Assembly (NCBI RefSeq): GCF_004027225.2 | Contig: NC_044278.2 | Span: 62,384,243 to 62,448,242, forward strand | Length of the DNA stretch: 64,000 nucleotides | Direction of reading: 5' to 3' | Origin: Strigops habroptila | Lineage: Eukaryota; Chordata; Aves; Psittaciformes; Psittacidae | Shown here: in pieces, positions 1 to 64,000 of the stretch | Numbering within the stretch: position 1 is the stretch's first letter | Layout of the letters: every line of letters begins with the position of its first letter | The notes under the pieces: generated by a model | The model's database searches: none | What the model saw: only the letters and a program-made list of their open reading frames with translations | What the model was told of the DNA's origin: nothing | Program-made: the position numbers and the translations under genes

Positions 1-1095
1 AGATGCTTCATTAATCAAAGAAGTCAAATCGTGCTCCACAGGTTTATGAAGGCAGTGGGAGACTTCACAGTGGGGCCAAAAGCAGACAGCTGACATGGTG
101 AGAGTCCACGTCTGTAAGCACATAGTTCAAACAGCATCTTTCAAGTCGTTGGGGTAAATTGATGGCTAAATAAGATCTGTTGTTTCCTCTCTCTTCAGCT
201 GATGGTTCAGGTTTACATGTTTGGCTTTCGAGTGGTGCTGTAAATTTGGATAAGAAGCAGGCTCACTGTCTTGCAAGGTACTCGATGATCTTTGCTATGA
301 AGTCTGCCAATCTTAATACCTATTTCCAGGAAGGAATAAATCTAGCTACAGGTACGAGGCAATTGATAAATGCAACAAATACGTCTTCGTGCCAATCTTA
401 TAGCTTAGGAACAGAACAAGTTCTTTACAGTAACTGGGATGTATCTGGAGTGCCAGGCCTGTATTCACAAGTATCTCCACAACTTCTGCTTATAGCAGTA
501 GTTAATTCTAAAAACTGGGGCTTCATAATGGTGCCTTCGGATCACAGGCTTCATTATCCATTATGGATGCTGATCCCAGGCAGTCGGATCAATATAAAGA
601 TACACTGATACTTTAATTTTGATTCATAGCCATATTCTGAATTGTTCGCATCTCAGCAGTATGACAGCTAAACATAAAAGTGCCATAAATGCTCCTAACC
701 CATTTTAGTGAAACTGTCAGGTTCAAAATAATTTTTCTCAGTCTGGCCTTCCCCTGAAATGTCGATTCAGCCAGCATTTGTATTGATGATATCTCCATTA
801 AAACTGTTGAACTTGTCCCTCTGAAGACACAATTTTCTAAGTCTTGTAGCCAAATAGCTAGAAGTGAAACTGTTTCATCTGTAGCCATGTACGTTTTTAA
901 TGCCAGGTCGCTAAATATAAGATTGTATCAGAAGACAGTGTAGCTTAGGCCCGTGGTTTAATAGCTCCACAAGTAGGCACACAGAGACCATTTGATAATA
1001 AAACCTACATGTACTGAGCCCTTGTCCTCAGGTTTCTCTTACCTTCTTTTTTCTTGAGGATCCCTTCTTAGCACTTACAGAAACACTATCAGGAA
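1..1095. other. Intergenic, nothing recognised
   Basis: No gene, RNA or repeat family was recognised here. One open frame of 142 codons (180-608, +) follows a pyrimidine-rich stretch ending in AG, but its translation resembles no family I know and the base composition is ordinary intergenic DNA. It is treated as chance. Confidence 0.4.
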
Positions 1096-1418
1096 GCCTT
1101 CCAGTACCTAAAGGGGGCCCACTAGAAATCTGGAGAGGGACTTTTTACAAGGTATGTAATAGGACAAGAGGGAATGGCTTTAAACTGAAAGAGGGTAGAT
1201 TTAGATTAGATATTAGGAAGAAATTCTTTACCATGAAAATGGTGAGGCACTGGAACAGGCTGCCCAGAGAAGCTGTGGCTACCCCATCCGTGGCAGCATT
1301 CAAGGCCAGATTGGATGGGGCTTTGAGCAACTTGGTCTGGTGGAAGGTGTCCCTCTCAAGGCAGGGGGTTGGAACTAAATGATCTTTAAGGTCCTTTCCA
1401 ACCCAAACCATTCTATGA
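1096..1418 (+). mobile_element. CR1 LINE fragment, 3' end
   Basis: The sequence encodes the degraded end of CR1 ORF2 ([13 protein letters not shown] and LPREAV-like blocks) followed by the CR1 3' region 'gatctttaaggtcctttcc' and 'attctatga'. It is 5'-truncated, as is usual for CR1, and broken by stops, so it is not active. An open frame on the opposite strand over this element is a shadow. Confidence 0.9.
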
Positions 1419-1795
1419 AGTATTTCTGCCTCTGGATAAAGATTGAATGCATTATTTTTGCAATATCCTTCATCACTAAGGCACCATTTTAAAATGTTTC
1501 TCAGCATGCATGGTTCAGAACCTGTGCAAAGGGAGATGTGTAGCAGTTTCTAGAGCCATAGAAACATGCACACCACAGAGGACCCTGGGGGTGTTGTCCC
1601 CCGCACTGCATGCTCTTGGGCAGCCCTGGAAGGATGCTGTGGTGGCTGCCTGTGCCAGCACCCTGCTGCTGCTGTTGCATGTATGGGTGCAGGACAGAAG
1701 CATCACAGCCCCATCATCACCCATACTGCAGCAAGAGGCTGTGAGAACTGACTCTTTGAGAAACAACCTGGCTTCAGTTTAGGGTCACTTATCAC
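1419..1795. other. Short unrecognised spacer
   Basis: The DNA between the CR1 fragment and the solo LTR has several overlapping short open frames on both strands, none of which resembles a protein family. It is moderately GC-rich with CTG-type runs near 1,650-1,680. No feature is supported. Confidence 0.35.
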
Positions 1796-2413
1796 TGTCA
1801 TGGTTTAAGCCCAGCCGGTAACTCAGAACCACGCAGCCACTTGCTCACCCTCTTTCTTCTTCCCCCCTGTTCCCAGAGGGATGGGGAGGAGAACTGAAAG
1901 AATGTAAATCCCACGGGTTGAGATAAGAACAGTCCAGTAACTAAGGTATAATACAAAACCACTACTACTACCACCAATAATAGTAATGATAAGGGAAATA
2001 ACAAGGGGAAAGAATATGAAACTAAAAGCGGAAAAGAAAACAATAAACACAAGTGATGCACAATACAGTTTTTCACCACCCGCTGACCGATACTCAGCCC
2101 GACCCCAGCAGCAATTGGTCCCTTCCAGGTAACTCTCCCCAGCTTATATGCTGGGCATGACGTGCTGTGGTATGGAACACCCCTTTGGCTAGTTTGGGTC
2201 AGGTGTCCTGTCTCTGCTTCCTTCCAGCTTCTTGTGCCTCTCCTCACTGGCAGAGCATGAGACTGAAAAGTCCTTGATTGGAGCAAGCATTACTTAGCAA
2301 CAACTAAAACATCAGTGTGCTATCAGCATTGTTCTCAGGCTCAAGTTGAAAACAGAGCACTGCACCAGCTACTAAAAAGGGGAAAAATGACTGCTACAGC
2401 TGAATCCAGGACA
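1796..2413 (+). mobile_element. Solo LTR of an avian endogenous retrovirus
   Basis: The element begins with TGTCATGGTTT and ends with CCAGGACA, so it has TG...CA termini about 618 bases apart. Inside it are blocks that I associate with LTRs widespread in bird genomes, including 'gtgctgtggtatggaa' and 'cccctttggctagtttgggt'. No gag, pol or env sequence flanks it on either side, so it is a solo LTR left by recombination. I could not see a perfect target-site duplication, so the exact ends may be off by a few bases. The open frames crossing it are not real genes. Assignment to an ERVK-like family is from memory of the sequence type and is less certain than the LTR call. Confidence 0.75.
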
Positions 2414-3504
2414 ATATCGTAGCACCATTGCATCATGCTTTTTGATAGCTCGAAATACTTTATTCAACACAAACGAGTATCTCTTTATGCAGCAACAGGA
2501 ACCACGTCAATTGAAAGAGCTTCGGTCTGTTGTTACAACAAGGCCAGGAGGACAGCTGAGCAGCTCCAGAGGGACAGGGAGTGTCAAAGGCTGTCTGCAT
2601 GCTAAAGTGAGCTCATTAACCACTGAACAGCCACTGTGGTTATACTGGAAGATAATTGTACACTTCTTGCTGGCCTCATTTCCTTGTATCAGCCTGGAAA
2701 AAAATCATAGAGATATATATAATATATATATTTTTATATATATATATGTATATATTTCATTTCATTAGCACCAGTAGTGGAAATAAGGCCTATGGGGATT
2801 TAGCTTTTGGCAAATATGGTATTACTCAGATTGATAACAGAGGAGGAATCAACCATGCATACTTGAAGGAAATTTTCAATGAGTATGAGGGGCATCTGTA
2901 AAAGCATGTTTTCCCAATGGTATTGTAACACCACAGCTTGAGATGCCGCTTTCTACTCAGTATTGATTTCTCGCCTAGTTGAAGCTGACCTTTTCTTGGC
3001 CAGTCTGATGCAGAGTTAACGTCCAAAACAGCACACTCGGAAGCTTCATAAACCCATCTGAGAACCAGTGTGCATCTGGTACTGATGCAAAAGAAATGGT
3101 CAGCCTGTTTGCAGCAGACTTTCACAATCGAAATAGAGCAAGAGCACAAGGAGGTCTGGGCAGAAAATAACATGGATTTCAGTGTGGCAAAGTACAAGAT
3201 ACAAAGCTAGAGGGCAAATATACGAATACCTAAAATTTGATGGGAGGAAGGACTGTGTAAAGAAGCAGCACTCAAAGCAGTTTGGAGAATTTGCTGAATA
3301 GCAGCTACACATGAACCTGCAATTTGATAGGGCTGTGTGAAAGAAATAAAAAAGCCCTAAGTCATTTTGAATGGCTCATGCTGAGGCATCATGTTAACAA
3401 GCTGAAAAGCAGTGTTCTTCTCTTTGGACAGATCCCAAAGTAAATTTAAGCCAATGGGCACATTGCCATTGATTTTAGTGGGTTTGTGGTTGGTGAGGCC
3501 ACTT
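2414..3504. other. Intergenic with a TA microsatellite
   Basis: There is no recognisable gene. The only clear structure is the TA-rich simple repeat near 2,711-2,756. Open frames of 70-123 codons on both strands have no family resemblance. Confidence 0.4.
2711..2756. repeat. (TA)n-rich microsatellite
   Basis: A run of alternating A and T with short interruptions is visible. It is a simple repeat and likely to be polymorphic in length. Confidence 0.85.
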
Positions 3505-3625
3505 CTTCAAATGCATTCAATTTTGGACACCTTATTACCCTGAAGACACTGACAAGCTGGGAGAAGTTCAACGGAAAGTGGCAGTTACAGAGTGTAGGAG
3601 AACTGGCTTAGGAAGTAAGATTGAA
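3505..3625 (+). mobile_element. Old CR1 LINE remnant (probable)
   Basis: The text 'caattttggacaccttatta' followed by 'gaagacactgacaagctggg' resembles the CR1 ORF2 stretch encoding a [17 protein letters not shown] segment, with many substitutions. It is much older than the other CR1 fragments here and could be a chance resemblance. Confidence 0.4.
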
Positions 3626-6600
3626 GAGTTATTAAATTATTAATAGCTTGGCTAAGCAATATCTCAACAGTCTTTGAAGCAGAGAGGCATAAAGGAGGGA
3701 GAGAAGGGTGAGGGGAAGCAATACCTCGCAAAGTGCCAGTGCCACTATAGCTATGGTAGGGCCAGAGATGCAGAGAAGCCCAGCCTGGTACACCTGGACA
3801 GATCTGAAGGCTGAGCCCACCATAATTTCAATAAGATGGGATTTCTCTCTAGTGAGGAATGCCACTGGCTGTCTCCACCACCCACAACGCACCCCCAAGC
3901 CAGGCGCCGTGGTCCCCAAGGGGTGTCTGGCTTGCCCAGGGGTGACAGGATGCCCCTGGTACAGGGCTGCCATCACCGTTGGCCAGCCATGGGCTTGCCA
4001 ACAAGTCTCAGGAGCAAGGCCCATCAGGCCTGTTGAATGAGGATCTCTCTTGACCTGCCAGTAGCTCTGGTTTACTTGGTTTGTTTGTAGCAGCAGCTTT
4101 TCCAGTGGACTAGGTGTCCTTGGCATGTTTGCTTTCCTTGTTTATCTTCATATGATATAGCCCTGTAGTTTCATATGTAGAGACTCCCTGGCTGTAAACA
4201 GCTCACAGAAGGGCAGGTGAGGACATGCAGCCTGGAGCTGGGCAGAAGGGGCTGCTTCAGGGCTCAGGATGAGAGTGGAGAACCAGGCCTAACAGACATA
4301 ACTCGTGACAACATGGACAGTACACGCCATGCGTAGCAAATTCAGATGCAACGGAAAGCTGCAGACTAATGAAGAAAGATCAAGGTGCAAAAGCATGTTT
4401 GCAAACATAAAAATGCCCCCAGGTGCCTCCTTCAGTGAGGCCAAAGAAGCCACCACACAGATGTCACTTTGTGTGTTTCCTCTGAAAGCTGGATTAGAGC
4501 AATAATGAATAGAATCTGAAGTTTTCAGTTATGCTAATAATAAATTCTTGGCTTTACTTGATGAGTATCCCTTTTGTCCGTGAACAAGGAATCAGTGCTC
4601 TTATCACGAGTGAACAAAGTTAATGTTTTATTAACATTGACACATTCAGTGCTGAGCAAACCTAAAGCAGCTCAACCAAGTACGGAGTGTAAGGAGCTTT
4701 GTGTAAAGCAAGCCTAGCCTGCCACGGCGTGCCAGCACACAGCTCTGCTCAGGGCAACATCTCTGGAGATAACACCTCATCCTGGATCTAAACTTTAAAG
4801 TGTGGTGCTACAGAAGTGGCCTTCAAGCTCATTACCCAAGCTTGCTAATTGTGCAAACAAATGGGAGAGGAAGGGGCTTCATCTCCCTCTTTGCACATAC
4901 AAATCCAGCTCCCTGTGGTCACAGCGACACAGCCCTCCTGAACACATTCTCCATGACTGTTTTGGAGTATCTGGATTTCCCTAGGCCCAGGTTTTGCCCT
5001 GCTGGCACTTAGGTCAGAGAGAAAATAACATGGAGCCTACCTAGCCCTGCAAGACACCATGCCTAGAGTAAGCAAAAGAGTGTGCCCTGAGCAAACCATA
5101 GCACTGGTGCTAGCATGGTTGCCCACCCTGGGAGAGAAAGCGGGGCCATGGTCTCAACCCATGCTCCTGTGCAACCTTCTCCCTCAGCTGTCCTTCCCTT
5201 CGGTGGCCAGCCCAAGGTCAGCGATGCAGGCACTAAGTACCAGCCAAGCAAAGCAAACATCAGTCCCTCTTCAAGCAGCTCTGGGTACATTAAACATGAC
5301 AAAAGGCTCGGGGTCGAGGGGTTGGCACAGCAGAGGGACCAGGACTGGCTGTCACAAAGCCAGGGCATTGGGACAGTACTGAGTGCTGAGGGGCAGCCCT
5401 GCATGGTCAGATGAGGGAAGCAGGCACTGGTTCAGTCCTGATGGACTATATAGCAAGAGGGTGCTTAGACCCGTAATCCTCCAGCAGGGCTGTGAAGAGT
5501 TGTCCGCTGGTCAGTAGCAAGTGACAAATCACTGCAGTGGTCAGGAGCCCTTCAGCAGATCCCGTAGAATAGCCATCACTCCACCCTACCTTGATAAACC
5601 TCCTCAGACAGACAGTGCTCATTTTCATTCACAGACTTTACACAAGGATTACGTATTTGTCACAGCTGCACATGGGTCGTGCCCGTGGCTCAGCCATTCT
5701 ATGCAGCCAGAATGTCATGGATCTCTGATTTCAGCTCTCTGCACCAACATTTCCCCTTCCCACTCTTCCAGCAGGTTTTCCACCCCTCCTTACCCCACAC
5801 ATTTGCACACACACAGGTGTCAGTGTCCTCTGCTCACAGCTTTCCATCTCTAGTATTTCATCTACCTCATGTGGCAGGAGACGAGAAGGAGGAGGTTCCC
5901 CTGGCCTCCTATGCAATTCAGTGGGTAAATAAAGGTATCAAGGCCTTTGGTCAGCAATGTGGAGCCAGATTTCACTCTATGTTCAGAAAAAACCCAGAGG
6001 AAAGTCTGTCATTAGAAATCTCTGCTCCTTTTGTCCCAAACTTTACTCCAGCCTTTCAGGGGAAATACCAAGTTCTGAGTCTGTTTGCAGGATGGTGTAA
6101 AATCCCCAAGTTCTACACTCAGTACTCAGGCACATAGGAAGATGCAGCTCTTCCTTCTTTTCACATGGTCTGTGCTGCTGTGAAGCAGAAGAGGGACAGG
6201 GGACGAGCCCATGAAGGCAACACGGCTGTGCCTGGCTCCGGACCAGGCTGCCCACACCCACAGCATGCAGCTCACAGCCTTGAGCCTCCTCCAGGCCTCT
6301 CATGGTGTCTCTTCGGTCTCACTGTAGACATAAGCAATATTTTTGCATGCTTTTTCAGGTCTAAGTCTCGGAGGAGGGCAGGGCTGTGCAGCAGGCAGAC
6401 CATCAGGAGAGTTTTTTTGACATGAAACAGAGGGGACCTGTTGCGTGCTCAGGGATGGGGCTGAGCCACACGAGTGATCAGCCTGGTTGACACTTTTCTT
6501 TAGCAGTGGTTGCAGTCCTGGAGTCCTGTTGTCTGATTCTACCTTTATTTTATGAATTACATACACTGTTGTTTTCTGGGTTTTTTTGTTTGGTTTTTTG

Positions 6601-9520
6601 ATTTGGCTTCTTTTTTTCTTTTTTTTTTTTTAAGACAAGCTATTTAATAAACATAAACCTGAAAAATGTATATTTTTCAATTTCAAAGCCAAGTTGCCAA
6701 AATCATGCAAGTGAAATTCAGTTTTTAGCAAAAATTGTTTCTGCAGTTATCCAACCTTATAAATTGGTTAATAGGCGTTAAATAGGAAGTGCCTGTTCAC
6801 AAGCACCAGGTGACTGCCACAAGCAGTTGGCTGGTGGCACAGAGAGCACTACTTCCACAAGCAAGTCTTGTTTTTAAGTTCGATTGCTGGCTCAAAAGTC
6901 CTGGTGATTTCATCAATAAAATGCAAGTCTATCAGCTTATATCTACTGTTGTATCACTCTCTCTCCAAATACTGACATCTTTAATTTTCACTGTGAAATA
7001 TCTGACATTTTCATTAACAATTTCCAATACTGCAGGAGAAATCTAAGACAGAAACCATCTTAACATAATTGACCACTGTTATATGACTTTGTTTTTCTTA
7101 CTTCTGTTTTTTATGTAAATGTTTTTTTGTAATTTATTTGGTTTAATATATTTATGTATTTAATTTGTGCTATGTACATAGCTTATTATACAATAAAGAC
7201 ATAATTATACTAATTCTATTTACACTGTTGTATTAATGTGGTTAATGCATTTATCTAATTTGTATTTTTGTAGCTTCTGATCAGGACAGATTTTCCGCTG
7301 TAATGTTTTTCTGCTTTATTCTTACCTTTTATCGTAGATATTGCTGTTAAAGTGATGTTTTTCAATTTCAGTTTTCACTGAACTTTACTAACCCCAGTTC
7401 AGAAATAAGGAAAGATAATTTAAATCATCCACTTAAATCATCTGGCCTCCTTACTCTTGTCTAATAGAGCTGACACTGTTGAATCTAGGCTAGCAAATTA
7501 TGTACAGGTTACAGGCAGCATTAAAAGCAGCCAGGCACTCCCCCTCCATTTGAAATCTGACCTTTCCTTCAATCACAATTTTCCTGCCTCTTCTGGAATA
7601 CAAAAATTCTGAGAAACTTCTTCGACCCAGTTGCTATTGAAAGCATTCGATGTTTGTCCTCTTCCATTGCCCACATGGTCCTCCTGGGCTGCCTCTTGCC
7701 TTTCTTACCATCCCGCATGTGACTCTGACCTCCTGGTTTTGCAGTTTCCTTCACACTATGTAGCCACAGCTGGGGGTGTGTTGCTGAACTCAGCAGAGGT
7801 TTAGATTCCCCAGCCAATGATAGATGGGAACAGACAGGTATAATATAGGAGAGAAGAACACATGAAAATCCTTGACCTCAGTTTCATTAGAGTACAAACC
7901 ACTAAGTTTCAAGAGGCTCTACTTTGCCTCCTGTACAGATACTTGCACCCTGTTGATATCTACATTATTTTCACCCTGTGAAAACAGAAGTAACATTTTC
8001 TTTTTGAACATAATTTGGGATGTAATGTAATTATTAATAATTAATTTTTTTACATTTATTTGCCCACTGAAGTCTGTGTACTGTTAAAGTATCACCTTTC
8101 TGCAAGGAGGAAGTTTGCTATCTTCAGAAAGCTTCTGACTCCACATCTCACCAAATCCAGTTGCTCTCCTCCATGGGATTCACCCAAAGGGCTCCTTCTT
8201 AACACAGAAAAAGTTAAATCCTGTTGAAAAGCTGCTACATTCCTCCTTGCTTTTCCCCCCCCTAAACTCTTCACGCCTCGGTTCCCATTTCTGGAACTGC
8301 TACGTGGGAGCCTCCACAATACTTTTAACCTCTGGGCACCTGTTTCATTTTCATAATTTTCAGGCCACTGCCCAATCTCCCTGTCTTATTTTAACTTTAA
8401 AAAATATCCTCATTTGTCCTGAATATTAGCCAGCTCATGGTACAGTGACTGAAAGTACCTTTCTGTTCATCCTCCTTTCTATCGGAAATAGAAATTGGTC
8501 AAATGTCTGTAAATCTTATTTTTCTTTTACTTGACCTGACTCCTATTTCATCATCTGAAAAGCAGTTAAATCACCCCAAATGGTGGCTATTACACTAAAC
8601 TATAAACTAGCATGCTGCCTGATCTGAGGCAGAACAGCACAATAAATCTCTATGTTCAGAAACTCAGCATTATTTAGCTCACAGAATAACCCTGCCATAT
8701 TTCTCCAGCTGACAGGCTCAGTTACAGATCTTTCAATGTCCAAATAATCCAAAGTCTCTCAGCTAACTTCATATATGTGCCCATTTTAAAGACTTTGCCC
8801 CCAGCAGGCATCCTGTGAAGTAAGTGAAAGACAGGCACACCAACGTATCTGGTTAAAAGGGATAAAACTCTGGCCCTGCTGAATTCACCAGGCAATTTTG
8901 GGTTTGATATTAATGGGATTCAATAACAGAATAAGAGCATTAGCAAACAACTTTGACGAGCAGCAAGGATACCAGCGAGCCCAGAAGGGCTTTCTAAAAC
9001 CCAAACTCCCCTTGCAGCAGGGGCATTTAGATAGCCCATTGGCTCTGCCATTTGCCATGAGCCCTTTGCTTTTCTATTTGTGTGAAGCTGCTGGGGACAA
9101 TTTCAGTCCTGCTCCTCTGTGCACAGTGGAGGTCAGTGTTGGGTGTCTGACTCTGAGCACACAGGAGCCTTTAGTTTAAAGCAGATAGATAGAAAAGGTA
9201 CTTAACACCTGTAGGTTCTCTGCTCTGCCTCATCATATAGCTGTATGGCAAAACTTTTATTATACATACTTCGAAGCCAAGTTAGCATTGTCAGAGATCT
9301 AAAAACATTCCCTGCAGAAAACAGGATAATACTGATGTGCATTTCCCCAGCTGTGCAACATGGCAAACAATTTGGGAAATGGTGCTTTTCCCCCACCCAC
9401 TCTTGCTGCAATCCCCTATATCCCAACAGGTGGCTACAGGTGGTAGTGACACAATTATATCCACTATTTGCAGGTTAATTGGGAAAAAAAAAAAAGAAAA
9501 CTCAGAGAGAAACAAGTTCC
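3626..9520. other. Intergenic upstream of ATP4B, no gene recognised
   Basis: This 5.9 kb holds no exon that I can recognise. In mammals GRK1 lies upstream of ATP4B in divergent orientation, so I looked for kinase exons on the - strand and saw none. AT-rich DNA around 6,560-7,260 includes poly-T runs and an AATAAA near 7,191, which alone is not evidence of a transcript end. Several 60-110 codon open frames on both strands lack any family signature. Confidence 0.4.
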
Positions 9521-9524
9521 CCTT

Positions 9525-9888
9525 CACTTTATCTGCTCTGATAACAGCTATCACCCCAAGTCTGTCGCAAGCCCTGCAGGCACTTGGCAAAATGCGTAAC
9601 TCTGCTGATCTGCTATGGCAGTCAAAAGAAAGGAGAAGGGCATTTGATAGGAACTAACTTTTCCTTGCCAGCCTCAACCCCAGCATTATCAACACCCTTT
9701 ATAAAGAATTGTATCTGCTGTGGGTTGATAATGGTGACCAGGGGCTTTCATTGGTATAGGAAGTAATCTCGGTGACCTTCAGCAGAGAAGGTATAAAAAC
9801 CAAAGTGTTTTTCTTGGATGACTGTTTGGGCATTGGTTGAATTTCTTAGTCTCCAAGGAGGACACCTTTGGGGAAATTCGGTGGGAAA
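9525..9888 (+). promoter_or_regulatory. Probable ATP4B promoter and 5' UTR
   Basis: A consensus TATA box lies about 95 bases before the ATP4B start codon, which would put the transcription start near 9,820-9,830 and give a 5' UTR of roughly 60-70 bases. Upstream are several GATA-core motifs in both orientations: TTATCT near 9,529, GATAAC near 9,540, CTATCA near 9,548, TTATC at 9,686-9,690 and GATAA at 9,727-9,731. Mammalian gastric H+/K+-ATPase genes are known targets of GATA factors in parietal cells, so the cluster fits the expected regulation. The link to GATA binding here is inference from motif content. Confidence 0.55.
9792..9798 (+). promoter_or_regulatory. TATA box of ATP4B
   Basis: TATAAAA lies 91 bases before the ATG, in a position fitting a single short non-coding leader. 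A second, weaker TATAAA-like site lies near 9,699. Confidence 0.6.
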
Positions 9889-10000
9889 ATGGCAACTTTA
9901 AATGAAAAAAAGACCTGCAGCGAACGGATGGAAAATTTCCGTCGTTTTGTCTGGAATCCAGAAACAAAGCTCTTCATGGGAAGGACCTTAATTAACTGGG
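9889..10000 (+). CDS. ATP4B: ATP4B exon 1 (cytoplasmic tail)
   Basis: It encodes residues 1-37 plus the first base of codon 38 and ends at a GTAGGT donor. It holds the conserved EKKTC start and the FRRFVWNP block. Confidence 0.96.
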
Positions 10001-13000
10001 GTAGGTTTTCACACACAAGAGTCTTCTCTTCCTTCTGGTATACTTCAAAACTTTGAGTGGAGGGTCATCCTAATTAGTAATGTGGGGGTAGATATGTTGG
10101 AACTGTTGAAGACATCAGTTCTCATATATGTTTCTGAGCCACATTCAGAATCAACTAGATCAAAACATTGATCCAAGAAGTTCCTGCAAATATAAGACGA
10201 CTTGAAACTCGGTTTGGACCAAATACTTCATAAGGACAAAACTTTACACATAAACAGTTAACTTATTAATAGCTGAGGGTGATGGTTACAACGTGCTTCT
10301 GACATTGTTGACTAAAAGGGGTTCTGGTATATGGAGAATTTTGCTTAATTGGTGGGCTTTGTCCAAATCTCTTGAAACACTTTCTGCTTTTCCAAAATTT
10401 CTTTTAGAATTATTGTCTGCTCAGTAGATCTGATCTCTCATCACTGCATGCTAGTGCATGTTTCAGCTGAGTCTCCCTGCCTGTAGTCAAACTTGTGTCT
10501 ACAACAAAGAGGTGTTTTCTGATCTACATTCTGGGAAGAGTAAGCCTGACCATTGTAAGGAGGATGCCTGATCTTGCAAATTTCAGGTGATTTTTTCCTG
10601 CTGTGAAGCCCATGAGTGTAGCTGATTGGCCACTCTTAAAGCCAGAATTTTACAGAAAATTAAACCAAAATGAGACTTTCCAGTTTGGAGAGAAAAAGAT
10701 CCTATGAGGCGCTGATGATTACAGGGAATCAGTTTCTGACACCCACCCTCCCAATAACCACTGGCTGCTTGTAGGGCAACCAGCTGCATGTAAGACACAT
10801 TACAGAATCATAGAATCATAGAATGGTTTGAGTTGGAAAGGACCTTAAGATCATCTAGTTCCAACCCCCCTGCCACCTCACACTGGACTATGTTGCTCAA
10901 GGCTCTCTCCAACCTGGCCTTGAACGCTGCCAGGCATGGAACACTTCTTTGGGCAGCCTGTTCCATTGCCTCACCACCTTCACAGTAAAGAACTTCTTCC
11001 TTATATCTAACCTGAACTTCCCCTGTTTAATTTTAAACCCATTACACCTTGTACAGTTGCTACAGTCCCTGATGAAGAGTTCCTCTCTGGCATCCTTGTA
11101 GGCCCCCTTCAGATACTGGAAGGCTGCTATGAGGTCTCCACGCAGCCTTCTCTTCCCCAGGCTGAACAGCCCCAACTTTCTCAGCCTGTCTTCATACGGG
11201 AGGTGCTCCAGCCCCCTTATCATCCTCATGGCCTCCTCTGGGCTTGCTCCAACAGCTCCATGTCCTTTTTATGTTGAGGACACCAGAACTGTACACAGTA
11301 CTCCAAGTGAGGTCTCACAAGAGCAGAGTAGAGGGGCAGGATTACCTCCCTCGACCTGCTGGTCACACTTCCTTTGATGCAGCCCAGTATACAGTTGCAT
11401 CGCACAGACAGAAACACAACATTATTCTGCATCTTACACCAGAATAAAAGGGAAAACTGACACATTTTGCTGAAGGCGATTTCAGCTGTAAAAGGCAGTG
11501 AAGTGATACAGGTCTACAATCAACACACCTGACATGCTAACATCTGTCACCCAAATAACACAAGAAGCAACTTGTTTTTGTCAAAGAAATACCTCAGCTG
11601 TGTCGCTTAGTCCATGTGTAGTAAGTAGATAAATGGTCTTACTATACGAAGTTACTTCAAGAAGCCATGCAATCCTTGAAGCTTTAAATAATCACAGCTA
11701 AGCACCAAGTACTGCAAATCCTTGTGAAACTGAACAAATTTACAACCAAAATTTTCTAGGAGATTATTTTTTTGAGTGTAGAGAAGACGATCCAAAACAC
11801 CTGCCCCTTCACAGGGAAAACATCCCTGGGGCCGAGGACAGATAGGAGATGGCTTCTGCTGCTGGGATGGTCCCAGCCACGGAGCGACCTTTGCATCACC
11901 TTGCTTGAAAAATGAGATTTTTCCTCTTTTCTTTCCACAGTGTGGATCAGCCTGTACTACCTGGCTTTCTATGTGGTGATGTCAGGGCTGTTCGCGCTCT
12001 CCATCTATTGTTTGATGAGGACAGTGAATCCATACGAACCGGATTACCAAGACCAGCTGAAATCCCCAGGTACTGCCATGGTCCAGGCTGTTGCTGCTCA
12101 GGGGGGAAAATTAAAGCTCCCCAAGGTCCTGCAGTGGCTGCATGTGGCAGGGCTGAGAGGTGTCGGCAGAGCCCGCATGCAAGGGGAGACAAACATGGAA
12201 TGAATCAGGTTGATACTGCCCAAACATTCCCTGTAAAATTTAACCTCCGCCTGAAAACACTTTTAGGTTTAAAAAAAATATTGGCGCATTTATTCCATTT
12301 GTTATTTTATATATTTTATATTTATATATAATATAAACTATATTAATTAAATATAATACACTAATATGGTGTGGTATGATACAAATGAATGTATATATTT
12401 ATTTCATCATGCCATTGAGACAACCAGTGCCTGCCTGTAGCAGTCATCTGCAAGCGGAGAAGCCCTTCCCAGGCTGCAGGGCATCCCCTCTCCCCAAGGA
12501 CAGGGGTCAGCTCCTGGGGAACCCCTGGTTTCTGCTCCAGCCCCCCAGGTCAAAGAGATACCTCAGCTGTGTCGCTTAGTCCATGTGTAGTAAAAACCAG
12601 AGGGTTTTGGGTTGCCTGGCAAGATGGATGGTGCTGGGATGAGCCGCCTGGGGTGGGTATTTCCGTGCTTGCCAGCAGCATGGAAAGTCCCTGGGAGAGC
12701 AGAAATCCTTTCCCAGTGGGATTGCTGTGCCAGCAGACAAGCAAGTAAAAAGAAGACAAAGACACATGGGATTATGAATAAAGATCTGTGGGACATGAAG
12801 TGAGGCTGGGGAGATCATTAGTGAGAGAGCATCAGCACACACTGCTAAAACTTCACTCCCCCTAATGGTGTTTAACAGCTACTGCTGTTGTATTTTGAAG
12901 TTTCCCAATATTCAGTAAATTAGGTGTTTGCTGGCAAAATAATTCCTGTAAAATATGCAGTGTGACTTTGAAAAAGCTGTTTCTCATGCTGCAATACGAT

Positions 13001-16000
13001 CTGTTTCTTTTAACCTGATGTGACTATTACAACTGTGATTGTTAACAAGTCCTGGGGAAATCCAGTGCAATGGCTGACATGATTTTGCAAGCTGTTCTGA
13101 TAATAGCATATATACATGGAAAGAATAGGGTTTAGTAGCAATGGAGGCTTTAGGGTTTTGGTTGAACAACTCACTGCTGAGACGGTTTCCATACAGGGTT
13201 AAATCCTCCCCAGCAAAGCCTGGGAATCTCCTACACTTACAACAATGAGTCTTGAAGCAGCATAGTAGCTGTTGTCAGTTTAAGCAATCAGATCTGTGTC
13301 TGGCACCTCTCCTTTGCTTTGCCTTCCCTTTTTTCTCCCATAAAGGTGTAACGTTACGACCTGATGTTTATGGGGATAGAGGACTACAAATTTATTACAA
13401 CGTATCTGACAACAAAACCTGGGAAGGTTTAGTGACAACTCTTCAGACTTTTCTAACAGGTAAAAATGAGGTTTCCTGCATAATATTGAAGAAATGCGCT
13501 GTCACATCTCCCGTATTAGGTCTGAGGACCTTAAGTCAGTGTCTCCATTTTACATTTGTCCTTCTGAAATCACAGATTTTGAGTGCAAGATGCATCTTCT
13601 AAAAGGGACAAGCAAATCACCTCATGAATCTATAAATGAAACATCTTTAAACATGTCTATTAAAAGCAGAGCCCTGCTTCAGAGCTTTTACTGTGTTTAA
13701 TCCTAAATAGCCTTAATAAAACAGGCCAATAAAAAGTTTGAAGGAAGAGCAAGGAAAAAAGGTCTTTAAAACTAGTCTGTCTAAATTAATCTAATACTGT
13801 CCATGACTACAAATATCAAAGTGCCATAATAAGTCTTGTGAAGCCTTTGCATAGTGTCATCAGGGAGTATAGTCAAAGTAGGTTAGATGCTCCGTTTTCC
13901 TGTTTATATCTTAACACATTTATGTTCCTCTTGAGCCTATATATCATCTCATACACATACTGAAAAAAATTATATTTGAAATTGACGTTATACAGAGCTA
14001 TCATCTACACAAATTGCCAGTCTTAACTCAATTCGATCTCTTTTGTTTTTTGCTTTGTCTGGGTACTACATTCCCATGATACAACCTCCAGCCTGATATT
14101 GGGGTGTATAACTTACACATGAAAAAACTTCAGAGGGAAATTTTTCTTTCTCCCTTCACACACCTAGCATACACACCAGCTGCTCAGCACCTGAACATCA
14201 ACTGCACCAGTGACACCTACTTCTTCCAGGATGCCTTTGATGGCCCGAATAAAACAAAACTATCCTGCAAATTTACCTCAGATATGCTTCAAAACTGCTC
14301 TGGCATCACAGATCCGACTTTTGGATTTCCAGAAGGAAACCCCTGCTTTATTATAAAAATGAACAGGGTAAGTACAAGCTCAAGGTGCTGAAGAGCAAAA
14401 AATTCACCAAGAAACCCCTCATAGCTCAAGAATCTGCTGGGGAGCTGCTGTTCCATCTGCTGCCATGGGTTTTAATCTCTACTTTGTTCTGGGAGGAGAA
14501 ATTCATATGCTTTTCCAAAGAGAACTCCAGAGTTACCAGACAAATAGTGAGACTTGCTCACTACCCCTGGAGAAGTAACGTAGGGCAAAGTGATGTCTGA
14601 AATGGCTTTCTAAAGCTTTGGCTTTCATTTAGTTTTATTAGCATTTCCATAGCTCGCTCATCCAACTAACTAGCACCTAAAAGAGTTTTGTTCTGCAACA
14701 CCACGATCCTGTGCGTTCAGCTGAGGCATTAAGATGTGGTAGTAACTGAAGTGATTCCAGAGAGGTGATACTTGCACACCTTATTTCTCCAGGCAGCAAA
14801 GAAAATATTTAGCAGAACCTATAAAAACAGAATTCAAACCCAGTGGATATTTTCTTCAGTGAAAACCACAAATATTGGTTTTTTGGAGAGGGAAGAGGGA
14901 ATCTTCTATGCTTCCTTTATTTTTTTTTTCAGGACATAGCCAAAAGCATAAGCATTTTATTTCGTTTTCAGGTAAAATTCTGAGCCTTCTAGCTCAGTTT
15001 TGGTAGAAAGGGAAGAGCTCAAATTCTGCTCCAGTTCCCGACAGATAAAATCACTTGTGTTTTGGTTTTCACTCTCAACATTTTCAAGAATCTGTGCAAG
15101 ATCTGACTATGAGAGGAGAGCTGTGCTCCTAGTTTTGGCAGGCTTTTCCAAGAAAAGCCTGTGCTTCCTTCAGCAAGACTGCACACCAGCCCTGGCAGGT
15201 GAAAGGATAGTGCCTGGGAAGCTTTACTTCCTTCCACCTTTGCTTCTATAGGATGCAAGCCCACTATCTTTGCAGGATCAAATGGACCCAAGGATTTCTG
15301 TCAAAGCCAGAGTTTTCTAACAAGGCGTAAGATGAAAACCAAAGAGGTTCAGCTTTTCCTCTGTTGTCATGCAATTAGCTGGTTTAAGAGACCCCCGGCT
15401 GCCTGGGCATCAGAAGGAGCAAGTGGCACATGTGGGTAAATGGGCTGGACCTGCCAGGAGGCTCAGCACCACCTGCCCTGGCCAGGCTAGAGCTTATCTG
15501 CCATGCCCATCCCAGGCACTGCAGAGCCCTGCTTCCCAAATACCCAGCCATGACATGGCTTTTCACCCACGTACATAAGATGACATGATCTGATTGACAA
15601 TGCTTTATGCAGAAATACATCGGCCATCCTTTGCAGCTCAAATAATAATTTGCTTATTTTTCATCTCAAAACAATTCCCAAGATGACCAAATGTGTGTTT
15701 TCTATTTCAGATTATCAACTTTCTCCCCGGCAACGGCACTGCACCAAGGGTGAACTGCACGTATGTGGTAAGTGTATGGGGTCCAAGTCTCAAAAATTTC
15801 AATCACTGCAGCTCTGAGAGTGACCAGAAAGATCACCCTGCAGCTCTGGACATCAGGTCATTCTGGCTAAATACTGGGAATATTCTCAGTTCCGTGCAAT
15901 GTCTTGCACCAGCAGGCATCATAGAATGGTTTGGGTTGGAAGGGACCTTAAAGATCATCTAGTTCCAAGCCCTCTGCGTGGGCAGGGACACTTCTCACTA

Positions 16001-16890
16001 GACCAGGTTTTTTAAAGCCTCATCCTGGCCTAAGAACATCCTAAGAACAAAAAACAAACAAACAAACAAACAAACAACCCAAACCAAAACCGAACTTTTG
16101 CTTTATTTTACATCACAATTGTTTTTCTGTGCTGCAGAGAACATTTGCGGTTTTCTCTCGGCTCCCAGTAGTGAAGTTCGTGCCTCAGCACAGCTTCTTC
16201 AGGATCTCTGCCTGTTTCAGTAGATCCCAATTCACTGAATCCACAACTGCTATGAAAGAACACTTGACTCTTTTCCTTTGCAATAATAACAGAAGGAGAT
16301 TTCCTCTTTTATTTGAAAAATAACACTAAGACCAGTGCTAAACAGATTGCCGAACTTCAGTTTTACTATAGACTATGCAGCTTTTGGCAGCAGCAAAGCA
16401 TGTGCCCAGGGCTGGCTTCTAACTTCCTAACCAGAGAAGCTTGTTCCTTACTTTACAAACAGGGTGACGAGCCTCGCCTCCTGGAAGTGGATTACTACCC
16501 TGTGAATGGCACCTTCAACCTGCACTACTTCCCCTACTATGGAAAAAAGTCACAGGTGGGTGCTCCTGTATTTCAGTATCACTTTTCTTCTTTACCTTTG
16601 TATAAAGTGAAACATATGGAGCATTTCTTCAATCTTACAAGAACTGGAGAGAAGGTTAATTTTAAGACTTCAGTTTTAAATTGGTAAGGGTAAATTTAAC
16701 GTACCTTTTTGGTTTTTTCCCCTCCTAGCCCAGCTACAGCAATCCTTTGGTAGCTGTGAAATTTCTCAACATTACGAGGAATGTAGAACATAGAATAGTG
16801 TGCAAAGTCATTGGAGCTGGAATTACCTTTGATAATGTTCATGATCCATATGAAGGAAAAGTGGAATTTAAATTTAAAATAGAAGACTGA
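9889..16890 (+). CDS. ATP4B: Gastric H+/K+-ATPase beta subunit, complete, seven exons
   Basis: Joined coding parts are 9889-10000, 11941-12069, 13346-13459, 14168-14367, 15711-15767, 16463-16555 and 16729-16890. All introns are GT-AG and the phases agree, giving 288 residues (291 in human). The product is the single-pass type II glycoprotein that pairs with the ATP4A catalytic subunit and carries the proton pump to the apical membrane of acid-secreting cells. Visible features are a short cytoplasmic tail (1-37), one membrane segment (about 38-62), the [11 protein letters not shown] juxtamembrane block, and six extracellular cysteines at 131, 152, 162, 178, 201 and 260, matching the three conserved disulfides. 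There are nine N-glycosylation sequons: 99, 103, 130, 146, 161, 193, 200, 219 and 249. The tail has Phe at 20, where mammals have a Tyr used for endocytosis. The start was chosen because [10 protein letters not shown] matches the family N-terminus; an in-frame upstream TTG is not used. It is the ATP4B paralogue rather than ATP1B by overall sequence and glycosylation pattern. Confidence 0.97.
10804..11398 (-). mobile_element. CR1 LINE fragment, reverse orientation
   Basis: Read on the - strand it encodes the end of CR1 ORF2 ([38 protein letters not shown]), followed by the 3' tail with repeated ATTCTATG. The frame shifts near 11,227, so two open frames cover what was one. It is 5'-truncated and inactive. 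Confidence 0.95.
11580..11624 (+). repeat. 45-base direct repeat, copy 1
   Basis: This stretch recurs at 12,549-12,593 with a single mismatch. The two copies flank ATP4B exon 2. No family is recognised. Confidence 0.85.
11941..12069 (+). CDS. ATP4B: ATP4B exon 2 (membrane segment)
   Basis: It encodes the end of codon 38 to the first base of codon 81. It contains the hydrophobic span with the [10 protein letters not shown] block and the [11 protein letters not shown] motif just outside the membrane. Confidence 0.97.
12070..13345 (+). other. ATP4B intron 2
   Basis: The intron is 1.3 kb. It holds an AT-rich simple stretch (about 12,300-12,362) and the second copy of the 45-base direct repeat. 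Nothing else is recognised. Confidence 0.9.
12549..12593 (+). repeat. 45-base direct repeat, copy 2
   Basis: It is nearly identical to 11,580-11,624 in the same orientation, 969 bases downstream. The flanks outside the 45 bases do not match. Confidence 0.85.
13346..13459 (+). CDS. ATP4B: ATP4B exon 3
   Basis: It encodes residues 81-118 and the first base of 119, starting with the conserved [12 protein letters not shown] block and carrying the NVS and NKT sequons at 99 and 103. Confidence 0.96.
13460..14167 (+). other. ATP4B intron 3
   Basis: The intron is about 0.7 kb and no repeat or other feature was recognised. Confidence 0.88.
14168..14367 (+). CDS. ATP4B: ATP4B exon 4
   Basis: It encodes residues 119-185 with four conserved cysteines (131, 152, 162, 178), sequons at 130, 146 and 161, and the PCFIIKMNR block that ends the exon in phase 0. 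Confidence 0.97.
14368..15710 (+). other. ATP4B intron 4
   Basis: The intron is 1.3 kb with no recognised repeat. The acceptor follows a pyrimidine tract (TTTTCTATTTCAG). Confidence 0.88.
15711..15767 (+). CDS. ATP4B: ATP4B exon 5
   Basis: This 19-codon exon encodes residues 186-204, with [15 protein letters not shown]. It carries the conserved sequon at 193, the fifth cysteine at 201 and an additional NCT sequon at 200. Confidence 0.95.
15917..16035 (-). mobile_element. CR1 LINE 3'-end fragment
   Basis: The text 'catagaatggtttgggttgg' and 'gggaccttaaagatcatct' is the reverse complement of the CR1 3' terminus. Only about 110 bases are recognisable. It lies in ATP4B intron 5. Confidence 0.88.
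16048..16090. repeat. (CAAA)n simple repeat
   Basis: Tandem CAAA units followed by A/C-rich sequence directly after the CR1 piece, in intron 5 of ATP4B. Confidence 0.85.
16463..16555 (+). CDS. ATP4B: ATP4B exon 6
   Basis: It encodes residues 205-235, including the conserved [15 protein letters not shown] block and the sequon at 219. It is slightly shorter than the human exon, which accounts for most of the length difference. Confidence 0.96.
16729..16890 (+). CDS. ATP4B: ATP4B exon 7 (C-terminus)
   Basis: It encodes residues 236-288 and the TGA stop. It contains [12 protein letters not shown], the sixth cysteine (260) and the family-typical end [16 protein letters not shown]. An additional NIT sequon lies at 249. 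Confidence 0.97.
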
Positions 16891-17580
16891 GCAGCAACAG
16901 AGACACTTCTGAAAAACACGTGTAAAGAGTAAACTTACCTATTATCACATTCATCCATATTTATTTTCCCACTATGATTGCCATATAAATTTATGCAAAC
17001 AGCAGTGCAGAGAGACATTTTCTACTGAAAGATGACCTATATAACTAAAAATTAAGATACCACTCTCAGTCCATGAAGGAGATGAGGTTTAACTCAATGT
17101 ACATAGTTTAATATTCCACGGCTACAGTATGCTATTGCTTTCATGCAGGTATTTGTACAAAACAAGTTTCCTCTAAAATGAGCAGCTGCACATTCATATA
17201 AAATATATATAGGATCAATATAGGATCAAAACATTTTCTGTCACTTTTCAAACCATAATAAATAATTGATGTATAATACTGAATGTTGGGTATTGAGAAA
17301 TAATTTCATAGCTAGAAAAATAAATTGATACTTTGAGATACTAACAAGTAATATAATTCTCAGACTCTCTTGTATAGGATGTATAAATTATAAAAGTATA
17401 TTAAAATTATATGTATCCCGATGCATTGGTTTTTTTACTAGGCAGCCAAGTTGGATTTTTGTAGCTGACAAATCAGTGGGTGCAAAAGAACTTGAAATCT
17501 GTCCTCTAGCTTACAAATTTTTATTGTACCACTTACAATTTCTGTATGTATATAACAATAAAAACGACTGATAAGACTGT
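16891..17580 (+). other. ATP4B 3' UTR (probable extent)
   Basis: AT-rich sequence follows the stop codon. An AATAAA lies at 17,557-17,562, and an earlier AATAAA near 17,260 could be used instead. The end at about 17,580 is an estimate. Confidence 0.55.
17557..17562 (+). terminator. Candidate ATP4B polyadenylation signal
   Basis: AATAAA about 670 bases after the stop. The alternative near 17,260 also fits. Confidence 0.5.
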
Positions 17581-18262
17581 AACATCCACTTACACCCAGG
17601 AGAACTGTCTTTGTTTCACTACTAGAAGTTGTTATTTATTTGTTTTTCCAGTAGAATAGCCTTGTATTGCAATGATAATGTTTGGGTTACTTGGAATGAT
17701 TTCAAAGATGCTGAAGTAAGATTGAATCTTTAAGTAAATCTGAAATTGGAGAAGTCTAATTACCGTATATGGTACAGAGACACAAGATTGCTGTGTCTTA
17801 TAGCATATTTATGTTAGATGAAGGCCAGGATGCTTCCACCAGAGAACAAACATCACACACACACACACACACAAAGATATTAAAGAGAAGAAATCATTTT
17901 ACACCTTCACTGCTTGGACGTTTTAGGAGGTGGGAAGATGGCATAGGTTGACCTCCTTTACTACAGCGACAGTCAGACAGCCAGGTTGCAGAAAGAATCC
18001 AGTCGGAGGGGAGTATTTCTGTTTCAACACCACAAATGGTATTTGAGCCTTTCTTAGAAAAAATGGACATTCTGCATTTCAGAAACAATAAAAAAAGAAT
18101 AATCCTCGTGTAAGTATTTCCCCCCCACACCCTGACATTTCATGTTTAAATTTTTATAGTAGGGCTTTGCCTGTGTTCTAAGAGACTGAATGAAAATGAA
18201 TTTTATATCCTTGTTGGAACACAGGTCTCCCCCTGTGCATCTTTCCAAAGTAACATCTTCTC
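17581..18262. other. Intergenic with CA microsatellite
   Basis: It contains a (CA)n run at about 17,854-17,872. No gene is recognised. Confidence 0.5.
17854..17872. repeat. (CA)n microsatellite
   Basis: About nine tandem CA units. Confidence 0.85.
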
Positions 18263-18797
18263 GTGAGACCTCACTTGGAGTACTGTGTACAGTTCTGGTG
18301 TCCTCAACACAAAAAGGACATGGAGCTGTTGGAGCGAGTCCAGAGGAGGGCCACGAGGATGATAAGAGGGCTGGAGCACCTCCCGTATGAAGACAGGCTG
18401 AGAGAGTTGGGGCTGTTCAGCCTGGAGAAGAGAAGGCTGCATGGTGACCTCATAGCAGCCTTCCAGTATCTGAAGGGGGTCTACAAGGATGCTGGGGAGG
18501 GACTCTTCATTAGGGACTGTAATGGTAGGACAAGGGGTAATGGGTTCAAACTTAAACAGGGGAAGTTTAGATTAGATATAAGGAAGAAGTTCTTTACAGT
18601 GAGGGTGGTGAAGCACTGGAATGGGTTGCCCAGGGAGGTTGTGGATGCTCCATCCCTGGCAGTGTTCAAGGCCAGGTTGGACAGAGCCTTGAACCACGTG
18701 GTTTAGGGCAAGGTGTCCCTGCCCATGGCAGGGGGGTTGGAACTAGATGATCTTAAGGTCCTTTCCAACCCTTACGATTCTATGATTCTATGATTCT
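18263..18797 (+). mobile_element. CR1 LINE fragment with long ORF2 end
   Basis: The fragment begins in the [18 protein letters not shown] part of CR1 ORF2 and runs without a stop through 147 codons to [13 protein letters not shown], then the CR1 3' region and three tandem ATTCTATG units. It is the best preserved CR1 end in the window and therefore probably young. It lacks the endonuclease and reverse transcriptase, so it cannot move itself. Confidence 0.96.
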
Positions 18798-18811
18798 AAA
18801 ACAATAAAACC

Positions 18812-18976
18812 ATAAAATCACTGAAAGGTTTGGGTTGGAAGGGACCTTAAAGACCATCTAATTCCAACCCCCCTGCCATGGGCAGAGACACCTTCCACTT
18901 GATCAGGTCGCTCCAAGCCCCATCCAACCTGGTATTGAACACTGCCAGGAGTGGAGCAGCACAAGCTTTCTGGGTG
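18812..18976 (-). mobile_element. CR1 LINE 3'-end fragment, reverse orientation
   Basis: The sequence 'ggtttgggttggaagggacc' and the following 'caacctggtattgaacactg' is the reverse complement of the CR1 end. Its inner edge coincides with the left edge of the duplicated block that starts at 18,977. Confidence 0.88.
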
Positions 18977-20935
18977 ACCCAACAAAACCAGCAGCCAGTC
19001 CATGTCTCTGGGGCAGCAGAGGGAGCAGGCAGCCCTTACCAGAGGAGCAAACTGGGCATCTGCCTGTGCCAGCCTGTCTGCCCTTTCTTCTCTTGGCTGT
19101 GAAGGAGAGGTTAGCCAGGAGAAGAGGCATAGGGAAGATAGTGACATGCCATGAAACTAGTATCATTGGCACCACTATTTTTTATATCCGATCAGTTTTA
19201 GTTTCCAGGCTTATCCCTTAGAGGTGTTAATCAAAACTTTTGAAGATCAGCGCAAAGAGAACAGAAACAAGGCAGTTGCTTTGATGGCATCTTCCTCTTG
19301 ACACCTCCATCTACTGTTACAAATATTCCTATTACTGGTAAAACCAATAATTGAAGGGTAAAGTCCTAATGTTTATTATTAAAAATTACGAAGAGAAATA
19401 AACAGAGTGCAGAAAACACTGAATATAAACTCCTTGATGCTTAAATTATTTTTTTGTGCCATAACTGAGACTTCAGCAAGTTCGAATTGTTTTCCCTCTA
19501 CCTTTCAGAATTGCCAAGTACTACATATTAATTATTAAGTCTTTGCTTAATGGTCTTACATGATGTCATTGCTATTGCTCTTGGGAATTCCTATCATCAT
19601 TTTGTATAACTGGTTTTAATCTCTTACCTGTAATAAAAGTCAGACAGAGATTGATTCTGCAGCAAATAAAGCTGTCTAAACATGTGGTACTTTCAGTAAT
19701 TTGATGTAGAAAGATAGCTGCATCAATAATGCTTGCAGAAAATATTTTATGCTTTGCACACATACTCCCTTCACAAACTTCATTTCTTTCAGTTACAAAA
19801 GCTCAAACCAGATTATCTTATTTTAACATAAAATAAAAATGTCCATGGAAGAACAGGTGTCTTTTCCTCGATTTCATTTGAAAATCTCTCTCACTGGGGA
19901 CAAAGACTGTTCATTTTCTTCTCCTTTTTCTTCATACCAGAGCGGTAACAATGGATGCACAGCATTTCTGATTACATTAAGAGCAGAAGTTGGGCTGAAA
20001 ATTCCCTTTTGAGGATTCCACTACATCTCTCTCACTTGGCCTAAAATGAGAAGGAACTGAATTCTGGAAAGACACTTGGGATAATGCCCTTCAACGTTAA
20101 CATGTGTGTTTATGTGTAGTCCTACTGTTACCAAAGTGGGAATTCTACCTTTCCAATCATAGTATGTTCCAGGGGCTTATTGCCATCTTTATCAACTAGA
20201 TAACTAATTTTGATTTTTCTGATTTCAAGTCCGAGTCCTTAAATCTTGTGTCACTTTTCTTTCCAGTGCTGATGAGCCTGGTAACATGATAGCTTTTTGT
20301 GTGACTTGACATAAATCCAGTAAGTTCTCCATTTTTTTTACTATACCAAGATGGAGTTCCTTAAGTCTCTTACTAAAAGATCTTGGCCTTAGGTATCAAA
20401 TAACTGGGGGAAGGGCTTTTTTCTGTATCTTTCCCAATATTTACAATGACAATGCTAACACATACAGAAGCTGCTCACTATTGTTGTCACTGTATGTATT
20501 TGGATGCAACATCCCTTTCTAATCCATTATTAGTTTTATCTATACATCTAAAATCAGATGAGCTAGTTCCTTTGAACACCAAGTAGAAGACATACGCAGT
20601 TCTTGTCCATCTTGATACCCAGGACATTTTTAGGATCCTATATTTTCAGCATATAGTCTTACCTCCTATACATGTAGCTTGAATTCTTTATTCAGAAGAT
20701 GCGTAGTTTAACCATAACTTTTTTTGGGCATGCCCTGCTTGAGAAGCAATCCAGATTAATATGATGTTTTCACCATTTACTTCTTTTTTAGCCAGTATCA
20801 CTTCAAAAATACTTCTTCTGGGTTATTGAAGAAAACATTAAACAGAAGTACAATCTTACCTGATGCAGCTGTTCAGTCAGTAATAATGCCCCAAAACCTC
20901 TCTTTGATTCATCAGTAAACAGTTCTTAAGCCTTT
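18977..20935. repeat. Left duplicate, block 1 (TFDP1 downstream flank)
   Basis: This stretch aligns in the same orientation with 33,234-34,965. Matching is clear but with frequent substitutions and small indels. A 192-base piece at 19,696-19,887 is present only here. The block contains no recognised gene. Confidence 0.92.
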
Positions 20936-20971
20936 AACATACCACCTGTTGATGTTATAAAATATCAGATG

Positions 20972-21898
20972 TGAGAGAAGAGATTATACAGGAAAAGATA
21001 TTGCTTTTCACATCCTAGGTTACCAAAAGCTATAAGGATAAATTGCTACATCAAAGCAAAAAATCTGAGCCCTTTGTAGTGTAGATGCAGTACCCTGAGA
21101 CAGTTAGTTCTAGGTCTTGTGATGAGAGGAAGTGAAATGTTCTAAAATAACCCTAAAATTAGAAAAACCACAGAGCTTGTTAAAAATGCCCATGCGCGTT
21201 TTATTAATAAAAACTAACAGTGCCAAGGTTAAACAAGTCAAACAATTATAGTCTCTTTATATTCCATAAAATATTACAGAAAAGTTTATTTGTGTTTCAA
21301 TAAAAAGACTACTGTCTTAGAATAGGCAGCTGACAGTATTTGTGCAGTTAATTGTTTGTGAATAAATTCAAAAAGACTACCACCTGCCCTGAAATTCCTT
21401 TTATAAAAATGAACTATTAAAAATGATTGACAAATTTTGAGTTAAAAAACTTAAAACATTCTCTATATTTAATTTCAACTTTATAATAGATTACAGGAAG
21501 ATGCTTATGAAACAAATACAAACATTTGTTTCAGTACATGTCTTTATATGATAGACTTATAAGTATGTAAACAACTATATAATAAAAAGTTTCCAAAGTC
21601 TGCCTGTAAGAAATCAGGCAAATTTTACCATAAGCAATAAATCATTCCAAACCTTCAAGACATTTTATATAGCTGCACCAACTGGCAGTAAACATTTGCC
21701 AAAAACTTTGTTATTCATATGTCCCAACATACAGTGAAAAGCATATAAACTTGATGGAATCAAGATAGTTACAATTTCTGGGAAAATAAGTTTACAACAA
21801 TATTTCTGGAGTTTAACATGTAAAAAAGTTTGGTTCTTTGGACACTGCACGATTAATAAAAAACACTACTACATTAGCTTGCTATCTCTAAAAAAGTG
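20972..21898. repeat. Left duplicate, block 2 (TFDP1 distal 3' UTR)
   Basis: It aligns with 39,407-40,342. From 21,077 to about 21,711 I see essentially no differences from 39,499-40,133; after that the copies diverge with several indels. Most of the block corresponds to the distal 3' UTR of TFDP1. The 4.4 kb at 34,966-39,406 is absent between blocks 1 and 2. Confidence 0.94.
21180..21898 (-). pseudogene. Exonless TFDP1 copy: 3' UTR remnant
   Basis: This is a copy of the TFDP1 distal 3' UTR in the same orientation as the gene, including the polyadenylation signal (reverse complement of TTTATT at 21,200-21,205) and the GT-rich downstream sequence. The coding part of the last exon and the proximal 3' UTR are missing: similarity stops at 21,898 and resumes inside the last intron. 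No TFDP1 codon is found in 18,977-28,743, so this is a duplicated gene remnant made only of untranslated and intronic sequence. It could still act as a transcript end if something upstream is transcribed. Confidence 0.75.
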
Positions 21899-21905
21899 AG
21901 TCCCC

Positions 21906-23662
21906 ACACTGAAGATCCATCTCCTGAATAAGCAAGTAGATTTGGAGAGTATCCACTTTCTTACTTGAATGTGTTCTTTTTCCACCAAAATACACACACA
22001 TATTGTAGATATGGCCTGAAATATCTTGTTCCTAGATGAGTTAACTGTATCCAGAAGTATTCTGTTTTAAGAACCTGAACATTTCTGCCTCCATTATTAC
22101 TTGCTATTTAGCCAATATTTTTTAATAGTTTTTCAAACTCCTTTTTCAGAAGTTTGATAAACTATCAAACATTGTCACAAATTCTTGACAAAATATTTTT
22201 CTACAAATCACAAAAATAGTATGTCCAATTTGAAAGACATTCATAACTTAAAAACTGCTTTCAAGAATATGTTTGCTAGTCATTTTTCAATCCAGCTGAT
22301 GCACACAATCAATCAGGCACACTGTTGTATGGAGCTAATTCAACGGTCTGTCACCACACAGAATGAAATTGCCCCAGAAGCTCACAAGGAAAACGTATGT
22401 CCAGTGAGACACTTTCAAGAGTTTCTGCTGCTCCGCACGCTTATTCAGAAGGAAGATACTAAGATACCTGTCTAGCTGTGGTCAGGTAACTTATATTCTC
22501 CATAACTGTCTGCAGAAGCAGCATCAAAAACAAAGAAATTATTCTTGTGTTCTTGTGAACTTGGAAGGTACAAACCCCAAAACCTGTCTCCCTCTTTTGG
22601 ATAAAGATGGAACCAGACTTCATAGCCTGTGCTTCTTAGCAAGACGAAGAAACCAGAAGGAAGGCATCGGTAGCAACACCTTCAGTCTTCTGCAGCCTTT
22701 CTTTGAGAGCTTGCTAGAGAAGTTTACAGCCTTTATTTGCCCTGGCAGCAATTTTTGGTACCAGAAAAGCTACACATCTTGTAGTTTCCTATTGCTGTGA
22801 ATATTTATATATGTACTATAATTAAACATAATTTGTCACTCCCCTTTTCCAACCTTCTAAGAAACAGAGCTAGAAGAGTTCTCGTGCTTCTCACCAAGAT
22901 AATGAACCACAGTCAGCCATCGTTTTTCTACTGGACTCTGGCTAGTAGTGGCCTATTCAAATTTGAAAGTTTTAAAAATGCATGGGCTCTTTTTCACTAA
23001 CACCATGCACATTATCACAGAAGGAAACGCAGTAAGACCAGAAGATTTTATATATTGTGTAAGTTCTGCTTTTCTAAAGGTATTTTGGCAGTATTCTCAC
23101 TCAGCTTCAGTTCCCTAGCACAAAACAGGATGAATTCCTCACTTTTGGGCTGCAGGAATGGGCTGGAGCATGAACCACGCTCCTCACCATTGCTAGTCTT
23201 GCACATCCTTGAGCTTAACTGTTTCAAGTTACTTCTTTTTTAATTTTTTCTCTTTGCATTCAAGTAAACCTGTCACCTACAAATAGGTGGTTTTTAAAAA
23301 AATGCTTTCAGAAATGTAACTGTATTATCCTCTTAAAGTAACCCAGATACTGTATTTTCAGAAGGACCTCCTTCCAACTCTGACAGAGGGCAGATGGGAG
23401 AGGAAATGCTGCCAGAAGACTATTTTTAGAGAACAAGAATAAAACTGTATTCCTTGTCAAAAGAAATCCCATCAATACAGGATTTTTGCCTTTAAATGCA
23501 AATGGATTAAATGTCCAAAAAATTAGGACTTCCTTAAGAATTTTGCTGGTATAGCAATTTCCCAAACAACTTACAAGGCAGAGCCTGCCAGTGATTCTGA
23601 CATAAAACACTCATCATTGTGGAAAGAGCCGAAGTAATCTAGAACTTGCTCTCTCCTCTCCA
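21906..23662. repeat. Left duplicate, block 3 (part of TFDP1 last intron)
   Basis: It aligns with 41,676-43,410, inside the intron before the last TFDP1 exon. Similarity is very high over about 22,200-23,200 and lower at both ends. The 1.3 kb of the right copy holding the last coding exon (40,343-41,675) is absent before it. The open frames in this block recur in the other copy only because the DNA is similar. Confidence 0.94.
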
Positions 23663-23667
23663 GAGAA

Positions 23668-26600
23668 GAAAAACATGCCCAATGCCCCAGCATAGGACAT
23701 ACCCTTCTGAGACATGCTGGTCTCCAGGAGATAAAATTTGGCCAGTACAAGCCTTTCTAAGAGACTATTCCCACCTTTCCTCTAAGTGTTCCCTCCAAGC
23801 TGAAAGAGGGAATTACAGAACAAAAGTCTTCAAGCAAAATACATGCAACACAGCAGACCAACCCTGCAGGGAAAGCTGCTCTCTCTCTGTTCATAAGCTA
23901 TCCACAATGAGCATCAATAGGTAAGCCATGTAAAACAAAAATTCAACTACCAAATACCAAGCCAGGTATCCAGCAATTGGATGCTCCATGCCAGTTTAAA
24001 AACAAAACTAAACAAAGAAAAGAAGCAACAAAGACTGACTGCAGAAAAAGAATAATGGGACAAACAAGTCTTAAAATACTGGACACATCTGTCATGTGGT
24101 TGTCAGGGCAGAGCTCAGCAGTTCTTTCCCTCACATCACTTTTAAAGGGGCCAATGGGGCCAGAAGGGCTTGGCGCAACTCCCATTCCACTTCCTTTTCC
24201 CTGTTATACAATACAGAAGCAACAAACAAACATTTTTACGACAGTTCTATCACAGGAAGGGCCCTAATGACTCCTTCATGCCTACCATCCCTCTTACGCA
24301 TTCAGGCAGTCCACAGAGAGTTGAGACAACTCCAACCTTGTTTAAGCCCTTGCTTTCCAAAAGGCTTGTACTTCTTAGCTGCTATTACTATACCATATCA
24401 AACTAATAGCTTCACACGAGAACCTGTTCTCAGTCCCCAAACCTGCACGCAGCAGCCTGTATTCTTCCATTATTAACCAACTTTCCAGTGCTCTTTCAGA
24501 AAGTCAGCAGCTATCTAGTTGGTAATAGAAGTCTCTTATTCCTTCCTGTCCTTTCAAGTACACCCAACACTAGCACAGCCTGCTTTGTGTGTGTTCTTCC
24601 CCTCTGCAGAACACACCAAAGCAATATAAACTACCCTGGCTATTAGTGCTTGTGTATCTTCTCAGCTTCCTGGAGGTCAACATGTCTGTTTTTATCTCCT
24701 CCTCACTGCTTTAAAAACATCAAAACAATCTGAAGATTCTATTTCCAGTATAAAATCAGAGTTGTGCTTTCCAGTATTAAAACTCCTGATTTATTTGATC
24801 ACCTCTCCTTACCTCTTATGGTTCTTGTTGCCCATACACTTTCTAGTTCTCCTACCCTTCGAGATTTATTTTTGCAGATGACAGGGATGGACACGTTTTT
24901 CATGACAAAGGAATGCCATATGTTGTTGTAGAACTCCATAGTACATTTCCTATTTTATTGCCTGTTCTTTTCCAAACAATTCTCAGAATTCAATGTGCTT
25001 GTTCCCCACTAAACACCGACACAACATTTGAATAACATACCCTACCACGACTTCAAGATCTTCTAGAGTACTAACAGCTCCACTTGGGGCACTTCTTGTA
25101 TCTAGTTTGGTTTCCACCAGTTACTAACCCATGGGAGGACTGTCCCATTCTGACACCTTAGTTTCTTTAACAGGCTGATTAAGGACCTTGATAGCCAAGG
25201 GGTTTTTGTTTTTATTTTTAAGAAATCCAAGGACATGGCACTGATTAGATAACCCTTATCCACATGGTTGTTGACTCTTTCAAAGCATGACTTTGAAAAG
25301 ACATTAACTTTGTAACTTTCCTTCCCTCACCCCCCCCATCCCCTCCCCCGCCCCTAGAAAAGCCCTGTAAACGCCTGCCAATTATCACGTTTGTCTTACT
25401 CCTCTGTTATGTGCTCAACCAATTTGCCCAACTGAAGTTTGACTTACTCATCTGCAGAAATTGATGCAGGAAATATGGCTTTCTATCCTTCTGGTACTAC
25501 ATGAATTATACATACACTGAGTTAGCAGCACAGAAGTATCAATCCTAGGTCCTTGAAGAATTCACAGGTAAGATAATTCTCTGGCCATGATGATTTATAA
25601 CCATTCACATTATCAAGTTTTTCCTAAGACAACAACTTCTAGCAGCACTTCAAGTAGGACAACTTCATACAGAACAGTATTGCCATGAGACTCTCCATAA
25701 CCATCTTGACCACCTATTGACTCTTCAGATTCACTCAGAGACTTTGTTCTTCTGCTGTGTTCAAGAATAAAGTAATTCTTTATGCTATCATGCTGTTTCT
25801 TAAAATCTTTCATGAAGTCAACAAATGCAGAAATTTTGCACCTGTGACTCCATGCAACAGCAGACATCAGGGTTCAATGTGCAGAAAAGGACCGGGGTGT
25901 TATTTGTGAGACTCTCATCACTGCCTTCAACTGTAAAATGGAGGGTTACAGAGATGACAGAGCACACAACAAAAGGAAAAGAGAGAACAGTCACAAGTTG
26001 TTGCACAGCAAATTCCAAACACATATGAGGAAAAAAGTCACAATGAGAAGGGTAAAGCACAGCAGCAGGATGTCTGGGAGGTTCCCTGGAGATATATGGA
26101 AAAAATTCAACTACTGAAGACTTTGTGCTTTGAAGTTGGCCCTGGTTTGATTGTAAGGTTAGATTAGATGGCTTCCAACCTCCTTATTCATTTCATTCTG
26201 TCAACACAAACAGCTGTATTGAATCTCTGTGAAGGGAAGACTACACACTATGCTGCTTCAAGCTACATTAACATTTCCTGTGGTGCTGTGCCAGAGTTAA
26301 TCATGTACCTGAACCAATCGGCTGCATACAGAAACGCATGTCTGCATGCAACGCAGTGCAATGCACGCCTGTCTGCGGCACAAACTGACTGGCAAGGAAA
26401 GACAAATGTAACTGGAAGAACAGTAACACAATTCACAGTTCGAAGCAAAGTCGAAGTCAGGCTGTAAAAGGTATCATTCTAAATATGAAAAAGTGTAACT
26501 GCTTAACAAGGGGGGGGAGGAAAGACAAAATTGAGGGGGTTTGGTGGTGGGTTTTGGAGGTTCGAGTTTTGGCTTTTTTTTGGGGGGGGGTTGGGGTTGG

Positions 26601-28743
26601 GGACGGTTGCGGTGTTTTGGGTGTTTTTTACTGTTTTATTTGCCTCTGCCCACGTGCATCCTACTGTTTTCTCATTTACCTCATCTGCAAATCTTTTTCT
26701 CGTATGCACTTTCACCAACAGCTCACAATGCTCTGGTTTCAGAGTGGTTTTGTGAGCGTGGCTTTGCTGCTTGGTTATTTTATTAACTTCACTTTGCCAG
26801 TGACTGACAGCTCAGTTTCTCAAAGGAATTTTACTAATTGTTTGTTAATGACTCTAACAGCAATCACTGCAATCCAGTTGTTACCCTGTACTTTGTGGCC
26901 AGCATATGGTGTGTGTAACAGCATGGAGAAATTAAAACCACAAGTTTGCAAACAGCTTTGCTGGCTCTTTTTTGACTACTCTTCCTTTTCAAAACAAAAG
27001 CATAATTAATATTGCTAATTTTCGCAAGTCTTCCCACCACCACCACCTCCACCCCATTCTAAAGACCTCAAAAAACAGGGGAAAAGGCCAAATAAAGCAC
27101 AAAATACATTTATACAGAAGGATATAACTACTACTTAAATTCTCAGGCTCCCAAACATCACCAGTTTGGAAGATTACTCTTAGTAACTTATAAGCTATCA
27201 TTAGACCTACGGGGAAATAGAACTCAATCAACATGAAGTTCCAGAATGCTTCCAAACAGAAGATAATGATACAGATGGGATCAAGGAGTAATGCAGAGTA
27301 ACACTTGCACAGCAGAAGGAGCAGCACCCTTTAACAAAACCTGTTATTTATCTGTCTACAAACTGTCCCATGTAAGTGCTCTCTTCATACAGGGTGCAGC
27401 AAATAGCTTTTGGTTACTGGCTGCATTTAGGGGAGGACTTCTGAACTGGGCCTTTGCTTGCATGTAGAAATAAATCATTTTACCAAAAAGACAGAATCCT
27501 TTGCAGAGTTTTAGCGGTAAAGAGAACTGGTGATACAGCCAACTACGAACATTTTAAATAGCCTGAGATGCCACAGGAAGACACAGCACATCTAAAAGTA
27601 GAGAAAGGAGTGCCCTCTACAGATAAAGCAGTAGATCTCTGCAAGAGCTGACTGCTCCAGTTCACGGAACAGCAGCAGCTCTGAATTTGCCATTTCAGAT
27701 CAAAGAGGATGAACCGAGGTATTTCTTGCTTCAGAAGCAGGAATGCCATCCGTTCTACGTGCTCTACCACCATCTGATGTAATCTGTCTTCATGTTTTCT
27801 TTATTTACAAAGGACAGAGCAGTCAACAGGACAAGTCTGTTTCCTGATAACAAAGTCTAACAAACTAAGTCTTGTCAGTCTGTCTTCTAGCATAGAAGCA
27901 ATATAGTATGGGGGAGAACTGGAATTGATAAGCAGGTAATTTTGCAAGCACTTCCTCAATTATTATAACCTCACAAAAGAATGTACAGAATAAGAGAGTG
28001 GTTTGTCAGAATGCAAAGTAATTCCTACTGTCTCCTGCAACAGTCTCAACCAAACTGTCCAGCAGACAAATCTGTAAGTAAATACATGATCAACGGTTAG
28101 GAGTTAAGCAAAAGGTTATTTTAACAAAAGTCTCAAGAACTCATAACTAAGGGAGTATCAGTTGAAGAGCCAATGGGTCTCTTTGGGAAACCAAAAAAGA
28201 CCAGTGAGACTTTCCGTGAACAAGAGATCTAAGGAAGTGACACAGACTCTAGATTCCATAGTGATCATCACTTCTGGGATGTGCCATCTGGAATACTACA
28301 TTCTTTAGTTTTGGGAATTAAAAAAAAAAGTTAATAGGAATAGAATTTCTTTAAAGCCAGAATACCTGCACTGCTTCAGATGCAAATGTTGATATAAGAT
28401 TACACAGAAGCTATGAGAATTATCTGAAAAATGTTATCGATTCAGTTTTGTCAGTCTTCTGAAGGTGGATTTTTTCTTCTGTTTGCTAATTGGAAGAATC
28501 TCTGGAAGGCTCCAAGTCTTCACTGCTGTCCAAAACCGGATTCATTCTCTATCTCATTTCAGAGATTGTGCACCTGTGTTTGAACGGTGGTGAAGCAGAG
28601 CTCAGAATGTCATCTATATTCAAGATGGGAAATAATGCACAGAAAGTAAGAACTTCAGAGCCACGGAAAACTATTACAGCCATCAGGACACAACCAAGTA
28701 GGTTGAGGGAAGTCCTCAACTCATCTGCGCAACTACCACTGAA
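23668..28743. repeat. Left duplicate, block 4 (TFDP1 5' intron)
   Basis: It aligns with 57,841-63,120, which lies in the intron upstream of the first TFDP1 exon visible in the window. Five bases separate it from block 3, while in the right copy 14.4 kb with eight coding exons lies between the corresponding points. Long stretches (for example 23,977-24,476) translate identically in both copies, and others near 25,320-25,380 differ strongly. The 227-base piece at 62,304-62,530 is absent here (junction at 28,139). No gene is recognised in the block. Confidence 0.95.
26509..26633 (+). repeat. G-rich tract, left copy
   Basis: Several runs of four to nine G lie within about 120 bases, interspersed with T-rich spacers, which could form G-quadruplexes. 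The counterpart at 60,651-60,775 has different run lengths, so the tract is changing faster than its surroundings. Confidence 0.7.
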
Positions 28744-29009
28744 AGAAATGTCTTAAAGTGACATCCTGAAACAACATGAGTGTGGTAGTGCCTCCACCCT
28801 CCTCTCTCCTGGATCCCTCTGCTTCCCCAGGAATTCCTGTTAGGCCCCAGCCTTTGCACAGGTGTAAGGAGTTGGACAGATGGGTGCTTCGTAGTCGTAT
28901 CAGGAACTCTAATACCCTTAATTGCCTAACAAAGGTTATAAGGGGACACACAGATGTCAGGAAAGCCTGAATACTCCCTTATCATCATCAGGAGTTCTTT
29001 TGAGATGGT
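28744..29009. other. Spacer after the left duplicate
   Basis: Similarity to the right copy ends at 28,743. No gene or repeat family is recognised in this short stretch. Confidence 0.35.
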
Positions 29010-29830
29010 AAATCATTCCCCAAGAGAGATATGATACCAGGATGCAAATTTACACTGACTAAAGCCAATCATCTTACAACCCTATACATAGCGGCCCCAA
29101 GAGAGGGTACCTTTGAGCTCTCCAGGACCGCAGCAGGTGGCGACCCAGTGATCTCCCTCTGAGTGGAACACCTCTCAGAGGCCATGAACTCGGAGTTTAT
29201 GAAATAGAGGGCTCATCTGCCTAGGCTGTTGCTGTTGCCCACTGACACTCAACCCTTTGCCCATTGAGGAGTGCTGAGAAACCTGATGTGAGGATGTTAT
29301 TAGTAATATTACTTTTCACTGCACCTGAGGGAAATGTTTAACATAGGTATATGTATATATGTATATACAGCTATATATCCATACATCTCCACCTTATTGT
29401 GTTGTGTTAGCTTAGATACTTAATTGTAAGTACGTGCTTCAATAAGGTGTTTGAGAAATCTTGTGATTCATTTTAACAATAAGAACTGCTGTTAAATTAC
29501 ATTTGTCATCCTTTAGACATAAGCCATTGACCACGTCTGAAGCTAAGTCTAGATCCATCTGCACCTAGACCAGTCTCCGAGAGGAAGTTTTAGAAAGCAA
29601 GAGAATTTGCCTGAACCTTGTGACTCAATGGGAGGCTTGCCCTTGTCCTTTTCACCTTTAACCCCCCTACCTTGATTTCCTTTTAAATTCCATTAGACAT
29701 AAACTGTTGTGCATATCTGACACAAGGACTAGGTCCAACTACACCTAGGCTCCGCCAGGAGTTTAGGAAGCAAAGGGTCTAATCTGAACCTCATGACCAG
29801 TGCGGTCTATTGGCACTAACCTTCCAAATT
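29010..29830. mobile_element. LTR-like remnant with an internal imperfect repeat (tentative)
   Basis: The stretch has features seen in LTR ends: a region with 'caataaggtgtttgagaaat' and 'caataagaactgctgttaaa', and then two diverged copies of a segment of about 150 bases at roughly 29,493-29,660 and 29,685-29,820. Both contain 'ttagacataa', a 'cacctag' motif, an 'aggaagttt'-type block and 'ctgaacct'. There is no coding sequence. A retroviral LTR is the likeliest source, but the family is not identified. Confidence 0.4.
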
Positions 29831-31356
29831 CATGGCTCTTGTTACAATTCGGTTTTCCTCCCGCCTGCAGTTGCCAAAACCACTCCCCCTGCATCCCCTG
29901 AAAATGGTTTGTGTGAAATCCCTGGTCCGCCTCTCTGCATGGCGTAATGGATGTTAGCCGTGGAGCAGAGAGAAGACGGCCAATGGGGTGGCCTCTGGGC
30001 TGCAGGGTTGGTTTCTGCCATGGCCTGAGAGAAGAGCAATGGCACTGGGTTTGTGCTTGGGAGCCGGGTGGCAGAGGACACGTCAGGGGTGTGCAAGAGC
30101 TGTGCCCAGTGCAAGGCCACCAAGGGCAGGAGCAGCCCCGGGGCCTCCTGGGACTGTGTGGAGCCAGCACCCAAACCCATCCCAGAAGGGGTGCTGGTCG
30201 GAGGGGTGGCAGGTGGGGCTGCGCATGGAGGGGGCCTGTCATCCCCCTGTCACAACGGCACCCCTGTCACAACGGCACCCCCCCGTCACAACAGCACCCC
30301 CCGTCACAAAGGCACCCCCCTGTCACAACGGCACCCCCTGACACAACGGCACCCCCCTGTCACAACGGCACCCCCCCGTCACAACAGCACCCCCCGTCAC
30401 AAAGGCACCCCCCTGTCACAACGGCACCCCCTGACACAACGGCACCCCGCTGTCACAACGGCACCCCCTGACACAACGGCACCGCCCTGCACCGCACAAT
30501 GCCCTGGGGCGGGATAACAGGGGGTGAGGCTCGGGCACGGGGCAGAGCTGGCCCAGGGGCAGGGCCGTGAGAGAGGAGGGCGGGCGGCTGGACAAGGCTG
30601 CTGCAGGTTCTCCAGTGCCAGGGCAGCTCCCAGTGGGGCCGCGACCAGAGTTCTGCTGACAAAGGGAAATCCTCTTCAGCTGGGCAGCACTTGCAAGGCC
30701 AAGGGAACACCCTCTTGAGGGGCACTGCCAAGCTCACTGCACTCATCCCTTGCAGAGCCAGGGCAGTAGCTATAGGTAGTGGGATGCACGGATGCTGCAA
30801 GGGGATGCAGTGCTATGGAGCACTCGCTGATGCCCTGCCAGGCACAGGAAGGATTATTGGAGCCAAGGTCGATCAGGCTGGGTGCCTTTGTCGCTCTGGG
30901 AAGCCCCCGCGATGGCCGCAAGTTGAGGGAGAAGAGCGCTTGGGCACCTGGTGGCAGGCGGGAGCAGCCTGTGAGGCGAGGAGGCAGGTCTTGCTCCCGC
31001 GCTCAGTGAATAGCCAACTGCCAGCGCTGGGGTCAGCAAGGAATTAACCCCTGGGTCTTTTTTCCCTTCTTCTGCAGCACCGAGCATGGCACTTGTCAGG
31101 GATCTTGTGGTCTGCCTGGGCTGGGTCACTGCCTCTGCTCATGCAGCACGAAGATGCCTCTTGTGCCCTGCAGCTGCCAGCGGGAAGGCTTTTTTCAACC
31201 CATGGTGGGCTAAGAGTGTCCTCTGCAGCACTGAGCACAGCCCCTTGCCAGGCCTCCTTTGGGCCACTGTGGGCAGGTGCTGCTGATCCCGCTCCACAGA
31301 CACCTCCCCCCAAAAACCCCCACAAACCCCCAAACCAACAAACCAACCAGAAATGA
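29831..31356. other. GC-rich stretch with minisatellite, no gene recognised
   Basis: The DNA from about 29,930 to 31,080 is clearly richer in G and C than its surroundings. It carries the minisatellite at 30,245-30,490 and many overlapping open frames in all frames, as expected for stop-poor GC-rich DNA. CpG density does not look high enough to call a CpG island with confidence. No protein family is recognised. Confidence 0.5.
30245..30490. repeat. GC-rich minisatellite with higher-order period
   Basis: Units of 17-19 bases built on GTCACAACGGCACCCC are repeated about 13 times. Variant units (AACAGC, AAAGGC, TGACAC) recur in the same order: a set of five units of 93 bases occurs twice in a row, with its marker GTCACAACAGC at 30,285 and again at 30,378. 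Open frames crossing it encode repetitive HNGTP-type peptides and are products of the repeat. Confidence 0.92.
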
Positions 31357-31809
31357 CCAAAAGAAGAAAGGAAAAAGAAAGGGGAAAAAAGGGAAACAAA
31401 AGGAAACAGAAAGGTAAGTTGGGAGGGAAGGAAAAGGTAAAAACCAGAAAACATGAAAAAGGAAAAAAGATAAAACAGGAATGCCCCCCCCCCCCCAAAA
31501 AAAAACCAAACCAAACCAAATAAACAAGAAAATGGAAGACAAGGGGAAAAGGGAAAAAGGAAAAGAAAGAAGGGAGAAATCAGAATGAAGGGAGAAAGTA
31601 AGGAGAAAGATGGAAGAAATAATGAAGAAAAAAAAAGGAAAAAGAAATGAGAAAGAGGGAAGAAACAAAGGAAAGGAGAAAGGAAGAAGAAGGAGAAAGG
31701 AAGAAGGAGGAGAAAGGAAGAAGGAGGAGAAAGGAAGAAAAAAGGAAGAAGAAGAAAGGAAGAAAAAAGGAGGAAGGAGGAAGAAAGGAAAGAAAGAGAG
31801 AAGAAATCA
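31357..31809 (+). repeat. Long purine tract (A/G-rich)
   Basis: About 450 bases consist almost only of A and G on the + strand, with GAAGAAGGA- and GGAGAAAGGAA-type units between 31,670 and 31,790. A poly-C/poly-A switch lies near 31,482-31,505. Long minus-strand open frames rich in Phe, Leu and Ser are products of the composition. Such tracts can adopt triplex structure. Confidence 0.88.
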
Positions 31810-31855
31810 AGTGTCTTACCATGCTCACGGTAAAGATTTTTTTTTTTTCCCCTAA

Positions 31856-32091
31856 TGACTAATCTAAATCTCCCCTCTTCCAGTTTAAAGCCATTCCCCC
31901 TTGTCCTGTCACTACAGGCCCTTGTAAAAAGTCCTCCTTCAGATTTCTTGTAGACCCCTTCAGGTACTGGAAGTTGCTCTACGATCTCCCCAGAGCCTTC
32001 TCTTCTCCAGGCTGAACAAGCCCAGCCCTCTCAGCCTGTCTTCATAAGAGATGTGCTCCAACCTTTGGAGCATCTTTGTGGCCCTCCTTTT
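31856..32091 (-). mobile_element. CR1 LINE fragment, reverse orientation
   Basis: It matches the reverse complement of the CR1 ORF2 end: 'agtttaaagccattccccct', 'aggctgaacaagcccag' and the LIKRLEHLS-like end at 'gagatgtgctccaacctttg'. Both the 3' tail and the 5' part are missing. Confidence 0.9.
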
Positions 32092-33233
32092 GGTAACAAA
32101 ACACTAATTCATGCTCAAAGGTAATTAAATGTTGTCTGTAAACACAACAGGTATGCAGATCCACTGGATCTGGTTCTTTCAGTACAAAGATTGTCACCCT
32201 GAATTTAGATTTCTCTTGAACTTTTAGCCACATGAGATTATTCTCTTTCTTCACTGGAATGACAAATTTGTTATGGAGCAAGGTTTGTGGCTAGTGTATC
32301 TGAAGTAGAAAAGCCCTGTGAAAGCTCCAAGTGTATTAATCTGGGTATAGTTAATATTAGCTTGCCTGGAAGCCAAATATAAGCAGAATGACCAGCATGC
32401 AAGTATGTTTTAATATTGCGATGGCACAGCCCAAAACTAGGTACAAGCATTTCATGTAATGAGCAAGGCAACCCACCAAGCGGCAAAAACAGGCTTGCAC
32501 AGTTGCACTTTGGAGCCATCTAAGTGACAGAAGCTACAAGATAAGGCCCAAAATAAGCACAAGGGAAGGAAAACAGGGAGGGCATCCTGCCCAAGGCACA
32601 AGAGGCATGGTTGGCAAAAGCAAAACCAAGGAGCAGCTGAATCCTCCTTCAGACGCGGTAGGAGGGGAAGAAGCGTAAAACACCAACGATGGGAGAAATG
32701 AAGACAGACACTTCCTCCAGCGTAAGAGGTCTCCAGCCTGATGGCCTCCGCCTTGGAGACTAACAAGGACCTTGGCCATCAGTGCCAGCTGCACAGCACC
32801 AGCTCCATGCTGCTATATAGTTAATTTAGTGTACAAGTGTTATAGACTAACACTTTTATATACATAGCAATAACAATTAATAATATGCAAGAACTAGCCA
32901 TTAGCATGAAGTGCACTGTTAAGGGATGAATTCGGTACTTTCGTTTACAAGTTTAAAACTGGCCTCATTTGTCAGTCTTCTAAGCACTCTCACTGCAAGT
33001 CCCCAATTCCTTGAGACAAACACACAGAAGCAAGAACATTTAGAGATGTATCTACATATAGATGTATACATATACATAAATTCAGTTGCAACATTAGAAA
33101 TATTTGATTAGACCAGATGATATAAACAGGAAAAACCTGGCAGACTGCATGGGGAACTGGAGCAGGGTATTTAAGAACGATACACGAGTACACCCAAATT
33201 CCCGAGCCTGGTCAGATGCTGATCAGCTAGGAC
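32092..33233. other. Spacer before the right duplicate
   Basis: No gene or repeat family is recognised. The stretch has several short open frames and a TATA/ATA-rich stretch near 33,050-33,080. Confidence 0.4.
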
Positions 33234-34965
33234 ACCCAACAGACCCAGCAGCCAGTCCATGTCTCTGGGGCAGCAGAGGGAGCAGGCAGGAGGAAACTGG
33301 GCATCTGCCTGTGCCAGCCTGTCTGCCCTTTCTTCTCTTGGCTGTGAAGGAGAGGTTAGCCAGGAGAAGAGGCATAGGGAAGATAGTGACATGCCATGAA
33401 ACTAGTATCATTGGCACCACTATTTTTTATATCCGATCAGTTTTAGTTTCCAGGCTTATCCCTTAGAGGTGTTAATCAAAACTTTCGACGACCAGTGCAA
33501 AGAGAACAGAAACAAGGCAGTTGCTTTGATGGCATCTTCCTCTTGACACCTCCATCTACTGTTACAAATATTCCTATTACTGGTAAAACCAATAATTGAA
33601 GGGTAAAGCCCTAATGTTTATTATTAAAAATTCCGAAGAGAAATAAAGAGTGCAAAAAAACCTGAATACAAGCTCTTTGATGCTTAAAGGATTTCTTTGT
33701 GCTATGAGACTACAGCAAATTCAACTTGTTTTTCCTCTACCATTCAGAATTGCCAAGTAATATATATGAAGACTTTGCTTAATGGTCTCACATGAAGTCA
33801 TTGCTATTGCTCTTGGGAATTCCTATCATCATTTCGTATAACTGGTTTTAATCTCTTACCTGTAATATAAGTCAGACAGAGATGGATTCTGCAGCAAATA
33901 AAGCTGTCTAAACATGTGGTACTTTCACTCTCACTGAGGACAAAGACTGTTCACTTCTCTTTCTTCATACCAGAGCGGTAACAATGGATGCACAGCATTT
34001 CTGATTACATTAAGAGCAGAAGTTGGGCTGAAAATTCCCTTTTGAGGATTCCACTACATCTCTCTCACTTGGCCTAAAATGAGAAGGAACTGAATTCTGG
34101 AAAGACACTTGGGATAATGCCCTTCAACATTAACGTGTATTTACGTGTAGTCCTACTGTTACCAAAGTGGGAATTCTACCTTTCCAATCATAGTATGTTC
34201 CAGGGGCTTATTACCACCTTTATCAACTAGATAACTAATTTTGATTTTTCTGATTTCAAGTCCCAGTCCTTAAATCTTGTGTCACTTTTCTTTCCAGTGC
34301 TGATGAGCCTGGTAACATGGTATCTTTTTGTGTGACTTGACATAAATCCAGTAAGTTCTCCTTTTTTTTTTTTACTATACAAGACTGAATTCCTTCAGTC
34401 TCCTACTAAAAGATCTTGGCCTCAGGTATCAAATAACTGGGGGAAGAGCTTTTTTCTGTGTCTTTCCCAATATTTACAATACCCCTTTAAAATGACAATG
34501 CTAACACATACAGAAGCTGCTCACTGTTGGTCTCACTGTATATTTGGATGCAACAACCCTTTCTAATCCATTAGTTTTATCTATACATCTAAAATCAGAT
34601 GAGCTAGTTCCTTTGAACACCAAGTAGAAGACATATGCAGTTCTTGTCCACCTTGACTCCCAGGTCATTTTTCGGATCCTCTATTTTCAGCATACAGTCT
34701 TAGCTCCTGTACATGTAGCTTGAATTCTTTATTCAAAAGATGCGTAGTTTAACCATAACATATTTTGGACATGCCCTGCTTGCCAAGCAACCCACATCAA
34801 TCCGTCCTTTTCACAGTTCACTTCTAACCAGTATAATTTAAAAATATTTTTTACTTTTCTTCTGGTTATTGAAGAAAACATTAAACAGAAGTACAATCTT
34901 ACCTGATGCAGCTGTTCAGTCAGTGATAATGCCACAAAACCTATCTTTGATTCAGCAGGAAACAG
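33234..34965. repeat. Right duplicate, block 1 (TFDP1 downstream flank)
   Basis: It aligns directly with 18,977-20,935, with many small differences. It lies downstream of the TFDP1 polyadenylation site and has no recognised gene. Confidence 0.92.
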
Positions 34966-36276
34966 TTTGTAACATATTTAAAATCAGAATGCAAGGAAGT
35001 AGAAAACGCTTAAATATGTTGAAACATATCCATAATTTCCTTAATTGGCTAAAAAGTTGCGATCTCCTCCCACATTCATTTGATACAACCTATTCCGTAC
35101 TTTGTCATTAGTACTTAACCTTCCAGGCCTTTAATTTTCTTTTAGCTGTTTCCTTCGACAGTTTTCTAATGAGGTTCAGAGCTGATCTCAGGCTGTCTAG
35201 AACACATTTGGACAGTACTTCCTCACATAACTTTGAAAAGTGGCACTCAAGCATTATTTTAGTCTTTCAGAAGTCACTATTTCAAGGTTCATTAAAAATC
35301 AGCATTGGAAAAATAGAGATCCACCCTACCTAGCATCAGCTACCTGGGTTGCCTGTTTCAAGAGCGTTAAGCTTCAAATATCTGCTCAATGTTCTACTCT
35401 AACACATTCTCTCAAGTTCACACGATAAAAGAACACAAAGCTTGCCCAAAGTCTGCAACTTCGCTGTCTTTTAACATGCTGCAATGCAGGAACTTTCCAA
35501 TCTGCTCTAAGCAGCCCTCCTGATGGGCCAGCGCTGGTATCACTGCACTACTTACAGCGGTGTACCATGATCTGTATGCAGTGATGTGTTAAAAGATCAA
35601 ATCTTTGAGCCTAAGTTTGGATTTCAGCCCATTCAAAACATCCAAAAATTGAACTAACAGACAAGTCATAGCAGAACAAAGAAAAGTACTTGTAAAGGTA
35701 TTACGTGGGTGATTTCCGATTAACACCAGTTTCTATTCTCTGCCATATCAGGATACTATGCCCTTATCACAGCAAAGCTGTGAATCAATAATCAAGATTT
35801 TCTGTGACAAATGTTTCACTTGTTAGTGCTGATGTACTTTGAACGTCCCTCTGGGCACAGCAGCTCCCCAGCTGAGCGACAGGCAGATGCAGCTAGGTGA
35901 CAACCATCACGATGCCAGATGAGAACTACCACTGTAACCAAACGCTGGAAGTAGAAAACCCCCGTGCATGTCAATTGTTGCCCTTCTTCATTCTGCTCTC
36001 AGCATCAGCTGTATTTCTGCTTTTTAGAACTCACATCTTAAACGAAGACAAGTCTTCACTTCTATCCCCTCATCTAGCTACCTTTTCTATCATAGGAGTT
36101 TGGCAACTTTTGATGGTTTCTGAATATGAGCTGAGCTTCCATTCTTTTTCTGCTGACTCTTTGCAGGCAATCCAGATGACCCACTTGTTAGGCTGTTCAT
36201 GACACTGATATATGGTATTTTCTAACATGTTTTTTGTTTTCTTTTCATCTCTCTTATGGGATCCATATGGTAATTC

Positions 36277-36660
36277 AGGCTGGAAAGCATCCCAGATCAT
36301 CTCTAGTCCATCCCTGCTTAAAACATGGGAAGCTGTGAGGCCAGACTCTTCACTGCTCAAGGCTTTTACCCTGTCAAGTCTTGAAAACCCTAAGTCAGCA
36401 CAACTTCTCTGGGAAACCCATTCCACAGCTTGACTCTGATGGAAATAATCTTGCTTCATCTTGTGTGTGTTGTCTCTCATCCTCCCACCAGGCACCACTG
36501 TGGATTGACTCCATCTTTGCAATAAGCTGCTTGAAGTACTGAAAAGCTGCCGTAAGGTCTCTTGAGGCCACCTTTTCTTCAGGCTTAACAAGTCTTTCTC
36601 CCTCAGCCCCTCCTCATATAGCAACTGCTCTGGGCCCTTGAGCATCTTGGTAACCCTCCA
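36277..36660 (-). mobile_element. Old CR1 LINE remnant
   Basis: The order of motifs follows a reverse-oriented CR1 end ('cagatcatctctagtccatc', 'gaaacccattccacagcttg', 'gaggccaccttttcttcagg', 'gggcccttgagcatcttgg') but with many substitutions, so this is an ancient copy or another CR1 subfamily. Confidence 0.7.
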
Positions 36661-38288
36661 TAATCCACAGAAGCTCGAGAAGGAATCAGAGCCCAAGAAT
36701 AACCTTTGAAAAATCTTAAATCCCCAAATTTACAAAATAATGACATTCACAGTTGCTGCTCTCATTGTGCTGGCTTGTTGATAAATGAATTACAATTCAA
36801 CTATTTCCTGATAATGAATGACGATTAAAGTAAAACAAGCAAGGCTTTAACAATAAAGCACCTGTGATGATACTCACATCACTGTGGAAGCAGATGGATT
36901 TGAGAGGAGCTGAAAGTTCTTAAACTCAGTGTAGTAGTCAAGATAAATGGCACTCATAAGCAGATGAGAGAAAACAAATCCCTACAGGAAGCAATGAACT
37001 ATCTGGAAAAAACTGTATATACTCTCCTTTTTACTGATGATCATTCCAGTATTATTACATCAATGCTCTCCCCCCGCTCCTTTTTTATCTTAAAAGCAGC
37101 CTCCTATTTTCGGATTTCCCACTAAAGTGAAGATTTCACAATGTATCATGTGTTCACTGATAAAGAAACAGATTTATCTTGTGACAGTTACCTCCTATGA
37201 ACAATTTTATTATAATAAAAGGTCATCTTCAAAGACCTGTGTCCTATCAGCTCCATTGATTTTTTCTTCTCTGCAATGGTTGCCTTTCGTTGAAGGAAGA
37301 TTTTAAAGAAGTTTCCAAAGTCACATTTTCTTTTCTTTAGTTAAGACAAGCAAATTCCTAAAGAAAAAGCAAACCAGTTTACTTTTGAAACAAAAAAACC
37401 CAAGAAATCCTTCTTAACTTGTTACACGTGTCAAAATGGAAGGACAGTCTTTCAAAGCTCAGCATCACTTTAGAAAAACAGTGAAAGATGCACGTTCCCA
37501 GGATTTATCTGCAGAACAATTTCACAGATACAAATACACACTTTGCAACTTTTCTTCTTCTTCAGATCACAAAAAGTACTGACAAATGAAGAGAGTAACA
37601 GTACATCCTTTCCTTGTCAGGATTTTTTCCCCAAACTGAGCCCTTATTACTATTCTCATTACCTTTACCATCATTTAATCTCCCTGAAACGGAATCCTAG
37701 TTTCTCTCTCTTTGCAGTATTTTCTACTTCCACAGATTTTCTCAACAATTTCCTGTCCATGATTTCCTCTGGCATTCTGTTCCTGCTTTTGATCTTCCTT
37801 TTCCGTCTGTACCCATGGTGCCACCCTTTTCAGAGATAAGAACCATGTAGTTATCTCCTACCTTCCAGCTCCTTTCACACCAGGCCTGGCACTATTACAT
37901 CTGCACTACACATTTTGCTCCACTCCTTTTTTTTTCCTGTTTGAATAAAGTTTCTACTACTAGTCTTTTTTGTAGTTTTTGACTAGTCTTTTTTTACTTA
38001 CTTCTTCCCAACTTCACCCTCTGTGAAAACTCTAAGTTTCAATCTGTTCTTCCTTTTCTGGTTCCTTCCTACTATTTCTTAAGAGTCTCCTTGACTTGAA
38101 GTCTTTCCTCATTTCCACCTCCTTCCTCACCATTGGTCTCTTTTCTCCCTCCTCACCCTCCTTTTTCACCTAAACACAATGACCAGGTAACTGCCTGAAA
38201 TCTAGCAAGTCATCAAAAATTCAATAGACTTGCTCTTGTTACTGGTAGTCACCCTTACTAGAATGCTCTCCTGAAACCAAGGTAATAT

Positions 38289-38341
38289 AGAATCATAGAA
38301 TCATTTAGGTTGGAAAAGACCCTTAAGATCAAGTCCAATCA
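38289..38341 (-). mobile_element. CR1 LINE 3'-terminal fragment
   Basis: The text 'agaatcatagaatcatttag' followed by 'gttggaaaagacccttaaga' is the reverse complement of a CR1 3' terminus. Only about 50 bases remain. Confidence 0.75.
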
Positions 38342-39406
38342 CAAATATAATTAGATTTGTTCCCCAAAACCACTCCAATGCTGTTTGGTTAAACTCTCAA
38401 ATTCCTTTCAGAGATTCATCAGCAACCAAAAGCAAAGTAATGTCTTTGAAAATGTATGTTTTGCCACACTTTCACTCTCCACCTTGACCTTGTCTCATCT
38501 GAGATCTATTCCACTAATAAAAACCAAAAGGAAACTGTCAGATGCTTTCAGCTTTTCTTACCTAGCATCCCTGTACTCCTCTTTGCAGGTAAATCTTCGA
38601 TCATACAATGGAGATTTAGAATGTAAGGGAAAAAAGTAACTCCCATGGCCTGTCAAAAGTTCCTTGATAACTATTGTTGGACTCTGCTGAGAAAACTGCC
38701 ATTCAACAGCAAAGATAATTTGAATCAGCTGATTCAACTGTGACAAGAACCTTGCTTCTTGCACTAGCACTGCAAAGAATGACATCTTTGGTGAGAAGCC
38801 AAGCATGCAATTAGCCCCGACCAAATGGTTTTCCCAGGCCCATAAAATTAAGTAATTTGCTTGTTTCATTCATATTACAAGGTTTGATACAATTAAAAAG
38901 CATTCACTGTGTATCAACTGCTCTGTAGTAAGCACCCACACCCCCTTAAAACAGAAGGGTGGTAAGACGAGTCGAGACGCAGTCCCTCAGAGAAAAAAAA
39001 CCACATGTAACATACTTCATATTTACCACAGGGTTTAAGTGCATCCAGGATCCCTAATCACAGACAGTGCAGCTATTAGACCATAAGTTACCTCTGAGCA
39101 ACTCCCTGGAGTTTGTGGAAGCAACAAATCTTGACTGACGGCCACCTGCAGAGTGACTGGGCCAATTTGTAAGCTGCACTTTCAGGTGAGTACAGAGCAA
39201 AAAATGTTCAGGTGAAGGTGAAATATATGGAAAGTAGATGAAGACCTGTTTTAAGGACATGCGAATGTACGATGGAAAGCCAGGACTGAGGAACATGGGA
39301 TGAAAATTAGGACAGTAAGTCTGGGATTTTAAACAGAGAAGCTGGACTGGAGTATTAAGACTGGCCTGTCACGCTGAGTAGTGACATGATTGAAGTAGAG
39401 AGACAT

Positions 39407-40342
39407 GAAAGAAGAGAGTATACAGAGAAAGATATCATAAGTTACCAAGAGCTGTAAGGACAAATTCCTGTATCAAAGCACAAAATCTGGGCCCTCTGTA
39501 GTGTAGATGCAGTACCCTGAGACAGTTAGTTCTAGGTCTTGTGATGAGAGGAAGTGAAATGTTCTAAAATAACCCTAAAATTAGAAAAACCACAGAGCTT
39601 GTTAAAAATGCCCATGCGCGTTTTATTAATAAAAACTAACAGTGCCAAGGTTAAACAAGTCAAACAATTATAGTCTCTTTATATTCCATAAAATATTACA
39701 GAAAAGTTTATTTGTGTTTCAATAAAAAGACTACTGTCTTAGAATAGGCAGCTGACAGTATTTGTGCAGTTAATTGTTTGTGAATAAATTCAAAAAGACT
39801 ACCACCTGCCCTGAAATTCCTTTTATAAAAATGAACTATTAAAAATGATTGACAAATTTTGAGTTAAAAAACTTAAAACATTCTCTATATTTAATTTCAA
39901 CTTTATAATAGATTACAGGAAGATGCTTATGAAACAAATACAAACATTTGTTTCAGTACATGTCTTTATATGATAGACTTATAAGTATGTAAACAACTAT
40001 ATAATAAAAAGTTTCCAAAGTCTGCCTGTAAGAAATCAGGCAAATTTTACCATAAGCAATAAATCATTCCAAACCTTCAAGACATTTTATATAGCTGCAC
40101 CAACTGGCAGTAAACATTTGCCAAAAACTTTGTTAATTCATATGTCCCAACATACAGTGAAAAGCATATAAACTTGACGGAATCATCATGTTAGATATAA
40201 TTTAAGGGAAAATAAGTTCACAACAACATTTCTGGAATTTAACATGTAAAAAAGTAGGACGTATCTTTCTTGTTTGGTTCTTTGGACACTGCGTGATTAA
40301 CAAAAAACACTACTACATTAGCTCACTATCCCTCCAAAAGTG
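39407..40342. repeat. Right duplicate, block 2
   Basis: It aligns with 20,972-21,898 and covers the end of the TFDP1 3' UTR and adjoining flank. The near-identical part is 39,499-40,133. Confidence 0.94.
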
Positions 40343-40799
40343 GCATCATCAAAATACACTCCAAATAAATTGCCATTCAGTGTATTCATTTTCCACAGAA
40401 GGATAGCATTTTATTTCTCAATGATGTGTCTACATTTTCTTTAGCAAACTTCGCAAGAACATTTGGGGCAAAATCCATTTTCCTTCAAGTAAAAAAAAAA
40501 GGCAAACCCAAAACAAACAAAAAACAACCAACAAACCAAAACCCCCTAAAACAAGAGTAAATAAAGGCTCTGCATTAACACACTGGTATCAAAAACACAC
40601 GTCCACACCACATTTAAAAATATCCTACATAAAACAATCCTTGTTTGCTTATCAGAGGTGCAATTTCTAAACTTAGAACTGCTTACCAATATTCTCCTTG
40701 AGGGATGGGGCAAAGTAATTTGAGACACTTCTCCCTAGAACAATTTATTCCTGAAGCTTGCTGAATTTTAACAAAAAAATAGTCTACAAGCAAAGGGCA
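39605..40799 (-). other. TFDP1 3' UTR (probable extent)
   Basis: It runs from the stop codon at 40,800-40,802 to a candidate cleavage site just past the polyadenylation signal at 39,622-39,627. The length of about 1.2 kb is what I would expect for a vertebrate TFDP1 3' UTR. An A-rich, C-containing stretch lies at about 40,489-40,553. Confidence 0.6.
39622..39627 (-). terminator. Candidate TFDP1 polyadenylation signal
   Basis: AATAAA on the - strand (TTTATT on +). It is followed on the - strand by a GT/T-rich element (CTCTGTGGTTTTTC) at a suitable distance. Confidence 0.6.
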
Positions 40800-40947
40800 T
40801 CAGTCGTCATCATCATTTTCATTAAAATCGTCGTCGTCGTCATCGTCATCCCCAACATAAGAAACTGGTGTTTCAACTCTGGAGCCACTGTACTGAGATC
40901 CGTTGGAACTTGTAGCCAACATCCCGTCTCCACCATTGGAAAAGTCA
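40800..40947 (-). CDS. TFDP1: TFDP1 last coding exon (acidic tail)
   Basis: It encodes the last 49 residues and the TGA stop, with [20 protein letters not shown], a run of eight Asp, then FNENDDDD. The acidic run is encoded by GAT/GAC triplets and is microsatellite-like. Confidence 0.96.
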
Positions 40948-43900
40948 CTGAAGGAAAAAACCAATAATAATAAAAAAAAAAATAGGCCAATTGGCATTGC
41001 TTAATGATTTTTCCCAGTTTACTGTGCTCTTAAATATAATCGCGCATCTATTCTGTTCCTTTAATGAATCTGCCACTGCTACTTTATAAACTGTATTTAA
41101 CATGTCTAAGTTATTTCTCAAAAGCAGAAACAATTTAAGTAATTTTGAAATGGTTCTTATTGCGTTTCTTCCCTTAGGTTTAACATAAAGATTAAATCCT
41201 TTCACAGATTCCTTAGAAGTATGCTTTCCAGGTTACTTCTACAGTACATTTAGTGCTAAGGCTACAGAACTATCTAAGCCCTTTACTATTTTTAAGTAGC
41301 ACTGGCCACTTGTATCACAAGCCAATCATATCTTTAAGAAGCACTAATCTTGACTCAAAAGACTTGGAAAATTGAGTATCAATAGCTCCTCCTTAATTCT
41401 TTGTTATTACATGGCAAACTATCATCGCTACGTGTGCTGTATTTTTAACCTGAAATTGTTTTCTTCTCATACTTTCCTAGTCAAAAAAAACCCGAAAACA
41501 ACCAACAAAACCGTACAACAACAAAAAAAACCTAACAAAAAACCCCCACCAGCCCCAAACAACCCAAACCCCCCCCGAACGAAAACCAACACTCCCCCAA
41601 GCAAAAAATAACCACCTTCTTTGACATCTTGTATTTTTCCCTCTGTAGAAATCTATCTACACTGAAAATCCACCTACACTGAAAATCTATCTCCTGGATA
41701 AGAAAGCAGATTTGGAAAGTATCTACTTTCTTATTTGAATGTGTTCTTTTTCCACCAAAAGACACACACATATTGTAGATATGGTCTGAAAGCTCTTGTT
41801 CCTAGATGAGTTAACTGTGTCCAGAGGTATTTTATCTTAAGAACCAGAACATTACTGCCGTCAATATTACTTGCTATTTTGCCAATCTTTTCTGTCAAAC
41901 GTGGTCACAAATTCTTGACAATGTTTTTCTACAAATCACAAAAATAGTATGTTCAATTTGAAAGACATTCATAACTTAAAAACTGCTTTCAAGAATATGT
42001 TTGCTAGTCATTTTTCAATCCAGCTGATGCACACAATCAATCAGGCACACCGCTGTATGGAGCTAATTCAACGTTCTGTCACCACACAGAATGAAATTGC
42101 CCCAGAAGCTCACAAGGAAAACGTATGTCCAGTGAGACACTTTCAAGAGTTTCTGCTGCTCTGCACACTTATTCAGAAGGAAGATACTAAGATATCTGTC
42201 TAGCTGTGGTCAGGTAACTTATATTCTCCATAACTGTCTGCAGAAGCAGCATCAAAAACAAAGAAAAAGAAATTATTCTTGTGTTCCTGTGAACTTGGAA
42301 AGTACAAACCCCAAAACCTGTCTCCCCTCTTTTGGATAAAGATGGAACCAGACTTCATAACCTGTGCTTCTTAGCAAGACGAAGAAACCAGAAGGAAGGC
42401 ATCGGTAGCAACACCTTCAGTCTTCTGCAGCCTTTCTTTGAGAGCTTGCTAGAGAAGTTTACAGCCTTTATTTGCCCTGGCAGCAATTTTTGGTACCAGA
42501 AAAGCTACACATCTTGTAGTTTCCTATTGCTGTGAATATTTATATATGTACTATAATTAAACATAATTTGTCACTCCCCTTTTCCAACCTTCTAAGAAAC
42601 AGAGCTAGAAGAGTTCTCGTGCTTCTCACCAAGATAATGAACCACAGTCAGCCATCGTTTTTCTACTGGACTCTGGCTAGTAGTGGCCTATTCAAATTTG
42701 AAAGTTTTAAAAATGCATGGGCTCTTTTTCACTAACACCATGCACATTATCACAGAAGGAAACGCAGTAAGACCAGAAGATTTTATATATTGTGTAAGTT
42801 CTGCTTTTCTAAAGGTATTTTGGCAGTATTCTCACTCAGCTTCAGTTCCCTAGCACAAAACAGGATGAATTCCTCACACTTTTGGGCTGCAGGAATGGGC
42901 TGGAGCATGAACCACGCTCCTCACCATTGCTAGTCTTGCACATCCCTGAGCTTAACTGTTTCAAGTTATTTGGTTTTTTTATTTTTTTCTCTTTGCATTC
43001 AAGTAAACCTGTCTTCTACAAATAGGTGGGTTTTTTTTTTTTTTTAAAAAAGCTTTCAGAAATGTAACTGTATTATCTTTTTAAATCAACCCAGATTCTG
43101 TATCTTTAGAAAGACCTCCTTCCAACTCTGACAGAAGGCAGATGGGAGAGACAAAGCTGCCAGAAGATTATCTTTAGAGAACAAGAATAAAGCTGTATTC
43201 CTTGTCAAAAGAAATCCCATCAATACAGGATTTTTGCCTTTAAATACGAATGGATTAAATAGCCTAAAAATTAGGACTTCCTTAAGAATTTTGATGGTGT
43301 AGCAATTTCCCAAATAATTTACAAGGCAGAGCCTGCCAGTGATTCTAACATAAAACAGTCATTGTTGTGAAAAGAGCCGAAGTAATCTAGAACTTGCTCT
43401 CTCCTTTCCATGCTCACCTCAGTGCCCACTAAAATCATGGAACAGGTCCTTCTGGAAGTTAAGCTGACACATATACAAAAGACAGAGAGGTGATTACGGA
43501 CAGCCAACATGGCTTCACCAAGGCCAAATTGTGCCTGACTAATCCACTGGCCTTCTATGATGGAGTAAATGCATCAATGAACAAGGGAAGAGCTACAGAA
43601 GTCATCTACTTGGGCTTCTGGAAGGCCTTTGATACAGTCCCTCACAACATTCTCACCTCTCAAATGGAGAGGTGAGACAGATGAGTCTCATATCATCAAA
43701 GAGTTTGACAGATGGACTGTTTGATGGATAAGAAATTGGCTCGATGGCCATGACCAAAGAGTTACAGTCAACAGCTCCATGTCCAAATGGAAACCACTGA
43801 TGAGTGTCCCTCAGGAGTCCATACTGGCACCAACACTATTTAATATCTTCATTAATGACTAACAGTGGGATTGAGCACACCCTCACCAAGTTTGCAGATG

Positions 43901-46900
43901 ACACCAAGCAGAGTGGTGCTGCTGACACACTTGAGGGAAGAAGGAGTGGGCCCACATGAAGTTCAACAAAGCCAAGTGCAAGGTCCTGCACCTCGGTCAG
44001 GATAGTCCCCAGTATCAGTACTGACTGGGGGATAAATGGATTGAGAGCAGCCCTGTGGAGAAGGACTTGGGAGATATTGGTGGATGAAAAACTGGACATA
44101 ACCTGCCAAGGTGCTCTTGTAGCCCAGAAAGCCAACTGTATCCTGGGCTGCATCAAAAGGAGCATGGTCAGCAAGTTCAGGGAGGTGATTCTCCCCCTCT
44201 ACTCCACTCTCATGAGTATTGCATCCAGCTCTGGGGCCTCCAACACAAGACAGACATTGTCTTGGTGGAGCAGGTCTACAAAAGGGACATGAAGATGATC
44301 AGAGAGTTGCAACACCTCTCCTATGGAGACAGGCTGAGAGAGCTGGGCTCGTTTAGACTGGAGAAGAGAAAGCTCCAGGGAGATCCTATAGGAGCCTTCC
44401 AGTACTAAAGGGAGCTTATATTGAGAATGCTGCTTTACCAGCACATGCAGTTGACAGACAAGGAGAAACAGTTTCAGACAGACAGAGGGTAGGTTTACTT
44501 GGATATACTAAAGAAAAAACATGATGTTTAGCTCATTTTACAACTTAGTAGAGCTTGTTTATCAACAATGACAACTTGTTGATAAATGCAACACCAAGAA
44601 TCTATTCGGTAGTGATTACCCAAAGAAAAGTGTCTTATATAAAGAGAAAAATAATATTCAAGTTCAGAAATTACATACAGCCACACAAAGCTAAACACAA
44701 GTTGCAGTTTATCACTCTACCAGCTTCTGAAACTGTTTAAAACCCAAGAACCTTTTTTTAAGTTAGACACTAATGACCAATGGAGAATCTTGCCCAGATT
44801 ATATCTTTAGGGAAGTACCTATTTTCTTGTCACAAATTCAAACTAAACAAAAATAATACATTCAAGATGTAAGACCTCCTACTACTCAAGTAAAAGTGAT
44901 GTCCGAGAATAAACTTAAACACATACCCACACCACATTTAATCAAAACAGAACTTGTTTCATCAAGTATTTAACCTCTACTTAAGCATATTTTATGATCA
45001 CAGATTTTGAAAATTAATTGATAATTTCATCTCACCTGGCTGAAAATCTTGTGCCATTTGATGCAGAACCTGATGAAGATGTGACATATACACTGCTGAT
45101 TGATCCCTGAGCCATTTCTGTAAAATGAACGATACGTATTTCAAGAATACTTCAAAACTCATGTAATTCACGCAAATGCTTCATCCTTTTAAAGTCCAAA
45201 AAGGAGACTTGCAATCAAACGAACAAAACATATTCATGTACTATATCCAAAATAGCATAATTAAAAAACAAGGAGCTAGTGAAAAAGCAAAATTTCAAAC
45301 TACCTTAAAAAAAAATTTCATTTTGAAGTGAGCGAGTCAGATGCCATCAGTATTGCTTGTATAATGAAAACAATAAAGTAATATAAAATGAAGCCATGAC
45401 CATGTTCACACTTACTACCATTTGCCTTTGCAGGTGAATCAACTATAAATGTTCTCTTAAATGAATTACACACCGCAAAGATCTACTTGTGTGGTACAAT
45501 GCAAAACATGGTTCTGTGAAGAGCAACAGCCCATTCTCTATGAATTTGTTATTTGTTTCCTAAGGTATGCTAAAAAGTTTATTTATTTCAGAACTTCTTA
45601 AAAATCTTCATCACAAACCAGTGGAAATTAAATTAACCGATCTCAGATACTTTCACATTCGTTTTTAACTTCAGTCCCATATTAATAAAACAACTCTTCT
45701 TGGATTAACTGACCTGTCACATATGGTTCCAGAGCTTTAGGAACCAAACTCCTTGCAATTTTTAGGTCCTCTGCTGAACAGCTTCCAGATTCTAACCCAC
45801 AAGCCATTCCCATTCGTTTTAGTACTTCTATATCATCATGAATTTCAAAAGTATTGTCAAAATTAAATAGATATTCAAATCTGGAGAGGAAAAAATATCT
45901 CAATTAGCTTCAATGACTTTAAGTATCTTTCTAGGTTCAGGAATTGCAGCATTTCAAAAGCTCAACACAGTGTTAGTGATACATCACATTAAGCAATCAA
46001 ATTCTTCAAGATATACGTATTTGGCAACAAGCAACTAGAACAGTCATTATATACACTATATAACTCTTTAACAGGTTTAACAGATACAGAGCTTTAACTA
46101 AACATTTTGCATGCCTGATATTTTTTTCTTTACACAGTAGGAAGAGAAATGGGACTTGGGTTTTTTTTTTTCCTGTCTTTATGGTTTTCTAGTAAGCTAA
46201 TAGTGCAAGGAGGATACGCTGCCACATTCAGCTTTTATTTAGCAGATGAAAAAGCTAGCTTTTCGAACCAAAAGCAGAGGACAGCAGTTCTGAAAGCAAA
46301 ATCTATTTTCAATCCTGCTAGCTGCATTTCATTGTGTTGAAGTCAGAGGAAAACACTCCCTGGTGTATGTATGATATAAAACTTTAGCACAGCTGCCTTA
46401 TTTTGCTTCTAACATCTATCCATAGTATGTCTTTAAAAACTTATTAAATATGAAGACAGCCTAAGAAAGTTGGGGCTGTTCAGCCTAGAGAAGAGAATGC
46501 TGCATGAAGACCTCATAGCAGCCTTCCAGTATCTGAAGGGGGCCTACAAGGATGCCAGAGAGGGACCCTTCATCAGGGACCGTAGCGACAGGACAAGGAG
46601 TAATGGGTTCAAACTAAAACAGCAGAAGTTCAGACTGGGTATAAGGAAGAAGTTCTTTACAGTGAGGGTGGTGAGGCACTGGAATGGGCTGCCCACGGAA
46701 GTTGTGAATGCTCCATCCCTGGCGGTGTTCAAGGCCAGGCTGGACAGAACCTTGGGCAACATGGTCTAGTGTGAGACGTCCTGGCCCATGGCAGGGGCGT
46801 TGGAACTAGATGATCTTAAGGTCCTTTCCAATCCTATGCTATGATTCTATGAATGCAATTATGCTATTTATTATAAAGCTCTAAAAAACTCTGTCTGAAA

Positions 46901-49900
46901 TTGCATGTTCTCGATCTAAAAAAGGCACAAGTAAATTTATTTGTATTTCATCTTTAACAAGTCTAGATGAACACTTCAGCATGGACATAAAACTCATAGC
47001 TATACCGAAAGCCTGGGATGAAACTTTGTTAACTCACTTGTCATTTGAAATACTGCAGTCAATCACTGTCTTCTTGCTGGTGTTCACAATGATAAATGGC
47101 AAATGGATGACAGAATTGGAAGGTGGCGGTCGATTTGCCTGTTGTTCTGCTTGACGGTTTCGCTGAACGAGGTTCTTGAAGGCAATTTGCTAGAAAAAAC
47201 AAGTGATACAAAAAGTGTGAATTAAACCTTTAAGATCCTGTTAACAACAAAATCCCCAAAAGAATACCAGCAAGTTGCAGAAATAGTTGCAGCAAGTAAA
47301 TGCAGAAAAGGACAGAGTGACCACCATATTCCTGCATGTTAAAATGCGGGAAGAGAGACAAATGAGAGTATTGAAAAATACAACACAGTAAAACTTAACT
47401 GAAAACAAAAATGCATATTCTATTAACTACATTAGGACAGTTTCTTGGACGGATCCTTGACAAAATGAAGAAATAACAGTGACTAGGAAAAAGAATTTTC
47501 ATATAGCATCCTACTTCACTCTGTTCACCATTCCCTGTTGGCTACTGCACTCCACAAGAACAGTCAAGTGATTAATACTGTATTTTTCCTGAAATTACAT
47601 GCTGGGAGCCAGTTAACATTAGGAATTTGAATGTCTGACATTAGGTTTCCAAATTACTCAGCTAAGATTAGTGACTTTACTCTCAGATCTTAACAAAACT
47701 GCTTTTCAGAATGGAATATTCATATTTTAAAGACTGGCAATTGTAGGAACTAAAAACTCAATCATTGAGACTCAAGTTATGTATCTTATAGTAAGGCACC
47801 AAACTAAGAAGAAGTATTTTTCTAGTCATAGGATCAAATGAAATAAACACAAATTAAAAACAAAATCCAACGCCATCACAGAGGCTGATAAAAACCAGAC
47901 AGCTGTTGAGATTGCTGTCCCACAGCTGTCTCTACTTTCTTTCTGCATACTCTCTTTGAGATTCTCATTCCTATCACATAGTGTACCGGGGGAAGGAGCT
48001 CCGCAACTGTTTTACAGCGGTGAAGCTACTCACACAGCACAAGCAATCGTGTCCCAGAAACGTAAGACACAGAGAATTATGAGACATGGCCTCTACAGTC
48101 ATCTAATTTTACCTATGGACTGTAGCACAGAAAAACATTCTAGATCCAGGAACTGAACTGGAAAATTCAGAGAGTAGAGTATGAATTACAGCTCCTGTCA
48201 GCATAAATCCTGTTTGAACATACTTTAAACTGCAAAATAATTTATCGTAACTCATGGAAAGTTGCTGGCTTCCCCAATAACAACTGTCTGGCCAATAGCA
48301 ACAACTGGCCAACAGCACAGTCCCAGCTAAACTACAGTGCAAAATTAAAACTTCATATGCCTTATCCTGAAATTCACCTCTTAGAAGTTTCCCATCCCTC
48401 ACTGGGATAAAACAACATGCATACAGATAAGTTACCTTGCCCTATAGACAAGAGTACCTTGACTGTACCTGTAGAATGAGTTCTTGTAGTTGAGACTGTT
48501 TTTGCTTTATTCTTTCAAGTCTTCTCTGTTTCTCCACCTTAAGACAGAAAAAGGTTTGGTTGGTTTGTTGGTTTTAAGTAACATTTTACATCAACATTTT
48601 CTCCCCTTAAAAATCATCTCAAACCAGAGAACTGGAGGTGGGGCATATGATGTCAATCATTAATGTTCTACAGATATTTCAGAGACCTAACTATCGAGAC
48701 TCACATCAGTACTACTGCAACAAAGAGCAGAACTGGAACACTGGGGAATAAAGTACAACGTATCTGGAAGAGGGTAAAAACATCTTTGCAAACAGAAGTT
48801 ATGCCTCAGAAAAATAACCAGATTCAAGGAGGCAAAGAGCCTCTTCATGTAGTCTACTGATACTGGAGAAGATCCATAGAAGATGCTTAAAAGAAATGAC
48901 GTTGCTATGGAGCCCGAGGTTAAGTCTTCACAGTATTAAATATATACTAAGTAATACCACAAAAGATAGGAGACAAAATGGTAGGAAATAAACAGCTTTC
49001 TCAGTGTAGGAAGCTCACCAGCAGATTCCAAGGACTTAATTTACAGACTGTTATTCAAATTACCATGGATCAGAATAAAGGGATGAATAGCAAGGTGACA
49101 GCATCTGCTGACAATGCTGGGTCATCTGGCATAATAAGAGAGCTCGTCATAGAGCACTCTTGAAAGTGTCTTGTAGCATTAAGTGATTACATCATCAAAA
49201 TTATTTTTGGTAATGTGTATGTGTTAGAAAACATAATCCCATCCACGCATATTTTAGAAATAAAATGACATTCAACAGAGATCTCAAATTACAGCATCTA
49301 GAAAAACATTCAGCTCAGTACACCCCAGCAGCCAGGGACTGCTGCTTAGGGACTTAGGCCAGGGACTAAGAAGATTCTAATGCACCTGAAACTCACTGCC
49401 ACAAATGACTCAATAGTAAAAGCAAACCTCGTACAAAGTAAAAACGAAGAAAAATTAATTGAGGGCTGTTACACAGAAGGATATTAGATCTGCCTCAGGT
49501 AATGCCTGAACCACAAGTCACAGGAGACAACATCACTAAATACTTTCTCTAATCTTAAGACTCCTTCCTAGGTAACTGCTACCTTCAGGTAAGACAGTGG
49601 ATAGACAGACTGCTGGCCTAAACGTCAACTTTTGTTCTTAGGCCCTTAAAATATAAAATATAAAAAAAACCCCAAAAACAACCCAAACAAGAAAATTACT
49701 GGAGTTAAAAATTCACATGGATGCAGTTTTCTGTTTGTTTTCACTGGAAAAAAAAAAAAAAAACAGAAGTGCACACAGTTGAAAAAACAGCAAAAAAATC
49801 CCCCATGTTATATTTCCTCAAATAAGCTCAACACATCTTAGGATTTTTTGGTATTTTCAAGGCTATATTACATTTGTGGTTCAATTATTCAACAGTTAAC

Positions 49901-52900
49901 AGAACTCTTTCCTCCTCTTGTGACATCCAATTAACAAATTCTCATTTTGATATTAAAAGTTACCATTGCTCCCATCTTAAACGCATGAACCTTCACTGTG
50001 CATTATTATATTTCAAGCTGTTTTTTCACTTCAGTACTAATACTATCCTACTCTTCCTTAGGACATTATCAACCAGGACATGAAACCCAGCTGAATAAGC
50101 AATGCTGCTTTTTTTTTTTTTTCTCCAACATTACTGGCAATGCCGGACTTTGTGAAACAGATCCAAAGAGATCTACTTTTAAAATCCTTGTAGCTACTTG
50201 GTTACCCACTCAGCACACAGCATTGTCATCAAACCACTTCACCTTCCATACTCACCCTACTATTTATGTCCCAATTATCACTCCCTCAACTAATAATTTT
50301 CATTTGGGATGATAAATATTTAAATAAAACTCAGATTGATTAGGTACCCTGTATTTTCTTCATTTAGATAGCAATTAGAGTACTAACAAAAAATCAGTTA
50401 TCGGTATCAAACAAAAATCTCCAAAGATTAGCCCTTTGTAGATAGATTTCAAAACATTTTTTATTTGGCTTGGGTTTTTGGGGTTTTTTTTTTTTTTAAT
50501 TTGTCAGCTTCTACACTAATTTTTTAGTCCTGCTGAAAAGAATTTACACTTGTTAAGAACCAATACAAAGTCTCATTCTATTCTCATGAAGTGAACTGAC
50601 TGCAGTAAACCTCAGGAACTTTATTACCCTGCAAATCTCAGGATACTTCAAAAAAAAACAACCCAATAAACCAAAAACCAAAATCCTGCCAGAACTTATG
50701 CCTTTCAGTATAAAACATTTTACTTCTTGCCCAAAACAAGCAGTAAAAAAGTCTGACATGTTCATGTAAGACAAATGTCATAAATACATAAGACCTGCAG
50801 CAATAAAGGAGCAGCAATGCACATATATATAGTGAACTACATACAACATCTGTCATCACAGATGTGTTATTTGTCTGGCATCTGGAGTAAACAATCTTCA
50901 TAACTCTTGAGCACCACTACTGCAATGTTGGAAATACACATTAATCTTTCAGTTTGATTAACTTCTACTTCACATATACTCTAAAAGCTATGACAGAGTG
51001 TATTTCTGACATAGAAGATTTAAAAAAACCCATAAAACAACTAAAAACATTTAAGCAATCTGGAAGTTTAAATTTGTATTCTGTAAATACAAACAAGAGA
51101 ATCAAAAGGGACCATACTATTGTACCCTGCTATTTCAGGACATAGCAAGAATATGTTCTGTTGTATCAGAACAAATTAAGGATGTAAACATTTACTCAGA
51201 CACAAAGCCACTGCAAACTTCCTAATACGTATACCTCTAAATTCTGACATTCCTGAGCCGAGTTAGTAGGTAGACCAATCCATTTGATTTCCTTCTTCTC
51301 CTTAGAGATAATGTTCATGGCCATAAGGACATTTAAGGCATCATAGACACGTCGTCTAATATTCTTCTGGTCATAAGCCTGCTATAGACATAGTGCATTA
51401 ATCAAACATACTTGTGCCAAAAATATTTCAAAATAAATATATCACAGTAAATAGGTAAACTTGGGTAATGTCTGAACTGCTTAATTTAGCAGTAGAAAAA
51501 GAAATACAAAAGTCTCAAAAAGAAATTTCTCTTCCCCCATTCAGTTCACATGTAATTGACCTCCCATATACTTACTGATTCATTTGGTGAAATGTGATTA
51601 TCAGTGGTACTGAATTCTGCAACCAACTCGTCTGCCACCTCATTGTATGAGGTGGTTCCTTTTCTTTGTACCTTCTCACAAACCTTCATAGAGAAATGAC
51701 GTAAACCCTTGCCATTCTTCTCTCCTTTTTTGTTCCGCTTCCTAAATATATGTATAACATATATATTTTAAGATGATTTGAACTTTGGAATACTTAATGT
51801 CTCTTTTTCAAATACAGGCACACTGCTGTATAAAACCAAGCTTTCCCTTTTGTTCTGCTTTTACCCCTTCCCAACATTTTTTCCTATGATTTCCCCTACA
51901 GTTTACAAAAAATAACAATTCTAGTGTCTTGCTGCTGAAAGACAGTACAAATTCATTCTTTTGGCAACTCCACTAGCACCAGTAGCAGATAATTTAACTA
52001 CAGGGATATTCCTTGAAGGAGTCAATAAAAAAACCCTTTTAATCTTCCAATCAAGAAAAAGAAGGAAGAGGGATAAATACTAAAATATGAAAGGTGAATT
52101 ACAGGAGATAATTTTAAATAGCCCATCTAGGTTGAACACAAAAAAATTAGATCGACTGAACATTTTCTGCATAAGTCTGATACTGACTGAACAGACAAGG
52201 TCTGATACTGGCTGAACTCACTAAACATTACAAGATTACCAAAATACAGATCTGAAGTTATACAGTATATGAAGTTGCTATGAAAACTTCAGTCACAAAA
52301 TATAGTAACTATAAAAGTTTTCTGTAACTTCAGGAAAATTGTAAATATCAACAAGAAGTTCCTTGTAACTGGAGGAAAAGTGTAAGTATCAACAAAATCA
52401 GTATCAGCAATGGAACCTCTCTCAATTCTCTACATCTCATTTCACTGTACAATTCCAAAGTAGAAATCTGTTTATGTATAACAAGACACTGGTGATAAAT
52501 TTAGTCTTAAAAAAACTACACTTCACAAGGGACCCTTAAAAACAAGCTTGCATGAGAAAAGACACCAAAAGAATGCATTCATTTTATCTAATACTTTTTC
52601 CCCAATAAGGACTACTTTCTTATTTCAAATGATAGTTCACGATATACTTGTTCAATCTGAAAGGCACTGTATTTTTTTTTAACAAACCAGCAAAATAGTA
52701 ATGCCAAATTAAAAACTTAATCAAGTCAGATGAATTCATGTGTCCTTTTAGGAGCAAAATCCTCTAAATGTAAGTGATGTGAGAATATCTGTCAGTGTTT
52801 ACAGAAAATATTATGATTTCTCTTATAACAAATGAGGGAATATTCATGCTTGTGCAACTATTCTTCACTTAATACAATATACTTTAATGTTGAAGTGCTC

Positions 52901-55900
52901 TGGATGGAATGGTGAACACACCATCTCTCTCACACTGCTTGCCTGAGAAGTACGTACACTGCCACAGCTAACCTTTAGAACAAAAGTTCCAAATAATGTA
53001 TTAATTCTTTGTAACTTTTATTTTGCTCACCCAGCAGACCATGGTGAAGAATCGCCAGTCTGGTTCTGTGATACAAAATGTGTGTTAGGTGTATGTGGAC
53101 TTCCTACCAGGATAGTATTTGGCGCTGAAGGTCTCTGAGGTGTACCAATAACCTACAGTAAAGACAAAATAATTTGGAAGATTACCAAAAGTATTCCAAG
53201 ATATTCATATGCTGCATGATTCAAATGATGTACTACGCAAACACTACTATTCTTCTACCTATTTCTATTGGATTCATTGAATTTACACAAATCAGCACAA
53301 ACCCCTTCAGACTACAGATTATACAGTTAGGGCACTCCCTAAGTAATAAGCAGTTATGTTTTATCCTTCTTAAATGAGTTTTTCATGCTTGCTGGATTTC
53401 TTCATGCTATTCAACACTAACTTTGACAACATCAACACACAGACGCCCTCTCCCCCAATAGAAAAAGGGATAAAGGAAGAGTGAAAAAACCCAAATCCTA
53501 CCAGACTATGTATAAAGAAGTTGCAGTAAATATAGGAAGCAAGATCTGAAAAACAGTAAAAGCAGAGAGAAAATGCAGAGATGCCGCCAGAAAGGCCAAA
53601 TTCTCTCCCGCAGTCAAGTGTCTTATCACTACAGAGTCAGAACCAAAATGTTAAAGAGGTGAGGAAGAATAAGGGCCAACTTTCTTTATCACTACAGTGA
53701 ATGAGACCAATTCAGGCAGAACAATTCCATCCTGAACACGTTATGAGAACACGCTCAGCTGATCGCAGTCTTCCAGCTTACAGGTAAAGAGTCCTGGAGA
53801 TGTGCTAGTCTGATCACAAATACATACATTCGCACATGGAGCCATGCTCTCCTTAACTGAAACTCGCTGAAGCAGAACTCTCACTTTTGCAGATGATGTT
53901 TTCTATCTCTGAAATGTTACAAATGTAACTTTCTAGAAAACATGTTTTTAGGAAAACAAAATGATACTGTACAGATTTCTGTTTTGTAGAAAGATATGAC
54001 AACTTTTGGGGGGTACGTTTGCCTCCCAGTGGAAACAGTATGTTGCATCCCTGGCACCATGTGAAACAAACATCAAATGAACCTGAACTCATAATCACCC
54101 ACAAGCTCGCTATGTTCTCCTGCAGCCACATTCTGCCTCACCAACAAAAATGTCTTTCTCAGGCTATCTTCAATACCTTAGCCTCAAACAGTAAAACAGA
54201 AAACCTGAAAACCCAAAATGAAACATTTTATGCATTAAAGTTAAAATGAACCACATTTGAATAACCTTTAAACGCAGAATGCAAAAAGCAGTCTAGTGAC
54301 TATTAGATGCTTCCAATTTCAGCTGCCTGTGGTTTTTCCCATACTACTGTTTCTTTATATAATGCCACCTGAGTAGTTAGCATACAAGTTCACTACACCT
54401 TCTTCTGACAGCTGGAAAATCTCAGGTCTTCCTCCTCTTTCCAGTACCTTTTTTCCACACTTAAAATGTTTCTAATTCTTTTGGTAAGTCAACTAATCTC
54501 CTCTACTACTTTTCATAACTGAAACTTCTGATTATGGGAAACAGAATGAGGGTGGGGAATGCCAAACAGGCACAGGACACGTGAACCAGCTCATTTTCTT
54601 TCCGTGAAAAAAATTCTGTCAGTTCTGCTGCTTACTGGTCTGGTTCACCACGTCTCAAAAGACTGTGAAAACCACCCGTGTGCTATTCAAGTAACACAGA
54701 CAATAGAGAGAATAGAGGAAAGCTGTTAGCCAGTTTTTATTCCCTAGGATGTAGTTACAGAGGACTAGAAGAGATGATTAACATCTTGCTTGCAGCGGCT
54801 AAAATTAGAGGGTCTCACTCTATTCCCTAGCTTCTTAACTCCACAAGCAGCTCCACCATCACCTTGGTGCCATGTCTAGAATTTGTATGACTGCAGTTAA
54901 CGTGAAAGCCAGGGGAGGGAAGAAAATAAACCATTTGGCAGCAGCAAACCCTGGACATGTACTGCACTCTATAGTGTTTTGAAGTGTTCAACAGTACAAA
55001 GGAATAAATGGAAGCAGGTACAAATTCACAGGCTCATTTCTTGAGTGGAAAAGTGAACTCTGTTTAATACATTCAAAACCTGCTCCACATTCTAACACAC
55101 AAAAGTCTGCAAACCAGCCAGAATTATAGGCTTTAATGTATCACTATTAAGGAAGACCCTACAGTCTGGAGTTTCACAATCTTCTAAGGAATTACCTAGT
55201 ATTATTGGCTTCTTAATAGAAAAGTTGATGCCTCTAACTTTTACTCTCAAGTTCATAAGCAACAATGACTTTGAATGAAAAGAGCATGAACAAAAAGAGT
55301 CACTGGGAACATCCTAAAATTAAAGCTTGTAGACAGAATTAGAAAGGATGGTTTTAGAGAATATGGGGGGGGTGGGTGGGTGGTGTAGAAAAAGAAGGGC
55401 TTCTGGTTTCTCTTCAGTTTCCCGATTTCAAAAGAGAACAAGATTACAGTTTAGCTCCTCAATAACAAACAAGTTCAGGACAACAGAGAAGGCAGCAAGA
55501 CAGCCCTTACACTCCACTTCACTGTACTTAACAGAAAAACTTACATGGGGACAGTATTAAGAAAAAGAAATCAGACTACCTGAACAAAGAACACAGGTTC
55601 AGAAAATGAAGTACTTGAGTATTAAAAATGTGGGTTTACCACTCAAAGGTTAGAAAGTTGAGCAGGGTCACAAGCCAACTCCTCAACTCTCCTTCCCAAG
55701 AACGTTTTCAACATTGACGGAAAATTCAACTCCTTTGTTTTCAGGGTTCTAAAGGCAAATTTTTTTTATACTTCTGGCTATCCCCTTAAGGACTGTAAAG
55801 TCAACAGAAATTTACCCAAAATTTTTCTCTATGTATACACAAGCCAAAACCTCCATCTCTTCTTTAATGACATACAACTGAGCATCTAATTTTGTACTGG

Positions 55901-57483
55901 TAACAGCCAATACAAATATGCTGATATGGGCCCCTCCTTTCACAAAAAATTTAACGCTAATATGTTTTGAGTAAGGAAGTGCTGAAAAATATGATTGCCA
56001 AATGTAAATTTCCCACAGTAATCATACTAAAAAAAAACCACCATTAAGAGTATTTTATTTTATTATTGTTATTTTAGAATCACATCTTTTTTTAGTAACA
56101 GCACATGTAAAATTAATCACAGATAATACCACAGAATCACAGAATAACAGAACACAGATGAGGATTTGTCAGTTTAAACTTGACGGAAGACATAAGAATT
56201 TATTTTATAGATATATCAACATTGTTGTAAAAATTAATTTACTCATTGTTCGAAGTTCAAAAAAGCATCAGATGATTTGTAATTTCATTGTTATCCCCTT
56301 GTTTTGGTACTTTAAGAAAGTATTTTCTCAGTTACTAGAAAGAACATTTCATTTACAACATTAAACTCAAGTGTGCACACAGTCTCACAATAATGCCCAG
56401 AAGGGGCCCCCTCTGTGTCATTGTGGCCTATGACCTCTAGTTAAAATACTCTTTTCCTACTGCTGGTTACTGATTTTAACTTAAAAGAATGCCTACCTAC
56501 TCTGAATTTCCTCATTTGGAAATTTACTGATAAAAGACCTCCTACTGAAGGAACAATTTCATTCAGTTAAACTCATTTCGCTACACTTCCAAGTGGCTGC
56601 TGAAAGTAGTTAATTCACCCCCACTGCTGGAAATACAGTGCAGTGAATGATTTGCACTACATCTGTAGCGCTGAAGTGGCAGTTTATAGATTCAGGCAGC
56701 CTCAATTATAAAACACTCCTCAGAGCTTAGAGTTGGGAAAGGCAGATGCGAAACGGCTTTCCTATCAAGAACCCCCAATATAAGAAATTCCATTTCAGAT
56801 GTTTACATGTTACAGTTGCCTTCCAGAAGATGAACTGAGATCAATTCTTTTCAGATCACTAAATTTTCATCACTATAATTTACTTCTCATAATCTTTGTA
56901 TTATTTATTGCTTTATTAGTTCTTTGAAAACTCTTAATTTCATGTTCCTCACTCAAAGCTCACCTTAGGTATTTAAGCAAAAGGGTATCTAAATTAAGCA
57001 CTAAGAAAAGCAGCTCTGTTTTCAATTTCATTCCACCAAAATTCAAGCTCAATAAGCGTGTGCTGGTGGACTTTACTTACATTTCCCTACGCCAGATTTC
57101 CAAGCAGAGTCTGAGTGACCAACTGATTTTAAGTGGCAAGACTAGCAAAAGATAAAGCCACCTGAATATTCAGGTATGTGCATGCTGCTTTGAGAGTCAT
57201 CTTTGCATTTCTTCATGCAAAAGAACATTTGTTTTAACATAAGTCTATTAAAATCAGAAACAAGCTTAGACTGTCTGCCCATGACAAGTGGTACCAACTA
57301 CCAAGCTACAGGTCAGACCTACAGTATGTGTAAGCAACAGTAAAAGCAATAAGAAAACCCCACAGTGTCTCCTTACCACTTGTTGTGCAATGTTGACATT
57401 AGACTGTCCGAATGTTTTTGGCAGGAGCTGTTTTCCAAGCGTATTTACTGTAGAAGGATGAACAGCCAATAGAGAAACAACCC
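40800..57483 (-). CDS. TFDP1: Transcription factor DP-1, nine exons, 5' end outside window
   Basis: Coding parts in transcript order are 57483-57377, 53152-53031, 51741-51576, 51378-51235, 48537-48469, 47189-47038, 45880-45714, 45117-45036 and 40947-40800. All splice sites are GT-AG and phases agree, giving about 384 residues of a protein of about 410. The missing N-terminal part of about 26 residues must lie beyond 64,000. DP-1 dimerises with E2F proteins in the nucleus to bind and regulate cell-cycle promoters. Visible parts are the N-terminal VHPSTVN and [20 protein letters not shown] block, the winged-helix DNA-binding domain with [15 protein letters not shown] and [16 protein letters not shown], the VERQ...LQELILQ coiled coil, the marked-box-like dimerisation region ([20 protein letters not shown]) and an acidic tail ending FNENDDDD. 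No frame break is seen. It is TFDP1 rather than TFDP2 by the C-terminal sequence. Confidence 0.97.
41478..41610. repeat. A/C-rich low-complexity tract
   Basis: About 130 bases almost without G or T on the + strand, with runs of A and of C. It lies in the TFDP1 last intron, in a part missing from the left copy. Confidence 0.8.
41676..43410. repeat. Right duplicate, block 3
   Basis: It aligns with 21,906-23,662. It ends exactly where the CR1 insertion begins. It is intronic and contains no TFDP1 exon. Confidence 0.94.
43411..44515 (+). mobile_element. CR1 LINE fragment with part of the reverse transcriptase
   Basis: About 1.1 kb of CR1 ORF2 in + orientation, antisense to TFDP1. Recognisable are the HGFTKAK...[10 protein letters not shown] block, a [15 protein letters not shown] block in which the first catalytic Asp is changed to Gly, a NIFIND block, the second catalytic motif FADDTK, and the later [15 protein letters not shown] and [17 protein letters not shown] segments. 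Frameshifts and stops break it into several frames, and the ATTCTATG tail is missing. It is a dead copy. Confidence 0.93.
45036..45117 (-). CDS. TFDP1: TFDP1 exon (EMAQG region)
   Basis: It encodes [15 protein letters not shown] followed by a Ser/Gly-rich stretch and NGTRFSA. The exon joins the dimerisation region to the acidic tail. It is 82 bases, entering and leaving in phases that match the neighbouring exons. Confidence 0.93.
45118..45713 (-). other. TFDP1 intron between the EMAQG and FEYLF exons
   Basis: The intron is 0.6 kb with no recognised feature. Confidence 0.9.
45714..45880 (-). CDS. TFDP1: TFDP1 exon (dimerisation region)
   Basis: It encodes [20 protein letters not shown], then the [17 protein letters not shown] and [14 protein letters not shown] blocks, which are almost invariant among vertebrate DP-1 proteins. 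Confidence 0.97.
45881..47037 (-). other. TFDP1 intron with CR1
   Basis: The intron is 1.2 kb and carries a CR1 fragment antisense to the gene. No other feature is recognised. Confidence 0.9.
46450..46853 (+). mobile_element. CR1 LINE fragment, 3' end
   Basis: It encodes [20 protein letters not shown] to the end of CR1 ORF2 without a stop for 99 codons, followed by the CR1 3' region and ATTCTATGA. Being open over its length, it is relatively young. Confidence 0.95.
47038..47189 (-). CDS. TFDP1: TFDP1 exon (start of dimerisation region)
   Basis: It encodes [17 protein letters not shown], a proline stretch, [20 protein letters not shown] and SISND. It continues the coiled coil of the preceding exon into the E2F-contacting domain. 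Confidence 0.96.
47190..48468 (-). other. TFDP1 intron, nothing recognised
   Basis: The intron is 1.3 kb with no repeat family or exon recognised. Short open frames at 47,956-48,402 are unsupported. Confidence 0.85.
48469..48537 (-). CDS. TFDP1: TFDP1 exon (coiled coil)
   Basis: This 23-codon exon encodes [20 protein letters not shown] followed by ILQ. Heptad-like spacing of Leu and Ile suggests the coiled coil that pairs with E2F. Confidence 0.95.
48538..51234 (-). other. TFDP1 intron, nothing recognised
   Basis: The intron is 2.7 kb, AT-rich, with several poly-A or poly-T runs (near 49,747, 50,107 and 50,485). No CR1, LTR or exon is recognised. Confidence 0.85.
51235..51381 (-). CDS. TFDP1: TFDP1 exon (DNA-binding helix), tandem acceptor
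   Basis: It encodes [18 protein letters not shown], then [18 protein letters not shown] and [12 protein letters not shown], the core of the winged helix with the RRRVYD DNA-contact motif. The acceptor reads TAG-CAG: splicing at the first AG (exon from 51,381) adds one Gln before AYDQ, and splicing at the second (exon from 51,378) does not. The form without Gln is taken as the main product. Confidence 0.96.
51576..51741 (-). CDS. TFDP1: TFDP1 exon (nuclear localisation and first DNA-binding helix)
   Basis: It encodes [20 protein letters not shown], then [19 protein letters not shown] and a short stretch ending in NES. The basic KRNKKG start is the expected nuclear localisation and DNA-binding region. 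Confidence 0.96.
51742..53030 (-). other. TFDP1 intron, nothing recognised
   Basis: The intron is 1.3 kb. Near 52,140-52,400 short phrases repeat ('tctgatactg...ctgaac', 'aagtatcaacaa'), giving a few local imperfect duplications. No repeat family is recognised. Confidence 0.8.
53031..53152 (-). CDS. TFDP1: TFDP1 exon (VIGTPQRP region)
   Basis: It encodes [20 protein letters not shown], then [11 protein letters not shown] and SSPWSAG. It lies between the N-terminal region and the DNA-binding domain and is Ser/Thr/Pro-rich. Confidence 0.95.
53153..57376 (-). other. TFDP1 intron, nothing recognised
   Basis: The intron is 4.2 kb and AT-rich, with a short G/T-rich run near 55,365-55,385. No CR1 longer than a possible few-dozen-base tail near 56,132 is seen. 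Confidence 0.85.
57377..57483 (-). CDS. TFDP1: TFDP1 first exon visible in the window
   Basis: It encodes [20 protein letters not shown] then [15 protein letters not shown], preceded by two bases of a split Gly codon. The donor is GTAAGG. The exon with the start codon is not in the window. Confidence 0.95.
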
Positions 57484-57840
57484 CTAAAATACAAGTAGAT
57501 AGCTTCAGGTCAGCCACATTGTATCATTTTAGCAATTCCAGTTTCATCTATACTACCAATGCATTTTAACAGAAACTAGCTCTAAACTGCATAGAGAGTC
57601 AATATAAATGTAACATTCACACATTTGAAGCAAAAGAAGAAATAAAGTATGTTCTCTCAAACTTTCTCCTATGTAACCTTACAGGTCAGTAGCCTAGTAT
57701 GAACATGTTTTAATTTCTTGTATCCCAATTTGTCTCTCAAAGCAGAGTAGTAGAGGCAATGGGCATCTGACAGAAACCATAATTGTCTCCTCTTCCAGCC
57801 CTATACTTTGTGGCAATTGAAATCTTTTCCCGCACCACCT
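57484..57840 (-). other. TFDP1 5' intron, proximal part
   Basis: No feature is recognised. It precedes duplicate block 4. Confidence 0.8.
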
Positions 57841-60650
57841 GAAAAACATGCCCAATGTCCCAGCATAGGACATACCCTTCTGAGACATGCTGGTCTCCAG
57901 GAGATAAAATTTGGCCAGCACAAGCCTTTCCAAGAGACTATTCCCACCTTTCCTCTAAGTGTTCCCTCCAAGCTGAAAGAGGGAATTACAGAACAAGAGT
58001 CTTCAAGCAAAATACATGCAACACAGCAGACCAACCCTGCAGGGAAAGCTGCTCTCTCTCTGTTCATAAGCTATCCACAATGAGCATCAATAGGTAAGCC
58101 ATGTAAAACAAAAATTCAACTACCAAATACCAAGCCAGGTATCCAGCAATTGGATGCTCCATGCCAGTTTAAAAACAAAACTAAACAAAGAAAAGAAGCA
58201 ACAAAGACTGACTGCAGAAAAAGAATAATGGGACAAACAAGTCTTAAAATACTGGACACATCTGTCATGTGGTTGTCAGGGCAGAGCTCAGCAGTTCTTT
58301 CCCTCACATCACTTTTAAAGGGGCCAATGGGGCCAGAAGGGCTTGGCGCAACTCCCATTCCACTTCCTTTTCCCTGTTATACAATACAGAAGCAACAAAC
58401 AAACATTTTTACGACAGTTCTATCACAGGAAGGGCCCTAATGACTCCTTCATGCCTACCATCCCTCTTACGCATTCAGGCAGTCCACAGAGAGTTGAGAC
58501 AACTCCAACCTTGTTTAAGCCCTTGCTTTCCAAAAGGCTTGTACTTCTTAGCTGCTATTACTATACCATATCAAACTAATAGCTTCACACGAGAACCTGT
58601 TCTCAGTCCCCAAACCTGCACGCAGCAGCCTGTATTCTTCCATTATTAACCAACTTTCCAGTGCTCTTTCAGAAAGTCAGCAGCTATCTAGTTGGTAATA
58701 GAAGTCTCTTATTCCTTCCTGTCCCTTCAAGTACACCCAACACTAGCACAGCCTGCTTTGTGTGTGTTCTTCCTCTCTGCAGAACACACCAAAGCAATAT
58801 AAACTACCTTGGCTATTAGTGCTTGTGTATCTTCTCAGCTTCCTGGAGGTCAACATGTCTGTTTTTATCTCCTCCTCACTGCTTTAAAAACATCAAAACA
58901 ATCTGAAGATTCTATTTCCAGTATAAAATCAGAGTTGTGCTTTCCAGTGTTAAGACACCTCATTTATTTGATCACCTCTCCTTACCTCTTACAGTTCTTG
59001 TTGCCCATACACTTTCTAGTTCTCCTACCTTCTGAGATTTATTTTTGCAGAGGACAGGGATGGACACATTGTTCATGACAAAGGAATGCCATATGTTGTT
59101 GTAGAACTCCAAACAATTCTCAGAATTCAATGTGCTTGTTCCCCACTAAACACCGACACAACATTTGAATAACACATCCTACCATGACTTCAAGATCTTC
59201 TAGAGTACTAACAGCTCCACTTGGGGCACTTCTTGTATCTAGTTTGGTTTCCACCAGTTACTAACCCATGGGAGGACTGTCCCATTCTGACACCTTAGTT
59301 TCTTTAACAGGCTGATTAAGGACCTTGATAGCCAAGGGGTTTTTGTTTTTATTTTTAAGAAATCCAAGGACATGGCACTGATTAGATAACCCTTATCCAC
59401 ATGGTTGTTGACTCTTTCAAAGCATGACTTTGAAAAGACATTAACTTCGTAAATTTCTTTTTCCCCTCCCTCTAGAAAAGCCCTGTTAATGGCTGGCCAT
59501 TATCAAGTTTGTCCATATATCTTACTCCTCTGTTACGTGCTCAACCAATCTGCCTAACTGAAGTTTCACTTACTCATCTGCAGTTACGCGAGCCCTTCAG
59601 AAACTGGTGCGGGAAATGTGGCTTTCTATCCTTCTGGTACTACATGAATTATACATACACTGAGTTAGCAGCACAGAACTATCAATCCTAGGCCCTTGAA
59701 GAATTCACAGGTAAGATAATTCTCTGGCCATGATGATTTACAAACATTCACATTATGAAGTTCTTCCTAAGACAACAACTTCTAGCAGCACTTCAAGTAG
59801 GACAACTTCATACAGAACAGTATTGCCATGAGACTCTCCATAACCATCTTGACCACCTATTGACTCTTCAGATTCACTCAGAGACTTTGTTCTTCTGCTG
59901 TGTTTAAGAATAAAGTAATTCTTTATGCTATCATGTTGTTTCTTAAAATCTTTCATGAAGTCAACAAATGCAGAAATTTTGCACCTGTGACTCCATGCAA
60001 CAGCAGACATCAGGGTTCAATGTGCAGAAAAGGACCGGGGTGTTATTTGTGAGACTCTCATCACTGCCTTCAACTGTAAAATGGAGGGTTACAGAGATGA
60101 CAGAGCACACAACAAAAGGAAAAGAGAGAACAGTCACAAGTTGTTGCACAGCAAATTCCAAACACATATGAGGAAAAAAGTCACAATGAGAAGGGTAAAG
60201 CACAGCAGCAGGATGTCTGGGAGGTTCCCTGGAGATATATGGAAAAAATTCAACTACTGAAGACTTTGTGCTTTGAAGTTGGCCCTGGTTTGATTGTAAG
60301 GTTAGATTAGATGGCTTCCAACCTCCTTATTCATTTCATTCTGTCAACACAAACAGCTGTATTGAATCTCTGTGAAGGGAAGACTACACACTATGCTGCT
60401 TCAAGCTACATTAACATTTCCTGTGGTGCTGTGCCAGAGTTAATCATGTACCTGAACCAATCGGCTGCATACAGAAACGCATGTCTGCATGCAACGCAGT
60501 GCAATGCACGCCTGTCTGCGGCACAAACTGACTGGCAAGGAAAGACAAATGTAACTGGAAGAACAGTAACACAATTCGCAGTTCGAAGCAAAGTCGAAGT
60601 CAGGCTGTAAAAGGTATCATTCTAAATAGGAAAGAGTGTAACTGCTTAAC

Positions 60651-60775
60651 GGGGGGGGGGGGAGGAAAGACAAAATTGAGGGGGTTTGGTGGTGGGTTTT
60701 GGGGGTTTGAGTTTTGGCTTTTTTTTTGGCAGGGGTGGGGTGGGGGAGGGCTGTGGTGTTTTGGGTGTTTTTTAC
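60651..60775 (+). repeat. G-rich tract, right copy
   Basis: It begins with a run of 12 G and contains further G runs, like its counterpart at 26,509-26,633, but lengths and spacers differ. A piece near 60,787 ('ccagggggtgttttcaattt') is absent from the left copy. Confidence 0.7.
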
Positions 60776-62303
60776 TGTTTTATTTTTCCAGGGGGTGTTT
60801 TCAATTTGCCTCTGCCCAAATGCATCCTACTGTTTTCTCATTTACCTCATCTGCAAATCTTTTTCTCGTATGCACTTTCACCAACAGCTCACAATGCTCT
60901 GGTTTCAGAGCGGTTTTGTGAGCGTGGCTTTGCTGCTTGGTTATTTTATTAACTTCGCTTTGCAAGTGACTGACAGCTCAGTTTCTCAAAGGAATTTTAC
61001 TAATTATTTGTTAATGACTCTAACAGCAATCACTGCAATCCAAACAACCCTGTACTTTGTGGCCAGCATATGGTGTGTGTAACAGCATGGAAAAATTAAA
61101 ACCACAAGTTTGCAAACAGCTTTGCTGGCTCTTTTTTGACTACTCTTCCTTTTCAAAACAAAAGCATAATTAATATTGCTAATTTTCGCAAGTCTTCCCA
61201 CCACCACCACCTCCACCCCATTCTAAAGACCTCAAAAAACAGGGGAAAAGGCCAAATAAAGCACAAAATACATTTATACAGAAGGATATAACTACTACTT
61301 AAATTCTCAGGCTCCCAAACATCACCAGTTTGGAAGATTACTCTTAGTAACTTATAAGCTATCATTAGACCTACGGGGAAATAGAACTCAATCAACATGA
61401 AGTTCCAGAATGCTTCCAAACAGAAGATAATGATACAGATGGGATCAAGGAGTAATGCAGAGTAACACTTGCACAGCAGAAGGAGCAGCACCCTTTAACA
61501 AAACCTGTTATTTATCTGTCTACAAACTGTTCCATGTAAGTGCTCTCTTCATACAGGGTGCAGCAAATAGCTTTTGGTTACTGGCTGCATTTAGGGGAGG
61601 ACTTCTGAACTGGGCCTTTGCTTGCATATAGAAATAAATCATTTTTACCAAAAAGACAGAATCCTTTGCAGAGTTTTAGCGGTAAAGAGAACTGGTGATA
61701 CAGCCAACTACGAACATTTTAAATAGCCTGAGATGCCACAGGAAGACACAGCACATCTAAAAGTAGCGAAAGGAGTGCCCTCTACAGATAAAGCAGTAGA
61801 TCTCTGCAAGAGCTCCAGTTCACGGAACAGCAGCAGCTCTGAATTTGCCATTTCAGATCAAAGAGGATGAACCGAGGTATTTCTTGCTTCAGAAGCAGGA
61901 ATGCCATCCGTTCTACGTGCTGTACCACCTTCTGATGTGATCTGTCTTCATGTTTTCTTTATTTACAAAGGACACAGCAGTCAACAGAACAAGTCTGCTT
62001 CCTCATAATGAAGTCTAACAAACTAAGTCTTGTCAGTCTGTCTTCTAGCATAGAAGCAATATAGTATGGGGGAGAACTGGAATTGATAAGCAGGTAATTT
62101 TGCAAGCACTTCCTGAATTATCATAACCTCACAAAGAATGTACAGAATAAGAGAGTGGTTTGTCAGAATGCAAAGTAATTCCTACTGTCCCCTGCAACAG
62201 TCTCAACCAAACTCTGTCCAGCAGACAAATCTGTAAGTAAATATTCTACATGATCAACAGTTAGGAGTTAAGCAAAAGGTTACTTTAAGAAAAGTCTCAA
62301 GAA

Positions 62304-62530
62304 AATTGACCTTGTAGATGCCATTTTGCAGTACAACTGCTTAGAACCACTCTTACGAACTCTACAAGTTTTTGTCTTAATTTCATAACGAGCTTTGACA
62401 TTGCTGGTTTTAACAGAGCAGTTGGAATGTAGCTTAATGACAGCTATTCAGCTCTCAGCTTGTCACAGTACAAGTCAAACGAGAGTTACACTCTCAAAAA
62501 GATAACACTGCTATCAATAACTTGATAGAA
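62304..62530. repeat. 227-base segment present only in the right copy
   Basis: It is absent from the left copy at the matching point (28,139). It is flanked by AGAA on both sides, which could be a 4-base target duplication or deletion microhomology. The sequence is not a family I recognise. Confidence 0.6.
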
Positions 62531-63120
62531 CTCATAACTAAGGGCGTATCAGTTGAAGAGCCAATGGGTCTCTTTTGGGAAACCAAAAAGACCAGTGAGA
62601 CTTTCCATGAACAAGAAATCTAAGGAAGTGACACAGACTCTAGATTCCATAGTGATCATCACTTCTGGGATGTGCCATCTGGAATACTACATTCTTTAGT
62701 TTTGGGAATTAAAAAAAAAGAATTTCTATAAAGCCAGAGTATCTGCACTGCTTCAGATGCAAATGTTGATATAAGATTACACAGAAGCTATGAGAATTAT
62801 CTGAAAAATGTTATCGATTCAGTTTTGTCAGTCTTCTGAAGGTGGATTTTTTCTTCTGTTTGCTAATTGGAAGAATCTCTGGAAGGCTCCAAGTCTTCAC
62901 TGCTGTCCAAAACCGGATTCATTCTCTATCTCATTTCAGAGATTGTGCACCTGTGTTTGAACGGTGGTGAAGCAGAGCTCAGCATGTCATCTATATTCAA
63001 GATGGGAAATAATGCACAGAAAGTAAGAACTTCAGAGCTACAGAAGGCTGTTACAGCCATCAGGACACAACCACGTAGCTGGAGAGAAGTCCCCACCTCA
63101 TCTACGCAAGTACCGTTGAA

Positions 63121-64000
63121 CAAGAGTTAACAAAGGCATGTTTAAAAGAAACATCCTAGAACTACAAGGCACCATATCAACACCAAAACAAGAAAAGTTA
63201 TCTGTATGAATTAATGGGTCAAGCTTCCACCTCTTTCTCTACGTCAAAGCAATCTGACAGCAGGAAATGGTGTACTAAAGTCTCAAACTCATTAACCTGT
63301 CTCAATACAGTGACCAGCACAATGCTTGACAACGATGTCATTTAATCCCAACACTAGATACAAATTAAATAGAAATCAAATGTTAAGTAGTTCCCTCTAG
63401 GACTGTTTACAGTATTTTCAGTGCATTCTGCTTTACAAAATCTACCCTAAATCACTGAGCCCGAACCACTGCTCTCTTCCCCGTGCAAGAGGAGACTTGA
63501 GGATGGAGCTAGAATAAAAACATTAGTTTAAAGGTGTCATTTAAAATGCCTTTTATCCAGTCCACATCACCTTCAAATAAAATCATTTCTTAACACAAAA
63601 GCATCAACCTGACTAGTTTTAGATTACTAGATTACATATTTACACAGAATATGTATAAAGAGTGTAATTAGATGATGTGGGAAAGAAGACAGAGGTGACA
63701 ATTATATCCCAGGAGCTGACCCCTCAGGTGGCACTCCTGAGAAGTTGCCATTTTTAACATCTCTCTTGCAAACACCACAGATACTTAATGGTTAGTTGTA
63801 TACTAATTTTCAGAAAACACTGAACTCTTTTTCTGAGGGTATCAACCTACCATAAGCTGTATCAGCAGCAGAGGATTGTCTCTGTGTGCCAAATCAAATA
63901 AAAATACCTCTGCTCATTAAACATATCACACTATCCTGCCAAGACAGCAAAAACGCTTATACAGCAATTTTGAGCACTTTTTACAAAGACATCAATCTTC
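63121..64000 (-). other. TFDP1 5' intron, end of window
   Basis: Similarity to the left copy ends at 63,120. I looked on the - strand for the exon with the TFDP1 start codon and did not find it. No repeat is recognised. Confidence 0.6.

Follow-up and report, generated by a model that had tools for sequence, protein, structure and literature searches.

Intron-bearing partial copies that adjoin their parent gene are known as duplicated (non-processed) pseudogenes or partial gene duplicates. In people, complex insertions with microhomology and templated junction bases have been ascribed to replicative repair, and in FoSTeS/MMBIR and chromoanasynthesis events DNA is copied into one site with little loss, the junctions showing microhomology or a few extra bases (from the part of PMC5120786 drawn on here). 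Interlocus gene conversion, which leaves near-identical tracts on a more divergent background, is widespread in human segmental duplications (from the sections of PMC10172114 that deal with it). Likenesses to these systems were found in a stretch of Strigops habroptila DNA (64,000 nucleotides, the window) in which part of the TFDP1 locus is present a second time, at lower coordinates than the gene (the left copy), on the side of ATP4B. Unlike a typical non-processed pseudogene, the left copy keeps 0/9 of the TFDP1 exons located and is embedded in a transposable element instead of forming a plain tandem copy. In contrast to the FoSTeS/MMBIR events of patients, it is old and its junctions have aged, and its pieces lie in source order, so that later deletion would give the same picture. 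In contrast to conversion between segmental duplicates, the partner copy here is without the nine exons, and exchange would be limited to introns, 3' UTR and flank. Both processes are known, and the locus looks like a new example rather than a new kind, combining a templated insertion with conversion; its unusual side is legibility, since a single 64-kb window shows the empty site and the source as well as the missing exons and homogenised tracts. No description of this TFDP1-ATP4B duplication was found in the open-access papers searched, and of the bird gene-conversion papers listed there none was, by title, on this locus.

The TFDP1 gene was located by tblastn of the human protein against the 64-kb window, giving nine coding exons on the minus strand (40,818-57,484) with edges good to a few bases:

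57,374-57,484, minus strand, TFDP1 exon (tblastn)
53,027-53,152, minus strand, TFDP1 exon (tblastn)
51,576-51,740, minus strand, TFDP1 exon (tblastn)
51,232-51,378, minus strand, TFDP1 exon (tblastn)
48,469-48,543, minus strand, TFDP1 exon (tblastn)
47,037-47,189, minus strand, TFDP1 exon (tblastn)
45,715-45,882, minus strand, TFDP1 exon (tblastn)
45,038-45,127, minus strand, TFDP1 exon (tblastn)
40,818-40,946, minus strand, last TFDP1 exon, cut where the tblastn match ends

A Pfam scan covered five reference stretches of the window, three of the five being TFDP1 exons, and all three gave matches: 51,549-51,767 and 51,199-51,381 to E2F_TDP and 45,685-45,903 to DP, one of them also matching a DP-2 chain in the PDB. 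The remaining six exons are supported by tblastn and by the protein joined from all nine, which among the best 120 of 3,536 matches showed 99% identity over its full length to a Cinclus cinclus-named cluster of bird Dp-1 and 98% identity to a Crocodylus porosus-named cluster; this fits a bird, as do the CR1 elements, although so conserved a protein is no proof. The TFDP1 stop codon lies near 40,800. Residues 1-26 of the query, the first coding part, had no tblastn match in the 64-kb window, and a motif search of the three minus-strand frames of 57,001-64,000 did not find the first coding exon there; presumably it lies beyond position 64,000. Exons at 11.9 and 13.3 kb matched the Na,K-ATPase beta family (Pfam) and belong to a gene that we take to be ATP4B. 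This gene and TFDP1 are convergent, with a cut CR1 element between them. A search for RNA families gave 0 matches across the window at gathering thresholds.

Self-BLAST of the window resolved the match of 18,977-28,743 to 33,234-63,120 into six collinear pieces in the same orientation (929-7247 bits, gapped identity 90-95%), bearing out the ordered, same-orientation match that the initial annotation had described:

33,234-63,120, plus strand (the gene itself on minus), source region at the TFDP1 locus (self-BLAST, tblastn, Pfam)
18,977-19,695 = 33,234-33,927, plus strand, piece 1, copy of the TFDP1 downstream flank (self-BLAST, pairwise alignment)
19,885-20,924 = 33,925-34,967, plus strand, piece 2, copy of the TFDP1 downstream flank (self-BLAST, pairwise alignment)
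20,972-21,898 = 39,406-40,342, plus strand, piece 3, copy of the TFDP1 distal 3' UTR (self-BLAST, pairwise alignment)
21,903-23,662 = 41,673-43,410, plus strand, piece 4, copy of the last intron (self-BLAST, pairwise alignment)
23,668-28,139 = 57,841-62,303, plus strand, piece 5, copy of DNA that precedes the first located exon and is read as 5' intron (self-BLAST, pairwise alignment)
28,136-28,743 = 62,527-63,120 (or 28,140-28,743 = 62,528-63,120), plus strand, piece 6 (self-BLAST, pairwise alignment)

Pairwise alignment of the six pieces gave 340 differences in 9,344 aligned sites (3.6%), the second piece differing most (7.3%) and the fifth least (2.1%). An extra 189 bp in the left copy (19,696-19,884) has no counterpart in the right one. 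The polyadenylation-signal-like words at 39,895, 39,712 and 39,627 correspond to left-copy positions 21,473, 21,290 and 21,205. A 27-base pattern common to both copies occurred twice in the window by exact match, and in 0 places in the viral and in the prokaryotic contig collections. Three of the internal junctions between pieces carry 47, 4 and 5 unmatched bases and one shows a 4-bp microhomology; this and a 5-bp match at the left edge are the only microhomologies seen.

In the self-BLAST the left copy is without 34,968-39,405, 40,343-41,672, 43,411-57,840 and 62,304-62,526 of the right, together 20,421 of the 29,887 bp of source span (68%). All nine located TFDP1 exons (9/9) fall inside these gaps, and tblastn of the TFDP1 protein gave no match inside 18,977-28,743 at E<=10. 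The exons had earlier been assigned to two missing spans; their place in missing DNA stands, with four gaps rather than two, and the further statement that the copy holds no codon at all holds for the nine exons and is limited to them, residues 1-26 having no match in the window. The left copy is taken to be without coding function. When four gaps of the observed sizes were placed at random within 33,234-63,120, all nine exons were lost in 13.8% of 100,000 placements, and in 13.4% of 100,000 in a three-gap version, so that exon removal was no more complete than with random gaps of the same size (P = 0.138 and 0.134, respectively). Selection against a second coding copy is therefore possible though not required, since random gaps suffice in 13.8% of trials, as the initial annotation had also held.

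The block is flanked by two minus-strand CR1 pieces (self-BLAST), one at 18,823-18,974 holding a later part of the element and one at 31,807-32,085 holding an earlier part. Against the CR1 at 18,259 these gave 190 and 143 bits separately and 302 bits in a single alignment when rejoined, their orientation being identical and their element positions complementary. Extension of the halves to 18,981 and 31,806 raised the score to 322 bits, with about 0-1 base missing and none duplicated; since identity between the rejoined element and the yardstick copies is just 71-78%, the count of 0-1 bp missing depends on the alignment, with the last base uncertain. The features of the site are as follows:

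18,823-18,981, minus strand, 3' half of the CR1, aligned with four further CR1 copies of the window (BLAST, MAFFT)
18,982-31,805, no strand, whole inserted DNA of 12,824 bp between the CR1 halves (the rejoined CR1 aligns as one)
28,744-31,805, no strand, tail of the insertion, 3,062 bp (self-BLAST)
30,243-30,489, 19-bp GC-rich minisatellite in the tail
31,363-31,790, purine-rich low-complexity DNA in the tail
31,806-32,085, minus strand, 5' half of the CR1, aligned with four further CR1 copies of the window (BLAST, MAFFT)

Since the halves rejoin as one element, the CR1 would have been in place before 18,982-31,805 was added, which would make the left copy the derived one. The alignments suggest that this interval is a single clean insertion and not a tandem duplicate; an unmerged haplotype fits them poorly. 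The direct duplicate first annotated is thus indeed a copy, forming part of a 12.8-kb insertion that cuts a CR1, and the extent first given to it (18,977-28,743) describes the matched block, the feature itself reaching 31,805. The 5 bp ACCCA at 18,977-18,981 can be read as the CR1 end and equally as the first bases of the TFDP1 flank that was copied. The rejoined-element alignment showed no target-site duplication at the cut CR1, and classical transposition of the block was rejected on this ground. About 9.5 kb of the 12.8-kb insertion matches 33,234-63,120; a source for the tail was not found within the window by a sensitive self-BLAST that did recover the tail's own repeats, apart from one weak 39-bp match at 33,043-33,081 (E 0.004).

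The history that we favour, at a probability of about 0.72, is that a break in the CR1 was repaired by copying of nearby TFDP1 DNA and that interlocus gene conversion between the copies followed. A break or stalled fork within the CR1 between ATP4B and TFDP1 would have been repaired with DNA copied from the TFDP1 locus, 1.4 kb and more away, in an MMBIR-like templated insertion; copying may have begun at the 5-bp ACCCA match and ended with the CR1 rejoined at about no loss. The product would have been a 12.8-kb insertion in which TFDP1 is represented by downstream flank, 3' UTR and introns, the exon-bearing gaps having been either skipped while copying or deleted afterwards. Some stretches would then have diverged to about 11% between the copies, and interlocus gene conversion would have brought others, of about 230-1,000 sites, back to near identity.

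The left copy could also have arisen, with no templated insertion, by tandem duplication of the end of the TFDP1 locus and ordinary later deletions in which all of its exons were lost by chance. The collinear order and direct orientation of the pieces fit such an origin, as does the share of random placements noted above, and the 4-bp microhomology at one internal junction is what an ordinary deletion may show. A tandem duplication broken in the CR1, however, would initially have left the CR1 5' half and 32,086-33,233 in the left copy, where self-BLAST gave no match, and the 3-kb tail is without a partner in the window, though one beyond 64,000 is possible. Templated insertion is preferred because the tandem route needs a later deletion that ended within about 1 base of the duplication breakpoint, and we regard that route as unlikely. 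The alternatives considered here and below are not mutually exclusive, tandem duplication being an account of the origin and the others of the mosaic or the assembly.

The differences between the copies are unevenly spread, forming a mosaic of near-identical and divergent tracts that adds to what had been annotated before. A two-state HMM of the differences gave rates of 0.46% and 11.2%, the latter biased upward by the high-state patches being picked by their differences, with 6,692 low-state and 2,652 high-state sites among the 9,344; its log-likelihood was -1296, compared with -1460 under a single rate and -1425 under six per-segment rates. Runs without a difference reached 727, 680, 641 and 583 sites, compared with a maximum of 517 in 2,000 within-segment permutations, and 11 windows of 250 sites held at most one difference, where 0.46 were expected and no more than 4 were seen in 5,000 permutations. 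By the permutations and by the comparison of the HMM with per-segment rates, the tracts of excess identity surpass both chance and rate differences between segments. Eight low-state tracts of at least 230 sites together held 17 differences in 4,930 sites and were mutually homogeneous (P 0.74); they overlap the stretches between them in GC and word complexity. The longest near-identical tracts lie in the fifth piece (23,668-28,139), and one low-state tract in the distal 3' UTR copy (21,080-21,749) showed 0/670 differences and one 1-bp indel. Indels, with which the HMM was not fitted, followed the same states, with 23 in the 2,652 high-state sites and 15 in the 6,692 low-state sites (3.9x per site; Fisher P 3.7e-5); 7 of the 15 low-state indels, out of 38 in total, were inside long tracts.

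The divergent sites also tended to gather at the ends of the segments. In the outer 50 sites of the 12 ends, 57/600 differed, where the null gave 26.9 (P 0.013), and 52/500 differed at the ten ends that adjoin a large gap or an edge of the block (P 0.003). For outer widths of 25, 50, 100 and 150 sites the P values, uncorrected for the four widths, were 0.020, 0.013, 0.051 and 0.046 with 12 ends and 0.007, 0.003, 0.019 and 0.012 with ten, an uneven effect; when measured as mean distance from the closest segment end it was not significant (P 0.22).

Interlocus gene conversion acting on an old copy is suggested as the simplest cause of the mosaic, because conversion evens out substitutions along with indels, in tracts of such lengths and mostly off the ends of homology. 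About 200 bp is the minimal matching segment for conversion in yeast and rodents, and the rate of conversion is strongly reduced at about 80% identity (both from the part of PMC3924818 used here); a minimum of this length would be expected to leave differences gathered at segment ends. For the timing, bird neutral rates of 2-3.9e-9 per site per year (in the portion of PMC2946954 consulted) and the high-state K2P of about 0.13, obtained from the high-state counts, would put the age of the copy at roughly 17-33 million years, a figure biased upward by the choice of patches, and the low-state divergence would correspond to roughly 0.4-1.2 million years.

Without conversion, the near-identical tracts would be conserved noncoding elements under selection in both copies and the relic a working regulatory duplicate. 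One tract is indeed distal 3' UTR with polyadenylation-signal-like words, and two sequences alone cannot tell constraint from conversion; against this, 6,692 low-state sites of 9,344 would put most of a copy without the nine exons under extreme constraint, and the tracts end abruptly, with the tendency of differences to gather at segment ends described above. Constraint of this extent seems improbable. Local differences in mutation rate may be another cause of the mosaic.

A further alternative is an assembly artefact, in the form of an unmerged haplotype or of a false join in which consensus building mixed the two copies. Allelic differences in birds are of a size like 0.34-0.46%, which is the low-state divergence. 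Within the window, however, self-BLAST links the DNA on the ATP4B side of 18,977 with that to the left of 33,234 by CR1 matches alone, the high-state divergence is 11%, the window has no N, and the CR1 is cut without overlap and with no base duplicated. Transitions were commoner than transversions in both HMM states (19:4 and 192:125), richer than random error gives, which speaks against random sequencing error. The unmerged haplotype, earlier named as the main alternative, is thus disfavoured by the unrepeated ATP4B-side flank, the CR1 cut without duplication and the 11% divergence, and an artefact of either sort is very unlikely. The two states also differed in their transition to transversion ratio (P 0.044), and in pieces 1 and 2 transitions and transversions were about equal in number (17:17 and 38:36); neither observation is predicted by the model of insertion and conversion.

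That the relic persists as a conversion partner of TFDP1, feeding or storing variants of its 3' UTR and intron, with only exon-free copies tolerated because broken exons could damage a cell-cycle gene via conversion, is a reading to which we give very little credence. With repair by copying and later conversion as the preferred history, the cut CR1 shows the empty site, so that the polarity of the copy and the insertion point are known to about 1 base, and the same 9.5 kb holds divergent and near-identical stretches side by side. As the copy is without the nine exons, any conversion would act on noncoding TFDP1 DNA, so that coding selection would hardly disturb measurements of its rate and tract length. 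Mean divergence between copies, here 3.6%, can understate their age several-fold.

The insertion (18,982-31,805), which comprises a TFDP1-derived block and a tail of about 3 kb, interrupts the second CR1 element of a pair in tail-to-tail arrangement (18259-18981). When the TFDP1-derived relic (18977-28743) was compared with its source, the TFDP1 locus (33234-63120), the transition:transversion count was 19:4 in the near-identical tracts, the low-difference state of a two-state HMM, as opposed to 192:125 in the divergent tracts (P = 0.044), and the ratio was approximately 1:1 in the first two of the six collinear pieces shared by the copies.

A stretch of 189 bp in the relic (19696-19884) is missing from the source and has no second copy elsewhere in the window, reflecting either an insertion into the relic or a loss from the parent locus. 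The 223 bp found only in the right copy (62304-62526) are edged on each side by AGAA, representing either a microhomology deletion from the relic or an insertion into the parent with a short target duplication.

The tail of the insertion contains the following features:

28744-31805, entire tail, about 3 kb
30,243-30,489, GC-rich minisatellite, 13 copies of a 19-bp unit
31,363-31,790, purine-rich low-complexity DNA, about 400 bp, shortly before the CR1 edge

Two direct repeats of about 90 bp each within the tail (29509-29600 and 29689-29773) are 70% alike, and by eye the surrounding DNA resembles an LTR fragment. No source of the tail was found within the window; it may originate upstream of TFDP1, past position 64,000.
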